Shown: positions 1-64,000 of the stretch, in pieces
Position numbering within the stretch: position 1 is the first letter of the stretch
Layout of the letters: each line of letters starts with the position of its first letter
NCBI RefSeq assembly: GCF_009905375.1
Contig: NW_027417584.1
Location: 55,022-119,021, forward strand
Length of the DNA stretch: 64,000 nucleotides
Reading direction: 5' to 3'
DNA from: Apium graveolens
Lineage: Eukaryota > Streptophyta > Magnoliopsida > Apiales > Apiaceae
The notes under the pieces: generated by a model
Database searches by the model: none
Seen by the model: only the letters and a program-made list of their open reading frames with translations
What the model was told of the DNA's origin: nothing
Program-made: the position numbers and the translations under genes

Positions 1-881
1 AACTCATGCATAATCCCATTTTCCTCACAAAATGCTCTTATGACAGAATTTTTGAACTCAGTTCCATTGTCACTCCAGATTCTTCTAACCTTGAAATCAG
101 GATGATTATTGACTTGCCTTATGTGATTGATGATGATTTTACTAGCCTCATCTTTAGACTTTAGGAAATATGTCCAAGAGAACTTTGAGAAATCATCTAC
201 AATTACTAGGCAAAATCTTTTTCTTGAGATGGATAATACATTGACTGGTCCAAACAAATCCATGTGAAGCAGTTGCAAAGGCTCTTCAATTGTTGAATCA
301 AGTTTCTTCCTGAATGATGTTTTAATCTGCTTCCCCTTTTGGCAGGCATCACACAGTCCATCCTTAGAAAACTCCACTAGAGGAATGCCTCTAACCAGTT
401 CTTTCTTCACTAGCTCATTCATGGTCTTGAAGTTTAAATGGGATAGCTTCTTATGCCATAGCCAACTTTCATCCTGACTTGCTTTACTGAGAAGACAAGT
501 TACAGATTCTGCATTAGATGAGTTGAAATCAGCTTGGTACACATTTTCTTTTCTCACACCAGTGAGAACCACTTTGTTGCTTCTTTTATTAGTCACAACA
601 CAGGCTTCTGAGTTGAAGGTTACTGAGTTGCCTTTATCACAAAGCTGGATGATACTCAACAAGTTGTGTTTGAGACCATCCACTAAGGCAACCTCCTCAA
701 TGATGACATTGTCCTTTGAAATCAAGCCATATCTCACAGTATAACCCTTGCTGTCATCTCCAAAAGTAATAATTGGGCCAGCTTTCTCCTTAAACTTTGT
801 GAGCAGGGTAGAATCACCGGTCATGTGTCTTGAACAACCACTATCCAAGTACCAAAGATTTTTTCTATTCCCCTGCACACA
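1..881 (-). CDS. pol: Element A pol, 5' part (protease, GAG-pre-integrase, start of integrase)
   Basis: I translated the minus strand from 881 to the window edge and found no stop. The frame contains the aspartic protease motif [14 protein letters not shown], the GAG-pre-integrase zinc-binding segment (H...H...CDACQKGK), and two integrase acidic residues: D in HMDLFGPV and D in SDNGTEF. It is cut by the window edge before the catalytic E. There is no ATG at the head; the frame opens after a TGA at 882-884 with a TGTGCAGGGG sequence. It is in the -1 frame relative to gag, so it needs frameshifting, splicing or re-initiation to be expressed. It acts as part of a polyprotein for processing and integration. 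The assignment is certain; the mode of expression is not. Confidence 0.9.
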
Positions 882-892
882 TCAAAATCAAA

Positions 893-3292
893 TCAAGTTG
901 ATTTTGGTACCCAAGTTTCCTTGGATCCTTCCTTGTTAGCTTTCTTTTTCTGTTTCTTAGGCTTTATCTCATTTGACTTAGGAATCTCAGATTCATCCTT
1001 AGTCATTTGAGTTGAGCCTTTGAAACCATTCATTGCAACAGAATTATCATGCATATTATGACTAATAGGAAATGGTATGATATGTGTAAACATGTTATTC
1101 CAGTAAGGCATGCTAAATGGCATTTGTGGCATACTATATGCAGCATAATAAGGATTAGGTGCAAATGGCATATTAGCAAACTGTGTATTCATGTTCTGTG
1201 TAGACATAACATTAATAGGCATGGGAGGCATGGCATTTATGTTAGGAAATTGAGGTTGCACAGACATGGAAGTAGGCATGGCAGATTTGCAGTTAACAGA
1301 CAAATGATTTACACTACCACACTTGACACAGATTTTTCTAGGAGCATATTTATCAGGTGTGTAGTTATTGTGTTCGTTAATCCCTACTTTACCATTCCTA
1401 TTTTTTTTCTTTTTAGTCTCTGTTTTTACCTCAATCTTTTCAAGTCTGTCACTTAACTGTTTGACAGTCATGTCACCAACATTAGCCTTTTTTCCTTTCT
1501 TAACTTGACTCGATTCTCCTGAAACAAAGTTCTTGCAAACAGACCCATACTTCTCATTCAGCTTAACAAGTTTGGCTTTACTGATAGGCTTGCTTACAGC
1601 CGACGGATGAGGATTTTCATCATTCGACGGATAACACCTTTTGTTATCCGACGGATGATCCTCATCATCCGTCGAGTCTACATCTGTAAGCACTCCATCT
1701 ACTAAATTTGGTTCTAGTTTCTCTTTGTTCTTTTTCCAGGATTCATCACAGAAAGACTCAATTCCTTGAACTTTGGTGATATGAGCATGGACATCCCTGG
1801 ATGTTTTCCATGCTTTAATCACCTCCTGTTCACGCTCGAACTGCTTCTTTAAAATTTCCTCTTTCTTCAAGGACTCAGTTAATTCCTCCTTGGCAATTTT
1901 ACACTCAATTCTTAATTTTTCAAAGTCAATAAACTGAGACTCAAGCACATTATTTCTCTCACTAAAAAACAAAGTGTTTTCTTTGATTTTAGCATTTTCT
2001 TTAGTAAGAGACTTAAGTGTAACACGCAAATGATATAACTCTGTAGACATGTCATTTATGACATCATTACACTCAGCTTTAGATAAATGTGCAAGATTTG
2101 TAGTAATTACCTGATTACTTGAAAAACTTGTTTCTGTCTCATCAGACTTGGCCATTAGGGCTAGATTGACATAGATGACATCTTCATCTTCATCCAGACC
2201 ATCTGCTGCCCAGTCATTTTCTTGTGTTATGAAAGCCCTTTCCTTTTGTTTGAGCAGCTCAAAGTATTTTTGCTTATAATCCACTAGCTCAAACTTTTTC
2301 TTACTGGAATCTGATTTCCTACACCCACTGGCAAAATGCCCTGCCAAGCCACATTTGAAACATTTGAATTTTGATTTATCCACCATGTTTCTATTTGGCT
2401 TGGCTGCTCCAAAGTTCTTCTTGAACTTGAGCTTGGAAAATCTCCTGGAAAGAAATGCTAGGTGTTCATCAATGTCCTCCATGTCATCTCGGCTCAAAGA
2501 ATCTTCACTTTCTACTGCAAGCCCCTTGTCCTTGTTCTCACAGACCCTTGAAGTTGATTCAACAGCTTCCATCTTCACTTCCTTCTCCTTTTCCAACTCA
2601 GCAACTAGTGCAATGGATCCTCCTTTCTTCTTTCCTCTCTCCATCCTTTCATCCTGCTCTATTTCAAGCTCATAGGTTTTCAGGATGCCATATAGTCTCT
2701 CCAATGTAAACTCCTTATAATCCTGTGAGTTTCTTAATGAGACCGTCATTGGTTTCCATTCCTTTGGAAGAGATCTAAGGAATTTCAGATTGGAGTCTTT
2801 TGTCTGATAGACCCTTCCATGCAACTTTAGAGCATTTAGTAGTTTTTGAAACCTTCTAAAAATGTCAGTGAGCGACTCACTTTCTTCATTGTGAAAATGC
2901 TCATATTGCTGAATCAAGAGCTGCATCTTGTTTTCTCTAACTTGCTCAGTGCCATCACAAATTATCTGTATTGTATCCCAAACATCCTTGGCAGTTTTGC
3001 AGTTGATAATGTTGTTAAACATATCTCCATCAACTCCATTAAACAGGATGTTCATGGCCTTTTTATCCTTCTTGACTTGTTCAATGTCAAGATCAGACCA
3101 TTCATGCCTTGGCTTGGGGACTGATGGCTCGTTTCCTGTTGCTGCTCTCATTGGAACATGAGAGCCTCTTTCTATGCAGTCCACATAGGCCTCATCTTGA
3201 GAAAGCAAATGAAGATGCATCTTTACCTTCCAATGATGGTAATTATCTTTATCCAGAAAAGGGATCTTGACTCCAACATCCTTTTTGTTCAT
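893..3292 (-). CDS. gag: Element A Gag polyprotein
   Basis: This 799-residue ORF starts at an ATG just inside the primer-binding site. The N-terminal 230 residues are a copia Gag/UBN2 domain (YHHWKVKMHLHL...; KEWKPMTVSLRNS). A CCHC zinc knuckle, CFKCGLAGHFASGC, sits at residues 311-324 and a second, CVKCGSVNHLSVNC, at 655-668. Between them lies a Glu/Lys-rich coiled-coil-like stretch; the tail is Met/Pro/Asn-rich. About 800 residues is long for copia Gag and fits Sireviruses. Four copies of the word CGACGGAT (either strand) cluster at 1601-1674 in an acidic Ser/Thr/Asp segment. It should form the capsid particle and bind genomic RNA. No disabling change was seen. Confidence 0.95.
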   Translation of the reverse strand: MNKKDVGVKIPFLDKDNYHHWKVKMHLHLLSQDEAYVDCIERGSHVPMRAATGNEPSVPKPRHEWSDLDIEQVKKDKKAMNILFNGVDGDMFNNIINCKTAKDVWDTIQIICDGTEQVRENKMQLLIQQYEHFHNEESESLTDIFRRFQKLLNALKLHGRVYQTKDSNLKFLRSLPKEWKPMTVSLRNSQDYKEFTLERLYGILKTYELEIEQDERMERGKKKGGSIALVAELEKEKEVKMEAVESTSRVCENKDKGLAVESEDSLSRDDMEDIDEHLAFLSRRFSKLKFKKNFGAAKPNRNMVDKSKFKCFKCGLAGHFASGCRKSDSSKKKFELVDYKQKYFELLKQKERAFITQENDWAADGLDEDEDVIYVNLALMAKSDETETSFSSNQVITTNLAHLSKAECNDVINDMSTELYHLRVTLKSLTKENAKIKENTLFFSERNNVLESQFIDFEKLRIECKIAKEELTESLKKEEILKKQFEREQEVIKAWKTSRDVHAHITKVQGIESFCDESWKKNKEKLEPNLVDGVLTDVDSTDDEDHPSDNKRCYPSNDENPHPSAVSKPISKAKLVKLNEKYGSVCKNFVSGESSQVKKGKKANVGDMTVKQLSDRLEKIEVKTETKKKKNRNGKVGINEHNNYTPDKYAPRKICVKCGSVNHLSVNCKSAMPTSMSVQPQFPNINAMPPMPINVMSTQNMNTQFANMPFAPNPYYAAYSMPQMPFSMPYWNNMFTHIIPFPISHNMHDNSVAMNGFKGSTQMTKDESEIPKSNEIKPKKQKKKANKEGSKETWVPKST

Positions 3293-3339
3293 CTTGCTGT
3301 ATTGTTTTGATCTTTAAACTCTTTGTAAATTAAGAGCTA

Positions 3340-3351
3340 GCTCTGATACCA
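3340..3351 (-). promoter_or_regulatory. Element A primer-binding site (initiator tRNA-Met)
   Basis: On the minus strand this reads TGGTATCAGAGC, matching the 3' end of initiator tRNA-Met. It lies 2 nt inside the LTR end, as in element C. Confidence 0.92.
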
Positions 3352-3353
3352 AT

Positions 3354-4375
3354 TGTTAGTCCCTTAACAATATGACAAGAATTATAGAAGGGGGGTTGAA
3401 TGGAAATTTTGAAACTTTTTCTTGAAATAAAATGTTTTAACTCGAATACAAATATAAGTGTATTGATTAGCACAACGCGGAATAAAAACTTAAGTGAATC
3501 AAAACAAAAGTAATTAAAAATAAGAGTCTTTAAAAACTTTCTGGTGGATTTGAATGATTCCACCAGAGATATATATTATATATCGAGAGAACCCTGTGTG
3601 CAGAAATGCTCACAGCTGCTTACAACAATTAAACTTCTAAGACTACAGAGAAATGCTAAGAATCCTGCTTACAAATGTTTCTCTACTTTCTTGCTTAGAT
3701 CGATGGTGTCTTAGTTGCTACTACTTGGTTTATATATCACCAAGATTACAAAGTAATAAGACAAGATAATAAAACAAAAACTATCTAGTCTATTACAATG
3801 CTACTTCATTACTCTATTCCAGCATATTTGAATATCTTCATAATAGTATGGAAATGGCAATGCTTCTTGGTTCTCGAAAACCCAGTTGAATAGGCTACCA
3901 CATTCCATTTGCATCCACTCGACGCATGTAACTTTGTTGTCACTGTCTACAGATATTTGAATTCTTTATCCGTCAGGTTCATGATCATCCGTCGAGTTAT
4001 TGATCATCCGTCGGCTTCATTGTAGGTTATCATTCGGGTAGCAAACTGGCACTTGACTTCATTTCATTTATGCAGAATTACAAGACATCATCTATGTACA
4101 ATTAATCAACCTATTCTGCATATTTAGTTAAAGTCAACATGATTTGAATACTACTTATAGAATTTATGCAATGGTGACTGCAGAAATGTGTTACAGACTT
4201 ATTGTTACATAAGCTACTCACTCGATGGATAATAAGTCATCATCCGTCGGGACTATAATGAGTCATCCGTCGGGACTATAAATCTTATCCGTCGAGTGCT
4301 ACATTATTTCACTAAGTAAAATCTACTAAGGTGTTTTGTTCATGAAATCATCAAGTACACAACATATACACAACA
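3354..4375 (-). repeat. Element A 5' LTR (1022 bp)
   Basis: The LTR runs TG...CA on the minus strand. Its ends were set by the primer-binding site at one side and by the resumption of B's gag at 4376 on the other. Its inner end matches C's LTR (poly-C box, 'ttcaac' box). It holds a TATA-centred inverted repeat (3724-3744). It also holds five exact ATCCGTCG words at 3987, 4006, 4242, 4265 and 4287, with near copies at 3968 and 4223. Confidence 0.88.
3724..3744 (-). promoter_or_regulatory. TATA-centred stem-loop in A's LTR
   Basis: Sense strand reads CTTGGT-gatatataa-ACCAAG: a 6-bp inverted repeat around a 9-nt TATA-like loop. Homologous structures are in C, J, B and F. It is either the core promoter or an RNA hairpin; the sequence cannot tell which. 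Confidence 0.6.
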
Positions 4376-4547
4376 CTGTCAGAACTTGATGACTCAGTAT
4401 CAGATTTGTTATGAGAGCTTTTCCCTTGCCTTTCCTTAAGGTAGCTGCTTTGGGAGATTCCTCCTCAGCCATAAGAGCAACTATCCTTGACTTTCCTCCT
4501 TTCCTCTTGCTTCTTTGTTCCATCTCAAGTTCATGAGTCTTGAGCAT
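4376..4547 (-). pseudogene. gag: Element B gag, downstream fragment
   Basis: Read on the minus strand this continues B's Gag directly after the H insertion: the 12601 side ends in ...DEIYGML and this side starts KTHELEMEQ, the usual copia Gag order. It then runs through a Lys/Gly-rich linker (RSKRKGGKS, ALMAEEES). After KGKAL a 1-nt frame change appears, because the acidic Ser/Asp-rich segment typical of this position is in another frame. It is cut at 4376 by element A. The zinc knuckle is not in the window. Confidence 0.85.
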
Positions 4548-6009
4548 TGTTAGGGCGAAAACATGCACTAATATTCACGCAAGTATACGCGTTCGCAAGT
4601 AATATAGAATACTTTCTAGTTCGTTCCCTCAGAGACTCAGACTAAGTTATTGTCTAATTAAACTCACTCACCAATGTATGATTACTTCTCAATGTTAAGA
4701 TAATAACACTTAAAATTGTTGATTAAATATTAACTATAATTAACTACTTAACTAACCACTTAACTAACACTTCAATTTATCAATAATAAAACACTCATGA
4801 GATCACAACTTCATTATTACTTCCTTCTATAGCCATTGTTAATACCTTTAGCATGTGACAGTGATGACATTAATCGAATAACACGAAACTGATAAAAGCC
4901 AACTTTCATTGTACTAATACCATTCTACCAAGCATCCACAATTAAGATAGAAGTTGAATAGTCATCAATTATATTGAGTTCCTATATGTCTATAGAAATT
5001 GACAACACAACGATTTAAGCACAAGTTATCCCTTTTGATTACATAGGGCAAATAAAACTGTTAGAATTACCCACTAATCATGCACAACTTACATGAACCT
5101 ATGCTAGCATGGCAAGTTCTAAATCTCAAGATCCACCGTCGCTTCACAAGAGATTAACACCCTATCTTATATGTTCGCGACGCACATAAGACGAATACGC
5201 ACAACCAATACTAGATATCATGCAATCATCACACACTACAGTATTAAACAATTAACTAAAGAATTCCATAATAAATCCGTTGCAACCCCATGATCACGAT
5301 TAACCCATAATAGAACTTATCGCCATCATGGGTTCATATGAAATCATGATAAACAACACAAGAAAATAATAACTAACTAATTATATTAAAACATAGTACG
5401 TCACAAGAGTAAATAAGTCAAAGCAAGAAAACTAGCATCCAACGTTACAACGAAACAAGAATCACAAGAATATATGCTTCCTCTTCGCTGCAGTGTGCTA
5501 AATCGGTCTTCTTCCTTATCTCCTTCGCTTCTTGTGCAAAACACAATCTAAAACACAATCTCCTTCTTATTCTCTATGAAAACGTCTCAAATCTACTTAT
5601 ATAATAGTCCCATAAAACTCAGATTACATAGAAGTTGGAAGCCAAACAGAAGTAGAAGTCTAAAATAATTCATCTTTTTCCCCGACCCTGCGCGGCCGCT
5701 CAGCATTTCTGCGCGGGCGCGCAAGGCTGCTGTGCGGCCGCTCAGCATTGCTGCGCGGGCGCGCAGGACCCTTCTGGAAAAATTCCAGGTTTGCTCCGTT
5801 TCTTCGCCGTAATCTGCCCGTTCTTTTCCTCTCGCAATGGTGAACACATGCCAAGGCTTATTCTTGATGATTCCTCCTCCGAAATGCAACTAATACCCTG
5901 AAATGCATAAACACTAGAAAAACGCATCAAATACACAAAATACTTGATTTCAAGACACCAATTTAAGCCATTTTAAGACGTTCTAAGTGGTATAAAATGC
6001 CACTTATCA
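4548..6009 (-). repeat. Element H 3' LTR (1462 bp)
   Basis: Begins tgttagggcg and ends cacttatca on the plus strand, next to the polypurine tract at 6010. It carries 11 bp more than the other LTR around 4745-4775 (taactaac-type short duplication), plus three base differences. It includes a GC-rich two-copy minisatellite. Confidence 0.95.
5692..5775. repeat. GC-rich 42-bp tandem repeat in H's left LTR
   Basis: Two copies with a 42-bp period, each beginning gcggccgc and containing ctcagcatt and gcgcgggcgcgca. It is a sharp CpG-rich island inside an AT-rich LTR. One CpG has changed (tgtgcggcc against tgcgcggcc in the right LTR). Confidence 0.85.
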
Positions 6010-6022
6010 CACCCCCAAACTT
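6010..6022 (-). promoter_or_regulatory. Element H polypurine tract
   Basis: Sense strand AAGTTTGGGGGTG abuts the 3' LTR, the expected place for plus-strand priming. Confidence 0.85.
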
Positions 6023-7151
6023 AAATCGATGCTTGTCCTCAAGCGTCACAGACTCAAAACAAATAAAAATGTGCATGAATGCAATTTATATGAAAATGCA
6101 ACGATCCCCCTTACTACAATTAACCAACCAAATTGTCACGTCTCAACGAATGCAGTTAGACACTAAAGATCAATAAACTCATGCAAATAGACATACAGCC
6201 AGAAACGTGGTGTGTGCAAATGCTTAACAGATATGCTTCGGAACTAGACCAATTACTATGACTAGACTATCCTCAAGGCAATCCTACGATTATACAAAGA
6301 ATAAAAATTCTAGGCACAAAGTGATATACAACACTACAAGAACTCTGGAGCTTACTACGGAATTGTGCTTTTTATTTACAACTCAAATGCTTATTTGACC
6401 GTGCAATGAGTGAGGTCCACAAAAGACTTATACAATGGTATCCATGTAACGAGCGTTAGGTTAGCGGATCCCAGACTCTAAAAGCCTTAGGTCATTAGGC
6501 ACAAAGTCCCCTAAGAACTTAATAACTCGAATACCAAAGAGCCCACTCTTGATCAATTGTGTAATTTTTTTTTTTTTCTGAGCAAGTGCGTTTCGCTCCA
6601 TCTTGCTCAACCCTAGACTACTCGCATAACATGCGAGCCGGCTACTAGCCAATTGACGCCTAGCCACAACTTAGCAACAAATTCCTTTTTTACTCCAAAT
6701 TTTTTTTTTCTTTTTCATGCCTTTACCACTAAGAACCTATTATCAAATTCTAAGCATAATAAATAGATTATCCTCGAAAATAATCAGATCATAACAACAA
6801 TCTAGCCCTTAAGCATTCTCTAAGACTTAGTGAAAATACAAGTGCTTCTAGCATGCATATCAACCTACACAACTTAATATCACTTTAATGCTATCACTAC
6901 ACTCGCATCAATATCACAATTCATTCGATAAATCATTGCAAAAGGGATCATGATATATGCATGAGCTATATGATATGACAAACAAATAAAGCTATAAAAA
7001 AACTATATGGCAAAAATTATGCAACTATATGAACTAACTATCATGAATATGCAGCTATATGACACACACAAAATATTCCTTAACTACCACCCCCAAACTT
7101 AAAATCTTCACTGTCCCCAGTGAAGGTAGTAGAAAGGAACACAGGGTATAC
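6023..7151 (-). other. Element H 3' untranslated region
   Basis: About 1.1 kb between the end of the fused frame and the polypurine tract. I see no conserved protein. It contains two A/T homopolymer runs (near 6567 and 6705) and an internal exact copy of the 13-base polypurine tract at 7088-7100. The autonomous relative would carry its RNase H, integrase and further sequence upstream of this region. Confidence 0.7.
7088..7100 (-). promoter_or_regulatory. Internal polypurine-tract copy in H
   Basis: Sense AAGTTTGGGGGTG, identical over 13 bases to the terminal tract at 6010-6022, about 1.08 kb upstream of it and just after the ORF end. It could act as a second plus-strand primer. Confidence 0.55.
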
Positions 7152-8663
7152 CTACTCGGAGTCATCATCATCATCACCCTCAGTGGGTGGAGTATCAGGC
7201 GGCGGGTACGCACAGTCCTCACCAAAAACTGGCCACTGGATATCAGCTCCAAGGCCTCGAAAAGCAGTCCCTAACGCAAGGGTGAGCTCCTGAGCAAACC
7301 TGCTCTGCGTCTCATACATGGCATCCATCCGCCGTGAAAGCCTCCTATACTGGGCATCACCCATCATCTCAAACGGTTCTGTCCAATCTGGTGCTGTAAT
7401 AACTGGTGCCGTGATCAAACTCTCCTTGAGAGTCTCGAATGCTGCCAAACATTCATAATCAAATTTAAAAGGCACATCTTTCTCAAGTAAATTGCACAAC
7501 GGCTTAGATATCTTTGAAAAGTCCTTGATGAATCGCCGATAAAAACCCGTATGACCGAGAAAACTACGGATTCCTTTCACCGAATTGGGTGGGGGAAGAT
7601 TTTCAATAACTCCCACCTTGGCCTTGTCCACCTCCAGACCTTTGCTAGAAACCTTATGCCCAAGGATAATGCCTTCACGCACCATAAAATGACATTTCTC
7701 CCAATTAAGCACCAAATTAGTTTCCACGCATCTTTTGAGTACGGCGCGCAGATTATTCAAACATTCATCATATGAGTGTCCAAAGACGGAGAAGTCATCC
7801 ATGAACACTTCGACGTTATTTCCAATCATGTCAGAGAATATAGCCATCATACATCTCTGAAAGGTGGCCGGGACGCCACATAACCCGAACGAAACTCTTC
7901 GAAAAGCAAATGTGCCAAATGGACAAGTGAAGGTAGTCTTTTCCTGATCCTCTGGTGCAATACAAATCTGATTATACCCGGAATAACCATCCAGAAGACA
8001 AAAATACTCATGTCCCGCCAATCTGTCGAGCATTTGATCAATGAATGGGAGAGGGAAGTGATCCTTCCTTGTGGCTTTGTTCAATTTTCTATAATCCATG
8101 CATACTCTCCATCCTGTAACTGTTCGAGTAGGGATGAGCTCATTCTTTTTATTTGCGACCACAGTGATACCTCCTTTCTTAGGTACACATTGCACGGGGC
8201 TCACCCACGAGCTGTCGGAAATAGGATAAATGATGCCTGTATCTAGCCATTTCAGAATTTCTTTCTTCACCACCTCCTTCATGATCGGGTTCAGTCTTCA
8301 CTGCTGTTCCACAGTTGGCTTACTACCTTCCTCTAACAGAATTTTATGCATACAATATGAAGGACTTATCCCCTTGATGTCTGCTATGGTCCATCCTATA
8401 GCCGATTTGAATTCTCTCAAAATCCTTAAGAGCTTGTCTTCCTCACTACCTGAAAGGTCAGCTGAAATAATAACAGGTAACGTAGATGAATCACCTAAAA
8501 AAGCATACCTCAAGTGTTCAGGTAATGGTTTGAGCTCCAAGGTAGGTGCTTCCTCTATTGATGGTTTGAGCTTCCCTTCAGCATTCTTAAGGTCAGAAGT
8601 ACCAAGAGATTCAAATGGTATGTCGAGCTTTCGCTTCCATGGAGAAGCGTTCAGATATTGTAA
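7152..8663 (-). pseudogene. pol: Element H RT domain fused to C-terminal tail, RNase H and integrase deleted
   Basis: This is in the same frame as the gag-protease ORF upstream. It reads through a linker (LELKPLPEHLRYAFLG) into a Ty3/gypsy RT: VCMDYRKLNKAT, PFGTFAFRRVSFGLC, the catalytic FMDD, and LGHTGFYRRFIKDFS. After PDWTEPFEMM, where RNase H should begin (CDAS...), the frame jumps to GDAQYRRLSRRMDAM and an acidic end (PPTEGDDDDDSE). I infer an internal deletion that kept the frame. A TGA at 8298-8300, consistent with CGA to TGA, and the TAA at 8664-8666 interrupt what should be one polyprotein. RT without RNase H would not finish reverse transcription. Confidence 0.9.
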
Positions 8664-11009
8664 TTACTCGTTGCTATCTTCATCATCGCTGTCAAAATCC
8701 CCCACTAAGGCCTTTTCCAATGCATCAGACATTAGCATGTGATTGAGTTCCGAAGTAACCGCAGAATCAATCACATCTACTTTTAAGCACTCCTCATCTT
8801 CTGTAGGGAATTTCATTGCCTTGAATACGTTGAATGTCACATCCTGATCTTGGACCCGCATAGTAAGTTCCCCTTTTTGCACATCTATCAAGGTACGGCC
8901 AGTAGCCAAGAAAGGCCTCCCCAAGATTATGGGAATCTTCTTATCTTCCTTAAAATCCAGAATAACAAAATCAGCAGGAAAGAAGAGCTTATCCACCTTG
9001 ACGAGCACATCCTCAACTATGCCCCTTGGGTAAGTAATGGAACGGTCCGCCAATTGTAGCGACATGTATGTGGGTTTTGGATCAGGCAGATCCAGCTTTT
9101 TAAAGATCGACAACGGCATCAGATTAATGCTTGCTCCCAAATCACAAAGGCACTTGTCAAAAGTTAGATTGCCAATGGTGCAAGGAATGGTGAAGCTTCC
9201 TGGATCTTTCAGTTTTGGTGGTAACTTTTGTTGCAGAACCGCGCTGCATTCTTCCGTGAGAGCAACGGTTTCAAGGTCATCCAGTTTCACCTTCCTTGAA
9301 AGAATAGTCTTCATAAACTTCGCATAACTAGGCATTTGTTCCAGCGCCTCAGCGAAAGGTATATTGATGTGAAGTTTCTTGAACACCTCCAGAAACTTCC
9401 CGAACTGTCTATCCAGCTTTTGTTGCTGCAATCTCTTAGGAAAAGGTGGTGGAGGATAGAGCTGTTTCTCCCCTGTATTAGCCTCAGGCAGAGTGTGTTC
9501 AACAGTAGTCTTCCTTGGTTCCGCCACTTTCTCCTTTTGCTTAGATTCATCTCCAACTTCAGCTTCGACTTCTTTTGCCTTTTCAGCGTCAGCTACTTTT
9601 CCAGACCTTAAGGTAATAGCCTTGACTTGCTCTTTAGCTTCCTTCCTGCCTGGTACTTCCGTGTCATTGGGAAGAGTGCCAGGTTGACGATTGAGCACTG
9701 CATTGGCTAATTGACCGATTTGATTTTCCAAGGTCTTGATAGAAACCGCCTGACTCTTGCACAACAGCTTAAGTTCCTCAAAATCAGCACTAGTAGGTGC
9801 AGCTGCACTTCCCTGTTGAAGATATGATTGCCTTGTAGCATACTGCTGTGGTTGCTGGAATTCAGGTGGGTTAAACTGTTTACTTACTCCTTGCTGATAT
9901 GTTGGCTGAATAGCATTCTGATTATTCCCCCAGCTGAAATTTGGATGATTTCTGTTGTTAGGATGATAGGTCGCTGGCACAGGCTGCTGTTGTCGCTGAT
10001 AATTATTCACATACTGAACAGATTCGTTGACAAGAGAACACTGATCCGTAGCATGAGAACCTGCATAAAGCTCACAAACCATAGCTATTTGATTAACTCC
10101 ATACGTAGCCAAAGAATTAACCTTCATTGATAGCGCTTGGAGCTGGGCTGCAATAGCGGTGGCTGCATCAACTTCCAGAATACCTGCTACCTTGCCTGAC
10201 GTCATCCTCTGAGTTGGGTTTTGATGCTCGTTTGCAGCCATTGTCTCTATAAGATTATACGCCTCAGTATAGCCTTTAGCCCATAAGGCGCCCCCAGCTG
10301 CTGCATCGAGCATGGGCCGAGATTGGGCCCCCAAACCATTATAAAAACCAGTGATTACCATCCAATCCGGCATTCCATGATGTGGACATTTTCTCAACAT
10401 TTCCTTGTAGTGTTCCCAAGCCTCGCACATAGATTCTGTAGGTTGTTGCATAAACTGAGTAAGAGCACTCCTCATAGCAGCAGTCTTTGCCATTGGATAA
10501 AACTTCACCAGAAACTTTTGCGCAAGATCTTGCCACATAGTGATGGACCCAGCTGGTTCAGAATGTAACCAGTCTTTAGCCTTATCCCTCAGTGAGAATG
10601 GGAAAAGCCTCAACTTGATAGCCTCATCAGTCACGCCATTATACTTAAAAGTGCTGCAGATCTCGACAAAATTCCTTATGTGCATGTTGGGGTCTTCAGT
10701 GGCCGCTCCTCCAAAAGAAACAGAATTTTGCACCATCTGAATAGTGCCCTGCTTGATTTCAAAGGTGTTAGCTTGAATAGCCGGATGAAGGATGCTTGAC
10801 TGAATGTCATCAATTTTAGGCCGAGAAAAATCCATAAGAGCTGGATCAGCTTGAACAATGCGATCTCCCATGTTTACTGGTTCTTTCTGCTCAGTTCCTG
10901 AATCCGAATCCTCAAAATCTAACTTCTCTGGAGTATCAAGAACTTCGTCTTTCTCCTCAGCTGTATCTAAGGTCCTCTTGCGAGCACGAGAACGAGTTTG
11001 CATAAACAC
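8664..11009 (-). CDS. gag-pro: Element H Gag-protease (Athila type)
   Basis: This 781-residue ORF begins MFMQTRSRARKR. The capsid region (FSLRDKAKDWLHS, FLVKFYPMAKT, EHYKEMLRKCPHHGMPDWM) is typical of Athila Gag. A degenerate zinc-binding motif (CELYAGSHATDQC) follows, then a Gln-rich stretch. The C-terminal third is an aspartic protease with CDLGASINLMP, the catalytic Asp at residue 623, and ILGRPFLAT. The ORF ends at a TAA (8664-8666), but the frame stays open beyond it into RT, so the stop is probably a mutation. Gag should form the particle and protease should process it. If translated, it still lacks the pol part. Confidence 0.92.
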   Translation of the reverse strand: MFMQTRSRARKRTLDTAEEKDEVLDTPEKLDFEDSDSGTEQKEPVNMGDRIVQADPALMDFSRPKIDDIQSSILHPAIQANTFEIKQGTIQMVQNSVSFGGAATEDPNMHIRNFVEICSTFKYNGVTDEAIKLRLFPFSLRDKAKDWLHSEPAGSITMWQDLAQKFLVKFYPMAKTAAMRSALTQFMQQPTESMCEAWEHYKEMLRKCPHHGMPDWMVITGFYNGLGAQSRPMLDAAAGGALWAKGYTEAYNLIETMAANEHQNPTQRMTSGKVAGILEVDAATAIAAQLQALSMKVNSLATYGVNQIAMVCELYAGSHATDQCSLVNESVQYVNNYQRQQQPVPATYHPNNRNHPNFSWGNNQNAIQPTYQQGVSKQFNPPEFQQPQQYATRQSYLQQGSAAAPTSADFEELKLLCKSQAVSIKTLENQIGQLANAVLNRQPGTLPNDTEVPGRKEAKEQVKAITLRSGKVADAEKAKEVEAEVGDESKQKEKVAEPRKTTVEHTLPEANTGEKQLYPPPPFPKRLQQQKLDRQFGKFLEVFKKLHINIPFAEALEQMPSYAKFMKTILSRKVKLDDLETVALTEECSAVLQQKLPPKLKDPGSFTIPCTIGNLTFDKCLCDLGASINLMPLSIFKKLDLPDPKPTYMSLQLADRSITYPRGIVEDVLVKVDKLFFPADFVILDFKEDKKIPIILGRPFLATGRTLIDVQKGELTMRVQDQDVTFNVFKAMKFPTEDEECLKVDVIDSAVTSELNHMLMSDALEKALVGDFDSDDEDSNE

Positions 11010-11144
11010 TTGCTAAAGTACCTGAAACACAACTGAAAAGAGTAATTAACTACTACGTCCTAATCACTGAGTCCTAATGACCAATGATGGTAAGTACATA
11101 AACTAAACAAATACCCCGAGTCCCCGGCAGCGGCGCCAAAAACT
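11010..11144 (-). promoter_or_regulatory. Element H leader with tRNA-Asp-type primer-binding site
   Basis: The leader separates the 5' LTR and gag. Positions 11121-11138 read on the minus strand TGGCGCCGCTGCCGGGGA, close to the 3' end of tRNA-Asp (one expected T is C), six bases inside the LTR. This priming site is usual for Athila/Tat elements. Confidence 0.82.
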
Positions 11145-12595
11145 TGTTAGGGCGAAAACATGCACTAATATTCACGCAAGTATACGCGTTCGCAAGTAAT
11201 ATAGAATACTTTCTAGTTCGTTCCCTCAGAGACTCAGACTAAGTTATTGTCTAATTAAACTCACTCACCAATGTATGATTACTTCTCAATGTTAAGATAA
11301 TAACACTTAAAATTGTTGATTAAATATTAACTATAATTAACTACTTAACTAACCACTTCAATTTATCAATAATAAAACACTCATGAGATCACAACTTCAT
11401 TATTACTTCCTTCTATAGCCATTGTTAATACCTTTAGCATGTGACAGTGATGACATTAATCGAATAACACGAAACTGATAAAAGCCAACTTTCATTGTAC
11501 TAATACCATTCTACCAAGCATCCACAATTAAGATAGAAGTTGAATAGTCATCAATTATGTTGAGTTCCTATATGTCTATAGAAATTGACAACACAACGAT
11601 TTAAGCACAAGTTATCCCTTTTGATTACATAGGGCAAATAAAACTGTTAGAATTACCCACTAATCATGCACAACTTACATGAACCTATGCTAGCATGGCA
11701 AGTTCTAAATCTCAAGATCCACCGTCGCTTCACAAGAAATTAACACCCTATCTTATATGTTCGCGACGCACATAAGACGAATACGCACAACCAATACTAG
11801 ATATCATGCAATCATCACACACTACAGTATTAAACAATTAACTAAAGAATTCCATAATAAATCCGTTGCAACCCCATGATCACGATTAACCCATAATAGA
11901 ACTTATCGCCATCATGGGTTCATATGAAATCATGATAAACAACACAAGAAAATAATAACTAACTAATTATATTAAAACATAGTACGTCACAAGAGTAAAT
12001 AAGTCAAAGCAAGAAAACTAGCATCCAACGTTACAACGAAACAAGAATCACAAGAATATATGCTTCCTCTTCGCTGCAGTGTGCTAAATCGGTCTTCTTC
12101 CTTATCTCCTTCGCTTCTTGTGCAAAACACAATCTAAAACACAATCTCCTTCTTATTCTCTATGAAAACGTCTCAAATCTACTTATATAATAGTCCCATA
12201 AAACTCAGATTACATAGAAGTTGGAAGCCAAACAGAAGTAGAAGTCTAAAATAATTCATCTTTTTCCCCGACCCTGCGCGGCCGCTCAGCATTTCTGCGC
12301 GGGCGCGCAAGGCTGCTGCGCGGCCGCTCAGCATTGCTGCGCGGGCGCGCAGGACCCTTCTGGAAAAATTCCAGGTTTGCTCCGTTTCTTCGCCGTAATC
12401 TGCCCGTTCTTTTCCTCTCGCAATGGTGAACACATGCCAAGGCTTATTCTTGATGATTCCTCCTCCGAAATGCAACTAATACCCTGAAATGCATAAACAC
12501 TAGAAAAACGCATCAAATACACAAAATACTTGATTTCAAGACACCAATTTAAGCCATTTTAAGACGTTCTAAGTGGTATAAAATGCCACTTATCA
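11145..12595 (-). repeat. Element H 5' LTR (1451 bp)
   Basis: Begins tgttagggcg and ends cacttatca on the plus strand, followed by target duplication AGCAT. It carries the same GC-rich 42-bp tandem repeat (12278-12361). It differs from the left LTR by three bases and 11 bp as judged by eye. Confidence 0.95.
12278..12361. repeat. GC-rich 42-bp tandem repeat in H's right LTR
   Basis: Second LTR copy of the two-unit CpG-rich minisatellite, with both gcggccgc units intact and preceded by tgc. Confidence 0.85.
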
Positions 12596-12600
12596 AGCAT

Positions 12601-13293
12601 CCCATAAATTTCATCAAGAGTTGTTTCTTCAAGATTATAGTTGTCTCTTATAGTGGTGGCCTTCAAATCCCATCTTTCAGGAAGTGCTAACATGAATTTA
12701 AGATTTGAATCCTCAAGATCATATTCCTTGTCGACTAGTGACAAATCATTCAAGAGTTTGACAAATCTGTCATATAAACCAGTTATTGACTCATCAGGCT
12801 TTGAGTCAAAATGTTCATACTCTTGAGTAAGTATAGTCTTTCGGTTCTTCTTAATTGATTCGGTTCCCTGGCATCTTGTTTCCAAAGCATCCCATATCTC
12901 CTTTGCAGTCTTACAGTTGATTACCCTGTTTGACATTACATTATTAATAGCACTATGCAGCAAGTGTCGTACCTTAGCATCCTTAGCAATTGAAGAGATA
13001 TCTTCAGCAGTGTAATCACTCTTTTCCTTTGGTACAGACTTTGCTTGTTGACCTGTAACTATAATAGCGAGTTTGGTTGGCTTGTGTGGTCCTTCATTGA
13101 TTCTGTCAAGATATTCTGGATCAGTAGCTTCCAGAAACATAGACATCCTCACCTTCCATATGGAATATTCAGATGGTTTCAGAATGGGAACTCTAATAGT
13201 CTCATATCGACTATGGATTTGAGTCTTTGGAGGTTCTTCAGTTTTGGTGGGCTTAGTTGGAGTTTCTTCTTCAGACGTGATTATTTTTGGATC
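12601..13293 (-). pseudogene. gag: Element B gag, upstream fragment
   Basis: Read from 13293 downwards, this gives a copia Gag/UBN2 domain: IWKVRMSMFLEATDPEYLDRI, INCKTAKEIWDALETRCQGTE, YDRFVKLLNDLSL, FMLALPERWD, TTLDEIYGML. It is cut by element H after IYGML. No ATG is present at the head: a TAA lies directly upstream at 13294-13296, so the initiator appears lost. The N-terminal Thr/Pro/Glu-rich leader (EEETPTKPTKTEEPP) is retained. The remainder is at 4376-4547. Confidence 0.88.
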
Positions 13294-13320
13294 TTAAATT
13301 GTTTGTGTGTTAACAAATAT

Positions 13321-13332
13321 GCTCTGATATGA
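13321..13332 (-). promoter_or_regulatory. Element B primer-binding-like site
   Basis: Minus-strand TCATATCAGAGC, 10 of 12 bases of the initiator tRNA-Met site, two bases inside the LTR. Confidence 0.65.
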
Positions 13333-13334
13333 CT

Positions 13335-13940
13335 TGTTAGGTCACACACACTGTAGAAGGGGGTTGAATACAGTGTTTATCACAATCAAATCGAATTAAA
13401 GAACTCAAGTAACAGAAAATAGACTTTATTCAATATAATAAACTCTGTTATAATATGGAACTGTCCTCTCTCAGTGATGAACAAATATCACGAGAGCTGC
13501 TAGGGTTACAATGAATATTATTCTCGATAATGATAACACTTATAGTGTAAACCCTATGTCTGTGTTTATATACTACACAGTTACAAGATAATCGCTAATT
13601 GATATGGAATATAATTCTGCTTCCTAAAATATATCAATCAGATATCTTTTCTTCCTAGTATTATATTCCTCATAGAATTCCTTCTTCATGCATATCTCTT
13701 CTTGCGTTTGTCTTGATCTTCTTTCCTTTCAATCAGCTGCCTTCCTTATCTGAAAGTCTCCTTTAAGTCCTGATATTATCTCCTGATAAATATCTCCTGA
13801 TAACTTAAGTTCTGACCACTTAAGTTTGACTTCGGTATAAGTACTGATTTCCAGTTAAGTACTGATTTGTCCTGTTTAGGTAAGATCTGAAAACTAAACA
13901 CAAATCACATTAGCCATGACATTATCAAATATATCTAACA
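13335..13940 (-). repeat. Element B 5' LTR (606 bp)
   Basis: Plus strand begins tgttaggtcacacac and ends atatctaaca, i.e. TG...CA on the minus strand. The first 200 bases match the LTR sequence of B2 at 38166-38348 and 63959-64000. It contains a TATA-centred inverted repeat (13560-13580) and, at 13763-13868, four copies of a word close to TTAAGTNCTGAT. TTTCA at 13941-13945 is the presumed half target duplication. Confidence 0.87.
13560..13580 (-). promoter_or_regulatory. TATA-centred stem-loop in B's LTR
   Basis: CTGTGT-ttatatact-ACACAG on the plus strand: a 6-bp inverted repeat with a 9-nt TATA-type loop. The stem differs from that of A and C, but pairing and loop length are kept. Confidence 0.6.
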
Positions 13941-13945
13941 TTTCA

Positions 13946-14020
13946 TAAAACCAAAAAGAAACCAGAATTCCATTCAACCCCCATTCTGTAATTCTATTGT
14001 TATATCGTTGAGAAATAACA
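13946..14020 (+). repeat. Remnant of a Sirevirus LTR 3' end
   Basis: The stretch attccattcaaccccc...gagaaataaca resembles the last 60 bases of C's LTR (acattcaacccccc...agaaataaca). It is followed by a decayed primer site. It is probably the older LTR into which B inserted. Confidence 0.55.
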
Positions 14021-15365
14021 ATACCATCAGATTTTGATGGATTTTTTAAAATCCAAATTGAATACACCCATATTTTAAAAAGAGCAATGTTATGTATTTC
14101 GTGGTCGAGACCCATGGACAACATTGAATTTCATGTCCAAAATCCAACATGGACAATGTTGTTCGAGGCCCATGATGACCATGGACAAAGTATTCTGTGG
14201 TCGAGACCATGATGACCACTGACGAAAAAGTCTGCGGCCTAGGCCCACAACGTCCACAAATGAGACCATTCATGATCAGATCGTCCAACATGGAAACTAA
14301 CGCTTATAAGGAAGAATCTAAAATCCATCGCCTTATTAGAGTCCTTATTACCTTATAAGTTGGAGACTCATCCACCAAGTCTTCCTACCTAAGTCTAAAC
14401 CCTAGACTCAATATCTATATAAGGGGCTCTACCCCTCAATATATAACTAAGTCTTAAATTAATCCTTGAATAAGGACATACAAGCCACTACATCCTTAGT
14501 GTGCCCTTACCGTCATAGCCCCGAAGGCATCATCACCAATAAATACATAGGCTTGATTCATAAAAATACAGAGATATGTAGGCATCTTGCAAGGACTGAT
14601 AGTCTCGAATGCAAGAACATTAATTAAAACTCGAAACTCACAAACCCTAACATTAAATACAAACAAAACTCTATTTTTATTTCACAACAATGATCTTCTT
14701 ATTGAATGTATTTTAAAATCATTCATAAAGTCAAGATAGTTTTTCACAAAAGGTTAGTCATTAGTCTTGAAAAGATACAGGCATTTGTCTACATCCTCTT
14801 CTTTCAAAAGCATCCCAGGTAGTAACAAAAAATAGAAAACTGCAGTAAGTGGATGATCTATATAGTGATTTACCGAAAGAATCAGAACCTGATCATGATG
14901 AAGTTGTGAAGGTGAAAGGAGTAATGGTGTAACAAAAAAGCATATTGAAGGGTTGTAATTATCTAATTGAAGCTTGAAAATTAATGCAGATAAGAGTGTT
15001 GGTAAAATTACACGAGAAGTGAGGTTGAAGTAAGAGAAAAAGATTACAAAAATATGGGGATGTGTATTTGGCCGAGAAGATTTAAAAACTAGAGATGGTG
15101 CATGCTTATGAAAATGATCATATTCTGGACATTAAGAAGCTATGCATCACTATTCACTTCTCATATATCCATCTTATCAATATATTGTGAAATGTTTTGT
15201 ATAAATATGTATAGTTAGTTATTACTTCATGAGCCCTCTGCAAGTATCAAAAACTTGATGAGGAGACTCCACTCTATGAGTTAGTAGATAAGGAATTTCT
15301 AGCCTTTTAACTTTTATATGCAATACATATTATCTATATTATCCACCATTATTAACCAACAATCA
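14021..15365. other. Unassigned repeat-like region
   Basis: No credible gene. Positions 14100-14225 hold imperfect repeats of gtggtcgaga and catgatgaccatgg. A TATA-like ctatataagg at 14415-14424, followed by a CT-rich stretch, looks like the promoter of a decayed LTR, but no matching ends were found. The remainder (14690-15365) is AT-rich and shows nothing recognisable. Confidence 0.4.
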
Positions 15366-16256
15366 ATAGTGGTTAATTTTGTAGAGCCGGGGGGTGGAAT
15401 ACAAATTAAAATTCATAACACAAATTTGTCTCTAGAAGTCGAAATTGAACTCAGATATTCAAAATTTCAGGTGTTTAATTTTTCAACAAGCCACATGAGG
15501 TATATATTGAATAAATAATTTGTTACGATTACAAAGTCATCTGACAGCTCCAATTTACAGTGTTTCACTCAGATAGGATCTCTCTCTTCTTTCTCTTGAA
15601 AATGTAAATCTATTTCTTAAGTGATACTACTGCTAGAACTTGGTCTATATACCACCAAGTTACAATCTTTACTAGATAATACATAACACAGTCTTTTAGG
15701 TCCAGTAAGATTGATTTTACATTCTTTCCCTTGAGACTTGACAAATGAGGGTAGTTTTTTTTGATATATTGCTTTGAATATCCCTCCATTCTTCTTCGGA
15801 AACTAAGATCACATGGAAAGTTTGTTTTGGATTTCATTTTCTAAACCGAGATTTCCATCAACCCATGTGTTGTGTTAGACTCAGGATTTGACCAATATCA
15901 AGTCATTATCACCAGTTATTTGAGTTTCCTTAGCCGTTGATAACTATTAGTTTAGTCGTTGATGGGTTGATGAAGTTAACTGTTAATATTTTAGCTTCAC
16001 TTAGTAGGTGATAACTCATTTCACTTAATTAGAATTACATGCCATCAGATATTTATAATTAGCCACCATATTCTAGATTATCTATTGAGCTGGCATGACT
16101 TCTGAATAAATAACAACATCACTATCTATCAGTTGATGGGCTACTCATTCAACGGTTATCCCTTATGATGATTAGTTGTTGAAGGCTACAGTTTGAATTA
16201 ACATAATTATGCCATGTATTTTGCTTATCATCAAGATACAAGTCTTATTCCTAACA
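15366..16256 (-). repeat. Element J: decayed Sirevirus LTR
   Basis: The right end, tattcctaaca, is the complement of C's LTR start (TGTTAGGAATA). The left end has the ggggggtggaatac box seen near A's LTR end. In between are the TATA stem-loop (15638-15660) and decayed forms of the CAACGGAT word (gttgatggg, caacggttatc). It is much more diverged than A or C. I saw no neighbouring internal region, so it may be a solo LTR; the left boundary is approximate. Confidence 0.7.
15638..15660 (-). promoter_or_regulatory. TATA-centred stem-loop in J
   Basis: ACTTGGT-ctatatacc-ACCAAGT: a perfect 7-bp inverted repeat with a 9-nt loop, preserved in an otherwise decayed LTR. Confidence 0.55.
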
Positions 16257-16474
16257 TCCAATCTTGTTTTTATTTGAATGACCGTCCAAAAAAATTTGGG
16301 AACAAGAGAATTACGGTTAATAAAAGAAGGAGACTGGACCAAATACATGCATTCTTAACAATCCTATGAAGCTCATGTCTTTGTCTCTCCGTGCATCCAT
16401 TCATACTATAGTGTTGCCTACTTTCATCATACCATCAAATCCTTCATGTTACATGTTTTCCTCCCAACTTTTTA

Positions 16475-16812
16475 GGGGTTGTTTGGAATTTCAGGTCAGG
16501 TTTAAATTTTACCCATTACTGGGTATGGGTTTTTGATACCTTACGGGAAGTGGGCATGAAACATGGTTACGAGGAATATAATATATTTTTCATTTTTAAT
16601 ACAATTACATATATAAGTTTAACACAAAGTTAAATAAATAAATATAAAGATAAATATAAATATTTTTTAATTATATTTAATAACTTAAAAATATTTCAGA
16701 TTTATCATATTTATTCCCGCACTCAACCAAATACATGATATCAACAATGAAACCATAATCCCATACCATCTTAACCCTGATTTCTCATTCCAACCTCATA
16801 CTAAACAACCCC
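16475..16812. mobile_element. Tourist-like MITE (PIF/Harbinger type)
   Basis: A 338-bp non-coding element starts GGGGTTGTTTGG and ends CTAAACAACCCC (terminal inverted repeat with one mismatch in 12). It is flanked on both sides by TTA (16472-16474 and 16813-16815), the usual PIF/Harbinger target duplication. The inside is AT-rich with no ORF. Confidence 0.8.
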
Positions 16813-18099
16813 TTACTGATCAATTTCATTTGTTAAAAATTTAAAAGGTGTTCAATTATTTTCCAATTATTAAAATTGAAAGGGTGTGAATTCATATATT
16901 AATTGGTAATAATTTATTAAAATAAGAAAAATAACTAGTATATCAATACTTTCTTAATTTAACTAAAGTTGAAATAAGTTGACTAATACATTATTTCGAA
17001 ACTCTTGTGTTCTTATAATAATTATTACTAAATCTACTATGTGGATGAGCCTAAATTTACACTTATATCTATTTATTTTTATCCAATTTGGATCGTCTCA
17101 GATCTTTTTATAAACTGATCTATATCCTGATTCATTATAATCACGGATATCGAAATCGTTATTCAATCCATTTTATTTATTTTTACTTTTTATAAATAAA
17201 TTACTAAGAAAACTACTTAATGTTTATAATTCTCGATGTCTTGAATCTTGATATACAAGTATAATAACAATGTCAAAATTTAAGTTATAAATTCAATGCA
17301 CTAACAAAATCTATATCTATAAATATATATAAAGCACAGAGAATTGACCTGATGATGTGGTGAATTACACATTTTTAAAGCAATTTTATTGATTTATTCG
17401 TTTCTGAACTCTTGAAATGGTCGCATCAGGCATATTACCTCTTTTAAAGAATTAGACATTCATACTACTCCAGCCTTATTTTTTACTTTATTTTTTATCT
17501 ATTCATAATTTTGTATATAGAACATGTTTTTATCATTGTATGTTATATTGTTTTGTAGTTAATCGTCTTTCTGTTACTTTAGTTTTTACCACACTTCGCT
17601 GATTTTAATTAACTTTAAATTAAATACGTCATGAAATAAATTATCAAAGGTTGATACCTAACCAACTTGGTGATAAATTAGGATTGGGAACTATTGATAC
17701 TGACCAGTGCAAAATTAGGATTGTGAACTATTCTTGTTATTATAATTTAGTATAGTAATGTGTGTAAGTTCTATCAAAAATTGGTAAAAAATAAAAAAAC
17801 AAATTAGTGAAAAATCTAAATTTTACAAATTATTTGTTTGTTAAACTATTTTTTAAATAAAATTTCTATGAAGGATTCACCTAACTAAAATGTAATTAAA
17901 TGATATTTAACCTCATTTACCGGTACAATATATATTAATTAAAATAAAACAACTAGAGAATATTTACAAACAAAAATTTAAGTTGAACCTTAAAAACAAA
18001 TTTATTAAATATTTTTATAATCACAAATTATAGGACAATTTTGATTGAACAATTTTAATTAAGATGTATGTAATCTTTTCTATTTTTAATTCTTAGAAC
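16813..18099. other. AT-rich intergenic sequence
   Basis: No gene found. Around 17313 the text ctatatctataaatatatataaagc recalls the 5' end of some plant Helitrons, but I could not find a matching hairpin and CTRR end. The stretch 16257-16474 between J and the MITE likewise shows nothing identifiable. Confidence 0.5.
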
Positions 18100-18588
18100 T
18101 ATTAGGTATGAAATGCACACAGAGGGGGTGAATGTGTATTTCTTGATTTATACTTAAAAACTTTTTGAATTATTTTCAAGAAAATCAAGTTAAGTATTTA
18201 AACTTCCTTGAACTTAACAGCTTAAATTGTATTACGGTGAAAATTAATTAATTGTAAAAATAAAGAAAAATAATTATCAACTCACTTGATCGTTTATTAA
18301 AAATCAAATAGGTTGTGCTACAAATACGAGTTCTTGAATATTAAAGAACTCGGCTCCTTCTTTAAAGAATACAAGAAAATCTAGATTATTTTGTTATTTC
18401 TGAAATAAAGGACCTGTGACATGATTTATAGAACAACATGCACAGTTTACATAGATTGCATTAAAATAGATTAACATTCTTAAAGACTCAAAAAATACAA
18501 TTATATTTTATATATTAATTACAAGTCAACTTAATTTTAGGATTGCCAATGTGACTTACTCTTGTCATATTAAGGCATGTCTTACACA
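18100..18588 (-). repeat. Element F 3' LTR (about 490 bp)
   Basis: The left edge, attaggtatg...cacacagagggggtgaat, matches the inner-end layout of copia LTRs here. The right edge, cttacaca, lies just before the polypurine tract. It contains a TATA-centred inverted repeat at 18414-18445. The first dinucleotide has decayed, so the left boundary is approximate. Confidence 0.65.
18414..18445 (-). promoter_or_regulatory. TATA-centred stem-loop in F's LTR
   Basis: CTGTGACATG at 18414-18423 pairs with CATGCACAG at 18437-18445, with one bulged A, around a 13-nt loop atttatagaacaa. The stem sequence is different from those of A/C/J and B. Confidence 0.5.
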
Positions 18589-18590
18589 AA

Positions 18591-18600
18591 AATCTCCCCC
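18591..18600 (-). promoter_or_regulatory. Element F polypurine tract
   Basis: Plus strand aatctccccc, sense GGGGGAGATT, the same tract that precedes C's 3' LTR. Confidence 0.7.
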
Positions 18601-19326
18601 AATTTATGAGAATATTACTTGTCACAAATTCATGTCTGATGACAAGACTCATCCCAAGCTAAAACAAATGAAAAACAAACAGATAACCAAGCACATTGTT
18701 TTATATATAACTATCACCAAGATGTTACAATGATAATTAAGTTTACAGAGTTAGCTGAAGTTTTCATATCCTGACTGAGATCTAATCAAGTCTTTAGCCT
18801 GACAAGGTACTCAAGTTCTTCAATAATCTCAGTTCCTCTCAGTGCTTCCACAACTTTCAGCCATTCTCCTAATGTGTAACTTCCAAGATGCTCAACTATG
18901 TACCTTGACAATCTGCGAGTTTAGATTTTCTGAAATACACCATTTTCAGAAATTCTGCTTTATCCTCTAGCCTTGAGTTCATTTGATCTTCTTTCCGATC
19001 TTCTCTTTCATTTCCACCTTCTCTCTTGCCCTTCTTTCATGTCTGTTTATCAACATTTCAGCTAGTTGAACCTTTCCCATTCTTGTGATCTAGTCATTCT
19101 CATTCATCAAACTTATCACCCTTTCAAGCTCCACTATTGAGAAGTTTTTTATTATTTCTTTCTTGAATATGTTGAATGAGCCATCCTTGAAATAGATTAT
19201 CACCTCTTCAGAGTATCCAAAGTGACTCTACATATGTGTTCAGCTTGTTGATTATTGTAGTCATCTTATGAGATTGTTAGAAAATCATCTTGATTAAAGA
19301 AGGCCCACAATGCTCCCATTTCAACT
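18601..19326 (-). other. Element F 3' untranslated region
   Basis: Sequence between the polypurine tract and the end of the third-ORF remnant. No intact frame; short coding-like stretches suggest it is partly decayed ORF. Confidence 0.45.
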
Positions 19327-20453
19327 TTATTTTTCCTTGATTTTCTTCCCATAGAGTTGAAGTATGTTTTGAATGGTGGCTAGAATGATGGAGGTTTGGC
19401 TAGTTTCTTTACTAATGTTTGATTTTCTAGGATAAAATGTTTTGAGTAGAGAGTTGACTGTGAGTTTGTAGAAGTGTTTAGGCTTGGGGGTTGGAACAGT
19501 TGGAGTTTTTGATTGGCTAGGGATTTGGTTTAGGGTTTTATGAGTTTGAGATTTTTGTCTTATAGGTGTCTTCTTGGTGTTCTTCTCATCTCTGTCATGT
19601 TGTTTTTTCTTTCCTCCATCCTTATCACTCATTTTCTTATAATTCGTATGACTCCCACTGCTTTTGCTAGAGTGACTAGGATTTGAGCCAAAATATTTAT
19701 TTTCATCTTTCTTTTGTTCATCATCATCCTTGTCCTCATCTTGAGTATTGATAGCAGTTTTAGGAAGCATGCTCTCAACATTGCCAATATATCTTCTTAG
19801 AATCTTAATGACTCCAACATCATCCATGAATTTATTCCTTTTCAGCTTCATCTCTGACTCCAAAGTCAATAGCAACCTTTTATCTGTCATCACACAATAT
19901 TTAGGAATAAGGAAGTTTTTACATTTTCTGGTGGTTGGGCATATGCAAGCTACTCCTTTTCTAGGATTATGATAGGCTTCAAGAAATGCCCCTTCTTATC
20001 CTGATTTGAGTTTTTTAGAAATTAAGTATCTTCTGGAATCATCTCCTTGACTTTATTGATGAAGATGTCCAGTTCTGAGGCTCTCCTTGATCTTAGAAAT
20101 GATAAGGAGACTTGCATACACCTATCAACCCCAGAGTCTTTAATGTTGATCACTATCCTCTTTTCTCTCATCATTCCATTAGTGACTAGCATAAACTTTA
20201 GAAAGTTTACATTTCTGTCAAAATTTATTCTGTAGGTATGGTAGTTGTGATTCATTGAAACTCCAAGGCACTCTAGAAGATCACCAAATTCCTTGTCTAA
20301 GCAAGATCCTTCAACTGCCATCTTGAGTCTCTCTTCCATACCATCCTCTTCTAGATTTATCACTTTTAGCTTGGAATCTCTCTCCATCTCCCCCTTAGTC
20401 TTGTTAGCAGGTTGAATAGAGTGTGTAAAGATTTGAGCCCTGACATTGTGCAC
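19327..20453 (-). pseudogene. Element F third ORF, C-terminal part
   Basis: Two minus-strand frames: 20453 to 20022 (143 codons; DLLECLGVSMNHNYHTYRIN, FLKFMLVTNGMM, SELDIFINKVKEMIPED) and 19893 to 19327 (188 codons). The second includes a Lys/Asp/Ser-rich low-complexity stretch. They lie in different frames, so the gene is broken. The place directly upstream of the polypurine tract corresponds to the third ('env-like') ORF of Sireviruses. I see no clear sequence match to C's third ORF, no signal peptide and no membrane segment. The first exons of this ORF continue beyond element E at 34187-35440. Confidence 0.55.
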
Positions 20454-20541
20454 TATTTACTGAGGTTGAATCTTTAAAGCCCCCATGATAGCTCCGAGTG
20501 AGACATTAGTCTACATTTGAAAGTAATTATGGGAGTCTAAC

Positions 20542-23500
20542 TGTTACACCCGGCATTTCTGTGTAATATTAATTGTAAATTTGGTGCAATTATAAAGCTG
20601 AATGCCGATATATTCAACTATTGTATGCTTGTTTGAATGAGAATTTCCGCGTCTTAAATTTTCGTTATGTGGTATATGAATTTTCAAAGCAAAAATTTAT
20701 TTATTTCTTTCATTTTTGATTTATAAGGAATAATTTTAAACCTTGAATAAATATCTTTTTAAAAGTTATTTGTTAACAAAATTCAAAAGTAGTTTTATAA
20801 AATTTCTAAAAATCCAAGTTATTTTATAGTATAAATTTTATAATTTTTGAACTTGTGTTTTATTTTATAAAAATAAATCTTTATAAATGTTAATTGTTAT
20901 AATTAGCAAATTACATAGTTGTCCTTGCATGCAAATCCTTTCTATTCAATCCAAAAGGGCTAAAGAGACAATTACCACCCCACTAACTCTTATTTTCTAG
21001 CCAAATTCCTCCTTTACCCTTACATGCAAAATGATCCAAGTTTAAGTGGAAGGGTGGTCATGTCAATTCCTATTTCCACTCACATTTGTCAAAGCAAAAA
21101 CCATAAAACAAGTAAAGACATGATCATTTCACACATCACTCACCACCACACTCTTTCTTCCCTCCCTCATCTCTCTCACTCTCGGTTTTCTCCCCCCTCA
21201 CTCTTGGGTTTTGCCGAGATCAACCCCCTCCCCATTTTCTTTCTTTCTCAATCAAGTTCCACCTTCTACAAGGAGTAAATGTTACTTCCCATTCCATGAT
21301 CACTTATATTTCAAAGAGTTTTGAGTAGGAAGTTTAAGTTTTAAGGTTGCATGTTAAGGTTTTAGTTGAAACCCAAAGTACAACCTTGATTCTTGTGAGT
21401 TTAAGGTTATTTTTGAGAGGACTACAAGGAATTATGAAGTGCCAAGTCTTGAGAAGAAAACTCTTGATGTTAAATGGCCATTCCCTTCCATTTCATTCGG
21501 CCATGACCATAGGGGAGCCAAATGAATGGTTCTTGAGACCATTCTTGTTGCTTTGTTCAATTTTTGCATGTTTATGTGATAATGGCTTGAATTTTTTAGT
21601 AAAAATTTGATGAAACTCCTTGCATGCTAATTGATCATCTAGATATAGCTCATGCTAGGCTTGCATGTAAATTTCTTGGTAAAACATATTTAGAAAATAT
21701 GTTGTTTTGGTTTGCAAAACTCAAAGGCATGCATGCATATGGATTTCACTTAGAATGTTATAAGATTTTGATCATTTGGAAAGATTTTATTAGTAAGATT
21801 TAATTTCAGTAGGAATAATGTGTTAATATTGATTAATGCTTCTTGATGCATGGTAATAAGTCGTGATATCTTTTATAAAATGCATAACTTGTTGTTTCAA
21901 AAACTTGATGATTTGTGTGTTGTGAAATGTGGTTTCTTTTGTTTTACCATGATTGCACCTTAGGTAAGGATGATCTCCACCAAGACTATTTTGAGTTTAA
22001 GGGAGTTAGTTCAGTAGATCACCTTGTTTAAGTCTTGGTTTGGGTATTGGGTTGTTGGTGGTTGAGTTTGTCAAGTCAAAACCTTGGAGGAAGGAGAGTT
22101 ATAGTTTCTGCAGAAAATCAGTTTAGTACCCTGAGGTTTAGAGTGAGTTTTGACCATGTCATTGATGTGAACTTTGAGGCCCAAGCCACCAGAAGTTAGT
22201 ATTGGGAGTATATAAAAGGTTTTAGGTGTTGGTTGGAGGTTTGCATGTCATTTGGTAGGTGCACAAGTAGAATAACAAAATCTGTCCAGCAGGGGACAGT
22301 TTTGTTGCAACTTAGAAATAGGGAGATTTGACCATGTCATGGGTAGGCCCTCATTAGGCCCTGTTGGGCCTTAGTTAGAGGGAGTATCAGAGAAGTTTTT
22401 TCAACCATAGTTCATAGGATATGAGTTAGAACCATGTGTCACAAGTTAATTCAAGTTAGGGTGTTTTCTGCCCAGGAAAACAGGGGAACCATGGACTTTG
22501 AGCTTAGGCCCAAGAAGGCCCAAGCCAGACCCTTGAGCCACATCAAGTTTGGGAGATGCCCTTAGGTCAGGAGAGTCTTTTGTAAAAGTTTTGAAGGAAA
22601 ACTTGTAGTTTAAGAGTGTCTAATGCACTCAAGAAACCATAGTTGTCATTCTGAAATTTGCACCAGTGAGCACTTTCACTCATCACATAGTTTTAGAACA
22701 CTTAGGAGTGAGGTCTTGGTTAACCACCATAGTTGTAAGATAGTATAAGTTCAGTAGAATAAAAGGAACAAGTGAGGGTCAATAGGTCTTGGATAGTTTA
22801 ATAAAGGCACATCGAGTTAGGAAACCAAAATTAGAAGACTTTGTCTAGTTTAGCGACCAAGTGACTTAAGTTGTGAGTCGAGATCATCCAAGCCTAGTGT
22901 TGCATTATGGTGTATATGGTGTTATTTGGTATTAATATATGATATGTGATTATGTGGCTATGTGTGTGTAATTATAAATTAAAGGTGAATATAAATTAAG
23001 TGCATATAGGCCTAAGTGCCATCCGTGTTTAAATTCGGGTTGTAAATAGGTTAAGTTGGTGAGAATATATTATAATGAGGATTATTATTATTTATGTAGG
23101 ATCTTGAGACGAGGGAAAACTTTCCATAAAGGTCGAGTGAAGCTCCAGTTGCTCCTACTAGTCATACCAGACCAGCCTTTTTCAAGGCAAGTGATTCAAC
23201 TTTTCCTTCATATTTACTGCTAATAGTTAATGCATTGCTGCAACTATCCTGAGTCATTTTGATATATATATATATATATTTAAGTCAAGCGTACCTTATG
23301 TTTATCCTTGAAATGACATGAACCCTTGAGTACATATTACAAGTAGTTCAAAAGTCTTATCATGATAGTATATTAACGTAATTTGAGTGCCATAATAAAA
23401 GAAAGGGTAGTTACAACTCTTGGTTGATTCTCTTGATTAACATGCTGATGATTCCTAAGTATTGATATCTCATCCTGATACTTGAACCCCTATAGAACAT

Positions 23501-24575
23501 TACCTTGAACCCTAAAAGCCAGATACTTATCAAAGTGATTCCTCATTGATTGATACTCCTCTTTCTTATCCTGAAGCTTGACAATTCTGATATATCCTGA
23601 GTTAAAGATCATTTCTGCATACCTTAACACCCTTAGTATTCATGAAGCTTATCTTCTTGATGATCCAGCACTTGAACCTTGATGAGAAACCATTGCTTTA
23701 AGCCCAATTTGGCATTACCCTTTATAATATCCAATAGCCTCACTAAATCCCCTTGTCTAATCTTTGATATATGAAAATCATTCAGTTACTTTAATAGAGT
23801 ATAGTTTTGGGAATCATGGCCCTGAGATTTAGTACCATATTTCCCGTGTTTCGAGTTGATCTATAATCCCTTGATAAAAAAAAGTTTACTGTAAAAGAGA
23901 TTTTGTTATAAATCGGCATCAGTTTTTGAAATAAATAAAATGTGGGTTTTCAGTCCCAAAGGGGGATAAATGTTTTCTTTGAATAGTGGATCTGGACTGA
24001 GACACGAGTCCTTTCCACACTTATATTAGGCTTAAAAGTTGCCTAGGGATTCCCATTAATGTTTTAGAACCCAGCGAGGTTCGGGATTACTTCGCGGCTG
24101 ATCACCGGCTGTAATCCGTTGCGTCATAAAATGATTTTGATTAAGATATGATTTTGAAATTGTTTTGATACAAACAGAATGATGCCATCACCCAAAGTTT
24201 TATCTCTCGTTATCACTGGTTATGTCTTCCCATTGACATTCTTTAATATATATCTCGATTTATGATTTGTATCGTATTATTTAGCACTTGTTGAGCATTT
24301 GGCTCACTCCTTGCTTTATCCTGATATTACAGCTAGCAGCTATGGTTAGATTCAAGCAGACTGCCCGTAAGACCTGTGATGCTTATGCTTATGTTCGAGC
24401 TCAGGTAGAATAAGTGATAGTAGTTTGTGTGAGGACTCGGTATTTAAAATCAGTTGTAATAAATGGTAGTGTAGGGCTGTTCTAAACCCTAAACTGTAAT
24501 ATCTTGGATATGGGTATGTTTATTTATTTATTGTAATAGTTATATTTAATTTGCTGTTTAAGTTGGGGTGTGACA
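20542..24575 (+). repeat. Element E 5' LTR (4034 bp)
   Basis: Starts tgttacacccggc and ends ggggtgtgaca. It contains an (AT)n run near 23263-23280, a conserved TTGAGCATTTGGCTCACTCC box at 24291-24310, and a short ORF at 24342 in the presumed U5. Confidence 0.95.
24342..24413 (+). CDS. Short U5 ORF with histone H3-tail-like start
   Basis: A 23-codon ORF starts MVRFKQTARK, against MARTKQTARK for histone H3: residues K4 to K9 of H3 (KQTARK) are identical. It continues TCDAYAYVRAQ and, unspliced, stops three codons later at 24411. At 24405 the sequence CAG|GTAGAA looks like a 5' splice site. Splicing to the acceptor ending at 24714 (TTTGTCAG) would join it in frame to the leader ORF at 24715-25071 and give about 139 residues. 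The 3' LTR keeps the same ORF with one amino-acid change. Whether it is translated is unknown; the resemblance could be chance. Confidence 0.45.
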   Translation: MVRFKQTARKTCDAYAYVRAQVE

Positions 24576-24714
24576 GGTTTTGGTATCAGAGCTACGGTTT
24601 AGAGTCCCTGGACAGCCCAAATAGGTTAAAGAGTATATGTGTAGGTTATAGATAATATGCGAGAGAGTAGGTTAAGTAAGTTTATTATTAATACTCCTCT
24701 TATTGGTTTGTCAG
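24405..24714 (+). other. Putative intron spanning E's primer-binding site
   Basis: Begins GTAGAA and ends after a T-rich stretch with TTTGTCAG. It is 310 bp long, and both flanking coding phases agree. It contains the LTR end and the primer-binding site, so a spliced RNA could serve as mRNA but not as a template for reverse transcription. Predicted only from motifs. Confidence 0.35.
24581..24592 (+). promoter_or_regulatory. Element E primer-binding site (initiator tRNA-Met)
   Basis: TGGTATCAGAGC, five bases after the LTR end; exact match to the usual site. Confidence 0.93.
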
Positions 24715-25071
24715 CAAAGGGCGCATTCCTCATCATCCTCTGGTTCAGACGACACTATTGCTTTCACCGTGTATGCTGAGTTGAGGCGCGAGTTTGATAT
24801 GCTTCAGGGAAAGTACGACCGATTGATAGACCGACTGAAGAATGTGTACCCGGACAGCCGAAACTACGAAGGGAAGCCCAAGGAGCAGATGACTGCGAGA
24901 CTTGAGACCTTGGTTCAGTACGTCAACACTAAGCTTGAGGAGATGCCAGCGCACCGGGACCGTACCAGCCAGTATGTCATTCAGATGGTGGCAGATGAGC
25001 TCCAAAGCATTGTGAAGACGCTTCGAGAGGAAAAGACTACCAAGCCCCGTTCAGATGGAGTGGAGCCTTAG
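24715..25071 (+). CDS. Element E leader ORF upstream of gag
   Basis: An open frame of 118 codons lies between the primer site and gag. It opens with a Ser-rich stretch (HSSSSSGSDD). A charged, probably helical region follows (AELRREFDMLQGKYDRLIDRLKN; ARLETLVQYVNTKLEEM; MVADELQSIVKTLREEK). It has no ATG near its head; the first internal Met is at about 24799. Its start coincides with a splice-acceptor-like TTTGTCAG, which would place it as exon 2 behind the U5 ORF. It is not a recognised gag, protease or pol domain. It remained open although the downstream polyprotein has several stops. Confidence 0.5.
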   Translation, partial: QRAHSSSSSGSDDTIAFTVYAELRREFDMLQGKYDRLIDRLKNVYPDSRNYEGKPKEQMTARLETLVQYVNTKLEEMPAHRDRTSQYVIQMVADELQSIVKTLREEKTTKPRSDGVEP

Positions 25072-25388
25072 TTCTTTCCATTTACCTTTCATGTTGTTGT
25101 ACTATCAGATTCAGTAGAATTTCCCAGTTATTTCCGTTATTTCCTTTAAATAAGCCTGTTGATCCTAGAATCAGACTTTGTTCTAATCCCATGTATTGTG
25201 ACCTTTAAATTTCAATAATCATGCTCTATTGTTCCAATTGCTCTCAACTGTTATTATACGCTTTTATATGCATCATCATATCTGCTGAATTTGAAACCTG
25301 ACCTCACATGTAAATAAGAATGCCATGCGATACCCTCGAATTGTTTTATTATTCATATTTGTTTTGACATAACTCTTATTTCAGGATC
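25072..25388 (+). other. Spacer between leader ORF and gag in E
   Basis: AT-rich, no ORF. It ends in a pyrimidine-rich stretch and TTATTTCAG at 25376-25384, four bases before the gag ATG, which could be a second splice acceptor. Confidence 0.4.
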
Positions 25389-26602
25389 ATGCCTCACAAA
25401 AAGAAGAACCCAACAACCACATCCACCACAGACCCAAATATTCTTCGACTACTGGAAACTTTGCAACAGCAAACCAATGCTATAGGCCAACAACAACTAA
25501 CTCTTCAACACCGAATTGAAAACCAAGATAACCGTGAACCACACCAACCACCTGAACCACCAGTACCACCTAGACAAATTGTCACTTTCAAGGCTTTTCA
25601 GAATGTGAATCCACCTGCATTTCATAATAGCACTGATCCAGTAATAGCTAACACATGGATCAAGGAGATGGGAAGGGCTTTTGAGTTGGTACAGTTAAGA
25701 GACGATCAGAAGACGCCGTATGCTACTTACTTCTTGAAGGGCGAAGTCATCTATTGGTGGGAATCAGTAAAAGCTATGGAAGCAACTCAACAGGTTTCTT
25801 GGGAGAGATTTAAGAAGTTATTTCTGGACAAGTATTACCCTAAGTACATGTAGAATCAGATGGAGCTTAAATTTTTGGAGCTGAAGCAAGGGAACATGAC
25901 TGTACTGGAGTATGAGAAGAAGTTCACTGAGTTTTCAAGGTTTGTGACAAAGTATACCAGCACCGAGGAGGAAAAAGCGAAGAAATTTCAGCAAGGATTG
26001 GAACCTTGGATCAGAGATAGAGTGGCTATGTTTGAGCTTGAAACTTATGCGGAGTAGTACAGAAAGCTGCTCTAATTGAAAATAATGGGACACAGTCAAG
26101 GAAGGAAAGGGATAACAAGAAGAGGAAGGTTCCATTTTATGGAGAAAAGTCTGAAGCGGGAAGTTCACAAGATCGGAATGTAAAGAGGATCGGATTCCAT
26201 AAGGGCAGAAATTTTCAAAAGAAGGGAAATTTGGGAAAAAGGCAAGAATCAAAGGGGAACATCCAGGCAAGCCAAGGGCAAGTTAGAGAAAACAGGTTCC
26301 AGAGACCCGAATGCAAGCACTGTGGAAGAAGGCACCCCAAAGTGTGTAATAAGTTGAGCATGACATGCTATAGGTGCAATCAGAAGGGACATTTGGTGAA
26401 TGAGTGCAAGATGCCGAAGCCAGGAGTTACGTGCTATAAGTGTGGGAACACTGGACACATGGCTAGGGAGTGTAAGGCAATCAGACTAGTCAAAGCTCTA
26501 ATGAACGTGGCAAGTACCAGTGCGAGCGTGCCAGCTGAGGTATTGGCATTACCTCCACCACCTACACCAACCTGCAAGCCACAACAAGGACATTTGATCT
26601 GA
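25389..26602 (+). pseudogene. gag: Element E gag
   Basis: Starts at ATG 25389 (MPHKKKNPTT). The capsid region is recognisable (FKAFQNVNPPAFHNSTDP, ATYFLKGEVIYWW, WERFKKLFLDKYYP, LELKQGNMTVLEYEKKFTE). It is interrupted by a TAG at 25851-25853 and by a frameshift near 26050. Two CCHC knuckles follow in another frame: CYRCNQKGHLVNEC and CYKCGNTGHMAREC, preceded by an extra Cys/His stretch (CKHCGRRHPKVC). This is the Tekay arrangement. Further frame changes occur near 26585 and 26665, before protease. It cannot make full Gag as it stands. Confidence 0.92.
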
Positions 26603-26644
26603 AGATGAAGGATGCTGTTCAGAATTCTGAGGTGATAGCAGGTA

Positions 26645-28660
26645 CACTTTTACTCAATAATCAAAGCTAAAGTATTGATTGATTCGGGAGCAACAAGATC
26701 TTTCATATCAGAATCTTTTGTTGATAAGCTTCAATGTGATAAAATGATTATGAGTGAGGTAGTAAATGTGGTAATTCCGAACCAAGAGAAGATTCTTGTG
26801 AATCAATTCTGTCTGAAGTGTGAGATTGATATTTCGGGGTATAAGTTCTCAGCCGACTTGATACTCTTCAAGTTGGGAGAGTTTGATATAATTTTAGGCA
26901 TGGATTGGTTATGAGAAAATAACGCTCAGATTAATTGTAAGACCAAGAAAGTGTATTTAAAGGCGAAGAGTGGAGAGAAGGTAGTATTTAAGGGGCAGAG
27001 GAAAGAACAACTATTTCTCACAATCGTTCAGGCTAGGAAGCTACTTAGAAAAGGTTGTGAGTCATTCCTAGCGTATGTAGTGGATTCAGAAAAGGGCAAC
27101 CCCAACATAGAAGATATCCCTGTAGTTAACGAGTTCCCAGATGTGTTTTCTGATAAACTACCAGGCTTACCACCAGATCGACAAATCAAGTTCGAGATCA
27201 ACCTTGCTCTAGGCACGGAACCAGTTTCAAAGGCCCCATATAGAATGGCACTAGCAGAAATGAAAGAGTTGGCGAGCCAGCTTCAAGAGTTGTTGGATAA
27301 AGGAGTGATACGGCCAAGTACGTCGCCATGGGGAACACCTGTTCTGTTTGTAAAGAAGAAAGATGGGAGTATGCGACTATGTATAGATTATCGGGAGTTG
27401 AATAAGGTAATGATCAAGAACCGCTACCCGCTACCAAGAATAGATGACCTTTTTGATCAGCTGAAGGGAGCAAAGTACTTTTCAAAGATTGACTTGAGAT
27501 CGGGATACCATCAATTAAAGATCAAAGAAGAGGATATTCCCAAGACAGCATTTAGGACCAGATATGGGCATTATGAATTCCTAGTAATGCTGTTTGGATT
27601 GACCAACGCCCCGGCCACATTTATGGATTTGATGAATCGAGTATTTAAGAAGTTTTTGGACAAGTTTGTCGTGGTGTTTATTGATGACATCCTTATTTAT
27701 TCTAAGTCGAAAGAAGAACATAAACAGCACCTCTGGATAGCATTGGAGATACTCCGTCAAGAGAATTTGTACGCTAAGTTTACCAAATGTGAGTTTTGGT
27801 TAAAGGAAGTTCAATTTTTGGGGCATGTCATTGGAAATGAAGGAGTTAAAGTGGATCCGGGAAAGATTGAGGCAGTTATGAGCTGGGAGAGGCTAAAGAC
27901 TCCTACGGAAGTGTGAAGTTTTCTAGGGTTGGCAGGATACTATAGAAGGTTCGTCAAGGATTTTTCAAAAGTCGCCACGCCATTGACCAAGTTAACCAGA
28001 AAGAATCAAAAGTTTGAATGGAGTGCAGAATGTGAGGATAGCTTTCAAGAGTTGAAGCAGAGATTGGTAACAGCTCCGGTGTTAGTACTTCCAGATGACC
28101 AAGGAAACTTTATGATATTCAGCGACGCTTCACATAAGGGATTGGGTTGTGCGTTAATGCAACACAGTGAGATGATCGCGTATGCATCAAGACAGCTGAA
28201 ACCGCATGAGTTGAAGTACCCGACGCATGACTTGGAACTAGCCGCCATAGTGTTCGCACTAAAGATTTGGAGACATTACCTCTACGGAGAAAAGTGTGAA
28301 ATCTAGACGGATCACAAGAGTTTAAAGTACATTTTCACTCAGAAGGAGCTCAATATGAGGCAGAGGAGATTGCTGGAATTGATCAAGGACTATGACTGTT
28401 CGATAAATTACCATCCTGGAAAGGCGAATGTTGTGGCCGATGCTCTAAGTAGGAAGGAGAGACTGAATATGATGACAACATCAAAGGAATTATCTGAAGA
28501 AATCAAGAGATTTGAACTGGAACTTTATGATTGTGGAAAAGTTGAAGAAGTTTGTCATGCAATAACTTTTCAGCCAACACTAGTGGAAAAGATAAAGAAA
28601 TATCAAGAAGAAGTAATGGAGAAAGAGAAGAATCAGTTATCTGGAGAGGAGATTAATACT
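26645..28660 (+). pseudogene. pol: Element E protease, reverse transcriptase and RNase H
   Basis: In one frame: protease (VLIDSGATRSFIS ... FDIILGMDWL), then RT ([47 protein letters not shown], catalytic FIDD at 27677-27688). Then comes RNase H ([53 protein letters not shown]). In-frame stops break it at 26912-26914 (TGA), 27914-27916 (TGA) and 28304-28306 (TAG); the reading frame ends at 28661. All domains are in place and in the usual order. It is a recent pseudogene of an autonomous element. Confidence 0.93.
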
Positions 28661-28663
28661 TAA

Positions 28664-29990
28664 AGGGATGAGCAAGGGATACTAAGGTTTTCTTCCAGAA
28701 TATGGATTCCTCATGTACCTGAAATAAAGAATGAGATCCTACACGAAGCCCATAATTCGAAATTTTCAATCCACCGGGAAGTACCAAGATGTATCGGGAC
28801 TTAAATAAAAACTTTTAGTGGCCAAATATGAAGCGAGACGTAGCGGAATGGGTTGCGAAGTGTTATACTTGTCACAAAGTGAAGGCAGAACATCAACGAC
28901 CAAGCGGATTAATTCAGCCCCTAACGATTCCAGAATGGAAATGGGAAAATATCGCAATGGACTTTATAGTAGGACTACCGCGAACGAAATCCGGGCATGA
29001 CGCTATATGGGTTATAGTTGACCGTCTTACAAAGTCAGCGCATTTCCTTCCAATTAACGAGAAGTCGTCATTAGACAAATTGGTTCATCTGTATGTGCGC
29101 GAAATCGTACTAAGGCATGGAGTACCTGTATCAATAGTTTCAGACAGAGATCCCCGATTTAACTCGAGATTTTGGAAGCAATTTCAAGAATGTCTTGGCA
29201 CGAAATTGAATATCAGCACGGCGTACCACCCGCAGACTGATGGACAAAGCGAAAGGACAATTCAAACAATCGAAGACATGTTGCGCAGTTGTGCAATCGA
29301 TTTTGCAGGAAGTTGGGACGACCACTTGTCGTTGATTGAATTCTCTTACAACAATAGCTATCATTCCAGTATCGGCATGCCACCATACGAAGCTTTGTAC
29401 GGACGAAAATGTAGATCACCAATAAGTTGGGATGAAGTAGGAGAAGGAAGGATTCTCGGCTCAGAATTGGTACAACAATTGCATGACTCAGTCAAGTTAA
29501 TTCAGAAAAGGCTACTTGCTGCTCAAGATAGACAGAGGAAGTATGCGGATCCGGCACGTAAGGATGTTCAATTCCAAATTGGAGAAGCTGTTTTGTTGAA
29601 GGTGTCACCTAGAAAAGGGTTGCTAGATTCGGCAAGAAAGGGAAGTTATCACCTAGATACATAGGTCCTTTTGAAATTTTGAGTCAAGTAGGGAAGGTGG
29701 CCTACGAGTTGGCCTTACCACCTCAGTATCAGCACGTGCATAATGTGCTCCATGTGTCATTGCTTAAGAAGTACAATCCTGACGCTAGCCATATAATAAA
29801 ATATGAACTAGTAGAAATTCAGGCAGACCTGTCATTTATGGAGCAACCGGTCAAAATACTCGACTGGCAAGAGAAGAGTCTTAGAAATAAGTCAGTAAAG
29901 TTAGTAAAAATACTTTGGAGGAACCTTAAGGTCAAAGAATCGACTTGAGAGTTAGAGTCTGATATGCGTTCCCGGTATCCTCATCTGTTC
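28664..29990 (+). pseudogene. pol: Element E integrase and chromodomain
   Basis: The integrase zinc-binding part shows HEAHNS...CYTCHKVK, with an internal TAG just before WPNMKRD. The catalytic core has [17 protein letters not shown] and the SERTIQTIE glutamate, in the frame 28828-29664. A frameshift near 29650-29680 moves the C-terminal part ([23 protein letters not shown]) to another frame. It ends in a chromodomain ([25 protein letters not shown]). A TGA at 29946-29948 cuts the chromodomain tail (ELESDMRSRYPHLF). The chromodomain directs integration to heterochromatin in this clade by binding methylated histone H3. Defective here. Confidence 0.92.
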
Positions 29991-30017
29991 TCTTAGATTC
30001 TGGGGACAGAATCCCTT

Positions 30018-30030
30018 AAGGGGGAGAGGA
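30018..30030 (+). promoter_or_regulatory. Element E polypurine tract
   Basis: AAGGGGGAGAGGA directly before the 3' LTR. Confidence 0.9.
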
Positions 30031-33000
30031 TGTTACACCCGGCATTTCTGTGTAATATTAATTGTAAATTTGGTGTAATTATAAAGCCGAATGCCAATAT
30101 ATTCAACTATTGTATGCTTGTGTGAATGAGAATTTCTGCGTCTTAAATTTTCGTTATGTGGTATATGAATTTTCAAAGCAAAAATTTATTTATTTCTTTC
30201 ATTTTTGATTTATAAGGAATATTTTTAAACCTTGAATAAATATCTTTTTAAAAGTTATTTGTTCACAAAATTCAAAAGTAGTTTTATAAAATTTCTAAAA
30301 ATCCAAGTTATTTTCTGGTATAAATTTTATAATTTTTGAACTTGTGTTTTATTTTATAAAAATAAATCTTTATAAATGTTAATTGTTATAATTAGCAAAT
30401 TACATAGTTGTCCTTGCATGCAAATCCTTTCTATTCAATCCAAAAGGGCTAAAGAGACAATTACCACCCCACTAACTCTTATTTTCTAGCCAAATTCCTC
30501 CTTTACCCTTGCATGCAAAATGATCCAAGTTTAAGTGGAAGGGTGGTCATGTCAATTCCTATTTCCACTCACATTTGTCAAAACAAAAACCATAAAACAA
30601 GTAAAGACATGATCATTTCACACATCACTCACCACCACACTCTTTCTTCCCTCCCTCCTCTCTCTCACTCTCGGTTTTCTCCCCCCTCACTCTCGGGTTT
30701 TGCCGAGATCAACCCCCTCCCCATTTTCTTTCTTTCTCAATCAAGTTCCACCTTCTACAACAAGTAAATTTTACTTCCCATGCCATGATCACTTATATTT
30801 TAAAGAGTTTTGAGTAGGAAGTTTAAGTTTTAAGGTTGCATGTTAAGGTTTTAGTTGAAACCCAAAGTACAACCTTGATTCTTGTGAGTTTAAGGTTGTT
30901 TTTGAGAGGACTACAAGGAATGGTGAAGTGCCAAGTCTTGAGAAGAAAACTCTTGATGTTAAATGGCCATTCCCTTCCATTTCATTCGGCCATGACCATA
31001 GGGGAGCCGAATGAATGGTTCTTGAGACCATTCTTGTCGCTTTGTTCAATTTTTGCATGTTTATGTGATAATGGCTTGAATTTTTTAGTAAAAATTTGAT
31101 GAAACTCCTTGCATGCTAAGTGATCATCTAGATATAGCTCATTCTAGGCTTGCATGTAAATTTCTTGGTAAAACATATTTAGAAAATATGTTATTTTGGT
31201 TTGCAAAACTCAAAGACATGCATGCATGTGGATTTCACTTAGAATGTTATAAGATTTTGATCATTTTGAAAGATTTTATTAGTAAGATTTAATTTCAGTA
31301 GGAATAATGTGTTAATATTTATTAATGCTTCTTGATGCATGGTAATAAGTCGTGTATATCTTTTATAAAATGCATAACTTGTTGTTTCAAAAACTTGATG
31401 ATTTGTGAGTTGTGAAATGTGGTTTCTTTTGTTTTTTCATGATTGCACCTTAGGTAAGGATGATCTCCACCAAGATTATTTTGAGTTTAAGGGAGTTATT
31501 TCAGTAGATCACCATGTTCAAGTCTTGATTTGGGTATTGGGTTGTTGGTGGTTGAGTTTGTCAAGTCAAAACCTTGGAGGAAGGAGAGTTATAGTTTCTA
31601 CAGAAAATCAGTTTAGTACCCTGAGGTTTAGAGTGAGTTTTGACCATGTCATTGATGTGAACTTTGAGGCCCAAGCCACCAGAAGTTAGTATAGGGAGTA
31701 TATAAAAGGTTTTAGGTGTTGGTTGAAGGTTTGCATGTCATTTGGTTAGGTGCACAAGTAGAATAACAAAATATGTCCAGCAGGGGACAGTTTTGTTGCA
31801 ACTTAGAAATAGGGAGATTTGACCATGTCATGGGTAGGCCCTCATTAGGCCCTGTTGGGCCTTAGTTAGAGGGAGTGTCAGAGAAGTTTTTCCAACCATA
31901 GTTCATAGGATATGAGTTAGAACCATGTGTCACAAGTTAATTCAAGTTAGGGTGTTTTCTGCCCAGGAAAACAGGGGAACCATGGACTTTGAGCTTAGTC
32001 CCAAGAAGGCCCAAGCCAGACCCTTGAGCCACATCAAGTTTGTGAGATGACCTTAGGTCAGGAGAGTCTTGTGTAAAAGTTTTGAAGGAAAACTTGTAGT
32101 TTAAGAGTGTCTAATGCACTCAAGAAACCATAGTTATCATTCTGAAATTTGCACCAGTGAGCACTTTCACTCATCACATAGTTTTAGAACACTTAGGAGT
32201 GAGGTCTTGGTTAACCACCATAGTTGTAAGATAGTATAAGGTCAGTAGAATAAAAGGCATAAGTGAGGGTCAATAGGTCTTGGATATTTTAGTAAAGGCA
32301 CATCGAGTTAGGAAACCAAAATTAGAAGACTTTGTCTAGTTTAACGACCAAGTGACTTAAGTTGTGAGTCGAGATCATCCAAGCCTAGTGTTGCATTATG
32401 GTGTATATGGTGTTATTTGGTATTAATATATGATATGTGATTATGTACTATGTGTGTGCAATTATAAATTAAAGGTGAATATAAATTAAGTGCATATAGG
32501 CCTAAGTGTCATCAGTGTTTAAATTCGGGTTGTAAATAGGTTAAGTTGGTGAGAATATATTATAATGAGGATTATTATTATTTATGTAGGATCTCGAGAC
32601 GAGGGAAAACTTTCCATAAAGGTCGAGTGAAGCTCCAGTTGCTCCTACCAGTCATACCAGACCAACCTTTCTCAAGGCAAGTGATTCAACTTATCCTTCA
32701 TATTTACTGCTAATAGTTCATGCATTGCTGCAACTATCCTGAGTCATTTTGATATATGTATATATATATTTAAGTCAAGCGTACCTTATGTTTATCCTTG
32801 AAATGCCATGAACCCTTGAGTACGTATTGCAAGTAGTTCAAAAGTCTTATCATGATAGTATATTAAAGTAATTTGAATGCCATAATAAAAGAAAGGGTAG
32901 TTACAACTCTTGGTTGATTCTCTTGATTAACATGCTGATGATTCCTAAGTATTGATATCTCATCCTGATACTTGAACCCCTATAGAACATTACCTTGAAC

Positions 33001-34075
33001 CCTAAAAGCCAGATACTTATCAAAGTGATTCCTCATTGATTGATACTCCTCTTTCTTATCCTGAAGCTTGACAATTCTGATATATCCTGAGTTAAAGATC
33101 ATTTCTGCATACCTTAACACCCTTAGTATTCATGAAGCTTATCTTCTTGATGATCCAGCACTTAAACCTTGATGAGAAACCATTGCTTTAAGCCCAATTT
33201 GGCATTACCCTTTATAATATCCAATAGCCTCACTAAATCCCCTTGTCTAATCTTTGATATATGAAAACCATTCAGTTACTTTAATAGAGTATAGTTTTGT
33301 GAATCATGGCCCTGAGATTTAGTACCATATTTCCCGTGTTTCGAGTTGATCTATAATCCCTTGATAAAAAAATGTTTATTGTAAAAGAGATTTTGTTATA
33401 AATCGGCATCAGTTTTTGAAATAAATAAAATGTGGGTTTTCAGTCCCAAAGGGAGATAAATATTTTCTTTGAATAGTGGATCTGGACTGAGACGCGAGTC
33501 CTTTCCACAGTTATATTAGGCTTAAAAGTTGCCTAGGGATTCCCATTAATGTTTTAGAACCCAGCGAGGTTCGGGATTACTTCGCGGCTGATCACCGGCT
33601 GTAATCCGTAGTGTCATAAAATGATTTTGATTAAGATATGATTTTGAAATTGTTTTGATACAAACGGAATGATGCCATCACCCAAAGTTTTATCTCTCGA
33701 TATCACTGGTTATGTCTTCCCATTGACATTCTTTAATATATATCTCGATTTATGATTTGTATCGTATTGTTTAGCACTTGTTGAGCATTTGGCTCACTCC
33801 TTGCTTTATCCTGATATTACAGCTAGCAGCTATGGTTAGATTCAAGCAGACTGCCCGTAAGACCTGTGATGCTGATGCTTATGTTCGAGCTCAGGTAGAA
33901 TAAGTGATAGTAGTTTGTGTGAGGAGTCGGTATTTAAAATCAGTTGTAATAGATGGTAGTGTAGGGCTATTCCAAACCCTAAACTGTAAGATCTTGGATT
34001 TGGGTATGTTTATTTATTTGTTGTAATAGTTATATTTAATTTGCTGTTTAAGTTGGGGTGTGACACTAACAATGA
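30031..34075 (+). repeat. Element E 3' LTR (4045 bp)
   Basis: Same ends as the 5' LTR, followed by target duplication CTAAC. It carries the copy of the H3-like ORF at 33832-33903, with Tyr to Asp as the only change seen in the first 21 residues. Confidence 0.95.
33832..33903 (+). CDS. 3' LTR copy of the H3-tail-like U5 ORF
   Basis: MVRFKQTARK is intact, followed by TCDADAYVRAQ, then GTAGAATAAG. In a full-length transcript the copy at 24342 would be the one in the leader; this one is in the 3' LTR. Confidence 0.4.
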   Translation: MVRFKQTARKTCDADAYVRAQVE

Positions 34076-34186
34076 CTTGATGACATTCCGTTGACTTTGA
34101 ACTTGAGCTGTTAGATGGTTGACCTGAGAGACCATAAATATCTTGGATATTTGAAGTTTATTGAGATGAGTTTGAAGATTTTGGCT

Positions 34187-35440
34187 TTAGGGAATTGAGG
34201 ATTGAGAAGTTGAGTTGGATGATACTCTGCCACCAATGTTATCCTGGGCCACTCTTCTTATTTCTTCAGCCATTAGAGCAGAAGGCTCATACCTAGCTTT
34301 GTGAAGTTGATCCAGTTTGACCTTTGTGTCATTATTCTGAGAAATTTGATTATGCAGAACATAATGCAAAGCTAAGAACGACTCCCTTAGCTGCTTGATG
34401 TGGCTTCAACACTTGAGAGATTAAGAGTGGCCAGTTTGGTAGAAAATGTAACAACTTGCTATTTAACCTCCAGCTGCTTGGGTGGGAGCTCATCTATTTT
34501 CTCTCACCATCTTTATAATATTTTCTTGATGACCATCTAGAGTTTTTGACGGTGTTTTCCCAATATAGTTAAATACTTTAAGTTGGGTCTTGTAGAATTC
34601 TATGATGGCATTATACACTTCCTGAGAAGTAAGTACCTTGGTATTGCTAACTAGGATGGTGACATACTCCTTCCTGAACATTGACAACACCTCTTCCATG
34701 TCAATAGTGAAAGATTTGGATAGCCAGGTATCAATATTGCCATCCTCCTGAGTTTCTTCTACTATCTTTTCTTGTTGATCTTCAACATCTTCCTTGTAAG
34801 ATAAAAGAATAGCTTGGTAGTATTGATTAGTCATTCCATATGTCACCAAGTACTGAGCTATATTGGCAAGGCCTTCAATTTGATTCACAAGCATATCATC
34901 TAGTAAAGTCGGTTGGTCTTGGGTATCATGAATCCAGTAGGCTATAAGATTTGGAGGTGTTTATATTGAGATAGAAGGTAGGTCAATGTTTGCTTGCATG
35001 GTGTTTGAGGTGATGGGAACACCTGTGACTGAAGTCACAGTTGGACTCACAGTATGAACTGTGGTTGTAGCAGTTTCTTGTTCACCTTATGACTGAACCT
35101 CCATTTAAATTGGAACGGAATTGGCAAGGTTACTTTCGTGTACCATGGCCTCAAACCCTTTTTCTTCTTGCAAAGAACTGGCACTTGAAGGTGCTTGATG
35201 TTTTTCCTCCCTAGTGATTGGGTCATTGGAAAGTGTACTCCTAGCTTCAATTGTCAAAGAAATCACAGCTAGGATTTTTAGGGGAGTTGATCCTCCTAGA
35301 GAACCCTCTTGTTGAATTGAAGAGGTGTTGAGTGGATCCTCCTCAGGAGTACTACCCTCAAACTTTATGGCATGTGAAGACTCATTGGCACACGAAGGTG
35401 CGGTTACATGCACAGGGTCTGCAATAAAAACTGATGAAAC
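34187..35440 (-). pseudogene. Element F third ORF, N-terminal part
   Basis: Three minus-strand pieces belong to the same decayed gene: 35440 to 35105 (Ser/Glu-rich, VHVTAPSCANESSHAIKF), 34894 to 34490 (134 codons, IEGLANIAQYLVTYGMTNQYY ... VYNAIIEFYKTQLKVF) and 34369 to 34187 (PSALMAEEIRRVAQD). They are in different frames. The gene continues across element E at 20453. The 5' end is cut by LTR sequence G at 35441. I do not recognise a catalytic domain. By position it is the additional ORF of a Sirevirus. Confidence 0.5.
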
Positions 35441-38165
35441 TGTAACGCCCTCCAAATCTGGGGTCTAGATCTGGGGGTTACTTGCTAATAACCGAACCAA
35501 TACAAACTTGTGTGATAATTATACAAATATATACATATCTAACCCTTTTTTATATATCCAGGATCTGTTCAGTTGGAGGTATAAAACTAGAACAACACAC
35601 TAACTTTATTACAAACCAAATTCAAAATCTCATAGAACTCTCTTTATTACAAACCATTGTCTAAACATATTTTAAACTAAATTCATTTTATTCAAATTCA
35701 CACCAAAACTATCTACACATGCTCAGGTAGCTCAAAACTCTCTTCCTGAATTGGAAGAAACACTTTTGGTATTAAAGGGTCCCGCTGCTTGACACGCTTC
35801 TTTACCATGCGAGTCCGGATATGTTTCATTCTCTTTCTTAACTGAAAACAAACAAGGAGAATAACAACAAAGGGGGTGAGCCATAAATTGCTCAACAAGT
35901 CCACAATATATAAATAGTGTTATATTAAAGCTAAATGAACCGGTAATTTGGTTACATCTGTAAAGATATAACCTCGCAAGAAAAGAACAAAGGCCATTAT
36001 CGGCGAGTATCAATAAACTATACTGGACATAAGTTCACACCTATATCCTGCTGATCAGCCAGGATACGGTGCAAATCCATACCTCAATGTATAGATCCGT
36101 TCGGGTACCCAGGCTCTATGGCCCAACACAAGGATCCGGTTAATTCCCGGTCCTTAGAATCAAGGGTATACATGATCCTAATCATCACCATCTAGTCCAC
36201 AGGTGAACAATCGGAACAATCGGTATGCTTTGATATATCCAACATCGTAATATATCAGGATATGTGTACATATATATACATAATCTATTGGAATATGAGT
36301 ACAAGATTCAATAAATTAGGAGAAATCAGGAATTGAAATGAAATATAAATAAAGGCATAAAAATTGTATATCAGTGTTTATGAACAGGAATTATCAGTGT
36401 GTAACTGCGATAAGAATCTAAAAGTATACACTATTCTGAATTTTTCACACGACTTACTACAATTATATAACTGTTCTCTAGCGCTGGTTTGGTCCGCCTT
36501 GTTGGCTTCGTCTCTATCAAAGAAAGATGCTTATTTAGTCAACTTGTATCTCAATCGCGTCTCAAACCGACTTCACGTAGCCTTTATCATCTACCCGCAC
36601 GTATATAATTGACTCGTATAATAGATACTAACAATTAGGACTCAATTAACCATATAATTTACATAGCACATAAGTCACATATTCATTCTAGGCTTAAACA
36701 TAATTTTTAGAATTGAAATCAACTCGCTATTTGTATTACTTAACAATATCTGGCATGTTCCCTAATTTTCGGAATTTTTTGGACCCGTCTCTATAGGTAA
36801 TAGGGCATATAAATAATTAATTATCGAAAGTCGACTCGCTTCCAAAGGAAATTAAAATTTAAAACTATTTTTTTAATAAAAAGCAGATCATTTTTCCGAG
36901 TCGAATGGCTTTCGTTTCGTTTAAAATTGGATAAACTGTTCAATTATTATTCGACGAGTAAGAATAAATCAATTTATTATTCAATAAAATTAATTATTCC
37001 AAATAACTGAACCTCAAAAATATTTTTAAATAATTATTTAGGAAAAATCAGAATTAAAAATAAATTTTCCAAAATTTTTGAAATTAAAATGAAGTTATTA
37101 TGAATTATTGAAAATTATTTGATTAATTATCAAAATAATTAATTATTTTTATATAAATAATAAATAATAAATAATTAAAGAAATAAATAATTTTGAATTT
37201 TATAAAAAATTAAGAATTATTTATAAAATAAATCAATTAAATAATTAATTAATCAATTTATAAAATAAATAAAACTGAATTTTATAGTTTAGAAAAATAA
37301 AAATAAAATAAAAGTAAAATAAATTTCTAAGAACAGTTTTATAAGAATAGTTTTGGGGAAAACCGGATCAAAACTGGGTTTCATTCCGGGTTTGAATCCG
37401 GGTTGCGAAGTACACCAATGGGTCGTCTGCCGGAGGTGAAGATTCCGGCGACCCCTCCCCAGTTTCCGGCAGCCCCTATATCTTGACCAAATAGAGATGA
37501 AATCGAGTGAGTCCAAAAGGGTTTTCGCTCAGTTTCAGCCCAGAAACTCATCCCCACCATCCAAAACAATCGACGATTGCAGAGTCGTCTTCTCCGGCCA
37601 AAAACGAAGCTTTGCCGGCGAGTTAATCGGAGAAAAACGGGTCTTCTTAAAAATCAAACTGAACTCGATGATCCTGCTGTTAAATTAAAGCTTAAGACGT
37701 CTACAATCGATCCCCAACAACCAAAACAATCACAGATCCATCAATAATTCAGAAAATTAAAATCATAAAACTTTCGAGACTTCGATTACCACTTTCAAGG
37801 AATCGTTTGGTCCAAATCTATACTCAAATCGATTGTACACAACCTAAGGAAGCTATATCAATCATCAATAACATCTAATAATCTCTAGAATCAGTTGCCT
37901 AATTCGGGGCATAAACCCTAAAATTAAAATTGAAAAATGATGTAGTTAAAATGAAATTGATAGCAAAATTAGAAAATAGAAGTCATAAGCTTTCGATTGG
38001 TTACCCACATGATGGATTTGGATCACAGAATCAACTTGAAATCGAAGCTTGAACCCAAGAACACAAGAACCCTAATTTCTGGAAAATTTGGGAATTTTGC
38101 TGATTTTCTGATTTTTTTATAATTAATTATAAATAATTAAATAAAAATTAGGCTAGTTATAGTAG
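35441..38165 (-). repeat. Element G: Tekay-type LTR, truncated by B2
   Basis: Starts tgtaacgccctccaaatctgg, like the left edge of D's LTR (tgtaacacccctaaatccgg), so it is a minus-oriented Tekay-type LTR. It shares the box TTGAGCA..TGGCTCACCCC (35872-35901, minus) with E and D and has a basic short ORF after it. Positions 36780-37300 are extremely AT-rich. It stops without a CA end at B2 (38166), so it is incomplete here. It cuts F's third ORF at 35440; the expected target repeat, GAAAC, would recur outside the window. Confidence 0.7.
35713..35829 (-). CDS. Short basic U5 ORF in G
   Basis: A 38-codon ORF, MKHIRTRMVKKRVKQRDP..., follows the conserved GGCTCACCCC box and a pyrimidine-rich TTTTCAG. 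Its place corresponds to the H3-like ORF of E. The start is rich in Arg/Lys but not a close H3 match. Translation is unproven. Confidence 0.3.
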   Translation of the reverse strand: MKHIRTRMVKKRVKQRDPLIPKVFLPIQEESFELPEHV

Positions 38166-38348
38166 TGTTAGGTCACACAACACAATAAAAGGGGGTTGAA
38201 TATAGTGTTTATACAATCAAATCGATTTCGAACACAAGTATGTAACAGTAATCAAGTATATTCAATATAATAAACTCTGTTACAATTGAATAGTTGTTCT
38301 CTCAGTGATGAACAATATCACTAAGAGCTGCTAGGTTACAATGTATAA
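38166..38348 (-). repeat. Element B2 LTR, left piece
   Basis: tgttaggtcacac...aggttacaatgtataa closely resembles the first 190 bases of B's LTR. AGTAG (38161-38165) is the presumed target duplication inside G. The LTR is cut by element D at 38349 and resumes at 63959. The minus orientation makes this the 3' LTR of an element extending to the right of the window. Confidence 0.8.
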
Positions 38349-38597
38349 TGTAACACCCCTAAATCCGGGGTCGGGGATTCGGGTTGTCACGAGTTCCATT
38401 TCCCTTAATAACACCCAATCTTAATAAACAATCAACTACTCCGTACTGTGACCCCACAATAAACACACACATCACAAGTTATAGTCTCAGAGATGAATAT
38501 CTAAAAATAACACGAGTCATTTTATTCCACAATTATATGCCATTACACCTTAAAAGGGTTTCCGAATAAATTTACATTTCTTTGCCATTATTACAAT

Positions 38598-38744
38598 TCA
38601 TAAAGATACATAAGTCTGGTACATCAAAAGTTGAAAGCCTAGCCTATTGGTAGTTCCTACCTCAGCTACAGGGACATCAACGCCTATAGGAAACTGCGGA
38701 ACATTTCCTATCCACTCGCGAATTGGGAGCTTGGTCCTGTTCAT
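38598..38744 (-). CDS. Short U5 ORF in D's left LTR
   Basis: A 48-codon ORF begins MNRTKLPIRE, sharing Arg-Thr-Lys and Arg8 spacing with the histone H3 tail (ARTKQTAR). It lies behind the TTGCTCACCC box, as in E. A GAG|GTAGGA splice-donor-like site occurs at 38660. The right LTR copy (48223-48369) begins MNRTKLPIHE. Function unproven. Confidence 0.3.
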   Translation of the reverse strand: MNRTKLPIREWIGNVPQFPIGVDVPVAEVGTTNRLGFQLLMYQTYVSL

Positions 38745-40119
38745 CTTGTCTATCTGATGTTGTGTGATGAAAGAAGAAAGCAAGGGTGAGCAACAAGCCC
38801 ACCGAAATAGTATGTATAATAATTTACAATATATGAGCATTCTCATAGTACTCAAGAAAGTCTTGGTTAAGAAGAAATGAACCAAGTTGATATCTTAACG
38901 CGACCAAGTCACAAAATATTCAGTATATACATACATATATACTTTTCACAATCTTTGAAATCCTCTGACATGTATAATATACACAGAGTTCCAGTTTATA
39001 ACTGTATAAAAATATCGTTGCAAGGTGATCTCATATATCTAACCTTGTCTCAACGTTTTTCTGAAAATCTTTGACATGCACAAGATAATCATTTACTAGA
39101 TATAAGTTTAAAAGATGAAGTTACAAGATACTCCAATATACTTATATCTTTTCCGAATACTACTTGAACTACCACCGTTCAAGTTATAATTAGTTTCAAC
39201 AGTTCATCACACAGATGAAACTACAAGATAAGACTTGAATAGATTCAATCTTTGAAATATTATTGAATGAAATGAAGTTACGAGATACTTCATTAAGTCT
39301 CGATATATATATATATATATTCATATATATCTCCCATACATTTCCTGAAAACCTCTATCATGTAAAGTATGAACAGAGTTGCAATATCCAATGAATTTGG
39401 AACGAAAAGAATTTTGGCATAAACTCGATATCTTGCTGATCAGGCAAAGATACCAATAAGTAACCTTTTCTATAATAGATGGATGAATTCCTCGCCGGTC
39501 ATCACCCTGGCCGCATTCGGACCTCGCGCTAGACCGTTACCCGGCCACTCACGCGTGGATGGACTGTCACCCAGCTTCTTACACCTTCATAGACCGTACC
39601 CCGGCCTGTCGCTTATGCCGACTCAATTAGATGGACTTACTTCCCGAACATTGGGCAAGTAATCAAATTGTTTTCTCAAAACAGCAACCACGTTGCGAAT
39701 ATAAAATACACCACAGAGCCGGATCCCTCAGGTGTTGAGCGAGTATTTAAATCCCCTTTGAAAGAAAGATCTTAAATATATAAAAAAATGAGTTTTGGGA
39801 TCCGCTCTAACTTTTAAAATCATTTTGAAGACTCGGAAACATTTTTAAGAATGTTTGGAGAAATGCTGATTTAATGAAATAAATCAGTCCCGATATATTA
39901 GAAAATATCTGAATATTATTATTTAAATAATATTCCCATAAAAAATAATCTTTAAAAATAATTGAAGTAAAAGTTTTAAAACTCATACCTGAAATGAATA
40001 TTAATAACCAAAGATATACTTATACGAAAGTATGATCTTTATTTGAATAATCGAAAATAAGTTTGATTATCGAAACATTATTCTTTAATAAAATAAAGAA
40101 TATTATTTAATAAATAAGA

Positions 40120-40287
40120 GGAGTCATAAGTCCTCAAATGAATATTCAAAATAATATTCATTAAATAAAATAAATGGAGTCTTAAGTCCTCGAATGAATA
40201 TTCAAAATAATATTCATTAAATAAACTAAACGAAGTCATAAGTCCTCGAATGAATATTCAAAGTAAAATTCATTAAAAAAAATAAAG
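40120..40287. repeat. Three-copy 56-bp tandem repeat
   Basis: Units start at 40120, 40176 and 40232 (ggagtcataagtcctc..., ggagtcttaagtcctc..., gaagtcataagtcctc...), each followed by aatgaatattcaaa and attcatta. It lies in the part missing from D's right LTR. Confidence 0.85.
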
Positions 40288-40333
40288 TTATCGAATAAAC
40301 CTTATTCGATTAATAGTTTTGAAAACTATATCA

Positions 40334-40343
40334 ATATATATAT

Positions 40344-40382
<39 letters not shown>
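40334..40382. repeat. (TA)n microsatellite
   Basis: A run of alternating T and A with one short break. Confidence 0.95.
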
Positions 40383-42479
40383 ATATACTCGGGAACATCG
40401 ACTCCCGGTTTTAGAAAATGTTCACCTTGGGGTCCCCTATACTAAGGGTATACGCAAATACTGCTTATCTCTAGCATAGGTATTATGCAACTGAATTAAC
40501 AAATATATGTATCAAGATTACGAAATAGGCATGCATATATACCATATCACATGCTCCAATATATCGCAAGAATTTGCTAATTAACCATCATGCATCTATC
40601 ACAAGATAATGCATATACATATGTACACATCACAACAACAGTATAATGGGTAGAAAACTTGCCTGAGTGCTCCCGGATAGACTTAAGCTTAGAGTGGGTC
40701 CGATAACCTATGAACAACAACATAAGTCGGAATTAAACCCCGGTCGCTTAAGAAACTAGACTTTAACCAATTGAACCATAACGTTTGCTTTAGCGCTTAA
40801 CGATTCACTTAAGTCGCTCGTGTACTCTCGGCTCCACCATTTTTAATAAATTAACCATTAAGATTTTTATGGCGATTCTTTCGCGAGCACCTTACCAACT
40901 TCCTAATAAAATTTACATAAATGTTTCATACCCCAAATAGTCATTTAAAGTCCTTAACGAAGGTTTCAAAGTAAGGCGAGGGGTAATGGTTCGGTCGCGA
41001 AACGCCGTTACTTAAAACGGTCGTTTCTCCTAAACCGTACATCGGATTCATACGAACCACATATCAAAACGAATCTCGTAACATGAACTATCTAATAATG
41101 GCAATGGTCAAAACCTAACAGTGAGTTCTCGGGTCCTGATGTTAAGAACAAAACAGTCTAAAGTAAATCGGACATTACGACGGCTATGTTTACGCGATTA
41201 CCAAAGTTTATACCACTCCAATCAATCCACAATTCAACCCACAATCAACATTAAAACCAAAATCCCTCCAAACCTCACCACATCAGTTCATTACTTCATG
41301 TTTTATCCAACTTATTCAATCACAACAAAAGCTACTAACCATACTAAGGTTCATTAACTAATAACCAAGATTCAACCATCAAAATCTCTACAAACTCAAC
41401 CAAACTTTAAACAAACAAGCATCATGATTCTCATATACTATATCAATCATAACCATTCCTAATTACTCAAAACTAAAGCTAGGGTTTGGATTTTATACCT
41501 TTTTGAAGCTTCTTAACACAACACAAGAGCTTTGAATGCCTAAAAGAACCTTGATCCTTGCCTGTATAACCTTAAACTTTCATAAAAATTCAAGAAAACT
41601 AAAGTTATTTTTTGAAAGTTACTATTCACCATCTTCTTCCTTGAATTATTGGAAGAGATTGTGAAGGAAATTGAAGCTTAGATTCATGGGATAGCTATAT
41701 CTATGTATAAGGAACCTTGGATAATTACCTCATGATTTAACAATGCTTGGATCTTGGATTTTGATTTTTTTCTCCTTGAAAATGAAGGAAAGCCGAGAGC
41801 TTGATGTTCTTGAAAGTGAAAGTCAACTTGTGTTTTGTGTTTTTTATTTGCTTTTTCTTGGTTGCTTTATTTTTGTTGTTAATTAACCTTTTACCATGGT
41901 AAAATTTGTGTGGCTTGAAATCAACCAACAATACCTTCTCATTTGGTCATGCTTATATCATCCACTTATGTCATCTTCCCACACTTATCTTCTTCTTGTT
42001 GGTGTGATGACATCATCATCATTAACCTCTTTGATTAACTCCTAATTACTTGGCTAATGATCGCTGATCTGTTATACGGTTCGCTTAACTTTCATTCTCG
42101 TTTATCATTTGAGGGATCATACACGGGTTCTTATTACTTGGGTTCCCTTAACCTTTCTCAATACATTATATTCCTTTTTATGATCCCCTCTTATAATCCT
42201 TGAATTTAAATCCCTTTTATCCTGTTACCTTTATACTCAATTCTTTCGGTATCTGGTGGATTTTCGGTAAAAATCAAAGTGTTCGGATTTGGATTCTGAC
42301 GATCTTTACATACACTTATATCCCATATAAAGTACTAATAAGATCTCAGAATAACAATAGAAGAACCCCTACATAGTGTGGCATGAAAAGTTTTCTTATT
42401 CAGCATAATCAGAAAAATCAGCAAAATCACTATTCATAAGGGTTTCAAAAAAAATTCCAAAAAATTGGGGTTATTACAG

Positions 42480-42491
42480 TCTCCCCTCCTT
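42480..42491 (-). promoter_or_regulatory. Element D polypurine tract
   Basis: Sense AAGGAGGGGAGA next to the 3' LTR. Confidence 0.8.
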
Positions 42492-43330
42492 AAAAGGATT
42501 CCGTCTCGGAATCAGATAGAAAATGATTAGGGATACTTTCTTAGCATTGCACTTTCTAACTCTCGACTAAATTTTCCCACATTGTGGTCCTACCACCAAA
42601 CTCTGCCTAGTTTGATAACCCTTCTCCTAAGCACTTGTTCCTTTTCAATCTATAACCCTTCCTGGTTGCTCCATTTAGGTTACGTCGGGTTGCATGTCTA
42701 TGCGTTCATATGCCCCTATTTGTATGGCATCCGAATTATACTTCCTTAATATTGATACGTGGAACACATTATGAACTCGCTACATGTTCGGGGGTAGGGC
42801 TAGCTCATATGCTAACTTCCCAATACGTCTTAATACCTCAAAGGGTCTAACAATTCGTGGGCTTAGCTTTCCTTTCTTTACGAACCTCATCCATCCTTTC
42901 CAAGGGAATACCTATAACAGCACTAGGTTCCCTACTTCCTATTCCTTGTCCTTTCGTGTCAAATCAACATACTTTTTATGTCCATCTTGGGCTACTACCA
43001 GCCGCCCTCTGATTAGATCTATTATATCCTTGGTCCTTTGGACCACTACTGGTCTGAGCATCTTGCGCTCTGTAACATAATCCTATCATAAGGGAGATCG
43101 ACATTGCCTTCCCTCAAGGATCTCATAAGGCGATATCTCAATACTGACATATGATCTATTGTCGTAAGAAAACTCAATCCGTGTTAAGTGACCATTTCAA
43201 ATTCTTTCAAGTCTATTGCACAGACTCTCATCATAGCTTCTAGCATTATAGCTTTTGCTTCTCAATACCCATTCTTTTCCAGTTCGTAGTCATTACTATC
43301 TTCCGTACATAATACTATACTGGTTATACT
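42492..43330 (-). pseudogene. pol: Element D integrase C-terminus and chromodomain remnant
   Basis: The minus strand reads [12 protein letters not shown], KGKLSPRIVGPFEVLRRIGKLA, DLTRKDKEYEVGN and VVVQRTKDI, the usual Tekay integrase C-terminal sequence. Nearer the LTR is a chromodomain tail related to that of E (ELESAMLRKYP). Upstream (43100-43330) are decayed pieces of the integrase core (RVCAIDLKEF). Stops and frame changes are frequent. The piece is an inactive remnant. Confidence 0.8.
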
Positions 43331-46300
43331 TTTGCTCGCTAGCGTTCTATAACCTTTTAATAACCACGTCAACCTTAGTATCACGAATGTGTTAGATTCG
43401 GAATACCACTGCACTGATACTACTCCTTTCTAGCTGCTTCTATCTTTGAAAGCTTGATCCATCGTATAGAAGTAAAAGAATTTATTGAGAGATCACTATG
43501 ATCATGAACACTTGTTATATCGCATAGTTAGTACAGAATGTGTCCAGCCTTTAGTACTTGACAAGCAATTAAACAACATGTGGTATCCTACTAGGCTTCT
43601 ATCACACAGATAGATAGTCATTTGGCAATACCTCCCCTTCTGGAAGGGTTGTTCTTCTCAGCTAACATGAAATGAAAAGAAGAGAAAAGAACGAATTGAA
43701 GAGAATTGTATATGAAAAAAATACTGTCACAAATATCTGGCTTGGAATCTACCTCTGAACTATAGAGGTTTATCATAGGAGAACAAAACATATGTATCTA
43801 TATCAATATCCAGTATTATCGCATCGCATTTCACATGCTTAAATATTTTTGCTATTCCGTCCATCACTCTATGGACCCATGCTCTTCCCCGAGCTTATAC
43901 ACAATCACCTTTGAAACTCCCTCGACATCGAAAATCGAATCTAGGATCTCATTCTAGACATCATCGTTACTAGAATTCTATGCTTGCATCACAACCTTCC
44001 TCGTATAGTCATACGACCCTCTATTGATAAGGAGGAATAAATATTCAATAGGTAAATAGTCTACTTAATTAGTCTATTCAATGATAACTTATACATCACC
44101 ACGACCCGATTAGTGGTACTCAATCTCAACATTCATTACAATACAACTCTCACAGTTGTCATTGTCTCATTATTCATAGACTCATTGGAGCATTATTATG
44201 GTCCACCACTGACCTATTGTAGTCATTCGCTTTCCATGAAGTCTTAATAGCTAACCATACGGAGTCCATACATATCGTATAGAATTCTTCTAAGGAGTTA
44301 ACATAATCACCATTCATAATTCATGAAGAACACTCCAAATTTTGACGTACTTTCATGACATGAAGCAGATAAAATTGTAGAAGAGTTTCAATCAAAGCAA
44401 CGATAGCAGGTTAATACCATTCTTAATCATATGCCTTAAATAGAAGGCTTAACTCAAAGGTTCGTCTAGTCCTTTTTGAAACATGGTCCCCGCTCATGGC
44501 GATTACACGAATTAAACCTTTACCAACTACTATTACGGTTGGGTATTGCACAGTCATCAGAAGGAATGTCAATCTTCTAAACCATAATACAACCTTCACA
44601 GCTTTAACCATCATCACTGTATTCCTTTGGCACAAGCGCCTATAATTATCCTCTTACCTTTAAAGTGTCGACCACCTCTTTGGCCTTTCCTGATAGTAAA
44701 ATTTCCTTACAATCAATGTCATTTTAACCACCTCCAAATAAATTTTCTACCTCATTTCAATCACTGCTTATGTGAAGATGTTTTCCTTAAAATCTGATGA
44801 GTAAAAAAAATATCACCATTTTTCCATAAGTTATTGCCTCAGTCTTTAGAGGTTAATCACTGTCACGACTAACTCTCAATCATACTTAGAACATCTTTTA
44901 TCTTAGGTCCTAATTGCCCTGAACAATTTTGACCTTTACTAGTTCGATCCATACTTTCTCGTGGTTTAACACATGCCCCACTTGGCATCAATATAATTAC
45001 GTCATATTTCCTTTATCAACATTTCTATTCTTGAGAATTTTGAATATTACCTTTCTCCTTGTAAAACCTCTAAGGTTATCCTTGAATCGTTCCTCCTGTA
45101 TTCCCTAGATAAAGGGCATATCAAGATACCATTTATTAATACCAGAATCATTGTCTATATACTTCTGAAAAATTTCTCCACTGGTTCTTAAAGGTTGTTA
45201 TTACCTTAATCCTTTCCAATTCATACTGTCAAAACTTATACTATCCTTATTAAGGGTGAAATGCCAACCTTTATGCATTCCCCTAGGATTCATCTTAAGT
45301 TACCGATGTTCTATCCTTAATTCCACCTTTAAAAAGGTACATGCATCATTCCATAGATAAATCAAGTCATATATCCCTGATAAGGGTGTCTTATTCAATC
45401 ATTCCCACCTCGATAGTATATGCCTAATTTCACAATAACATCTGTATTCAAAATGAGGTCAATCAATATGGCCTCCAAAAGATAACAATGGTTATCCGCT
45501 TTTCTTGCCTAATTTGGTAACGATAACAAGGATGTTCTGGAAGATATTGGTCGTGTTCAACGCGAACTTCTTCTTAATAATTCCTTATTTACTTTTGTTG
45601 TTTATCTCAACAGTCATCTCAATGTTGGGATATCTTTCATACCTGGCATCTCCCTTTCTGGTTATCAAGCCACCGGTCTTACACTTCACATTCTTGAAGG
45701 TCACTTCCTTCATCCATTTTTTCCTAATTTCTTACTTCCTTGTCTCCTCAGTCTATCCGCGTCTCATTATTTATCCTTCGAACTATCTCAAGGTTTCCTC
45801 GAATCCTCCAACTTATAAGGGATAAAATATATGTATCTCTTATTCCTTCAATCCATCAGCTTTAACTCATGGTGAATCACTCTTATCCTGACAATTACAT
45901 ACTTTTCTACTTCTATTGCTACGAGTCTTTAGGGTTTCCTCATACCCAACTCCCTTATCATTCCTTGAACTCTATTGCCTTTATAATCCTTTCTATTACA
46001 ATCATTTCATGAACCCACTAATCATTGACTTCAAACATCACGTCATTCTGGGATTCTAGTCCTCAGAACAAATCTTGACAACTTTTACAACTTAGCTTCA
46101 TAATTCATCATACCCGTCCGCCTTTGCTCTGGCTCTAAAGCTTTTACACTATCTCCATAACCTTGGGAATTACTTTCTCGAAAACAATTGACTGAACTTT
46201 AATCAGTTTATCATAACCTCTGGCTCCGTACCTTCCTTGGCCTTTTACCAGCGGGTGGCCTCTCTCTTAGGAGGGTAAGTGACAAAAACAGACTTTTGTG

Positions 46301-46839
46301 ATTCGTCCATCATTTAGAATCTCAAATGATTCCTATATTTCCTTTAGCCAGGCTCTCTCCTCTACTGGGTTTGCTTCTTCCTTGGAACTCTGAGAGCTTA
46401 GCGACTTAAAGGTCCTGAAAGAATTTCCCACCACACTGTCTCCTCAGGGTGGTGGTTGGGGATAATAGTCTAAGTTCTTTTTAGACAGGTCCATGAATTG
46501 TCGTATAGGAGTACCGTCTCGGGTCTCCTTTCCTTACTCGACTTCTGTTTCCTTAGTCTAAACGTTCCCTCCTTCTCCCCATAATCGGGGTCATCCTACA
46601 TGTTTTAAATCCTCATTTTCCACTCCATTATGTTATGGGTTCCTTCTATCTTGATGGCAACCTCCCTGACTATCACGATCAGGGTTTGCTCTAAATCTTA
46701 TTCCTCAAACTAGCTTTCATCTAAGATCTCATCTTCAAGCTCTTGAACATTTGGAACCCAAATTCTGTAGGAATACCTCATTATTCCCTTATCATCTTTC
46801 TCGGTATTAATCTCTTATCTATTTGTTGGCTCTCTGCCT
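43331..46839. other. Unidentified interior of element D
   Basis: About 3.5 kb where the rest of integrase (about 1 kb) should be. I could not recognise a conserved domain on either strand. The longest frames are short and look fortuitous. It may be heavily mutated pol, an undetected older insertion, or element-specific sequence. Confidence 0.5.
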
Positions 46840-47527
46840 TCATTCATCACTTTTTCTGGCACAATATGTTCTTTTCCAATAATTCGGGTTGTATTGCAAT
46901 CTCAACAGTTTTTCGGTACCGGCTCCGGTTACCTTCACTTCTATTTCCATTTTCTCAAAATCTCTTATCCACTCTCCCAAAGACAGTTTCATCTTGAGTC
47001 TCTCTTTTATACTAAGGGCATTAGCCACCATTTTGGCTTTCCCTGGATGATTAAGAATCTCATAATCGTTATCCTCGATTAGCTCTATCCACCTCCTCTG
47101 GCGCATGTTGAGCTCTTTCTGCGTAAAAATGCACTAGAGCACTTATGGCTTGTGTAAATCTCGCACTTCTCTCCATACAAGTAGTGCCTCCAATCTTTAG
47201 GGCAAAACTATTACCCCGAGCCCAAGCTCATGGGTGGGGACATCGAATTTTATATTCCCTTAATTGTCTTGACGCGTACGCGATTACCTTGTTGTGCTGT
47301 ATAAGAAGCACCTTAATTCTTTACGCGAAGCGTCATTACACATCACAAAATCTCATTTTCCATCCGGTAACGCCAACATAGTAGCCGTCACCAACCTTTG
47401 CTTTAGTTCTTAAAAATTGTTCTCGCATTTCTCTGTCCATTCGAACTTCTGAGTCTTGCGAGTAAGTCGTGTTAAAGGGGCTACTATCTTTACAGACTTG
47501 AACGAACCTCCGGTAGTGACCGGCCAT
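46840..47527 (-). pseudogene. pol: Element D RT-RNase H remnant
   Basis: The minus strand has AGHYRRFV (RT-RNase H connection), EVRMDREMREQFL, a decayed RNase H start, and the RNase H end RQRRWIELIEDNDYEI with NHPGKAKMVANALS. These match the E segments AGYYRRFV and [14 protein letters not shown]. The RT catalytic core, protease and gag that should precede them are absent: the sequence goes straight to the leader ORF. Frameshifts separate the parts. Confidence 0.78.
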
Positions 47528-47579
47528 TCCTACCTCTGGTAATTCCCCTAACCATGGTCATCAATTCCTCAGTGGTCCT

Positions 47580-47801
47580 TTATTCAAACTTGTCAGGATC
47601 CTCCACGGGATTCTTCTCAGCAGCAATCCCTTCTAGGACAACATCCTCAACCGCTACATCCTCAATATAAACATCATCCGGTCCCGCGTTAGGACGCTCT
47701 ATCGGATCCATAATCTGATCTCCAATAAGTAATAAAACATCATCGCGTTGTTGCTCCTCAACCTCAGGGTTCGGAGTCCCGCTACCATATACGATAACGA
47801 A
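47580..47801 (-). CDS. Element D acidic leader ORF
   Basis: Open on the minus strand from 47801 to the TAA at 47580-47582, about 73 codons. It contains GSGTPNPEVEEQQRDDVLLL, DPIERPNAGPDDVYIEDVAVEDVV and a Glu/Asp-rich end. It occupies the position of E's leader ORF (between primer site and gag) but shows no clear sequence match to it. No ATG near the head; it could be an exon. Its function is unknown. Confidence 0.4.
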   Translation of the reverse strand, partial: FVIVYGSGTPNPEVEEQQRDDVLLLIGDQIMDPIERPNAGPDDVYIEDVAVEDVVLEGIAAEKNPVEDPDKFE

Positions 47802-47957
47802 CTACGCTTCTATCACGATATTTATAAGAGTTCCCATAAGGGTTTTAACTGTCAGTACTACGTTAGGTAGTCCGACTATGAACTTAGAAAGAGTTCTTAT
47901 TATCTTAGTGAACTTATTATTTTAAAGTCATATCATCTCTGAGGTTTATAATGCTTA

Positions 47958-47969
47958 GCTCTGATACCA
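47958..47969 (-). promoter_or_regulatory. Element D primer-binding site (initiator tRNA-Met)
   Basis: Minus strand TGGTATCAGAGC, four bases from the LTR at 47974. Confidence 0.92.
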
Positions 47970-47973
47970 TTTC

Positions 47974-48574
47974 TGTAACACCCCCAAATCCGGGGTCGGG
48001 GATCCGGGTTGTCACGAGTTCCATTTCCCTTAATAACACCCAATCTTAATAAACAATCAACTAATCCGTACTGTGACCCCACAATAAACACACACACCAC
48101 AAGTTATAGTCTCAGAGATGAATATCCAAAAATAACACAAGTCATTTTATTCCATAATTATATGCCATTACACCTTAAAAGGGTTTCTGAATAAATTTAC
48201 ATTTCTTTGCCATTATTACAATTCATAAAGATACATAAGTCTGGTACATTAAAAGTTGAAAGCCTAGCCTATTGGTAGTTCCTACCTCAGCTACAGCGAC
48301 ATCAACGCCTATAGGAAACTGCGGAACATTTCCTATCCACTCGTGAATTGGGAGCTTGGTCCTGTTCATCTTGTCTATCTGATATTGTGTGATGAAAGAA
48401 GAAAGCAAGGGTGAGCAACAAGCACACCGAAATAGTATGTATAATAATTTACAATATATGAGCATTCTCATAGTACTCAAGAAAGTCTTGGTTAAGAAGA
48501 AATGAACCAAGTTGATATCTTAACGCGACCAAGTCGCAAAATATTCAGTATATACATACATATATACTTTTCAC
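47974..48574 (-). repeat. Element D 5' LTR, first piece
   Basis: Matches 38349-38950 with scattered differences; interrupted by C at 48575. It contains the U5 ORF copy at 48223-48369. TTCAC (48570-48574) is the target duplicated by C. Confidence 0.92.
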
Positions 48575-48650
48575 TGTTAGGAATATATGTGCATTAGTTT
48601 GATGATATGTTTAACAAAACACTTAAGTAGAAATTCAGTGTCTGTAGCCT

Positions 48651-49005
48651 CAACGGATAAGACCACTTTGGCTATCCGTTGATGGTGTAGCTTTACTTAG
48701 AAATAAGTCTAGTGTTGTAGCATATTTCAGTCTCTGTATTTAAGATGTAATTCTTAGAAGTTGAGAGAAACTATGAGTCATGTTGACTACTAGAAGATAT
48801 GCAGATAGGAAGGCCAATTGTAAATATTTCATGCCTTGTAATTTTGTATAAATGAAGTGGTATCAACGGATGACTTAAAGACCTTCAACGGATGAGAAGC
48901 TAAGCTTCAACGGATGTCTCTAAAGCTTCAACGGATAACATCCTTCAACGGATGAGTGCATCAACGGATGAATGCTTCAACGGATGTTCTGTTGATTAAC
49001 CGTTG
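48651..49005. repeat. CAACGGAT word cluster in C's 5' LTR
   Basis: Nine exact copies of the 8-mer (either strand), most as ttCAACGGATgA-like units spaced about 15-25 bases, plus aaccgttg at the end. The same cluster is in the 3' LTR at 60734-61088. Further clusters are at 51292-51332, 53499-53622, 55513-55649 and 57615-57737. Confidence 0.95.
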
Positions 49006-49113
49006 ATAAGTGGTAGTTGTACCTACAAACAGAGGCACGTGGGTGAACAGAGATAACTGAAATGTGGCAGCCTAATTTCAGGAACATCAGAAAAAGCAGC
49101 CGTTCTACTCTAG

Positions 49114-49120
49114 TATAAAG
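49114..49120 (+). promoter_or_regulatory. TATA-box candidate in C's LTR
   Basis: TATAAAG after a CT-rich stretch; a second candidate is the TATA in the stem-loop 100 bases downstream. Confidence 0.4.
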
Positions 49121-49214
49121 AGACATTAAGTCAACAAAGTACTGGAGTGAACTGGAGAAGAAACAAGTGGAGATCTTACTTTATTATTTTATATATCCTT
49201 GTCTTCACTTGTAA

Positions 49215-49237
49215 ACTTGGTAATATATAAACCAAGT
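49215..49237 (+). promoter_or_regulatory. TATA-centred stem-loop in C's LTR
   Basis: ACTTGGT-aatatataa-ACCAAGT: a perfect 7-bp inverted repeat around a 9-nt loop, repeated at 61298-61320. Confidence 0.65.
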
Positions 49238-49590
49238 AGTAGCTAGTAATTAGATAAGAATTTTTCCAGAGCTGTTTAGAAAAATCTTGAGAGAAAAATT
49301 ATCTAGTTTGTACTAGGATGCAGCTGTGATCAAATTCTTAGATCACAGAATTTCTGAAATACCATCTCTGGTGGAACAACAAATCCACCAGAAAAGTTTT
49401 TAAAGGTTTATTGTGTTCTTTACATTTGTGTTTGAATATATATCTGTCTGTATCAGCTTAAAGCAATTCACACACTTGTTCATCTTGAACACACAGTCTT
49501 TATAAACTGCTCAAAACTTGAAAAAGTTTTGAGATTTACATTCAACCCCCCTTCTGTAAATCTCATTGTTAGTTCTCTAGAAATAACAAT

Positions 49591-49602
49591 TGGTATCAGA
49601 GC
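49591..49602 (+). promoter_or_regulatory. Element C primer-binding site (initiator tRNA-Met)
   Basis: TGGTATCAGAGC two bases after the LTR end. Confidence 0.95.
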
Positions 49603-49649
49603 AAGCTCTTGACAAACAAAGAGTTTAAAGATCTTGGAATCTAACAAAG

Positions 49650-52052
49650 ATGAGTAAGAAGGATATTGGAGTAAAAATCCCAGTTCTTGATAGAGACAGT
49701 TATCACCACTGGAAGGTGAAAATGCACCTTCATCTACTCTCCCAAGATGAAGGTTATGTAAACTGTATTGAGAATGGTCCTCACATTCCCCACAAAGTAG
49801 CCACAGTTGCTACGGCCACAATTGCTGTTGGTCAATCCATTCCAAAACCTAGAGCAGAATGGACAATGGAAGACACAGAAGAAGTCCACAAGGATAAGAA
49901 GGCTATGAACATTTTGTTTAATGGTCTTGACAAGGATATGTTTGATAATGTGATAAATTGCTCAACTGCCAAAGAGGTTTGGGACACAGTTCAGCTGCTG
50001 TGTGAAGGTACAGAACAAGTAAAAGAGAACAAGATGCAGCTTCTCATTCAACAGTATGAGTATTTTCATTTTGAAGAAAATGAATCTTTAAATGACACAT
50101 CTAACAGATTCCAAAAGCTATTGAATGGATTGAAGCTGTATGGTAGAGTGTACCAGGTGAAGGATTCAAATCTTAAATTCTTAAGATCCTTGCCAAAGGA
50201 ATGGAAACCCATGACTGTCTCCTTAAGAAACTCTCAGGATTATAAGGACTTCACTCTTGAAAGATTATATGGAATCTTGAAGACTTATGAACTAGAGTTG
50301 GAACAGGATGAGGTATTGGAGAAGGGGAGAAAGAAAGGAAGTTCAGTTGCATTGGTAGCTGAAAATGAGAGGGAATGCAGACAAGAAACTGTGAGATCTA
50401 CATCAAACTCCAAAGATGGTACAAGATATCAGGAATCAAGCAAAGGAAAAGAGCAAGTTGCTGAGAATGAAGACAACTCCAGTCAAGATGACTCTGATAG
50501 TGTTGATGAGCATCTTGCATTTCTGTCCAGGAGATTTGCAAAGATGAAGTTTAAGAAAAACACTAGAGCCACTAAACCTCATAAGAACATGGTGGACAAA
50601 TCAAAGTTCAAGTGTTTCAATTGTGGTATAAGTGGACACTTTGCAAGTGAGTGCAGAAAGCCAACTTCTGAAAAGAAGAAATTTGACCAAGTAGATTACA
50701 AGAAGAAATATTTTGATCTGCTCAAGAAAAAGGAAAGGGCTTTCATTACTCAAGAAAAAGATTGGGCAGCTGATGGAGAGGAAGAGAATGAAGATGTGGA
50801 GTATGTCAACTTAGCTCTCATGGCTGATTCTGAGGAAAATGAAGTTAGTTCATCAAGCAATCAGGTAACAACTCAGGTAATCACTACTGATGTAACACAA
50901 CTTACTAAAGAAGAGTGCAATGATGCTTTTAATGACATGTCTACTGAATTGTATCATTTGCGTGTGTCTCTTAAATCTCTTGCTAAAGAAAATAGTAGGA
51001 TTAAAGAGAACAATCTGTTTTTAAGTAATAGAAATGCTATGTTAGAAGATAAGTTGATTGACCTAGAGAAAACCAAGCTGCATTGTATATCTGTTGAGAA
51101 TGAACTAGCTGAATCTATTAAGAAAGTAGAAATACTTTCTAATCAATTAAAGAGAGAGCAAGAGGTGATTAAAGCCTGGAAAACATCTAGGGATGTTAGT
51201 GCTCAAATTGCCAAGGTCCAAGGAATTGAATCATTCTGTGAAACTGGCTGGGATAAAAACAAAAAGAAACTGGAATTAATTGATGGGCTGTCAACGGATG
51301 TGGAATCAACGGATGATGAAGGTTATCCGTTGAAGGTTCCTCAATTAAAACAGGCAGATGTTTCTAATAGTGAAAATCTAAAGAAACTCAACAAAAAGTT
51401 TGGTTCAACTTCCAAGAACTTTGTTAAAGAAGAAGCAAGCACATCCAAAGATGTCAGTAAGGTGAATATAGGGCACATGACCTTAGAACAGTTAAATAAT
51501 AGGCTCAAGATGGTTGAGGATAAAAAGGAAACTAAAAGAAAATCTAACAGAAATGGGAAGGTAGGTGTTAACAAACATAACAATTACACACCTGATAGGT
51601 ATGCTCCTAGAAAAAGCTGTGTGCATTGTAGTAGTGTTAATCATCTATCTGCTAATTGCAAATCTATTAAGAAAACCCCCATAACTGTACCCTCTTCCAT
51701 GCCTAACATGTCTGCATCATCTTTACATGCTATGCCTACTATGTCTCAACAGAATCCTTATGCACATTTTGCAAACATGCCATATTTTAACAATCCTTAT
51801 CTTGCTGCATTTAGTATGCCTCAAATGCCATACAATATGCCTATGTGGAATAACATGTATGCACAATCCATGCCTTATCATATTCCAAATGTGCTAAATG
51901 ATTCTGTGACTAACCCTACACCTCAACCAACTACATCCAAGACCAAGGTTGACTCAAAGTTACCTAAGTCTAGAGATGCAGGAGGAATGAAGTCTAGGAG
52001 AAAGGCTAACAAGAATGGACCCAAGGAAACTTGGGTACCAAAATCAAATTGA
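49650..52052 (+). CDS. gag: Element C Gag polyprotein
   Basis: This 800-residue ORF starts at ATG 49650 (MSKKDIGVKIPVLDRDSYHH). The N-terminal copia Gag/UBN2 domain covers about residues 1-230. The first CCHC knuckle (CFNCGISGHFASEC) is at residues 322-335 and the second (CVHCSSVNHLSANC) at 657-670. A charged coiled-coil-like region (about 420-530) lies between. The last 100 residues are Met/Pro/Asn-rich (NMPYFNNPYLAAFSMPQMPY), then a Lys-rich end. Three CAACGGAT words at 51292-51332 encode STDV/STDDEGYPL. It aligns along its whole length with A's Gag. It ends with TGA at 52050-52052; pol follows in the +1 frame. Gag forms the particle in the cytoplasm and packages RNA. Confidence 0.97.
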   Translation: MSKKDIGVKIPVLDRDSYHHWKVKMHLHLLSQDEGYVNCIENGPHIPHKVATVATATIAVGQSIPKPRAEWTMEDTEEVHKDKKAMNILFNGLDKDMFDNVINCSTAKEVWDTVQLLCEGTEQVKENKMQLLIQQYEYFHFEENESLNDTSNRFQKLLNGLKLYGRVYQVKDSNLKFLRSLPKEWKPMTVSLRNSQDYKDFTLERLYGILKTYELELEQDEVLEKGRKKGSSVALVAENERECRQETVRSTSNSKDGTRYQESSKGKEQVAENEDNSSQDDSDSVDEHLAFLSRRFAKMKFKKNTRATKPHKNMVDKSKFKCFNCGISGHFASECRKPTSEKKKFDQVDYKKKYFDLLKKKERAFITQEKDWAADGEEENEDVEYVNLALMADSEENEVSSSSNQVTTQVITTDVTQLTKEECNDAFNDMSTELYHLRVSLKSLAKENSRIKENNLFLSNRNAMLEDKLIDLEKTKLHCISVENELAESIKKVEILSNQLKREQEVIKAWKTSRDVSAQIAKVQGIESFCETGWDKNKKKLELIDGLSTDVESTDDEGYPLKVPQLKQADVSNSENLKKLNKKFGSTSKNFVKEEASTSKDVSKVNIGHMTLEQLNNRLKMVEDKKETKRKSNRNGKVGVNKHNNYTPDRYAPRKSCVHCSSVNHLSANCKSIKKTPITVPSSMPNMSASSLHAMPTMSQQNPYAHFANMPYFNNPYLAAFSMPQMPYNMPMWNNMYAQSMPYHIPNVLNDSVTNPTPQPTTSKTKVDSKLPKSRDAGGMKSRRKANKNGPKETWVPKSN

Positions 52053-52056
52053 TTGA

Positions 52057-55000
52057 TTTTATGGTGTGCAGGGAAATAGAAGAAATCTATGGTACTTGGA
52101 CAGTGGCTGTTCAAGACACATGACAGGAGATTTCTCCCTGCTCACAGAGTTTAAGGAAAGAGCTGGCCCTAGCATAACCTTTGGAGATGACAGCAAAGGG
52201 CTTACTATGGGATATGGCTTGATTTCAACAAGGAATGTCATCATTGATGAAGTTGCATTAGTTGATGGTCTCAAACATAACTTACTGAGCATCAGTCAAC
52301 TATGTGATAAAGGGAATACACTTTCCTTCAATTCTGAAGCCTGTGTTGTCACTAGTAAGAAAGACAACAAAGTGGTTCTAACTGGAGTTAGAAAAGGAAA
52401 TGTGTACTTAGCTGACTTCAACTCTGCAAATGCAGAATCTATTACTTGTCTCTTCAGCAAAGCAAGTTCAGTTGAGAGTTGGCTATGGCACAAGAAGCTA
52501 TCCCATTTGAATTTCAAGACAATGAATGATCTAGTCAAAAAGGACCTAGTAAGAGGAATTCCTCTTGTTGAATTCTCAAGGGATGGTTTGTGTGATGCTT
52601 GTCAGAAAGGCAAACAAAGGAAAGCATCATTCAAAAAGAAGCTTGAAACAACAATTGATGAACCATTACAGCTGCTACATATGGATTTGTTTGGACCAGT
52701 CAATGTATTGTCAATTGCAAGAAAAAGATATTGCTTAGTGATTGTAGATGATTTCTCAAAGTTTTCATGGGTCTATTTTCTTGGATCAAAGAATGAAGCA
52801 AGTGAAATCATTATCAATCACATCAGGCAAGTCAATAATCATCCTGACCTGAAGGTTAGGAATATCAGGAGTGACAATGGAACTGAGTTCAAGAATTTAT
52901 CAATGAGGCTGTTCTGTGAAGAAAATGGAATCATGCATGAGTTCTCAGCTCCAAGAACACCTCAGCAAAATGGGATAGTTGAAAGAAAGAACAGATCTTT
53001 AATTGAGGCTGCCAGAACAATGCTTGAAGAATCAAAGTTACCAACATATTTCTGGGCTGAAGCTGTTAATTGTGCCTGTTTCACTCAAAATATCTCTTTG
53101 ATCAATCAAGCTAAAGGCATGACTCCTTATCAGTTGTTCAAGAGAAGAAAACCAACTCTAAACTTTCTTCATATCTTTGGATGTAAATGCTTTATACTAA
53201 GGAATCAATCTGACCATAAAGGGAAGTTTGATGCAAAGGATGATGAAGGGATATTTGTTGGTTATTCAGCTGGAAAATCTTATAGGGTCTACAATCTAAG
53301 AACCAACATTGTTATGGAATCTGTGCATGTTGTGTTTGATGATAAAAAGATTGATGGACTAACAGATGAGGGACATTATGAGAGACTCAAATTTGACAAC
53401 ATTGAGATATATTGTGATGATAATGAAGAGGAGACTGATGGAGATAACACTTCAAAAGGGATTCAAAACATGCCCTTGGATAATGCACAAAATACTGCAT
53501 CCGTTGAAAGTCAGAATTCTGCATCCGTTGATAGAGGCAATGCAGTATCCGTTGAAAGACATGGTGTATCATCCGTTGAAGTACTAAATGAAGCATCCGT
53601 TGATCATAGTTTATCAACGGATAATCGATTTACATCATCAGTTGATAGAACTCCAAGTTCCCTGCAAAGGACCAACAACTCAGGGGGAGTTTCAACTAGT
53701 CAACACTCTGTCTCACATCATGACAATACTGAGGCCACCTCATCTAGAGCACATCTTCCACTTCAAAGGAAATGGACCAAGAATCATCCCTTTGAACTGA
53801 TCATTGGTGATGCATCATCTAAAGTGCAAACAAGAAGAGCTACTCAAGATGAATGTCTGTATAGTAGTTTTCTATCTCAGGAGGAACCTAAGAAAGTGGA
53901 AGAAGCCTTATTGGATCCAGATTGGATATTAGCTATGCAGGAAGAGCTAAACCAATTTGAGAGAAACCAAGTTTGGAAGCTGGTACCCAAACCAAAGAAA
54001 AAGAGTCCTATTGACACAAAATGGGTATTCAGAAACAAGATGGATGAAAATGGCATTATCATAAGGAATAAAGCCAGATTGGTTGCTAAAGGCTATTCTC
54101 AGCAAGAGGGAATAGATTTTGATGAGACATATGCTCCTGTTGCAAGACTTGAAGCCATCAGAATTTTTCTAGCCTATGCAGCTCATGCCAATTTCAAAGT
54201 CTATCAAATGGATGTCAAGAGTGCATTTCTAAATGGGAAATTAGAGGAAGAAGTCTATGTAAGTCAACCTCCAGGATTTGAAGATCCAAATTTTCCAGAC
54301 TATGTATATTATCTGTTGAAAGCACTCTATGGACTGAAGCAAGCACCTAGAGCCTGGTATGAAACCTTATCAAAATTTCTTTTGGAGAATCACTTCACTA
54401 GAGGTACTGTTGATAAAACTCTCTTCTTTAGGAATGTTAATGGCTCTAGTATACTTGTTCAAATTTATGTAGACGACATAATATTTGGTTCTAAAGATGA
54501 TAAACTTTGTAAAAAGTTTGCTAAGCTAATGCAAAGTAATTATGAAATGAGCCTTATGGGAGAACTAACCTATTTTCTTGGTTTACAAATTAAACAAGTT
54601 AGTAATGGAATTTTCATTAGTCAAACTAAATATATTCATGATCTTTTAAAGAAGTTTGACTTAATGGAATGTTCATCTGCAAAAACTCCCATGGCCACTG
54701 CCACCAAACTTGAATTAAATAAGACTGAAAGGTCTGTGGACATTACAAGTTATAGAGGCATGGTTGGTTCACTTTTATATTTAACTGCTAGCAGACCAGA
54801 TATAATGTTTGCTACATGTCTGTGTGCTAGATTTCAAGCTGATCCTAGGGAGTCTCATTTAATAGCTATCAAAAGGATTTTCAGATATCTCAAGGGTACA
54901 CCAAATTTAGGTATTTGGTATCCTAGAGAATCTGGCTTTGATCTAATTGGTTATTCAGATGCAGACTATGCAGGTTGCAAAATAGACAGGAAAAGTACAA

Positions 55001-55410
55001 CAGGCTCCTGCCAATTCCTGGGAAACAAGCTTGTATCATGGTTTAGCAAAAAGCAAAATTCAGTCTCTACTTCTACAGCTGAGGCTGAATACATTGCTGC
55101 TGGAAGTTGCTGCTCTCAAGTGTTATGGATGAGAAATCAACTCCTTGACTATGGACTTCATGTTGATAGAATTCCTATCTTTTGTGACAACACAAGTGCC
55201 ATAGCCATAACAGAGAATCCTGTACAGCACTCAAGAACCAAGCACATTGATATCAAGTACCACTTCATTAGGGAGCATGTCATGAATGGTACAGTGGAAC
55301 TACATTTTGTTCCAAGTGAACAACAAATTGCAGACATATTTACCAAGCCACTTGATGAATCAACATTCACAAGATTAGTAAATGAGCTAGGTATGCTTAA
55401 TTACTCTTAA
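52057..55410 (+). CDS. pol: Element C Pol polyprotein
   Basis: About 1114 codons are open to the stop at 55408-55410; no ATG heads the frame, which opens at 52057. Numbering from the GTG at 52066: protease LDSG (D12), GAG-pre-integrase ([10 protein letters not shown] ... [10 protein letters not shown]), integrase D207, D270 and E306 (35 residues between the last two, as in DD35E). RT has [10 protein letters not shown] and catalytic YVDD at 801-804. RNase H has [18 protein letters not shown] and the CDNTSA segment. Between integrase and RT is a linker with ASVE/ASVD repeats encoded by a 24-bp-spaced DNA word. All hallmark residues are present. Frame is +1 relative to gag, with TGTGCAGG at the opening, so a splice or recoding event is needed. 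Confidence 0.96.
53499..53622. repeat. 24-bp periodic word array inside C pol
   Basis: ATCCGTTG occurs at 53499, 53523, 53547, 53571 and 53595, exactly 24 bases apart, then inverted (CAACGGAT) at 53615. Between the words the filler sequence has diverged. Translated: ASVE, ASVD, VSVE, SSVE, ASVD, STD. Confidence 0.92.
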
Positions 55411-55960
55411 AATTCATGTCCTTATTGCAATTTGAATTGAAGCCTGAAATATATTAGTTGCTAGAACAAATTTGACTTTTAACAAAGTTTATACCATCAA
55501 CGAATGTTTCCTATCCGTTGAAAGTCAAAATTGCTCTATCAACGGATATTCATTATCCGTTGAAAGACAAATACATTTCTGGAATTTTTATCCGTCAACG
55601 GATAAAACTGAAGTACCTTTCAACGGATGACAATTTGCCTTATCCGTTGAAATGTCACATCAGTCGATTCAGGTGTTTCACCGGCGTTGATTCTATTTTC
55701 TTAACCGTTGATACTCATACATACATCTGTATGTATTGGTTTTAAAGGTAGTTGTTAGAATACTTACAGTTTATTCTTAAACGGCTGAAATTCACTAACA
55801 TATACTTATTGATTAATCTTTTACTAATTTTTTTTTTTTGAAAGCATATAAGCCCTTCTGATTTTTCATTTTTACTTTACGCTTTCTTAAAATTTCAAGC
55901 ATTTACCATTTTCTCTCTGCAAAACCTTTAAGTTATTCTCTGCAATTTCTACTCACAACA
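55411..55960 (+). promoter_or_regulatory. Spacer between C pol and third ORF, word-rich
   Basis: 550 bases without a gene. Six exact CAACGGAT/ATCCGTTG words at 55513-55649, including the near-palindrome atccgtcaacggat, with relaxed copies before and after. A T-rich run (near 55827-55842) and CT-rich stretch precede the ATG at 55961 and resemble a splice acceptor region or promoter. How the third ORF is expressed is unknown. Confidence 0.5.
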
Positions 55961-58900
55961 ATGGCACCAGTCGTGAAAATTATGTCTCAATCTGGGTTCA
56001 TCTATGAGAAGAACAATTTCATAGCTTTGGTAGAAAAGAATGAAGCCCATTCAGACTATCACAAAATGATGGACTTCATCAAAAACTGTAAACTTAGCTA
56101 TGCAATGCTGGAAGCCCCAATGATTTACTGTGAAGTAGTTGAGGAGATTTGGACAACTGCTGAGTTCAACTCCATAGATATGACTATCTCCTTCACTCTC
56201 AAAGGTAAAAATCACTGTATTAACTGTGATGATTTACAAGCATGTTTTAAATTACCTGAGAACAATGCCATGACACCACACACTGATAATGATGTATCCA
56301 GCATGTTAGATTCCATAGGTTATTCTCTTAACTCTGCTAGTTTAGGGAGTATTAGAAGAAAAGGCCTTAGGAAAGAATGGAGTTTTCTTGGGGATGCCTT
56401 TATAAAGGTTTTCTCTGGGAAAATTAGTAATTTTGATGCCATAACTTCATCTCTTGTTAATATGCTCTATATGCTTGTTTCTGATAGGTATTTTAACCTT
56501 AGCAACTATGTGATGCTAGAATTGGGTACTAGATTAGGTAACAAAGCTAATAGACCTAATAACATCTATTATGCTAGATTCTTTATGTTATTGGCTAACC
56601 ATGTTGCTGAAGGTTTGGTCATAATCAATGAGAATAATAAACTCAAGTGCTGGGCACAAGAGAAAAGAGTTCTTGCAGATTTATTGAGAATGGATCTCAA
56701 CAGCAGTGTGCCATTGGTATATTTACCAATCATGAATGCACCTCAGGTAGGTGAGGTAATTGCTTCTACAACTCCTACTTCTTCCAACCCCTCTATTTCT
56801 TTATCTTCTAGTGTGGCCATGAAATCTGTGGCAATGCCCCAACAGATTTCTACCAAGGTCACCAAAACTAAACTTTCAAAATCAAAGACAAAGAAAACCA
56901 CCTCTGTTGTTTCTCAAAAGACAACAGTTGTAACACCAACCATTAACCCTGAGGGGAGTGAACAGGGTGTGAGTGGTGAGGGGAGGGGTGAACATCAAAG
57001 AAACCCCCAGGATAAGGAAGGAGAGTTAAGTGCTTCCCAAGCTAGCCAAGCCACAGTTTCTCAAAAAGCTGTGGTGGTTGAAAAGGTATCTAGCACATCC
57101 CTAGTTGCATCCTCCCAAAAGGATGTTACTATTGAAAATAGTTCCCAACCAGGAACACAGAACAAACGAGGGAGGGACACTGAAGCCAAACACTCACCAA
57201 CAAAAGCTTTTATTAGAAGAAAGAAGGCTAGAACCCAATCTTCTACACAGGGTGCACACACTGCACAGATACATCCATCTGTATCTATGCCTTCTCAAAC
57301 TCAGTTTGATGTGGCTCCAATAAATGTGGAGTCACAGCCCCATTCTCTCACAATAATCACACATCAATCACCAAACACTTCATCACCATCTCTGGATGTG
57401 GATATGTTATTCCCATCAATTCCTGATTCTCCCTTTTTACAACTCAGGGAGGAGCCCCACTCAAATACAGGTGATCATCATCTCTTAGATGATTTGTTGG
57501 ATCACCCGCAAATTCTTTCAGATATAATTGAAGGATCTGTGTCACCACATCTCAAATCAATCTACACAGATTCAACAGTTATATCACTTTCAATTTCAAC
57601 TTCTTTTCCTTCTTCAACGGATATCACTCATCCGTTGACAAGTGGTTGCTCTTCAACGGATAAGCTTAACAGCAGTTATCCGTTGATAACATCAGTTTCA
57701 CCTTCAACGGATATTCCACATCCGTTGATAGTCTCTCCACACATAACTGAATCAATTCCAAGTGTAGAAGACATGAATACTGTGCAATCACTCTTAGGAT
57801 TGAGGGAAGGGAGTGAAAATTTGAGTGAGAGGCTGGGTTGCTCCCAGGCAAAAGGAGAGATTGAGAGCTCAAAAATGCATGCTATTTCTTCCAGCCTGGC
57901 AAAAGTAAGTGAGAGGAGTACCACCTTAGTAGGTGAAGGTGAGGGAGTGAGTTGTGTGAGCCAGGGGCAGCCCCTGATGCAAGAAAATAGAGAAAAAGAG
58001 AGAAAGGCAGGTACAGTAGATATAAGGGTGGAACCAGCCATTGCTAGTGAGTCAATGATTGTGGATGATGCTGAAAAGGAAATACAATTTCAGCAACATT
58101 ACAAAGCTGTAATTGATAACATTTCCTTGGATGCTGACACTTTTACTCATCCTGTGTCAGCCTATCAAATGTTGGCTGCTCAGGGCAATGAGGAGGCAGA
58201 AAAGACACTACATCTAGTACACACAACAGAATCTCTTCAAAGGGATAAAGCTGCTATTAATAAGATGCCTTCTACAGCTGGTGAGCCATCTGAGGAATTT
58301 GGAGTAAATTCTGATGATGATGACTCTGTTTCTTTTGATGGAAGCATGAACTTAGGGGGAGATGAAGGCCCTAGTTCAATTCCAAATCTACCTGAATGGG
58401 CTTTGACAAAGGAGTATAGATCAGGGGAATTCAATGTCTCTTTAGTCAAACAAATCAACACTATTCAACAGGCCATTCAGAACACTTCACATGCGAGTAT
58501 CAAGGCTATCCTTCAAGCTCACCTGGACTCACTGCATCTCATGAAGTTGCAGCAAGTAAAGCAGAATCTGAGTATGGATGATCTCAGGAAGGATATTGCT
58601 GACTTGAAATCCTACAGTTCTGAAAAATTAGATTCAGTCATGCCCTATGGTACATTGCAAGACTTGGTTTTGAGATTGAAAAAGGAATCAGTTACTGAGA
58701 AAAGGCTGGCCAAGTTGGAAGACAGAGTTCAAGTTATTGAAGATTCTGTGGCCACCATTCTTCACAACCAACAATCTCAAACCAGTCTCCTAATGCAGCT
58801 GGCAAAAGCACAAGGCTTGACCCCTCTCCTTGATGATAACAAAAAGGGGGAGAGTAAAAGGGAAGGGGAAGGAGAGCCATCTACAAAAATCAAAATATCT

Positions 58901-60106
58901 AAAGTGCTAGTTCCTGCCATCACTACTTCTCCAATCATTCAAATCAAAGGAAAGCCTGATGGAATTGATTTGATTCAGCTAGCAGCAGCTGAAATTCAAG
59001 TGAAAGAGCAAAGGAGGAGAATTGATGAAAGGTTGCAACTGTTGTTTGGCTCTACACAAGATAAATCAACATCTGTGAAATATAGCACAAAGATTGAACC
59101 AATCAACATGGAGCTCAAGCCAGTAGGGAGACATAAGGATGGAGAAGCTTCTTCTAAAGAACTACAAGCTATAATTCTCAAGCCCAATAAAAGATCCAAT
59201 AAGGACTCTACAAAGAATCCTTTAAAAGAAGTGGACTTTCCTCCTCCAAAAGCTGATGAGAACAAGCTTTTAGGTAGGAGTATTGCTTATCTCAAAGAGA
59301 CCATGGATGAGGCTGTAAGGAGAAATAGGGATATTATCTCTAGAGAGGGAAAGAGCATATGTGTGATGCAAGGACATCCCAAATTCTCAATAGCCAAGAA
59401 GGAAGAAGTCAAGCAATTAAAGGCTGACAAAAGAGCACAAGCAAAGCTTGAACAACAGCTAAAGTCAAGTCAAGTTGAAGAAGAGAAAGGAATTGAAGTC
59501 AGGGGTGAAGACAAGATTGCAAACCTAGATGAGGTTTTTGGGAGTATATTTGGTGAGAGTATGGAAGAAAGAGAGGAATGGCAGAAGGGAAACAGAAGAA
59601 AGGCCAAGGCACATAGAAGGAGTGAAGATAATACTGAAGTAACCAAATCTATATCTAAACCACTACCTTCCATACCTGAACCTCTTATTGCTAATCCCAC
59701 TATAAACATCCATGGTGAACCAATCATTCCAAAAGAGGAACCTATTGATTGGGACACCATCAAATTGCCTACCTTTCTAACCACTCTTCCACTACCAAAG
59801 AAACAGAAAAGAAAACCCAAATCTACACCTCCCATAACCTCTAAGAAATTCACTCAAAAACAAAAGCCTAAGCCTAAGCCATCCATTTCTAAAGATGATT
59901 ATGTTCACATCTGTGACATAAAAGAAATTTCAGACATTGAACTCTATCTGGATGAGCTGGAGGATGTAAGAGGAATAGCTGCTTACAGACAGCTACCAGA
60001 GAGATTAGTGTTCAAATACAAAGGAGCTGGGGAAAGAACATGGCCTCTCCACAGGATTCTGAATGAAGGCTACTCTACCTTGATTAGAGTCTTTTCATCT
60101 ATATAA
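55961..60106 (+). CDS. Element C third ORF (Sirevirus additional ORF, 'env-like' position)
   Basis: A 1381-codon ORF starts ATG 55961 (MAPVVKIMSQSGFIYEKNNF). The first 250 residues form a compact, conserved-looking domain (DFIKNCKLSYAMLEAPMIY, FTLKGKNHCINCDDLQACF, YFNLSNYVMLELGTRLGNK, RFFMLLANHVAEGLVI). A long Ser/Thr/Pro-rich, presumably disordered part follows (about 260-680), with the six CAACGGAT words at residues 552-593. Then come charged helices, one coiled-coil-like (about 880-960, KRLAKLEDRVQVIEDSV), and Lys-rich segments. I see no signal peptide, furin-like site or membrane segment, so an envelope role is not supported by sequence. It ends at TAA 60104-60106, but the frame reopens after it. 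The function is unknown. Confidence 0.85.
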   Translation: MAPVVKIMSQSGFIYEKNNFIALVEKNEAHSDYHKMMDFIKNCKLSYAMLEAPMIYCEVVEEIWTTAEFNSIDMTISFTLKGKNHCINCDDLQACFKLPENNAMTPHTDNDVSSMLDSIGYSLNSASLGSIRRKGLRKEWSFLGDAFIKVFSGKISNFDAITSSLVNMLYMLVSDRYFNLSNYVMLELGTRLGNKANRPNNIYYARFFMLLANHVAEGLVIINENNKLKCWAQEKRVLADLLRMDLNSSVPLVYLPIMNAPQVGEVIASTTPTSSNPSISLSSSVAMKSVAMPQQISTKVTKTKLSKSKTKKTTSVVSQKTTVVTPTINPEGSEQGVSGEGRGEHQRNPQDKEGELSASQASQATVSQKAVVVEKVSSTSLVASSQKDVTIENSSQPGTQNKRGRDTEAKHSPTKAFIRRKKARTQSSTQGAHTAQIHPSVSMPSQTQFDVAPINVESQPHSLTIITHQSPNTSSPSLDVDMLFPSIPDSPFLQLREEPHSNTGDHHLLDDLLDHPQILSDIIEGSVSPHLKSIYTDSTVISLSISTSFPSSTDITHPLTSGCSSTDKLNSSYPLITSVSPSTDIPHPLIVSPHITESIPSVEDMNTVQSLLGLREGSENLSERLGCSQAKGEIESSKMHAISSSLAKVSERSTTLVGEGEGVSCVSQGQPLMQENREKERKAGTVDIRVEPAIASESMIVDDAEKEIQFQQHYKAVIDNISLDADTFTHPVSAYQMLAAQGNEEAEKTLHLVHTTESLQRDKAAINKMPSTAGEPSEEFGVNSDDDDSVSFDGSMNLGGDEGPSSIPNLPEWALTKEYRSGEFNVSLVKQINTIQQAIQNTSHASIKAILQAHLDSLHLMKLQQVKQNLSMDDLRKDIADLKSYSSEKLDSVMPYGTLQDLVLRLKKESVTEKRLAKLEDRVQVIEDSVATILHNQQSQTSLLMQLAKAQGLTPLLDDNKKGESKREGEGEPSTKIKISKVLVPAITTSPIIQIKGKPDGIDLIQLAAAEIQVKEQRRRIDERLQLLFGSTQDKSTSVKYSTKIEPINMELKPVGRHKDGEASSKELQAIILKPNKRSNKDSTKNPLKEVDFPPPKADENKLLGRSIAYLKETMDEAVRRNRDIISREGKSICVMQGHPKFSIAKKEEVKQLKADKRAQAKLEQQLKSSQVEEEKGIEVRGEDKIANLDEVFGSIFGESMEEREEWQKGNRRKAKAHRRSEDNTEVTKSISKPLPSIPEPLIANPTINIHGEPIIPKEEPIDWDTIKLPTFLTTLPLPKKQKRKPKSTPPITSKKFTQKQKPKPKPSISKDDYVHICDIKEISDIELYLDELEDVRGIAAYRQLPERLVFKYKGAGERTWPLHRILNEGYSTLIRVFSSI

Positions 60107-60469
60107 AAGGATTCTGGCTTTACCAGAACTGCCAAGACTGAAATTCTCAACAAGATTGCCAATATAAGGAAAACTTAGAGGGAGCCCAATGCTTTACCCA
60201 GGACTTTACTCATTCAAGAAAGGGGAATTACAATTCACAAATCACCTCATTGGTTGATGGAATTTAGAGATGATAAAGGAGTCAGAAGATTTTTCAGACT
60301 TGAAGACCAACTCAAGATTGCCAGCAATGAAACTCTCAAGGAAATGCAATCTAAGTTGGATATCAGTGTTGAAGATGAAGCTGAATTCTTCAGACAACTC
60401 CAACTCCAAATTGAGGAAAATGACAAAGGGCTAGGAAAGAGAACCAGGGAACAAAGAAGAAAAAGATGA
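60107..60469 (+). pseudogene. C-terminal continuation of C's third ORF behind two stops
   Basis: The same reading frame as 55961-60106 continues past TAA (60104) and a TAG (60176-60178) to a stop at 60467-60469. Protein-like content runs through (HKSPHWLMEFRDDKGVRRFF, FFRQLQLQIEEN). The ORF was probably about 1500 codons before the two nonsense changes, or the short form is functional and the tail is relic. Confidence 0.75.
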
Positions 60470-60657
60470 TTTGCTCAGGCTAAAGGAGTATCCTTGGAAA
60501 TACTGTAAATCTTCAATTTCCTCCTAGTACATACATTTTTGCAGCATTTTCAAATTTCTACTTAGTTTCAATTCATATATCTGTTAAGTGTTTTGTTATC
60601 ATCAAGTTAACCCTGAATTTATGCCTACAATTCTTATAGACATAAATAGGGGGAGAT
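60470..60657 (+). promoter_or_regulatory. Element C 3' untranslated region and polypurine tract
   Basis: Short AT-rich stretch ending in aaatagggggagat, the polypurine tract adjoining the 3' LTR. The same tract motif is seen in F. Confidence 0.88.
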
Positions 60658-61671
60658 TGTTAGGAATATATGTGCATTAGTTTGATGATATGTTTAACAA
60701 AACACTTAAGTAGAAATTCAGTGTCTGTAGCCTCAACGGATAAGACCACTTTGGCTATCCGTTGATGGTGTAGCTTTACTTAGAAATAAGTCTAGTGTTG
60801 TAGCATATTTCAGTCTCTGTATTTAAGATGTAATTCTTAGAAGTTGAGAGAAACTATGAGTCATGTTGACTACTAGAAGATATGCAGATAGGAAGGCCAA
60901 TTGTAAATATTTCATGCCTTGTAATTTTGTATAAATTAAGTGGTATCAACGGATGACTTAAAGACCTTCAACGGATGAGAAGCTAAGCTTCAACGGATGT
61001 CTCTAAAGCTTCAACGGATAACATCCTTCAACGGATGAGTGCATCAACGGATGAATGCTTCAACGGATGTTCTGTTGATTAACCGTTGATAAGTGGTAGT
61101 TGTACCTACAAACAGAGGCACGTGGGTGAACAGAGATAACTGAAATGTGGCAGCCTAATTTCAGGAACATCAGAAAAAGCAGCCGTTCTACTCTAGTATA
61201 AAGAGACATTAAGTCAACAAAGTACTGGAGTGAACTGGAGAAGAAACAAGTGGAGATCTTACTTTATTATTTTATATATCCTTGTCTTCACTTGTAAACT
61301 TGGTAATATATAAACCAAGTAGTAGCTAGTAATTAGATAAGAATTTTTCCAGAGCTGTTTAGAAAAATCTTGAGAGAAAAATTATCTAGTTTGTACTAGG
61401 ATGCAGCTGTGATCAAATTCTTAGATCACAGAATTTCTGAAATACCATCTTTGGTGGAACAACAAATCCACCAGAAAAGTTTTTAAAGGTTTATTGTGTT
61501 CTTTACATTTGTGTTTGAATATATATCTGTCTGTATCAGCTTAAAGCAATTCACACACTTGTTCATCTTGAATACACAGTCTTTATAAACTGCTCAAAAC
61601 TTGAAAAAGTTTTGAGATTTACATTCAACCCCCCTTCTGTAAATCTCATTGTTAGTTCTCTAGAAATAACA
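60658..61671 (+). repeat. Element C 3' LTR (1014 bp)
   Basis: Same length as the 5' LTR with about three base differences; followed by the TTCAC target copy. It includes the word cluster (60734-61088), TATAAAG (61197-61203) and stem-loop (61298-61320). Confidence 0.97.
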
Positions 61672-61676
61672 TTCAC

Positions 61677-63953
61677 AATCTTTGAAATCCTCTGACATGT
61701 ATAATATACACAGAGTTCCAGTTTATAACTGTATAAAATATCGTTGCAAGGTGATCTCATATATCTAACCTTGTCTCAACGTTTTTCTGAAAATCTTTGA
61801 CATGCACAAGATAATCATTTACTAGATATAAGTTTAAAAGATGAAGTTACAAGATACTCCAATATACTTATATCTTTTCCGAATACTACTTGAACTACCA
61901 CCGTTCAAGTTATAATTAGTTTCAATAGTTCATCACACAGATGAGACTACAAGATAAGACTTGAATAGATTCAATCTTTGAAATATTATTGAATGAAATG
62001 AAGTTACGAGATACTTCATTAAGTCCCGATATATATATTCATATTTATCTCCCATACATTTCCTGAAAACCTCTGTCATGTAAAGTATGAACAGAGTTGC
62101 AATATCCAATGAATTTGAAAAGAAAAGAATTTTGGCATAAACCCGATATCTTGCTGATCAGGCAAAGATACCAATAAGTAACCTTTTCTATAGTAGATGG
62201 ATGAATTCCTCGTCGGTCATCACCCTGGTCGCTTAAGAAACTAGACTTTAACCAATTGAACCCTAAAGTTTGCTTTAGCGCTTAACTATTCACTTAAGTC
62301 GCTCGTGTACCCTCGGCTCCACCATTTTTAATAAATTAACCATTAAGAGTTTTAAGGCGATTCTTTCATGAGCACCTTACCAACTGCCTAATCCACTTTA
62401 TATAAATGTTTCATACCCCAAATAGTCATTTAAAGTCCTTAACCAAGGTTTCAAAGTAAGGTGAGGGGTAATGGTTCGGTCGCGAAACGCCGTTACTTAA
62501 AATGGTCGTTTCTCCTAAACCATACATCGGATTCATACGAACCACATATCAAAACGAAGCTCGTAACATGAACTATCTAATCATGGCAATGGTAAAAACC
62601 TAACAGTGAGTTCTCGGGTCCTGATATTAAGAACAAAACAGTCTAAAGTAAATCGGACATTACGACGGCTATGTTTACGCGATTACCAAAGTTTATACCA
62701 CTCCAATTTATCCACAATTCAACCCACAATCAAAATTACAACCAAAATCCCTCCAAACCTCAGCATATCAGTTCATTACATCATGTTTTATCCAACTTAT
62801 TCAATCACAACAAAAGCTACTAACCATACTAAGGTTCATTAACTAATAACCAAGATTCAACCATCAAAATCTCTACAAACTCAACCAAACTTTAAACAAA
62901 CAAGCATCATGATTCTCATATACTATATCAATCATAACCATTCCTAATTACTCAAAACTAAAGCTAGGGTTTGGAGTTTATGCCTTCTTGAAGCTTCTTA
63001 AAACAACACAAGAGCTTTGAATGCCTAAAAGAACCTTGATCCTTGCTTGTATAACCTTAAACTTTCATAAAAATTCAAGAAAACTAAAGTTATTTTTTGA
63101 AAGTTACTATTCACCCTCTTCTTCCTTGAATTATTGGAAGAGATTGTGAAGGAAATTGAAACTTAGATTCATGGGATAGCAATATCTATATATAAGCAAC
63201 CTTGGATAATTACCTCATGATTTAACAATGCTTGGATCTTGGATTTTGATTTTTTTCTCCTTGAAAATGAAGGAAAGCCGAGAGTTTGATGTTCTTGAAA
63301 GTGAAAGTCAACTTGTGTTTTGTGTTTTTGATTTGCTTTGTCTTGGTTGCTTTATTTTTGTTGTTAATTAACCTTTTACCATGGTAAAATTTGTGTGGCT
63401 TGAAATCAACCAACAATACCTTCTCATTTGGTCATGCTTATATCATCCACTTATGTCATCTTCCCACACTTATCTTCTTCTTGTTGGTGTGATGACATCA
63501 TCATCATTAACCTCTTTGATTAACTCCTAATTACTTGGTTAATGATCGTTGATCTGTTATACGGTTCGCTTAACTTTTGTTCTCGTTTATCGTTTGAGGG
63601 ATCATACCCGGGATCTTATTACTTGGGTTCCCTTAACCTTTCTCAATACATTATATTCCTTTTTATGATCCCCTCTTATAATCCTTGAATTTAAATCATT
63701 TTTATCATGTTACCTTATACTCAATTTTTTCGGTATCTGGTGGATTTTCGGTAAAAATCAAAGTGTTCGGATTTGGATTCTGACGATCTTTACATACATT
63801 TATATCCCATATAAAGTACTAATAAGGTCTCAGAATAACAATAGAAGAACCCCTACATAGTGTGGCATGAAAAGTTTTCTTATTCAGCATAATCAGCAAA
63901 ATCACTATTCATAAGGGTTTCAAAAAAAATTCCAAAAAATTGGGGTTATTACA
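61677..63953 (-). repeat. Element D 5' LTR, second piece with internal deletion
   Basis: Continues D's right LTR after C. At about 62228 the sequence jumps from the part equivalent to 39510 to the part equivalent to 40743, losing about 1.23 kb. Two G's are shared at the junction. It ends ggggttattaca before target copy TATAA. Confidence 0.9.
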
Positions 63954-63958
63954 TATAA

Positions 63959-64000
63959 TCTTTCTCGTGAATGATAACACTTATAGTGTAAACCCTAAGT
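63959..64000 (-). repeat. Element B2 LTR, right piece (runs off the window)
   Basis: tctttctcgtgaatgataacacttatagtg... continues the LTR broken at 38348 and matches B's LTR near 13517-13554. Confidence 0.8.

What the first reader, a model, noticed from the sequence alone, without database searches (positions are those of the whole stretch)
48575..61671. An 8-nt word (CAACGGAT / ATCCGTTG) is repeated about 39 times through element C
Counted by eye: 9 in each LTR, 3 in gag, 6 in pol, 6 in the pol-ORF3 spacer, 6 in ORF3. Chance alone would give about 0.4 in 13.1 kb on both strands. The copies are clustered, in both orientations, and extend over coding and non-coding parts. Maize Sireviruses are known to carry repeated short palindromic motifs in LTRs and nearby, so a comparable but different cis-element system is plausible (protein binding, packaging, or evasion/attraction of silencing).
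Basis: partly seen in the sequence, partly recalled or inferred. Interest (0 to 1): 0.85.

Follow-up and report, generated by a model that had tools for sequence, protein, structure and literature searches.

The report
Retrotransposon studded with switchable binding boxes
A plant jumping element of the carrot and celery family carries dozens of identical 10-letter DNA words, even inside its genes, which related elements have swapped for other words all at once, as expected if a protein, perhaps the element's own, reads them to keep the element from being silenced.

Summary
Confirmed: 39 copies of CAACGGAT in 48575-61671 (30 without the second LTR; shuffles give 0-1). The unit is TCAACGGATR, invariant in 30 of 30 copies with near-random flanks, on both strands, in the LTR, gag, pol, the pol-ORF3 spacer and ORF3. 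In a CpG-poor element (o/e 0.11) the boxes hold 30 of 49 CpGs. So the constraint acts on DNA, not on protein.

Second finding: a related element in the same window (element A, gag 62% identical) has boxes in its LTR and at the same gag site, but they read CGACGGAT (element A: 9 versus 0 CAACGGAT; element C: 0 versus 30). Apiaceae relatives show the same places switched in concert to further words (decoded from peptides). This points to a co-evolving reader protein.

Known kin: Sirevirus 'RM boxes' (Bousios 2010) in the LTR and upstream of env. New here: arrays inside gag and pol and deep inside ORF3, half-site form, concerted switching, CpG refuge.

The parts
48575..61671 (+). Element C: full-length Sirevirus-like Ty1/copia element with a third ORF
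   Evidence: LTRs 1014 bp with 3 differences; TSD TTCAC on both sides; gag and RVT_2/rve Pfam hits; a related unoccupied site lies at 38349-39514, whose two halves match the two flanks and overlap by the 5 TSD bases
48575..49588 (+). 5' LTR
   Evidence: TATAAAG at 49114 and C run at 49546
48651..48681 (.). LTR boxes 1-2 (+ 48651, - 48674), an inverted pair
48864..48985 (+). LTR array of 7 direct boxes (48864, 48886, 48908, 48929, 48946, 48962, 48978), about 130-250 bp upstream of the TATA box
49650..52052 (+). gag ORF (800 aa)
   Evidence: Retrotran_gag_2 3.4e-21, zf-CCHC 1.1e-06
51292..51332 (.). gag array: + 51292, + 51307, - 51325, read as STD, STD, YPL
52066..55410 (+). pol ORF (1114 aa)
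   Evidence: RVT_2 3e-78, rve 1.9e-16
53499..53622 (.). pol array in the integrase-RT linker: five - boxes every 24 bp (53499-53595), + 53615; - boxes read SV[DE], another frame than in gag and ORF3
55513..55649 (.). pol-ORF3 spacer array: - 55513, + 55540, - 55555, + 55596, + 55621, - 55642
55961..60106 (+). ORF3 (1381 aa), candidate reader protein; N-domain aa 1-263 with VANC21-like predicted fold (weak); no transmembrane stretch by hydropathy
57615..57727 (.). ORF3 array of three inverted pairs, read STD-HPL, STD-YPL, STD-HPL
60648..60655 (+). terminal polypurine tract AGGGGGAG, starting 10 bp before the 3' LTR
60658..61671 (+). 3' LTR with the same 9 boxes
899..3292 (-). Element A gag (62% identical to gag of C), open frame, with boxes 1601, 1625, 1649 (reverse to gag) and 1667 (same strand as gag), all CGACGGAT, at the place of the gag array of C
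3354..4440 (-). Element A 5' LTR (outer edge approximate) with boxes 3987, 4006, 4242, 4265, 4287, all CGACGGAT, and one-mismatch words at 3920, 3968 and 4223

Best explanation
The boxes are binding sites on double-stranded DNA for a sequence-specific protein that co-evolves with them. Shown here: the 10-mer TCAACGGATR is held exactly at 30 dispersed places regardless of flanks, strand, coding status or frame; a related element holds another word at its LTR and gag places. Inferred: one reader protein recognises all boxes of its own element; when its specificity changes, boxes at all places change with it. It would load on arrays spaced about 2-2.4 kb apart (one interval 3.3 kb) along the whole element, exclude or remove DNA methylation locally, and so keep a 13-kb element expressible: a VANC-like anti-silencing system in a Sirevirus.
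Confidence: 0.5

Rival explanations
1. The boxes are sites for a host transcription factor, for instance of the MYB type (core YAAC[GT]G, recalled), that drives LTR transcription; internal copies are extra enhancers or an internal ORF3 promoter.
For: The LTR array lies about 130-250 bp upstream of a TATA box as RM boxes do; the spacer array lies upstream of ORF3; CAACGG and CAACTG fit a MYB core. One ORF3 relative has a weak Pfam hit to a Myb/SANT-like domain (E 0.019, 1 of 19 members), which I did not follow up.
Against: Arrays in gag and pol have no promoter to serve; the CGACGGAT boxes of element A and the decoded TCAACGAAAY do not fit a MYB core, so one host factor would not read all; concerted switching is hard to explain with a conserved host factor.
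Confidence: 0.25
2. The boxes act as RNA or single-strand hairpins (packaging, dimerisation, recombination, or as a source of small RNAs as discussed for maize Sirevirus palindromes; the latter recalled).
For: Inverted pairs fold far better than shuffles in the spacer (z -7.1), ORF3 (z -7.15), gag (z -3.6) and the LTR pair (z -4.1).
Against: The 7-box LTR array (z 0.0) and the pol array (z -1.1) do not; a hairpin needs complementarity, not one fixed word at 30 places; different words per hairpin would do.
Confidence: 0.1
3. The peptides are selected (STD, HPL, SVD repeats in variable protein regions) and the DNA word is a by-product.
For: All gag and ORF3 boxes read STD or [HY]PL in phase.
Against: 9 LTR and 6 spacer boxes are non-coding; pol reads the reverse box in another frame; codon choice inside boxes is extreme.
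Confidence: 0.03
4. Neutral concerted evolution: short tandem repeats spread by slippage and template switching without function.
For: Array length in pol varies between close relatives in 8-residue steps (P0137, P0139, P0168).
Against: Flanks are near random; exact words at sites kilobases apart in all three ORFs; CpGs mostly lost from the ORFs but kept in boxes.
Confidence: 0.07

Closest known systems
Sirevirus repeated motifs (RM boxes), Bousios et al. 2010, PMC2829016
   Same: Exact short repeats with a CGG/CCG core in the upper LTR before a TATA box and upstream of the env-like ORF; 8-32 copies per element; word differs between elements
   Different: Here the unit is a non-palindromic half-site placed as direct or inverted arrays; arrays also lie in gag and pol and deep inside ORF3 (the paper's table lists LTR, linker and, for two elements, the start of env); related elements in one window carry different words at the same sites; CpGs are nearly absent from the ORFs outside boxes
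VANDAL21 / VANC21 sequence-specific anti-silencing, Hosaka et al. 2017, PMC5735166
   Same: Short word (9 bp there, 10 here) repeated densely in its own family, word differing between related families, local effect expected on CG methylation; reader fold resembled by the ORF3 N-domain model
   Different: VANDALs are Mutator-like DNA transposons with motifs mainly in non-coding DNA and one orientation; here an LTR retrotransposon, coding and non-coding, both orientations; no binding shown
Sunflower SIRE-lineage methylation profile, PMC12844716
   Same: SIRE elements show a dramatic drop of CG methylation between the LTRs, as an anti-silencing system could give
   Different: Another plant family; CHG methylation stays high there; no motif or protein named for SIRE in the passages seen

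Membership tests
Sirevirus genus (Ty1/copia) | 5'LTR/PBS junction CA-ATTGG-TATCAGAGC | tested here: met
   49587-49602, definition
Sirevirus genus (Ty1/copia) | PPT AGGGGGAG 10 bp upstream of the 3' LTR | tested here: met
   60648, LTR at 60658, definition
Sirevirus genus (Ty1/copia) | several identical PPTs clustered in the linker near the 3' LTR | tested here: not met
   one octamer in the 3' linker; the other three at 53682, 58354, 58845 lie in pol and ORF3. The paper lists 3-5 per linker. I therefore call the element Sirevirus-like; its pol was not placed on a Sirevirus tree here
Sirevirus genus (Ty1/copia) | C-rich integrase signal near the LTR end | tested here: met
   CAACCCCCCTTCTG, first C of the run at 49546, 43 bp before the LTR end; definition; position only roughly compared
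Sirevirus RM boxes | high-copy exact motif with CGG/CCG core in the LTR before TATA and upstream of env | tested here: met
Sirevirus RM boxes | each motif is a palindrome | tested here: not met
   TCAACGGATR is not self-complementary; neighbouring + then - boxes have gaps of 7-16 bases, and many neighbours are direct repeats
Sirevirus RM boxes | CpG island at the boxes | tested here: inconclusive
   CpG o/e 0.72 at the LTR array and 1.38 in the spacer but 0.30-0.58 in gag, pol and ORF3, GC 34-40%; no island caller run
VANC anti-silencing | element-specific short motif in dense arrays, differing between families | tested here: met
   DNA for two elements; peptides for others
VANC anti-silencing | element-encoded protein of the VANC fold | tested here: inconclusive
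VANC anti-silencing | DUF1985 / DUF287 domains | tested here: not met
   hmmscan of the 19 members of A2 at E up to 1 lists neither; Transposase_32 weakly in 4 (best 0.013). ORF3 is therefore not filed as a VANC, only as possibly working like one
VANC anti-silencing | binding to the motif and loss of methylation | not testable with these tools
   needs protein and methylome
Host MYB sites | all box types keep the core YAAC[GT]G (recalled) | tested here: not met
   CGACGGAT boxes of element A

The most novel reading that the evidence does not exclude
An LTR retrotransposon lineage runs a VANC-type anti-silencing system: ORF3, of the kind long taken for an envelope-like gene, is a DNA-binding reader, and its recognition word is written into the LTR, the spacer and all three genes and has been rewritten throughout the element several times, giving rival families in one genome that do not share their reader.
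Probability: 0.42. Interest if true: 0.92.

Novelty: new variant of a known kind. Interest (0 to 1): 0.8.

Why it matters
The role of Sirevirus RM boxes and of the env-like third ORF was left open when they were described. Box words that switch in concert, with natural paired variants in one window, make a direct test possible: does each ORF3 read its own word? If so, sequence-specific anti-silencing exists beyond Mutator-like DNA transposons, which would help explain how very large Sireviruses multiply. It also gives a code, readable from protein databases, to follow box evolution without DNA.

Tried and rejected
Recent tandem duplication as the cause: flanks near random. RNA hairpins as the common function: the LTR 7-box and pol arrays do not fold better than shuffles. 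Relatives in IMG/VR: none confirmed for gag or pol. Triple-box pattern in viral contigs (5 stretches) and GTDB contigs (110 stretches, 80 listed): tblastn with gag, pol and ORF3 against the 115 loci held found no relative, so I take these for chance or unrelated repeats. ORF3 in BFVD: no match below E 0.36. ORF3 N-domain against PDB sequences: only 8jsz at E 0.028 (uridylate cyclase), not pursued; the profile of A2 gave none. Even spacing of cluster centres (gaps 2397, 2248, 2020, 2090, 3328; chance of a minimum gap this large 6.5e-4) is post hoc and coincides with weakly constrained regions, so I give it little weight. One-mismatch words: 10 in the 5' LTR plus internal part against a shuffle mean of 4.5, range 0-10 in 60, so at most a few decayed boxes.

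Literature. Searches; I saw listings (titles, starts of abstracts). One search (the word plus 'retrotransposon') held 40 papers, 20 listed, none opened. One search (anti-silencing plus Sirevirus) held 3, of which one was opened (PMC13317346, passages: anti-silencing for Vandal, Sirevirus only as small-RNA reservoir); PMC6696364 and PMC7145672 were not opened. Read: PMC2829016 outline, sections 6 and 9-13 and part 1 of 15; PMC5735166 passages and section 7; PMC12844716 passages and section 6; PMC9324142 passages; PMC10398659 outline with abstract. The EMBO J 2022 paper on VANDAL co-evolution is not held. No paper for 9lnj was found.

Host: not named by any tool. The nearest named full-length gag is celery P0001 (Apium graveolens, 79%); an unnamed ENA protein has 90% over 79% of the query. 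I take the host to be Apiaceae, probably celery or near it (inference).
Full report
1. What is there. The window holds a complete Sirevirus-like Ty1/copia element on the + strand, 48575-61671: LTRs of 1014 bp with three differences, none in a box (positions 48854, 49368, 49490), target-site duplication TTCAC at 48570-48574 and 61672-61676, PBS ATTGG-TATCAGAGC, PPT AGGGGGAG at 60648, and gag, pol and a 1381-aa ORF3. A second copy of the surrounding repeat at 38349-39514 is unoccupied: its two halves match the two flanks of the element and overlap by the five duplicated bases.

2. The observation. In the 5' LTR plus internal part there are 30, against a mean of 0.027 and a maximum of 1 in 300 dinucleotide shuffles. 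All 30 share T before and A or G after the word, so the unit is TCAACGGATR; the positions further out vary. Ten one-mismatch words exist in the same stretch, at the top of the shuffle range (mean 4.5, range 0-10 in 60); four of them (48998, 53637, 55498, 55703) sit beside arrays and may be decayed boxes. Flanks are 30-40% identical within clusters, 29% between clusters, 27% for random stretches.

3. Arrangement. LTR: an inverted pair and seven direct copies, about 130-250 bp upstream of TATAAAG at 49114. Gag: three at its variable C-terminal part. Pol: five reverse copies exactly 24 bp apart plus one forward copy in the integrase-RT linker. Spacer before ORF3: six, mixed. ORF3: three inverted pairs. 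In all, 17 forward and 13 reverse. Forward boxes in the ORFs read STD; reverse boxes read [HY]PL in gag and ORF3 but SV[DE] in pol, another frame.

4. The constraint is on DNA. Shuffling synonymous codons within each ORF leaves at most 2 boxes in 2000 trials against 3, 6 and 6 observed. Six of seven ACG and four of five CCG codons of the three ORFs are in boxes. The element is poor in CpG (o/e 0.11), as expected of sequence methylated for long (established knowledge), and 30 of its 49 CpGs are in boxes; within the three ORFs 15 of 23, in the LTR 9 of 12, but in the spacer only 6 of 14, and the spacer as a whole is not CpG-poor (o/e 1.1). In element A 18 of 39 CpGs are in its nine boxes (two per box). 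Each intact box of C has one CpG by definition, so this says that boxes were kept while CpGs around them were lost; it fits selection on the word, local lack of methylation, or both.

5. A second element with another word. On the - strand at the left edge of the window lies element A: gag 3292-899, 62% identical, the start of pol, and the 5' LTR ending at 3354 with the same PBS. It has nine exact boxes, five in the LTR and four at the same place of gag, reading CGACGGAT; four one-mismatch words of that box (1646, 3920, 3968, 4223) also occur. It has no CAACGGAT, and element C has no CGACGGAT. Its ORF3 and the pol linker lie outside the window. One base thus differs between the boxes of the two elements at both places that can be compared. 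The gag tree puts the C group (7 rows) and the A group (8 rows) side by side with strong support.

6. Relatives. Only proteins could be reached. In gag and ORF3 the forward box (positions 1-9) and the reverse box (positions 2-10) give two tripeptides, and a pair determines the word uniquely up to the last base: STD with [HY]PL gives TCAACGGATR, STD with [HY]PS gives TCGACGGATR (both seen as DNA here), STD with [HY]QL gives TCAACTGATR, STK with [VI]SL gives TCAACGAAAY; of 2000 random tripeptide pairs 21 can be decoded at all. Of 107 gag relatives I aligned the first 90 with the two gags of the window; 20 of the 92 rows had under 30 residues at the array and were dropped. Of the 72 left, 17 were PL, 18 PL with others, 15 PS, 1 PS with others, 5 Q, 16 without these. 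Of the 16, seven (six named Heracleum, one unnamed) carry the fourth pattern by eye (STK or STD with VSL or a related form), and nine have none; eight of the nine are distant relatives (24-33% identity), one is a celery protein. Many 'PL with others' rows in the celery group owe the label to one HQL next to the array; the mixed carrot rows (HPL, SMD, YPS) look like partly changed arrays. On a tree of the 51 rows with enough gag the labels need 13 changes against 32.2 when shuffled; Q needs two, the fourth type and the outgroup one each, while PL, PL-mixed and PS, which depend on my cruder labels, need six, six and five. In ORF3 (22 relatives aligned) the same three pairs are seen as STD/[HY]PL in P0109 and P0117 and in part in P0130, P0131 and P0133; STD/HQL three times over in carrot P0118 and P0127; STD, PTD, SMD or related with HPS/YPS in celery P0108, P0115 and P0122. 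Eleven of 12 Heracleum rows have lost or altered the array; the fourth word fits only part of what is left there (STK..ISL). Carrot thus shows QL in gag (P0070, P0071) and ORF3, although other carrot gags are PL or mixed; celery shows PS in gag (for instance P0005, P0007, P0011) and ORF3. The link of a given gag to a given ORF3 is by species and type only, except P0009, P0109 and P0142, whose contigs have the same length (17854) and are probably one contig; gag and ORF3 there are both of the PL type. The pol array is seen as runs of SV[DE] in P0137, P0139, P0168, P0042 and, shorter, in P0142, P0145, P0144 and P0073. It is not seen in the other pol relatives printed (14 of the 17 printed of 20 linkers found by pattern, and P0158, P0165-P0167, P0236, P0206, P0171, P0152, P0211).

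8. Mechanism. VANC21 binds a 9-bp word in dense arrays of its own family and removes CG methylation locally, non-CG methylation more widely. A like system here would need sites along a 13-kb element, including its genes, and would favour CpGs surviving at the sites; both are seen. Sunflower SIRE elements show a strong drop of CG methylation between the LTRs, with CHG staying high, which is compatible in part but from another plant family. Binding, demethylation and co-evolution of ORF3 with the word are not shown.

9. Known or new. RM boxes in Sirevirus LTRs and upstream of env are known, with function open. New, as far as the listings and passages reach: arrays inside gag and pol and deep in ORF3, the half-site form, concerted switching with two words in one window, the CpG refuge, and the VANC-like fold lead for ORF3.

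Noticed in passing
60104-60480: After the ORF3 stop the same frame continues with similarity by eye to the carrot ORF3 C-end, interrupted by a second stop; this copy of ORF3 is shorter than the carrot relative P0118.
   Followed up: partly
38349-39514 versus 47974-48574 and 61672-62232: A second copy of the repeat into which element C inserted is unoccupied and shows the empty site with one copy of the 5-bp duplication.
   Followed up: yes
4547-6009 and 11144-12595: Direct repeats of about 1.46 kb, 99% identical, with a gag fragment (38% to gag of C) that begins at 12595: probably the LTRs of another nested element. Each carries one single CAACGGAT at the same place (5275, 11861), not an array.
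   Followed up: partly
20542-24575 and 30031-34065: A 4-kb direct repeat, 97.6% identical, not studied.
   Followed up: no
P0014: A gag close to carrot ones is deposited as 'interaptin-like [Rhizophagus irregularis]'; perhaps plant root DNA in a fungal assembly.
   Followed up: no
57605-57735 and 55505-55654: The ORF3 and spacer arrays would form very stable RNA hairpins (z about -7), a possible small-RNA source besides any DNA function.
   Followed up: partly
ORF3 relatives, alignment A2: One of 19 members has a weak Pfam hit to a Myb/SANT-like DNA-binding domain (PF13837, E 0.019) and four to Transposase_32 (best 0.013).
   Followed up: no
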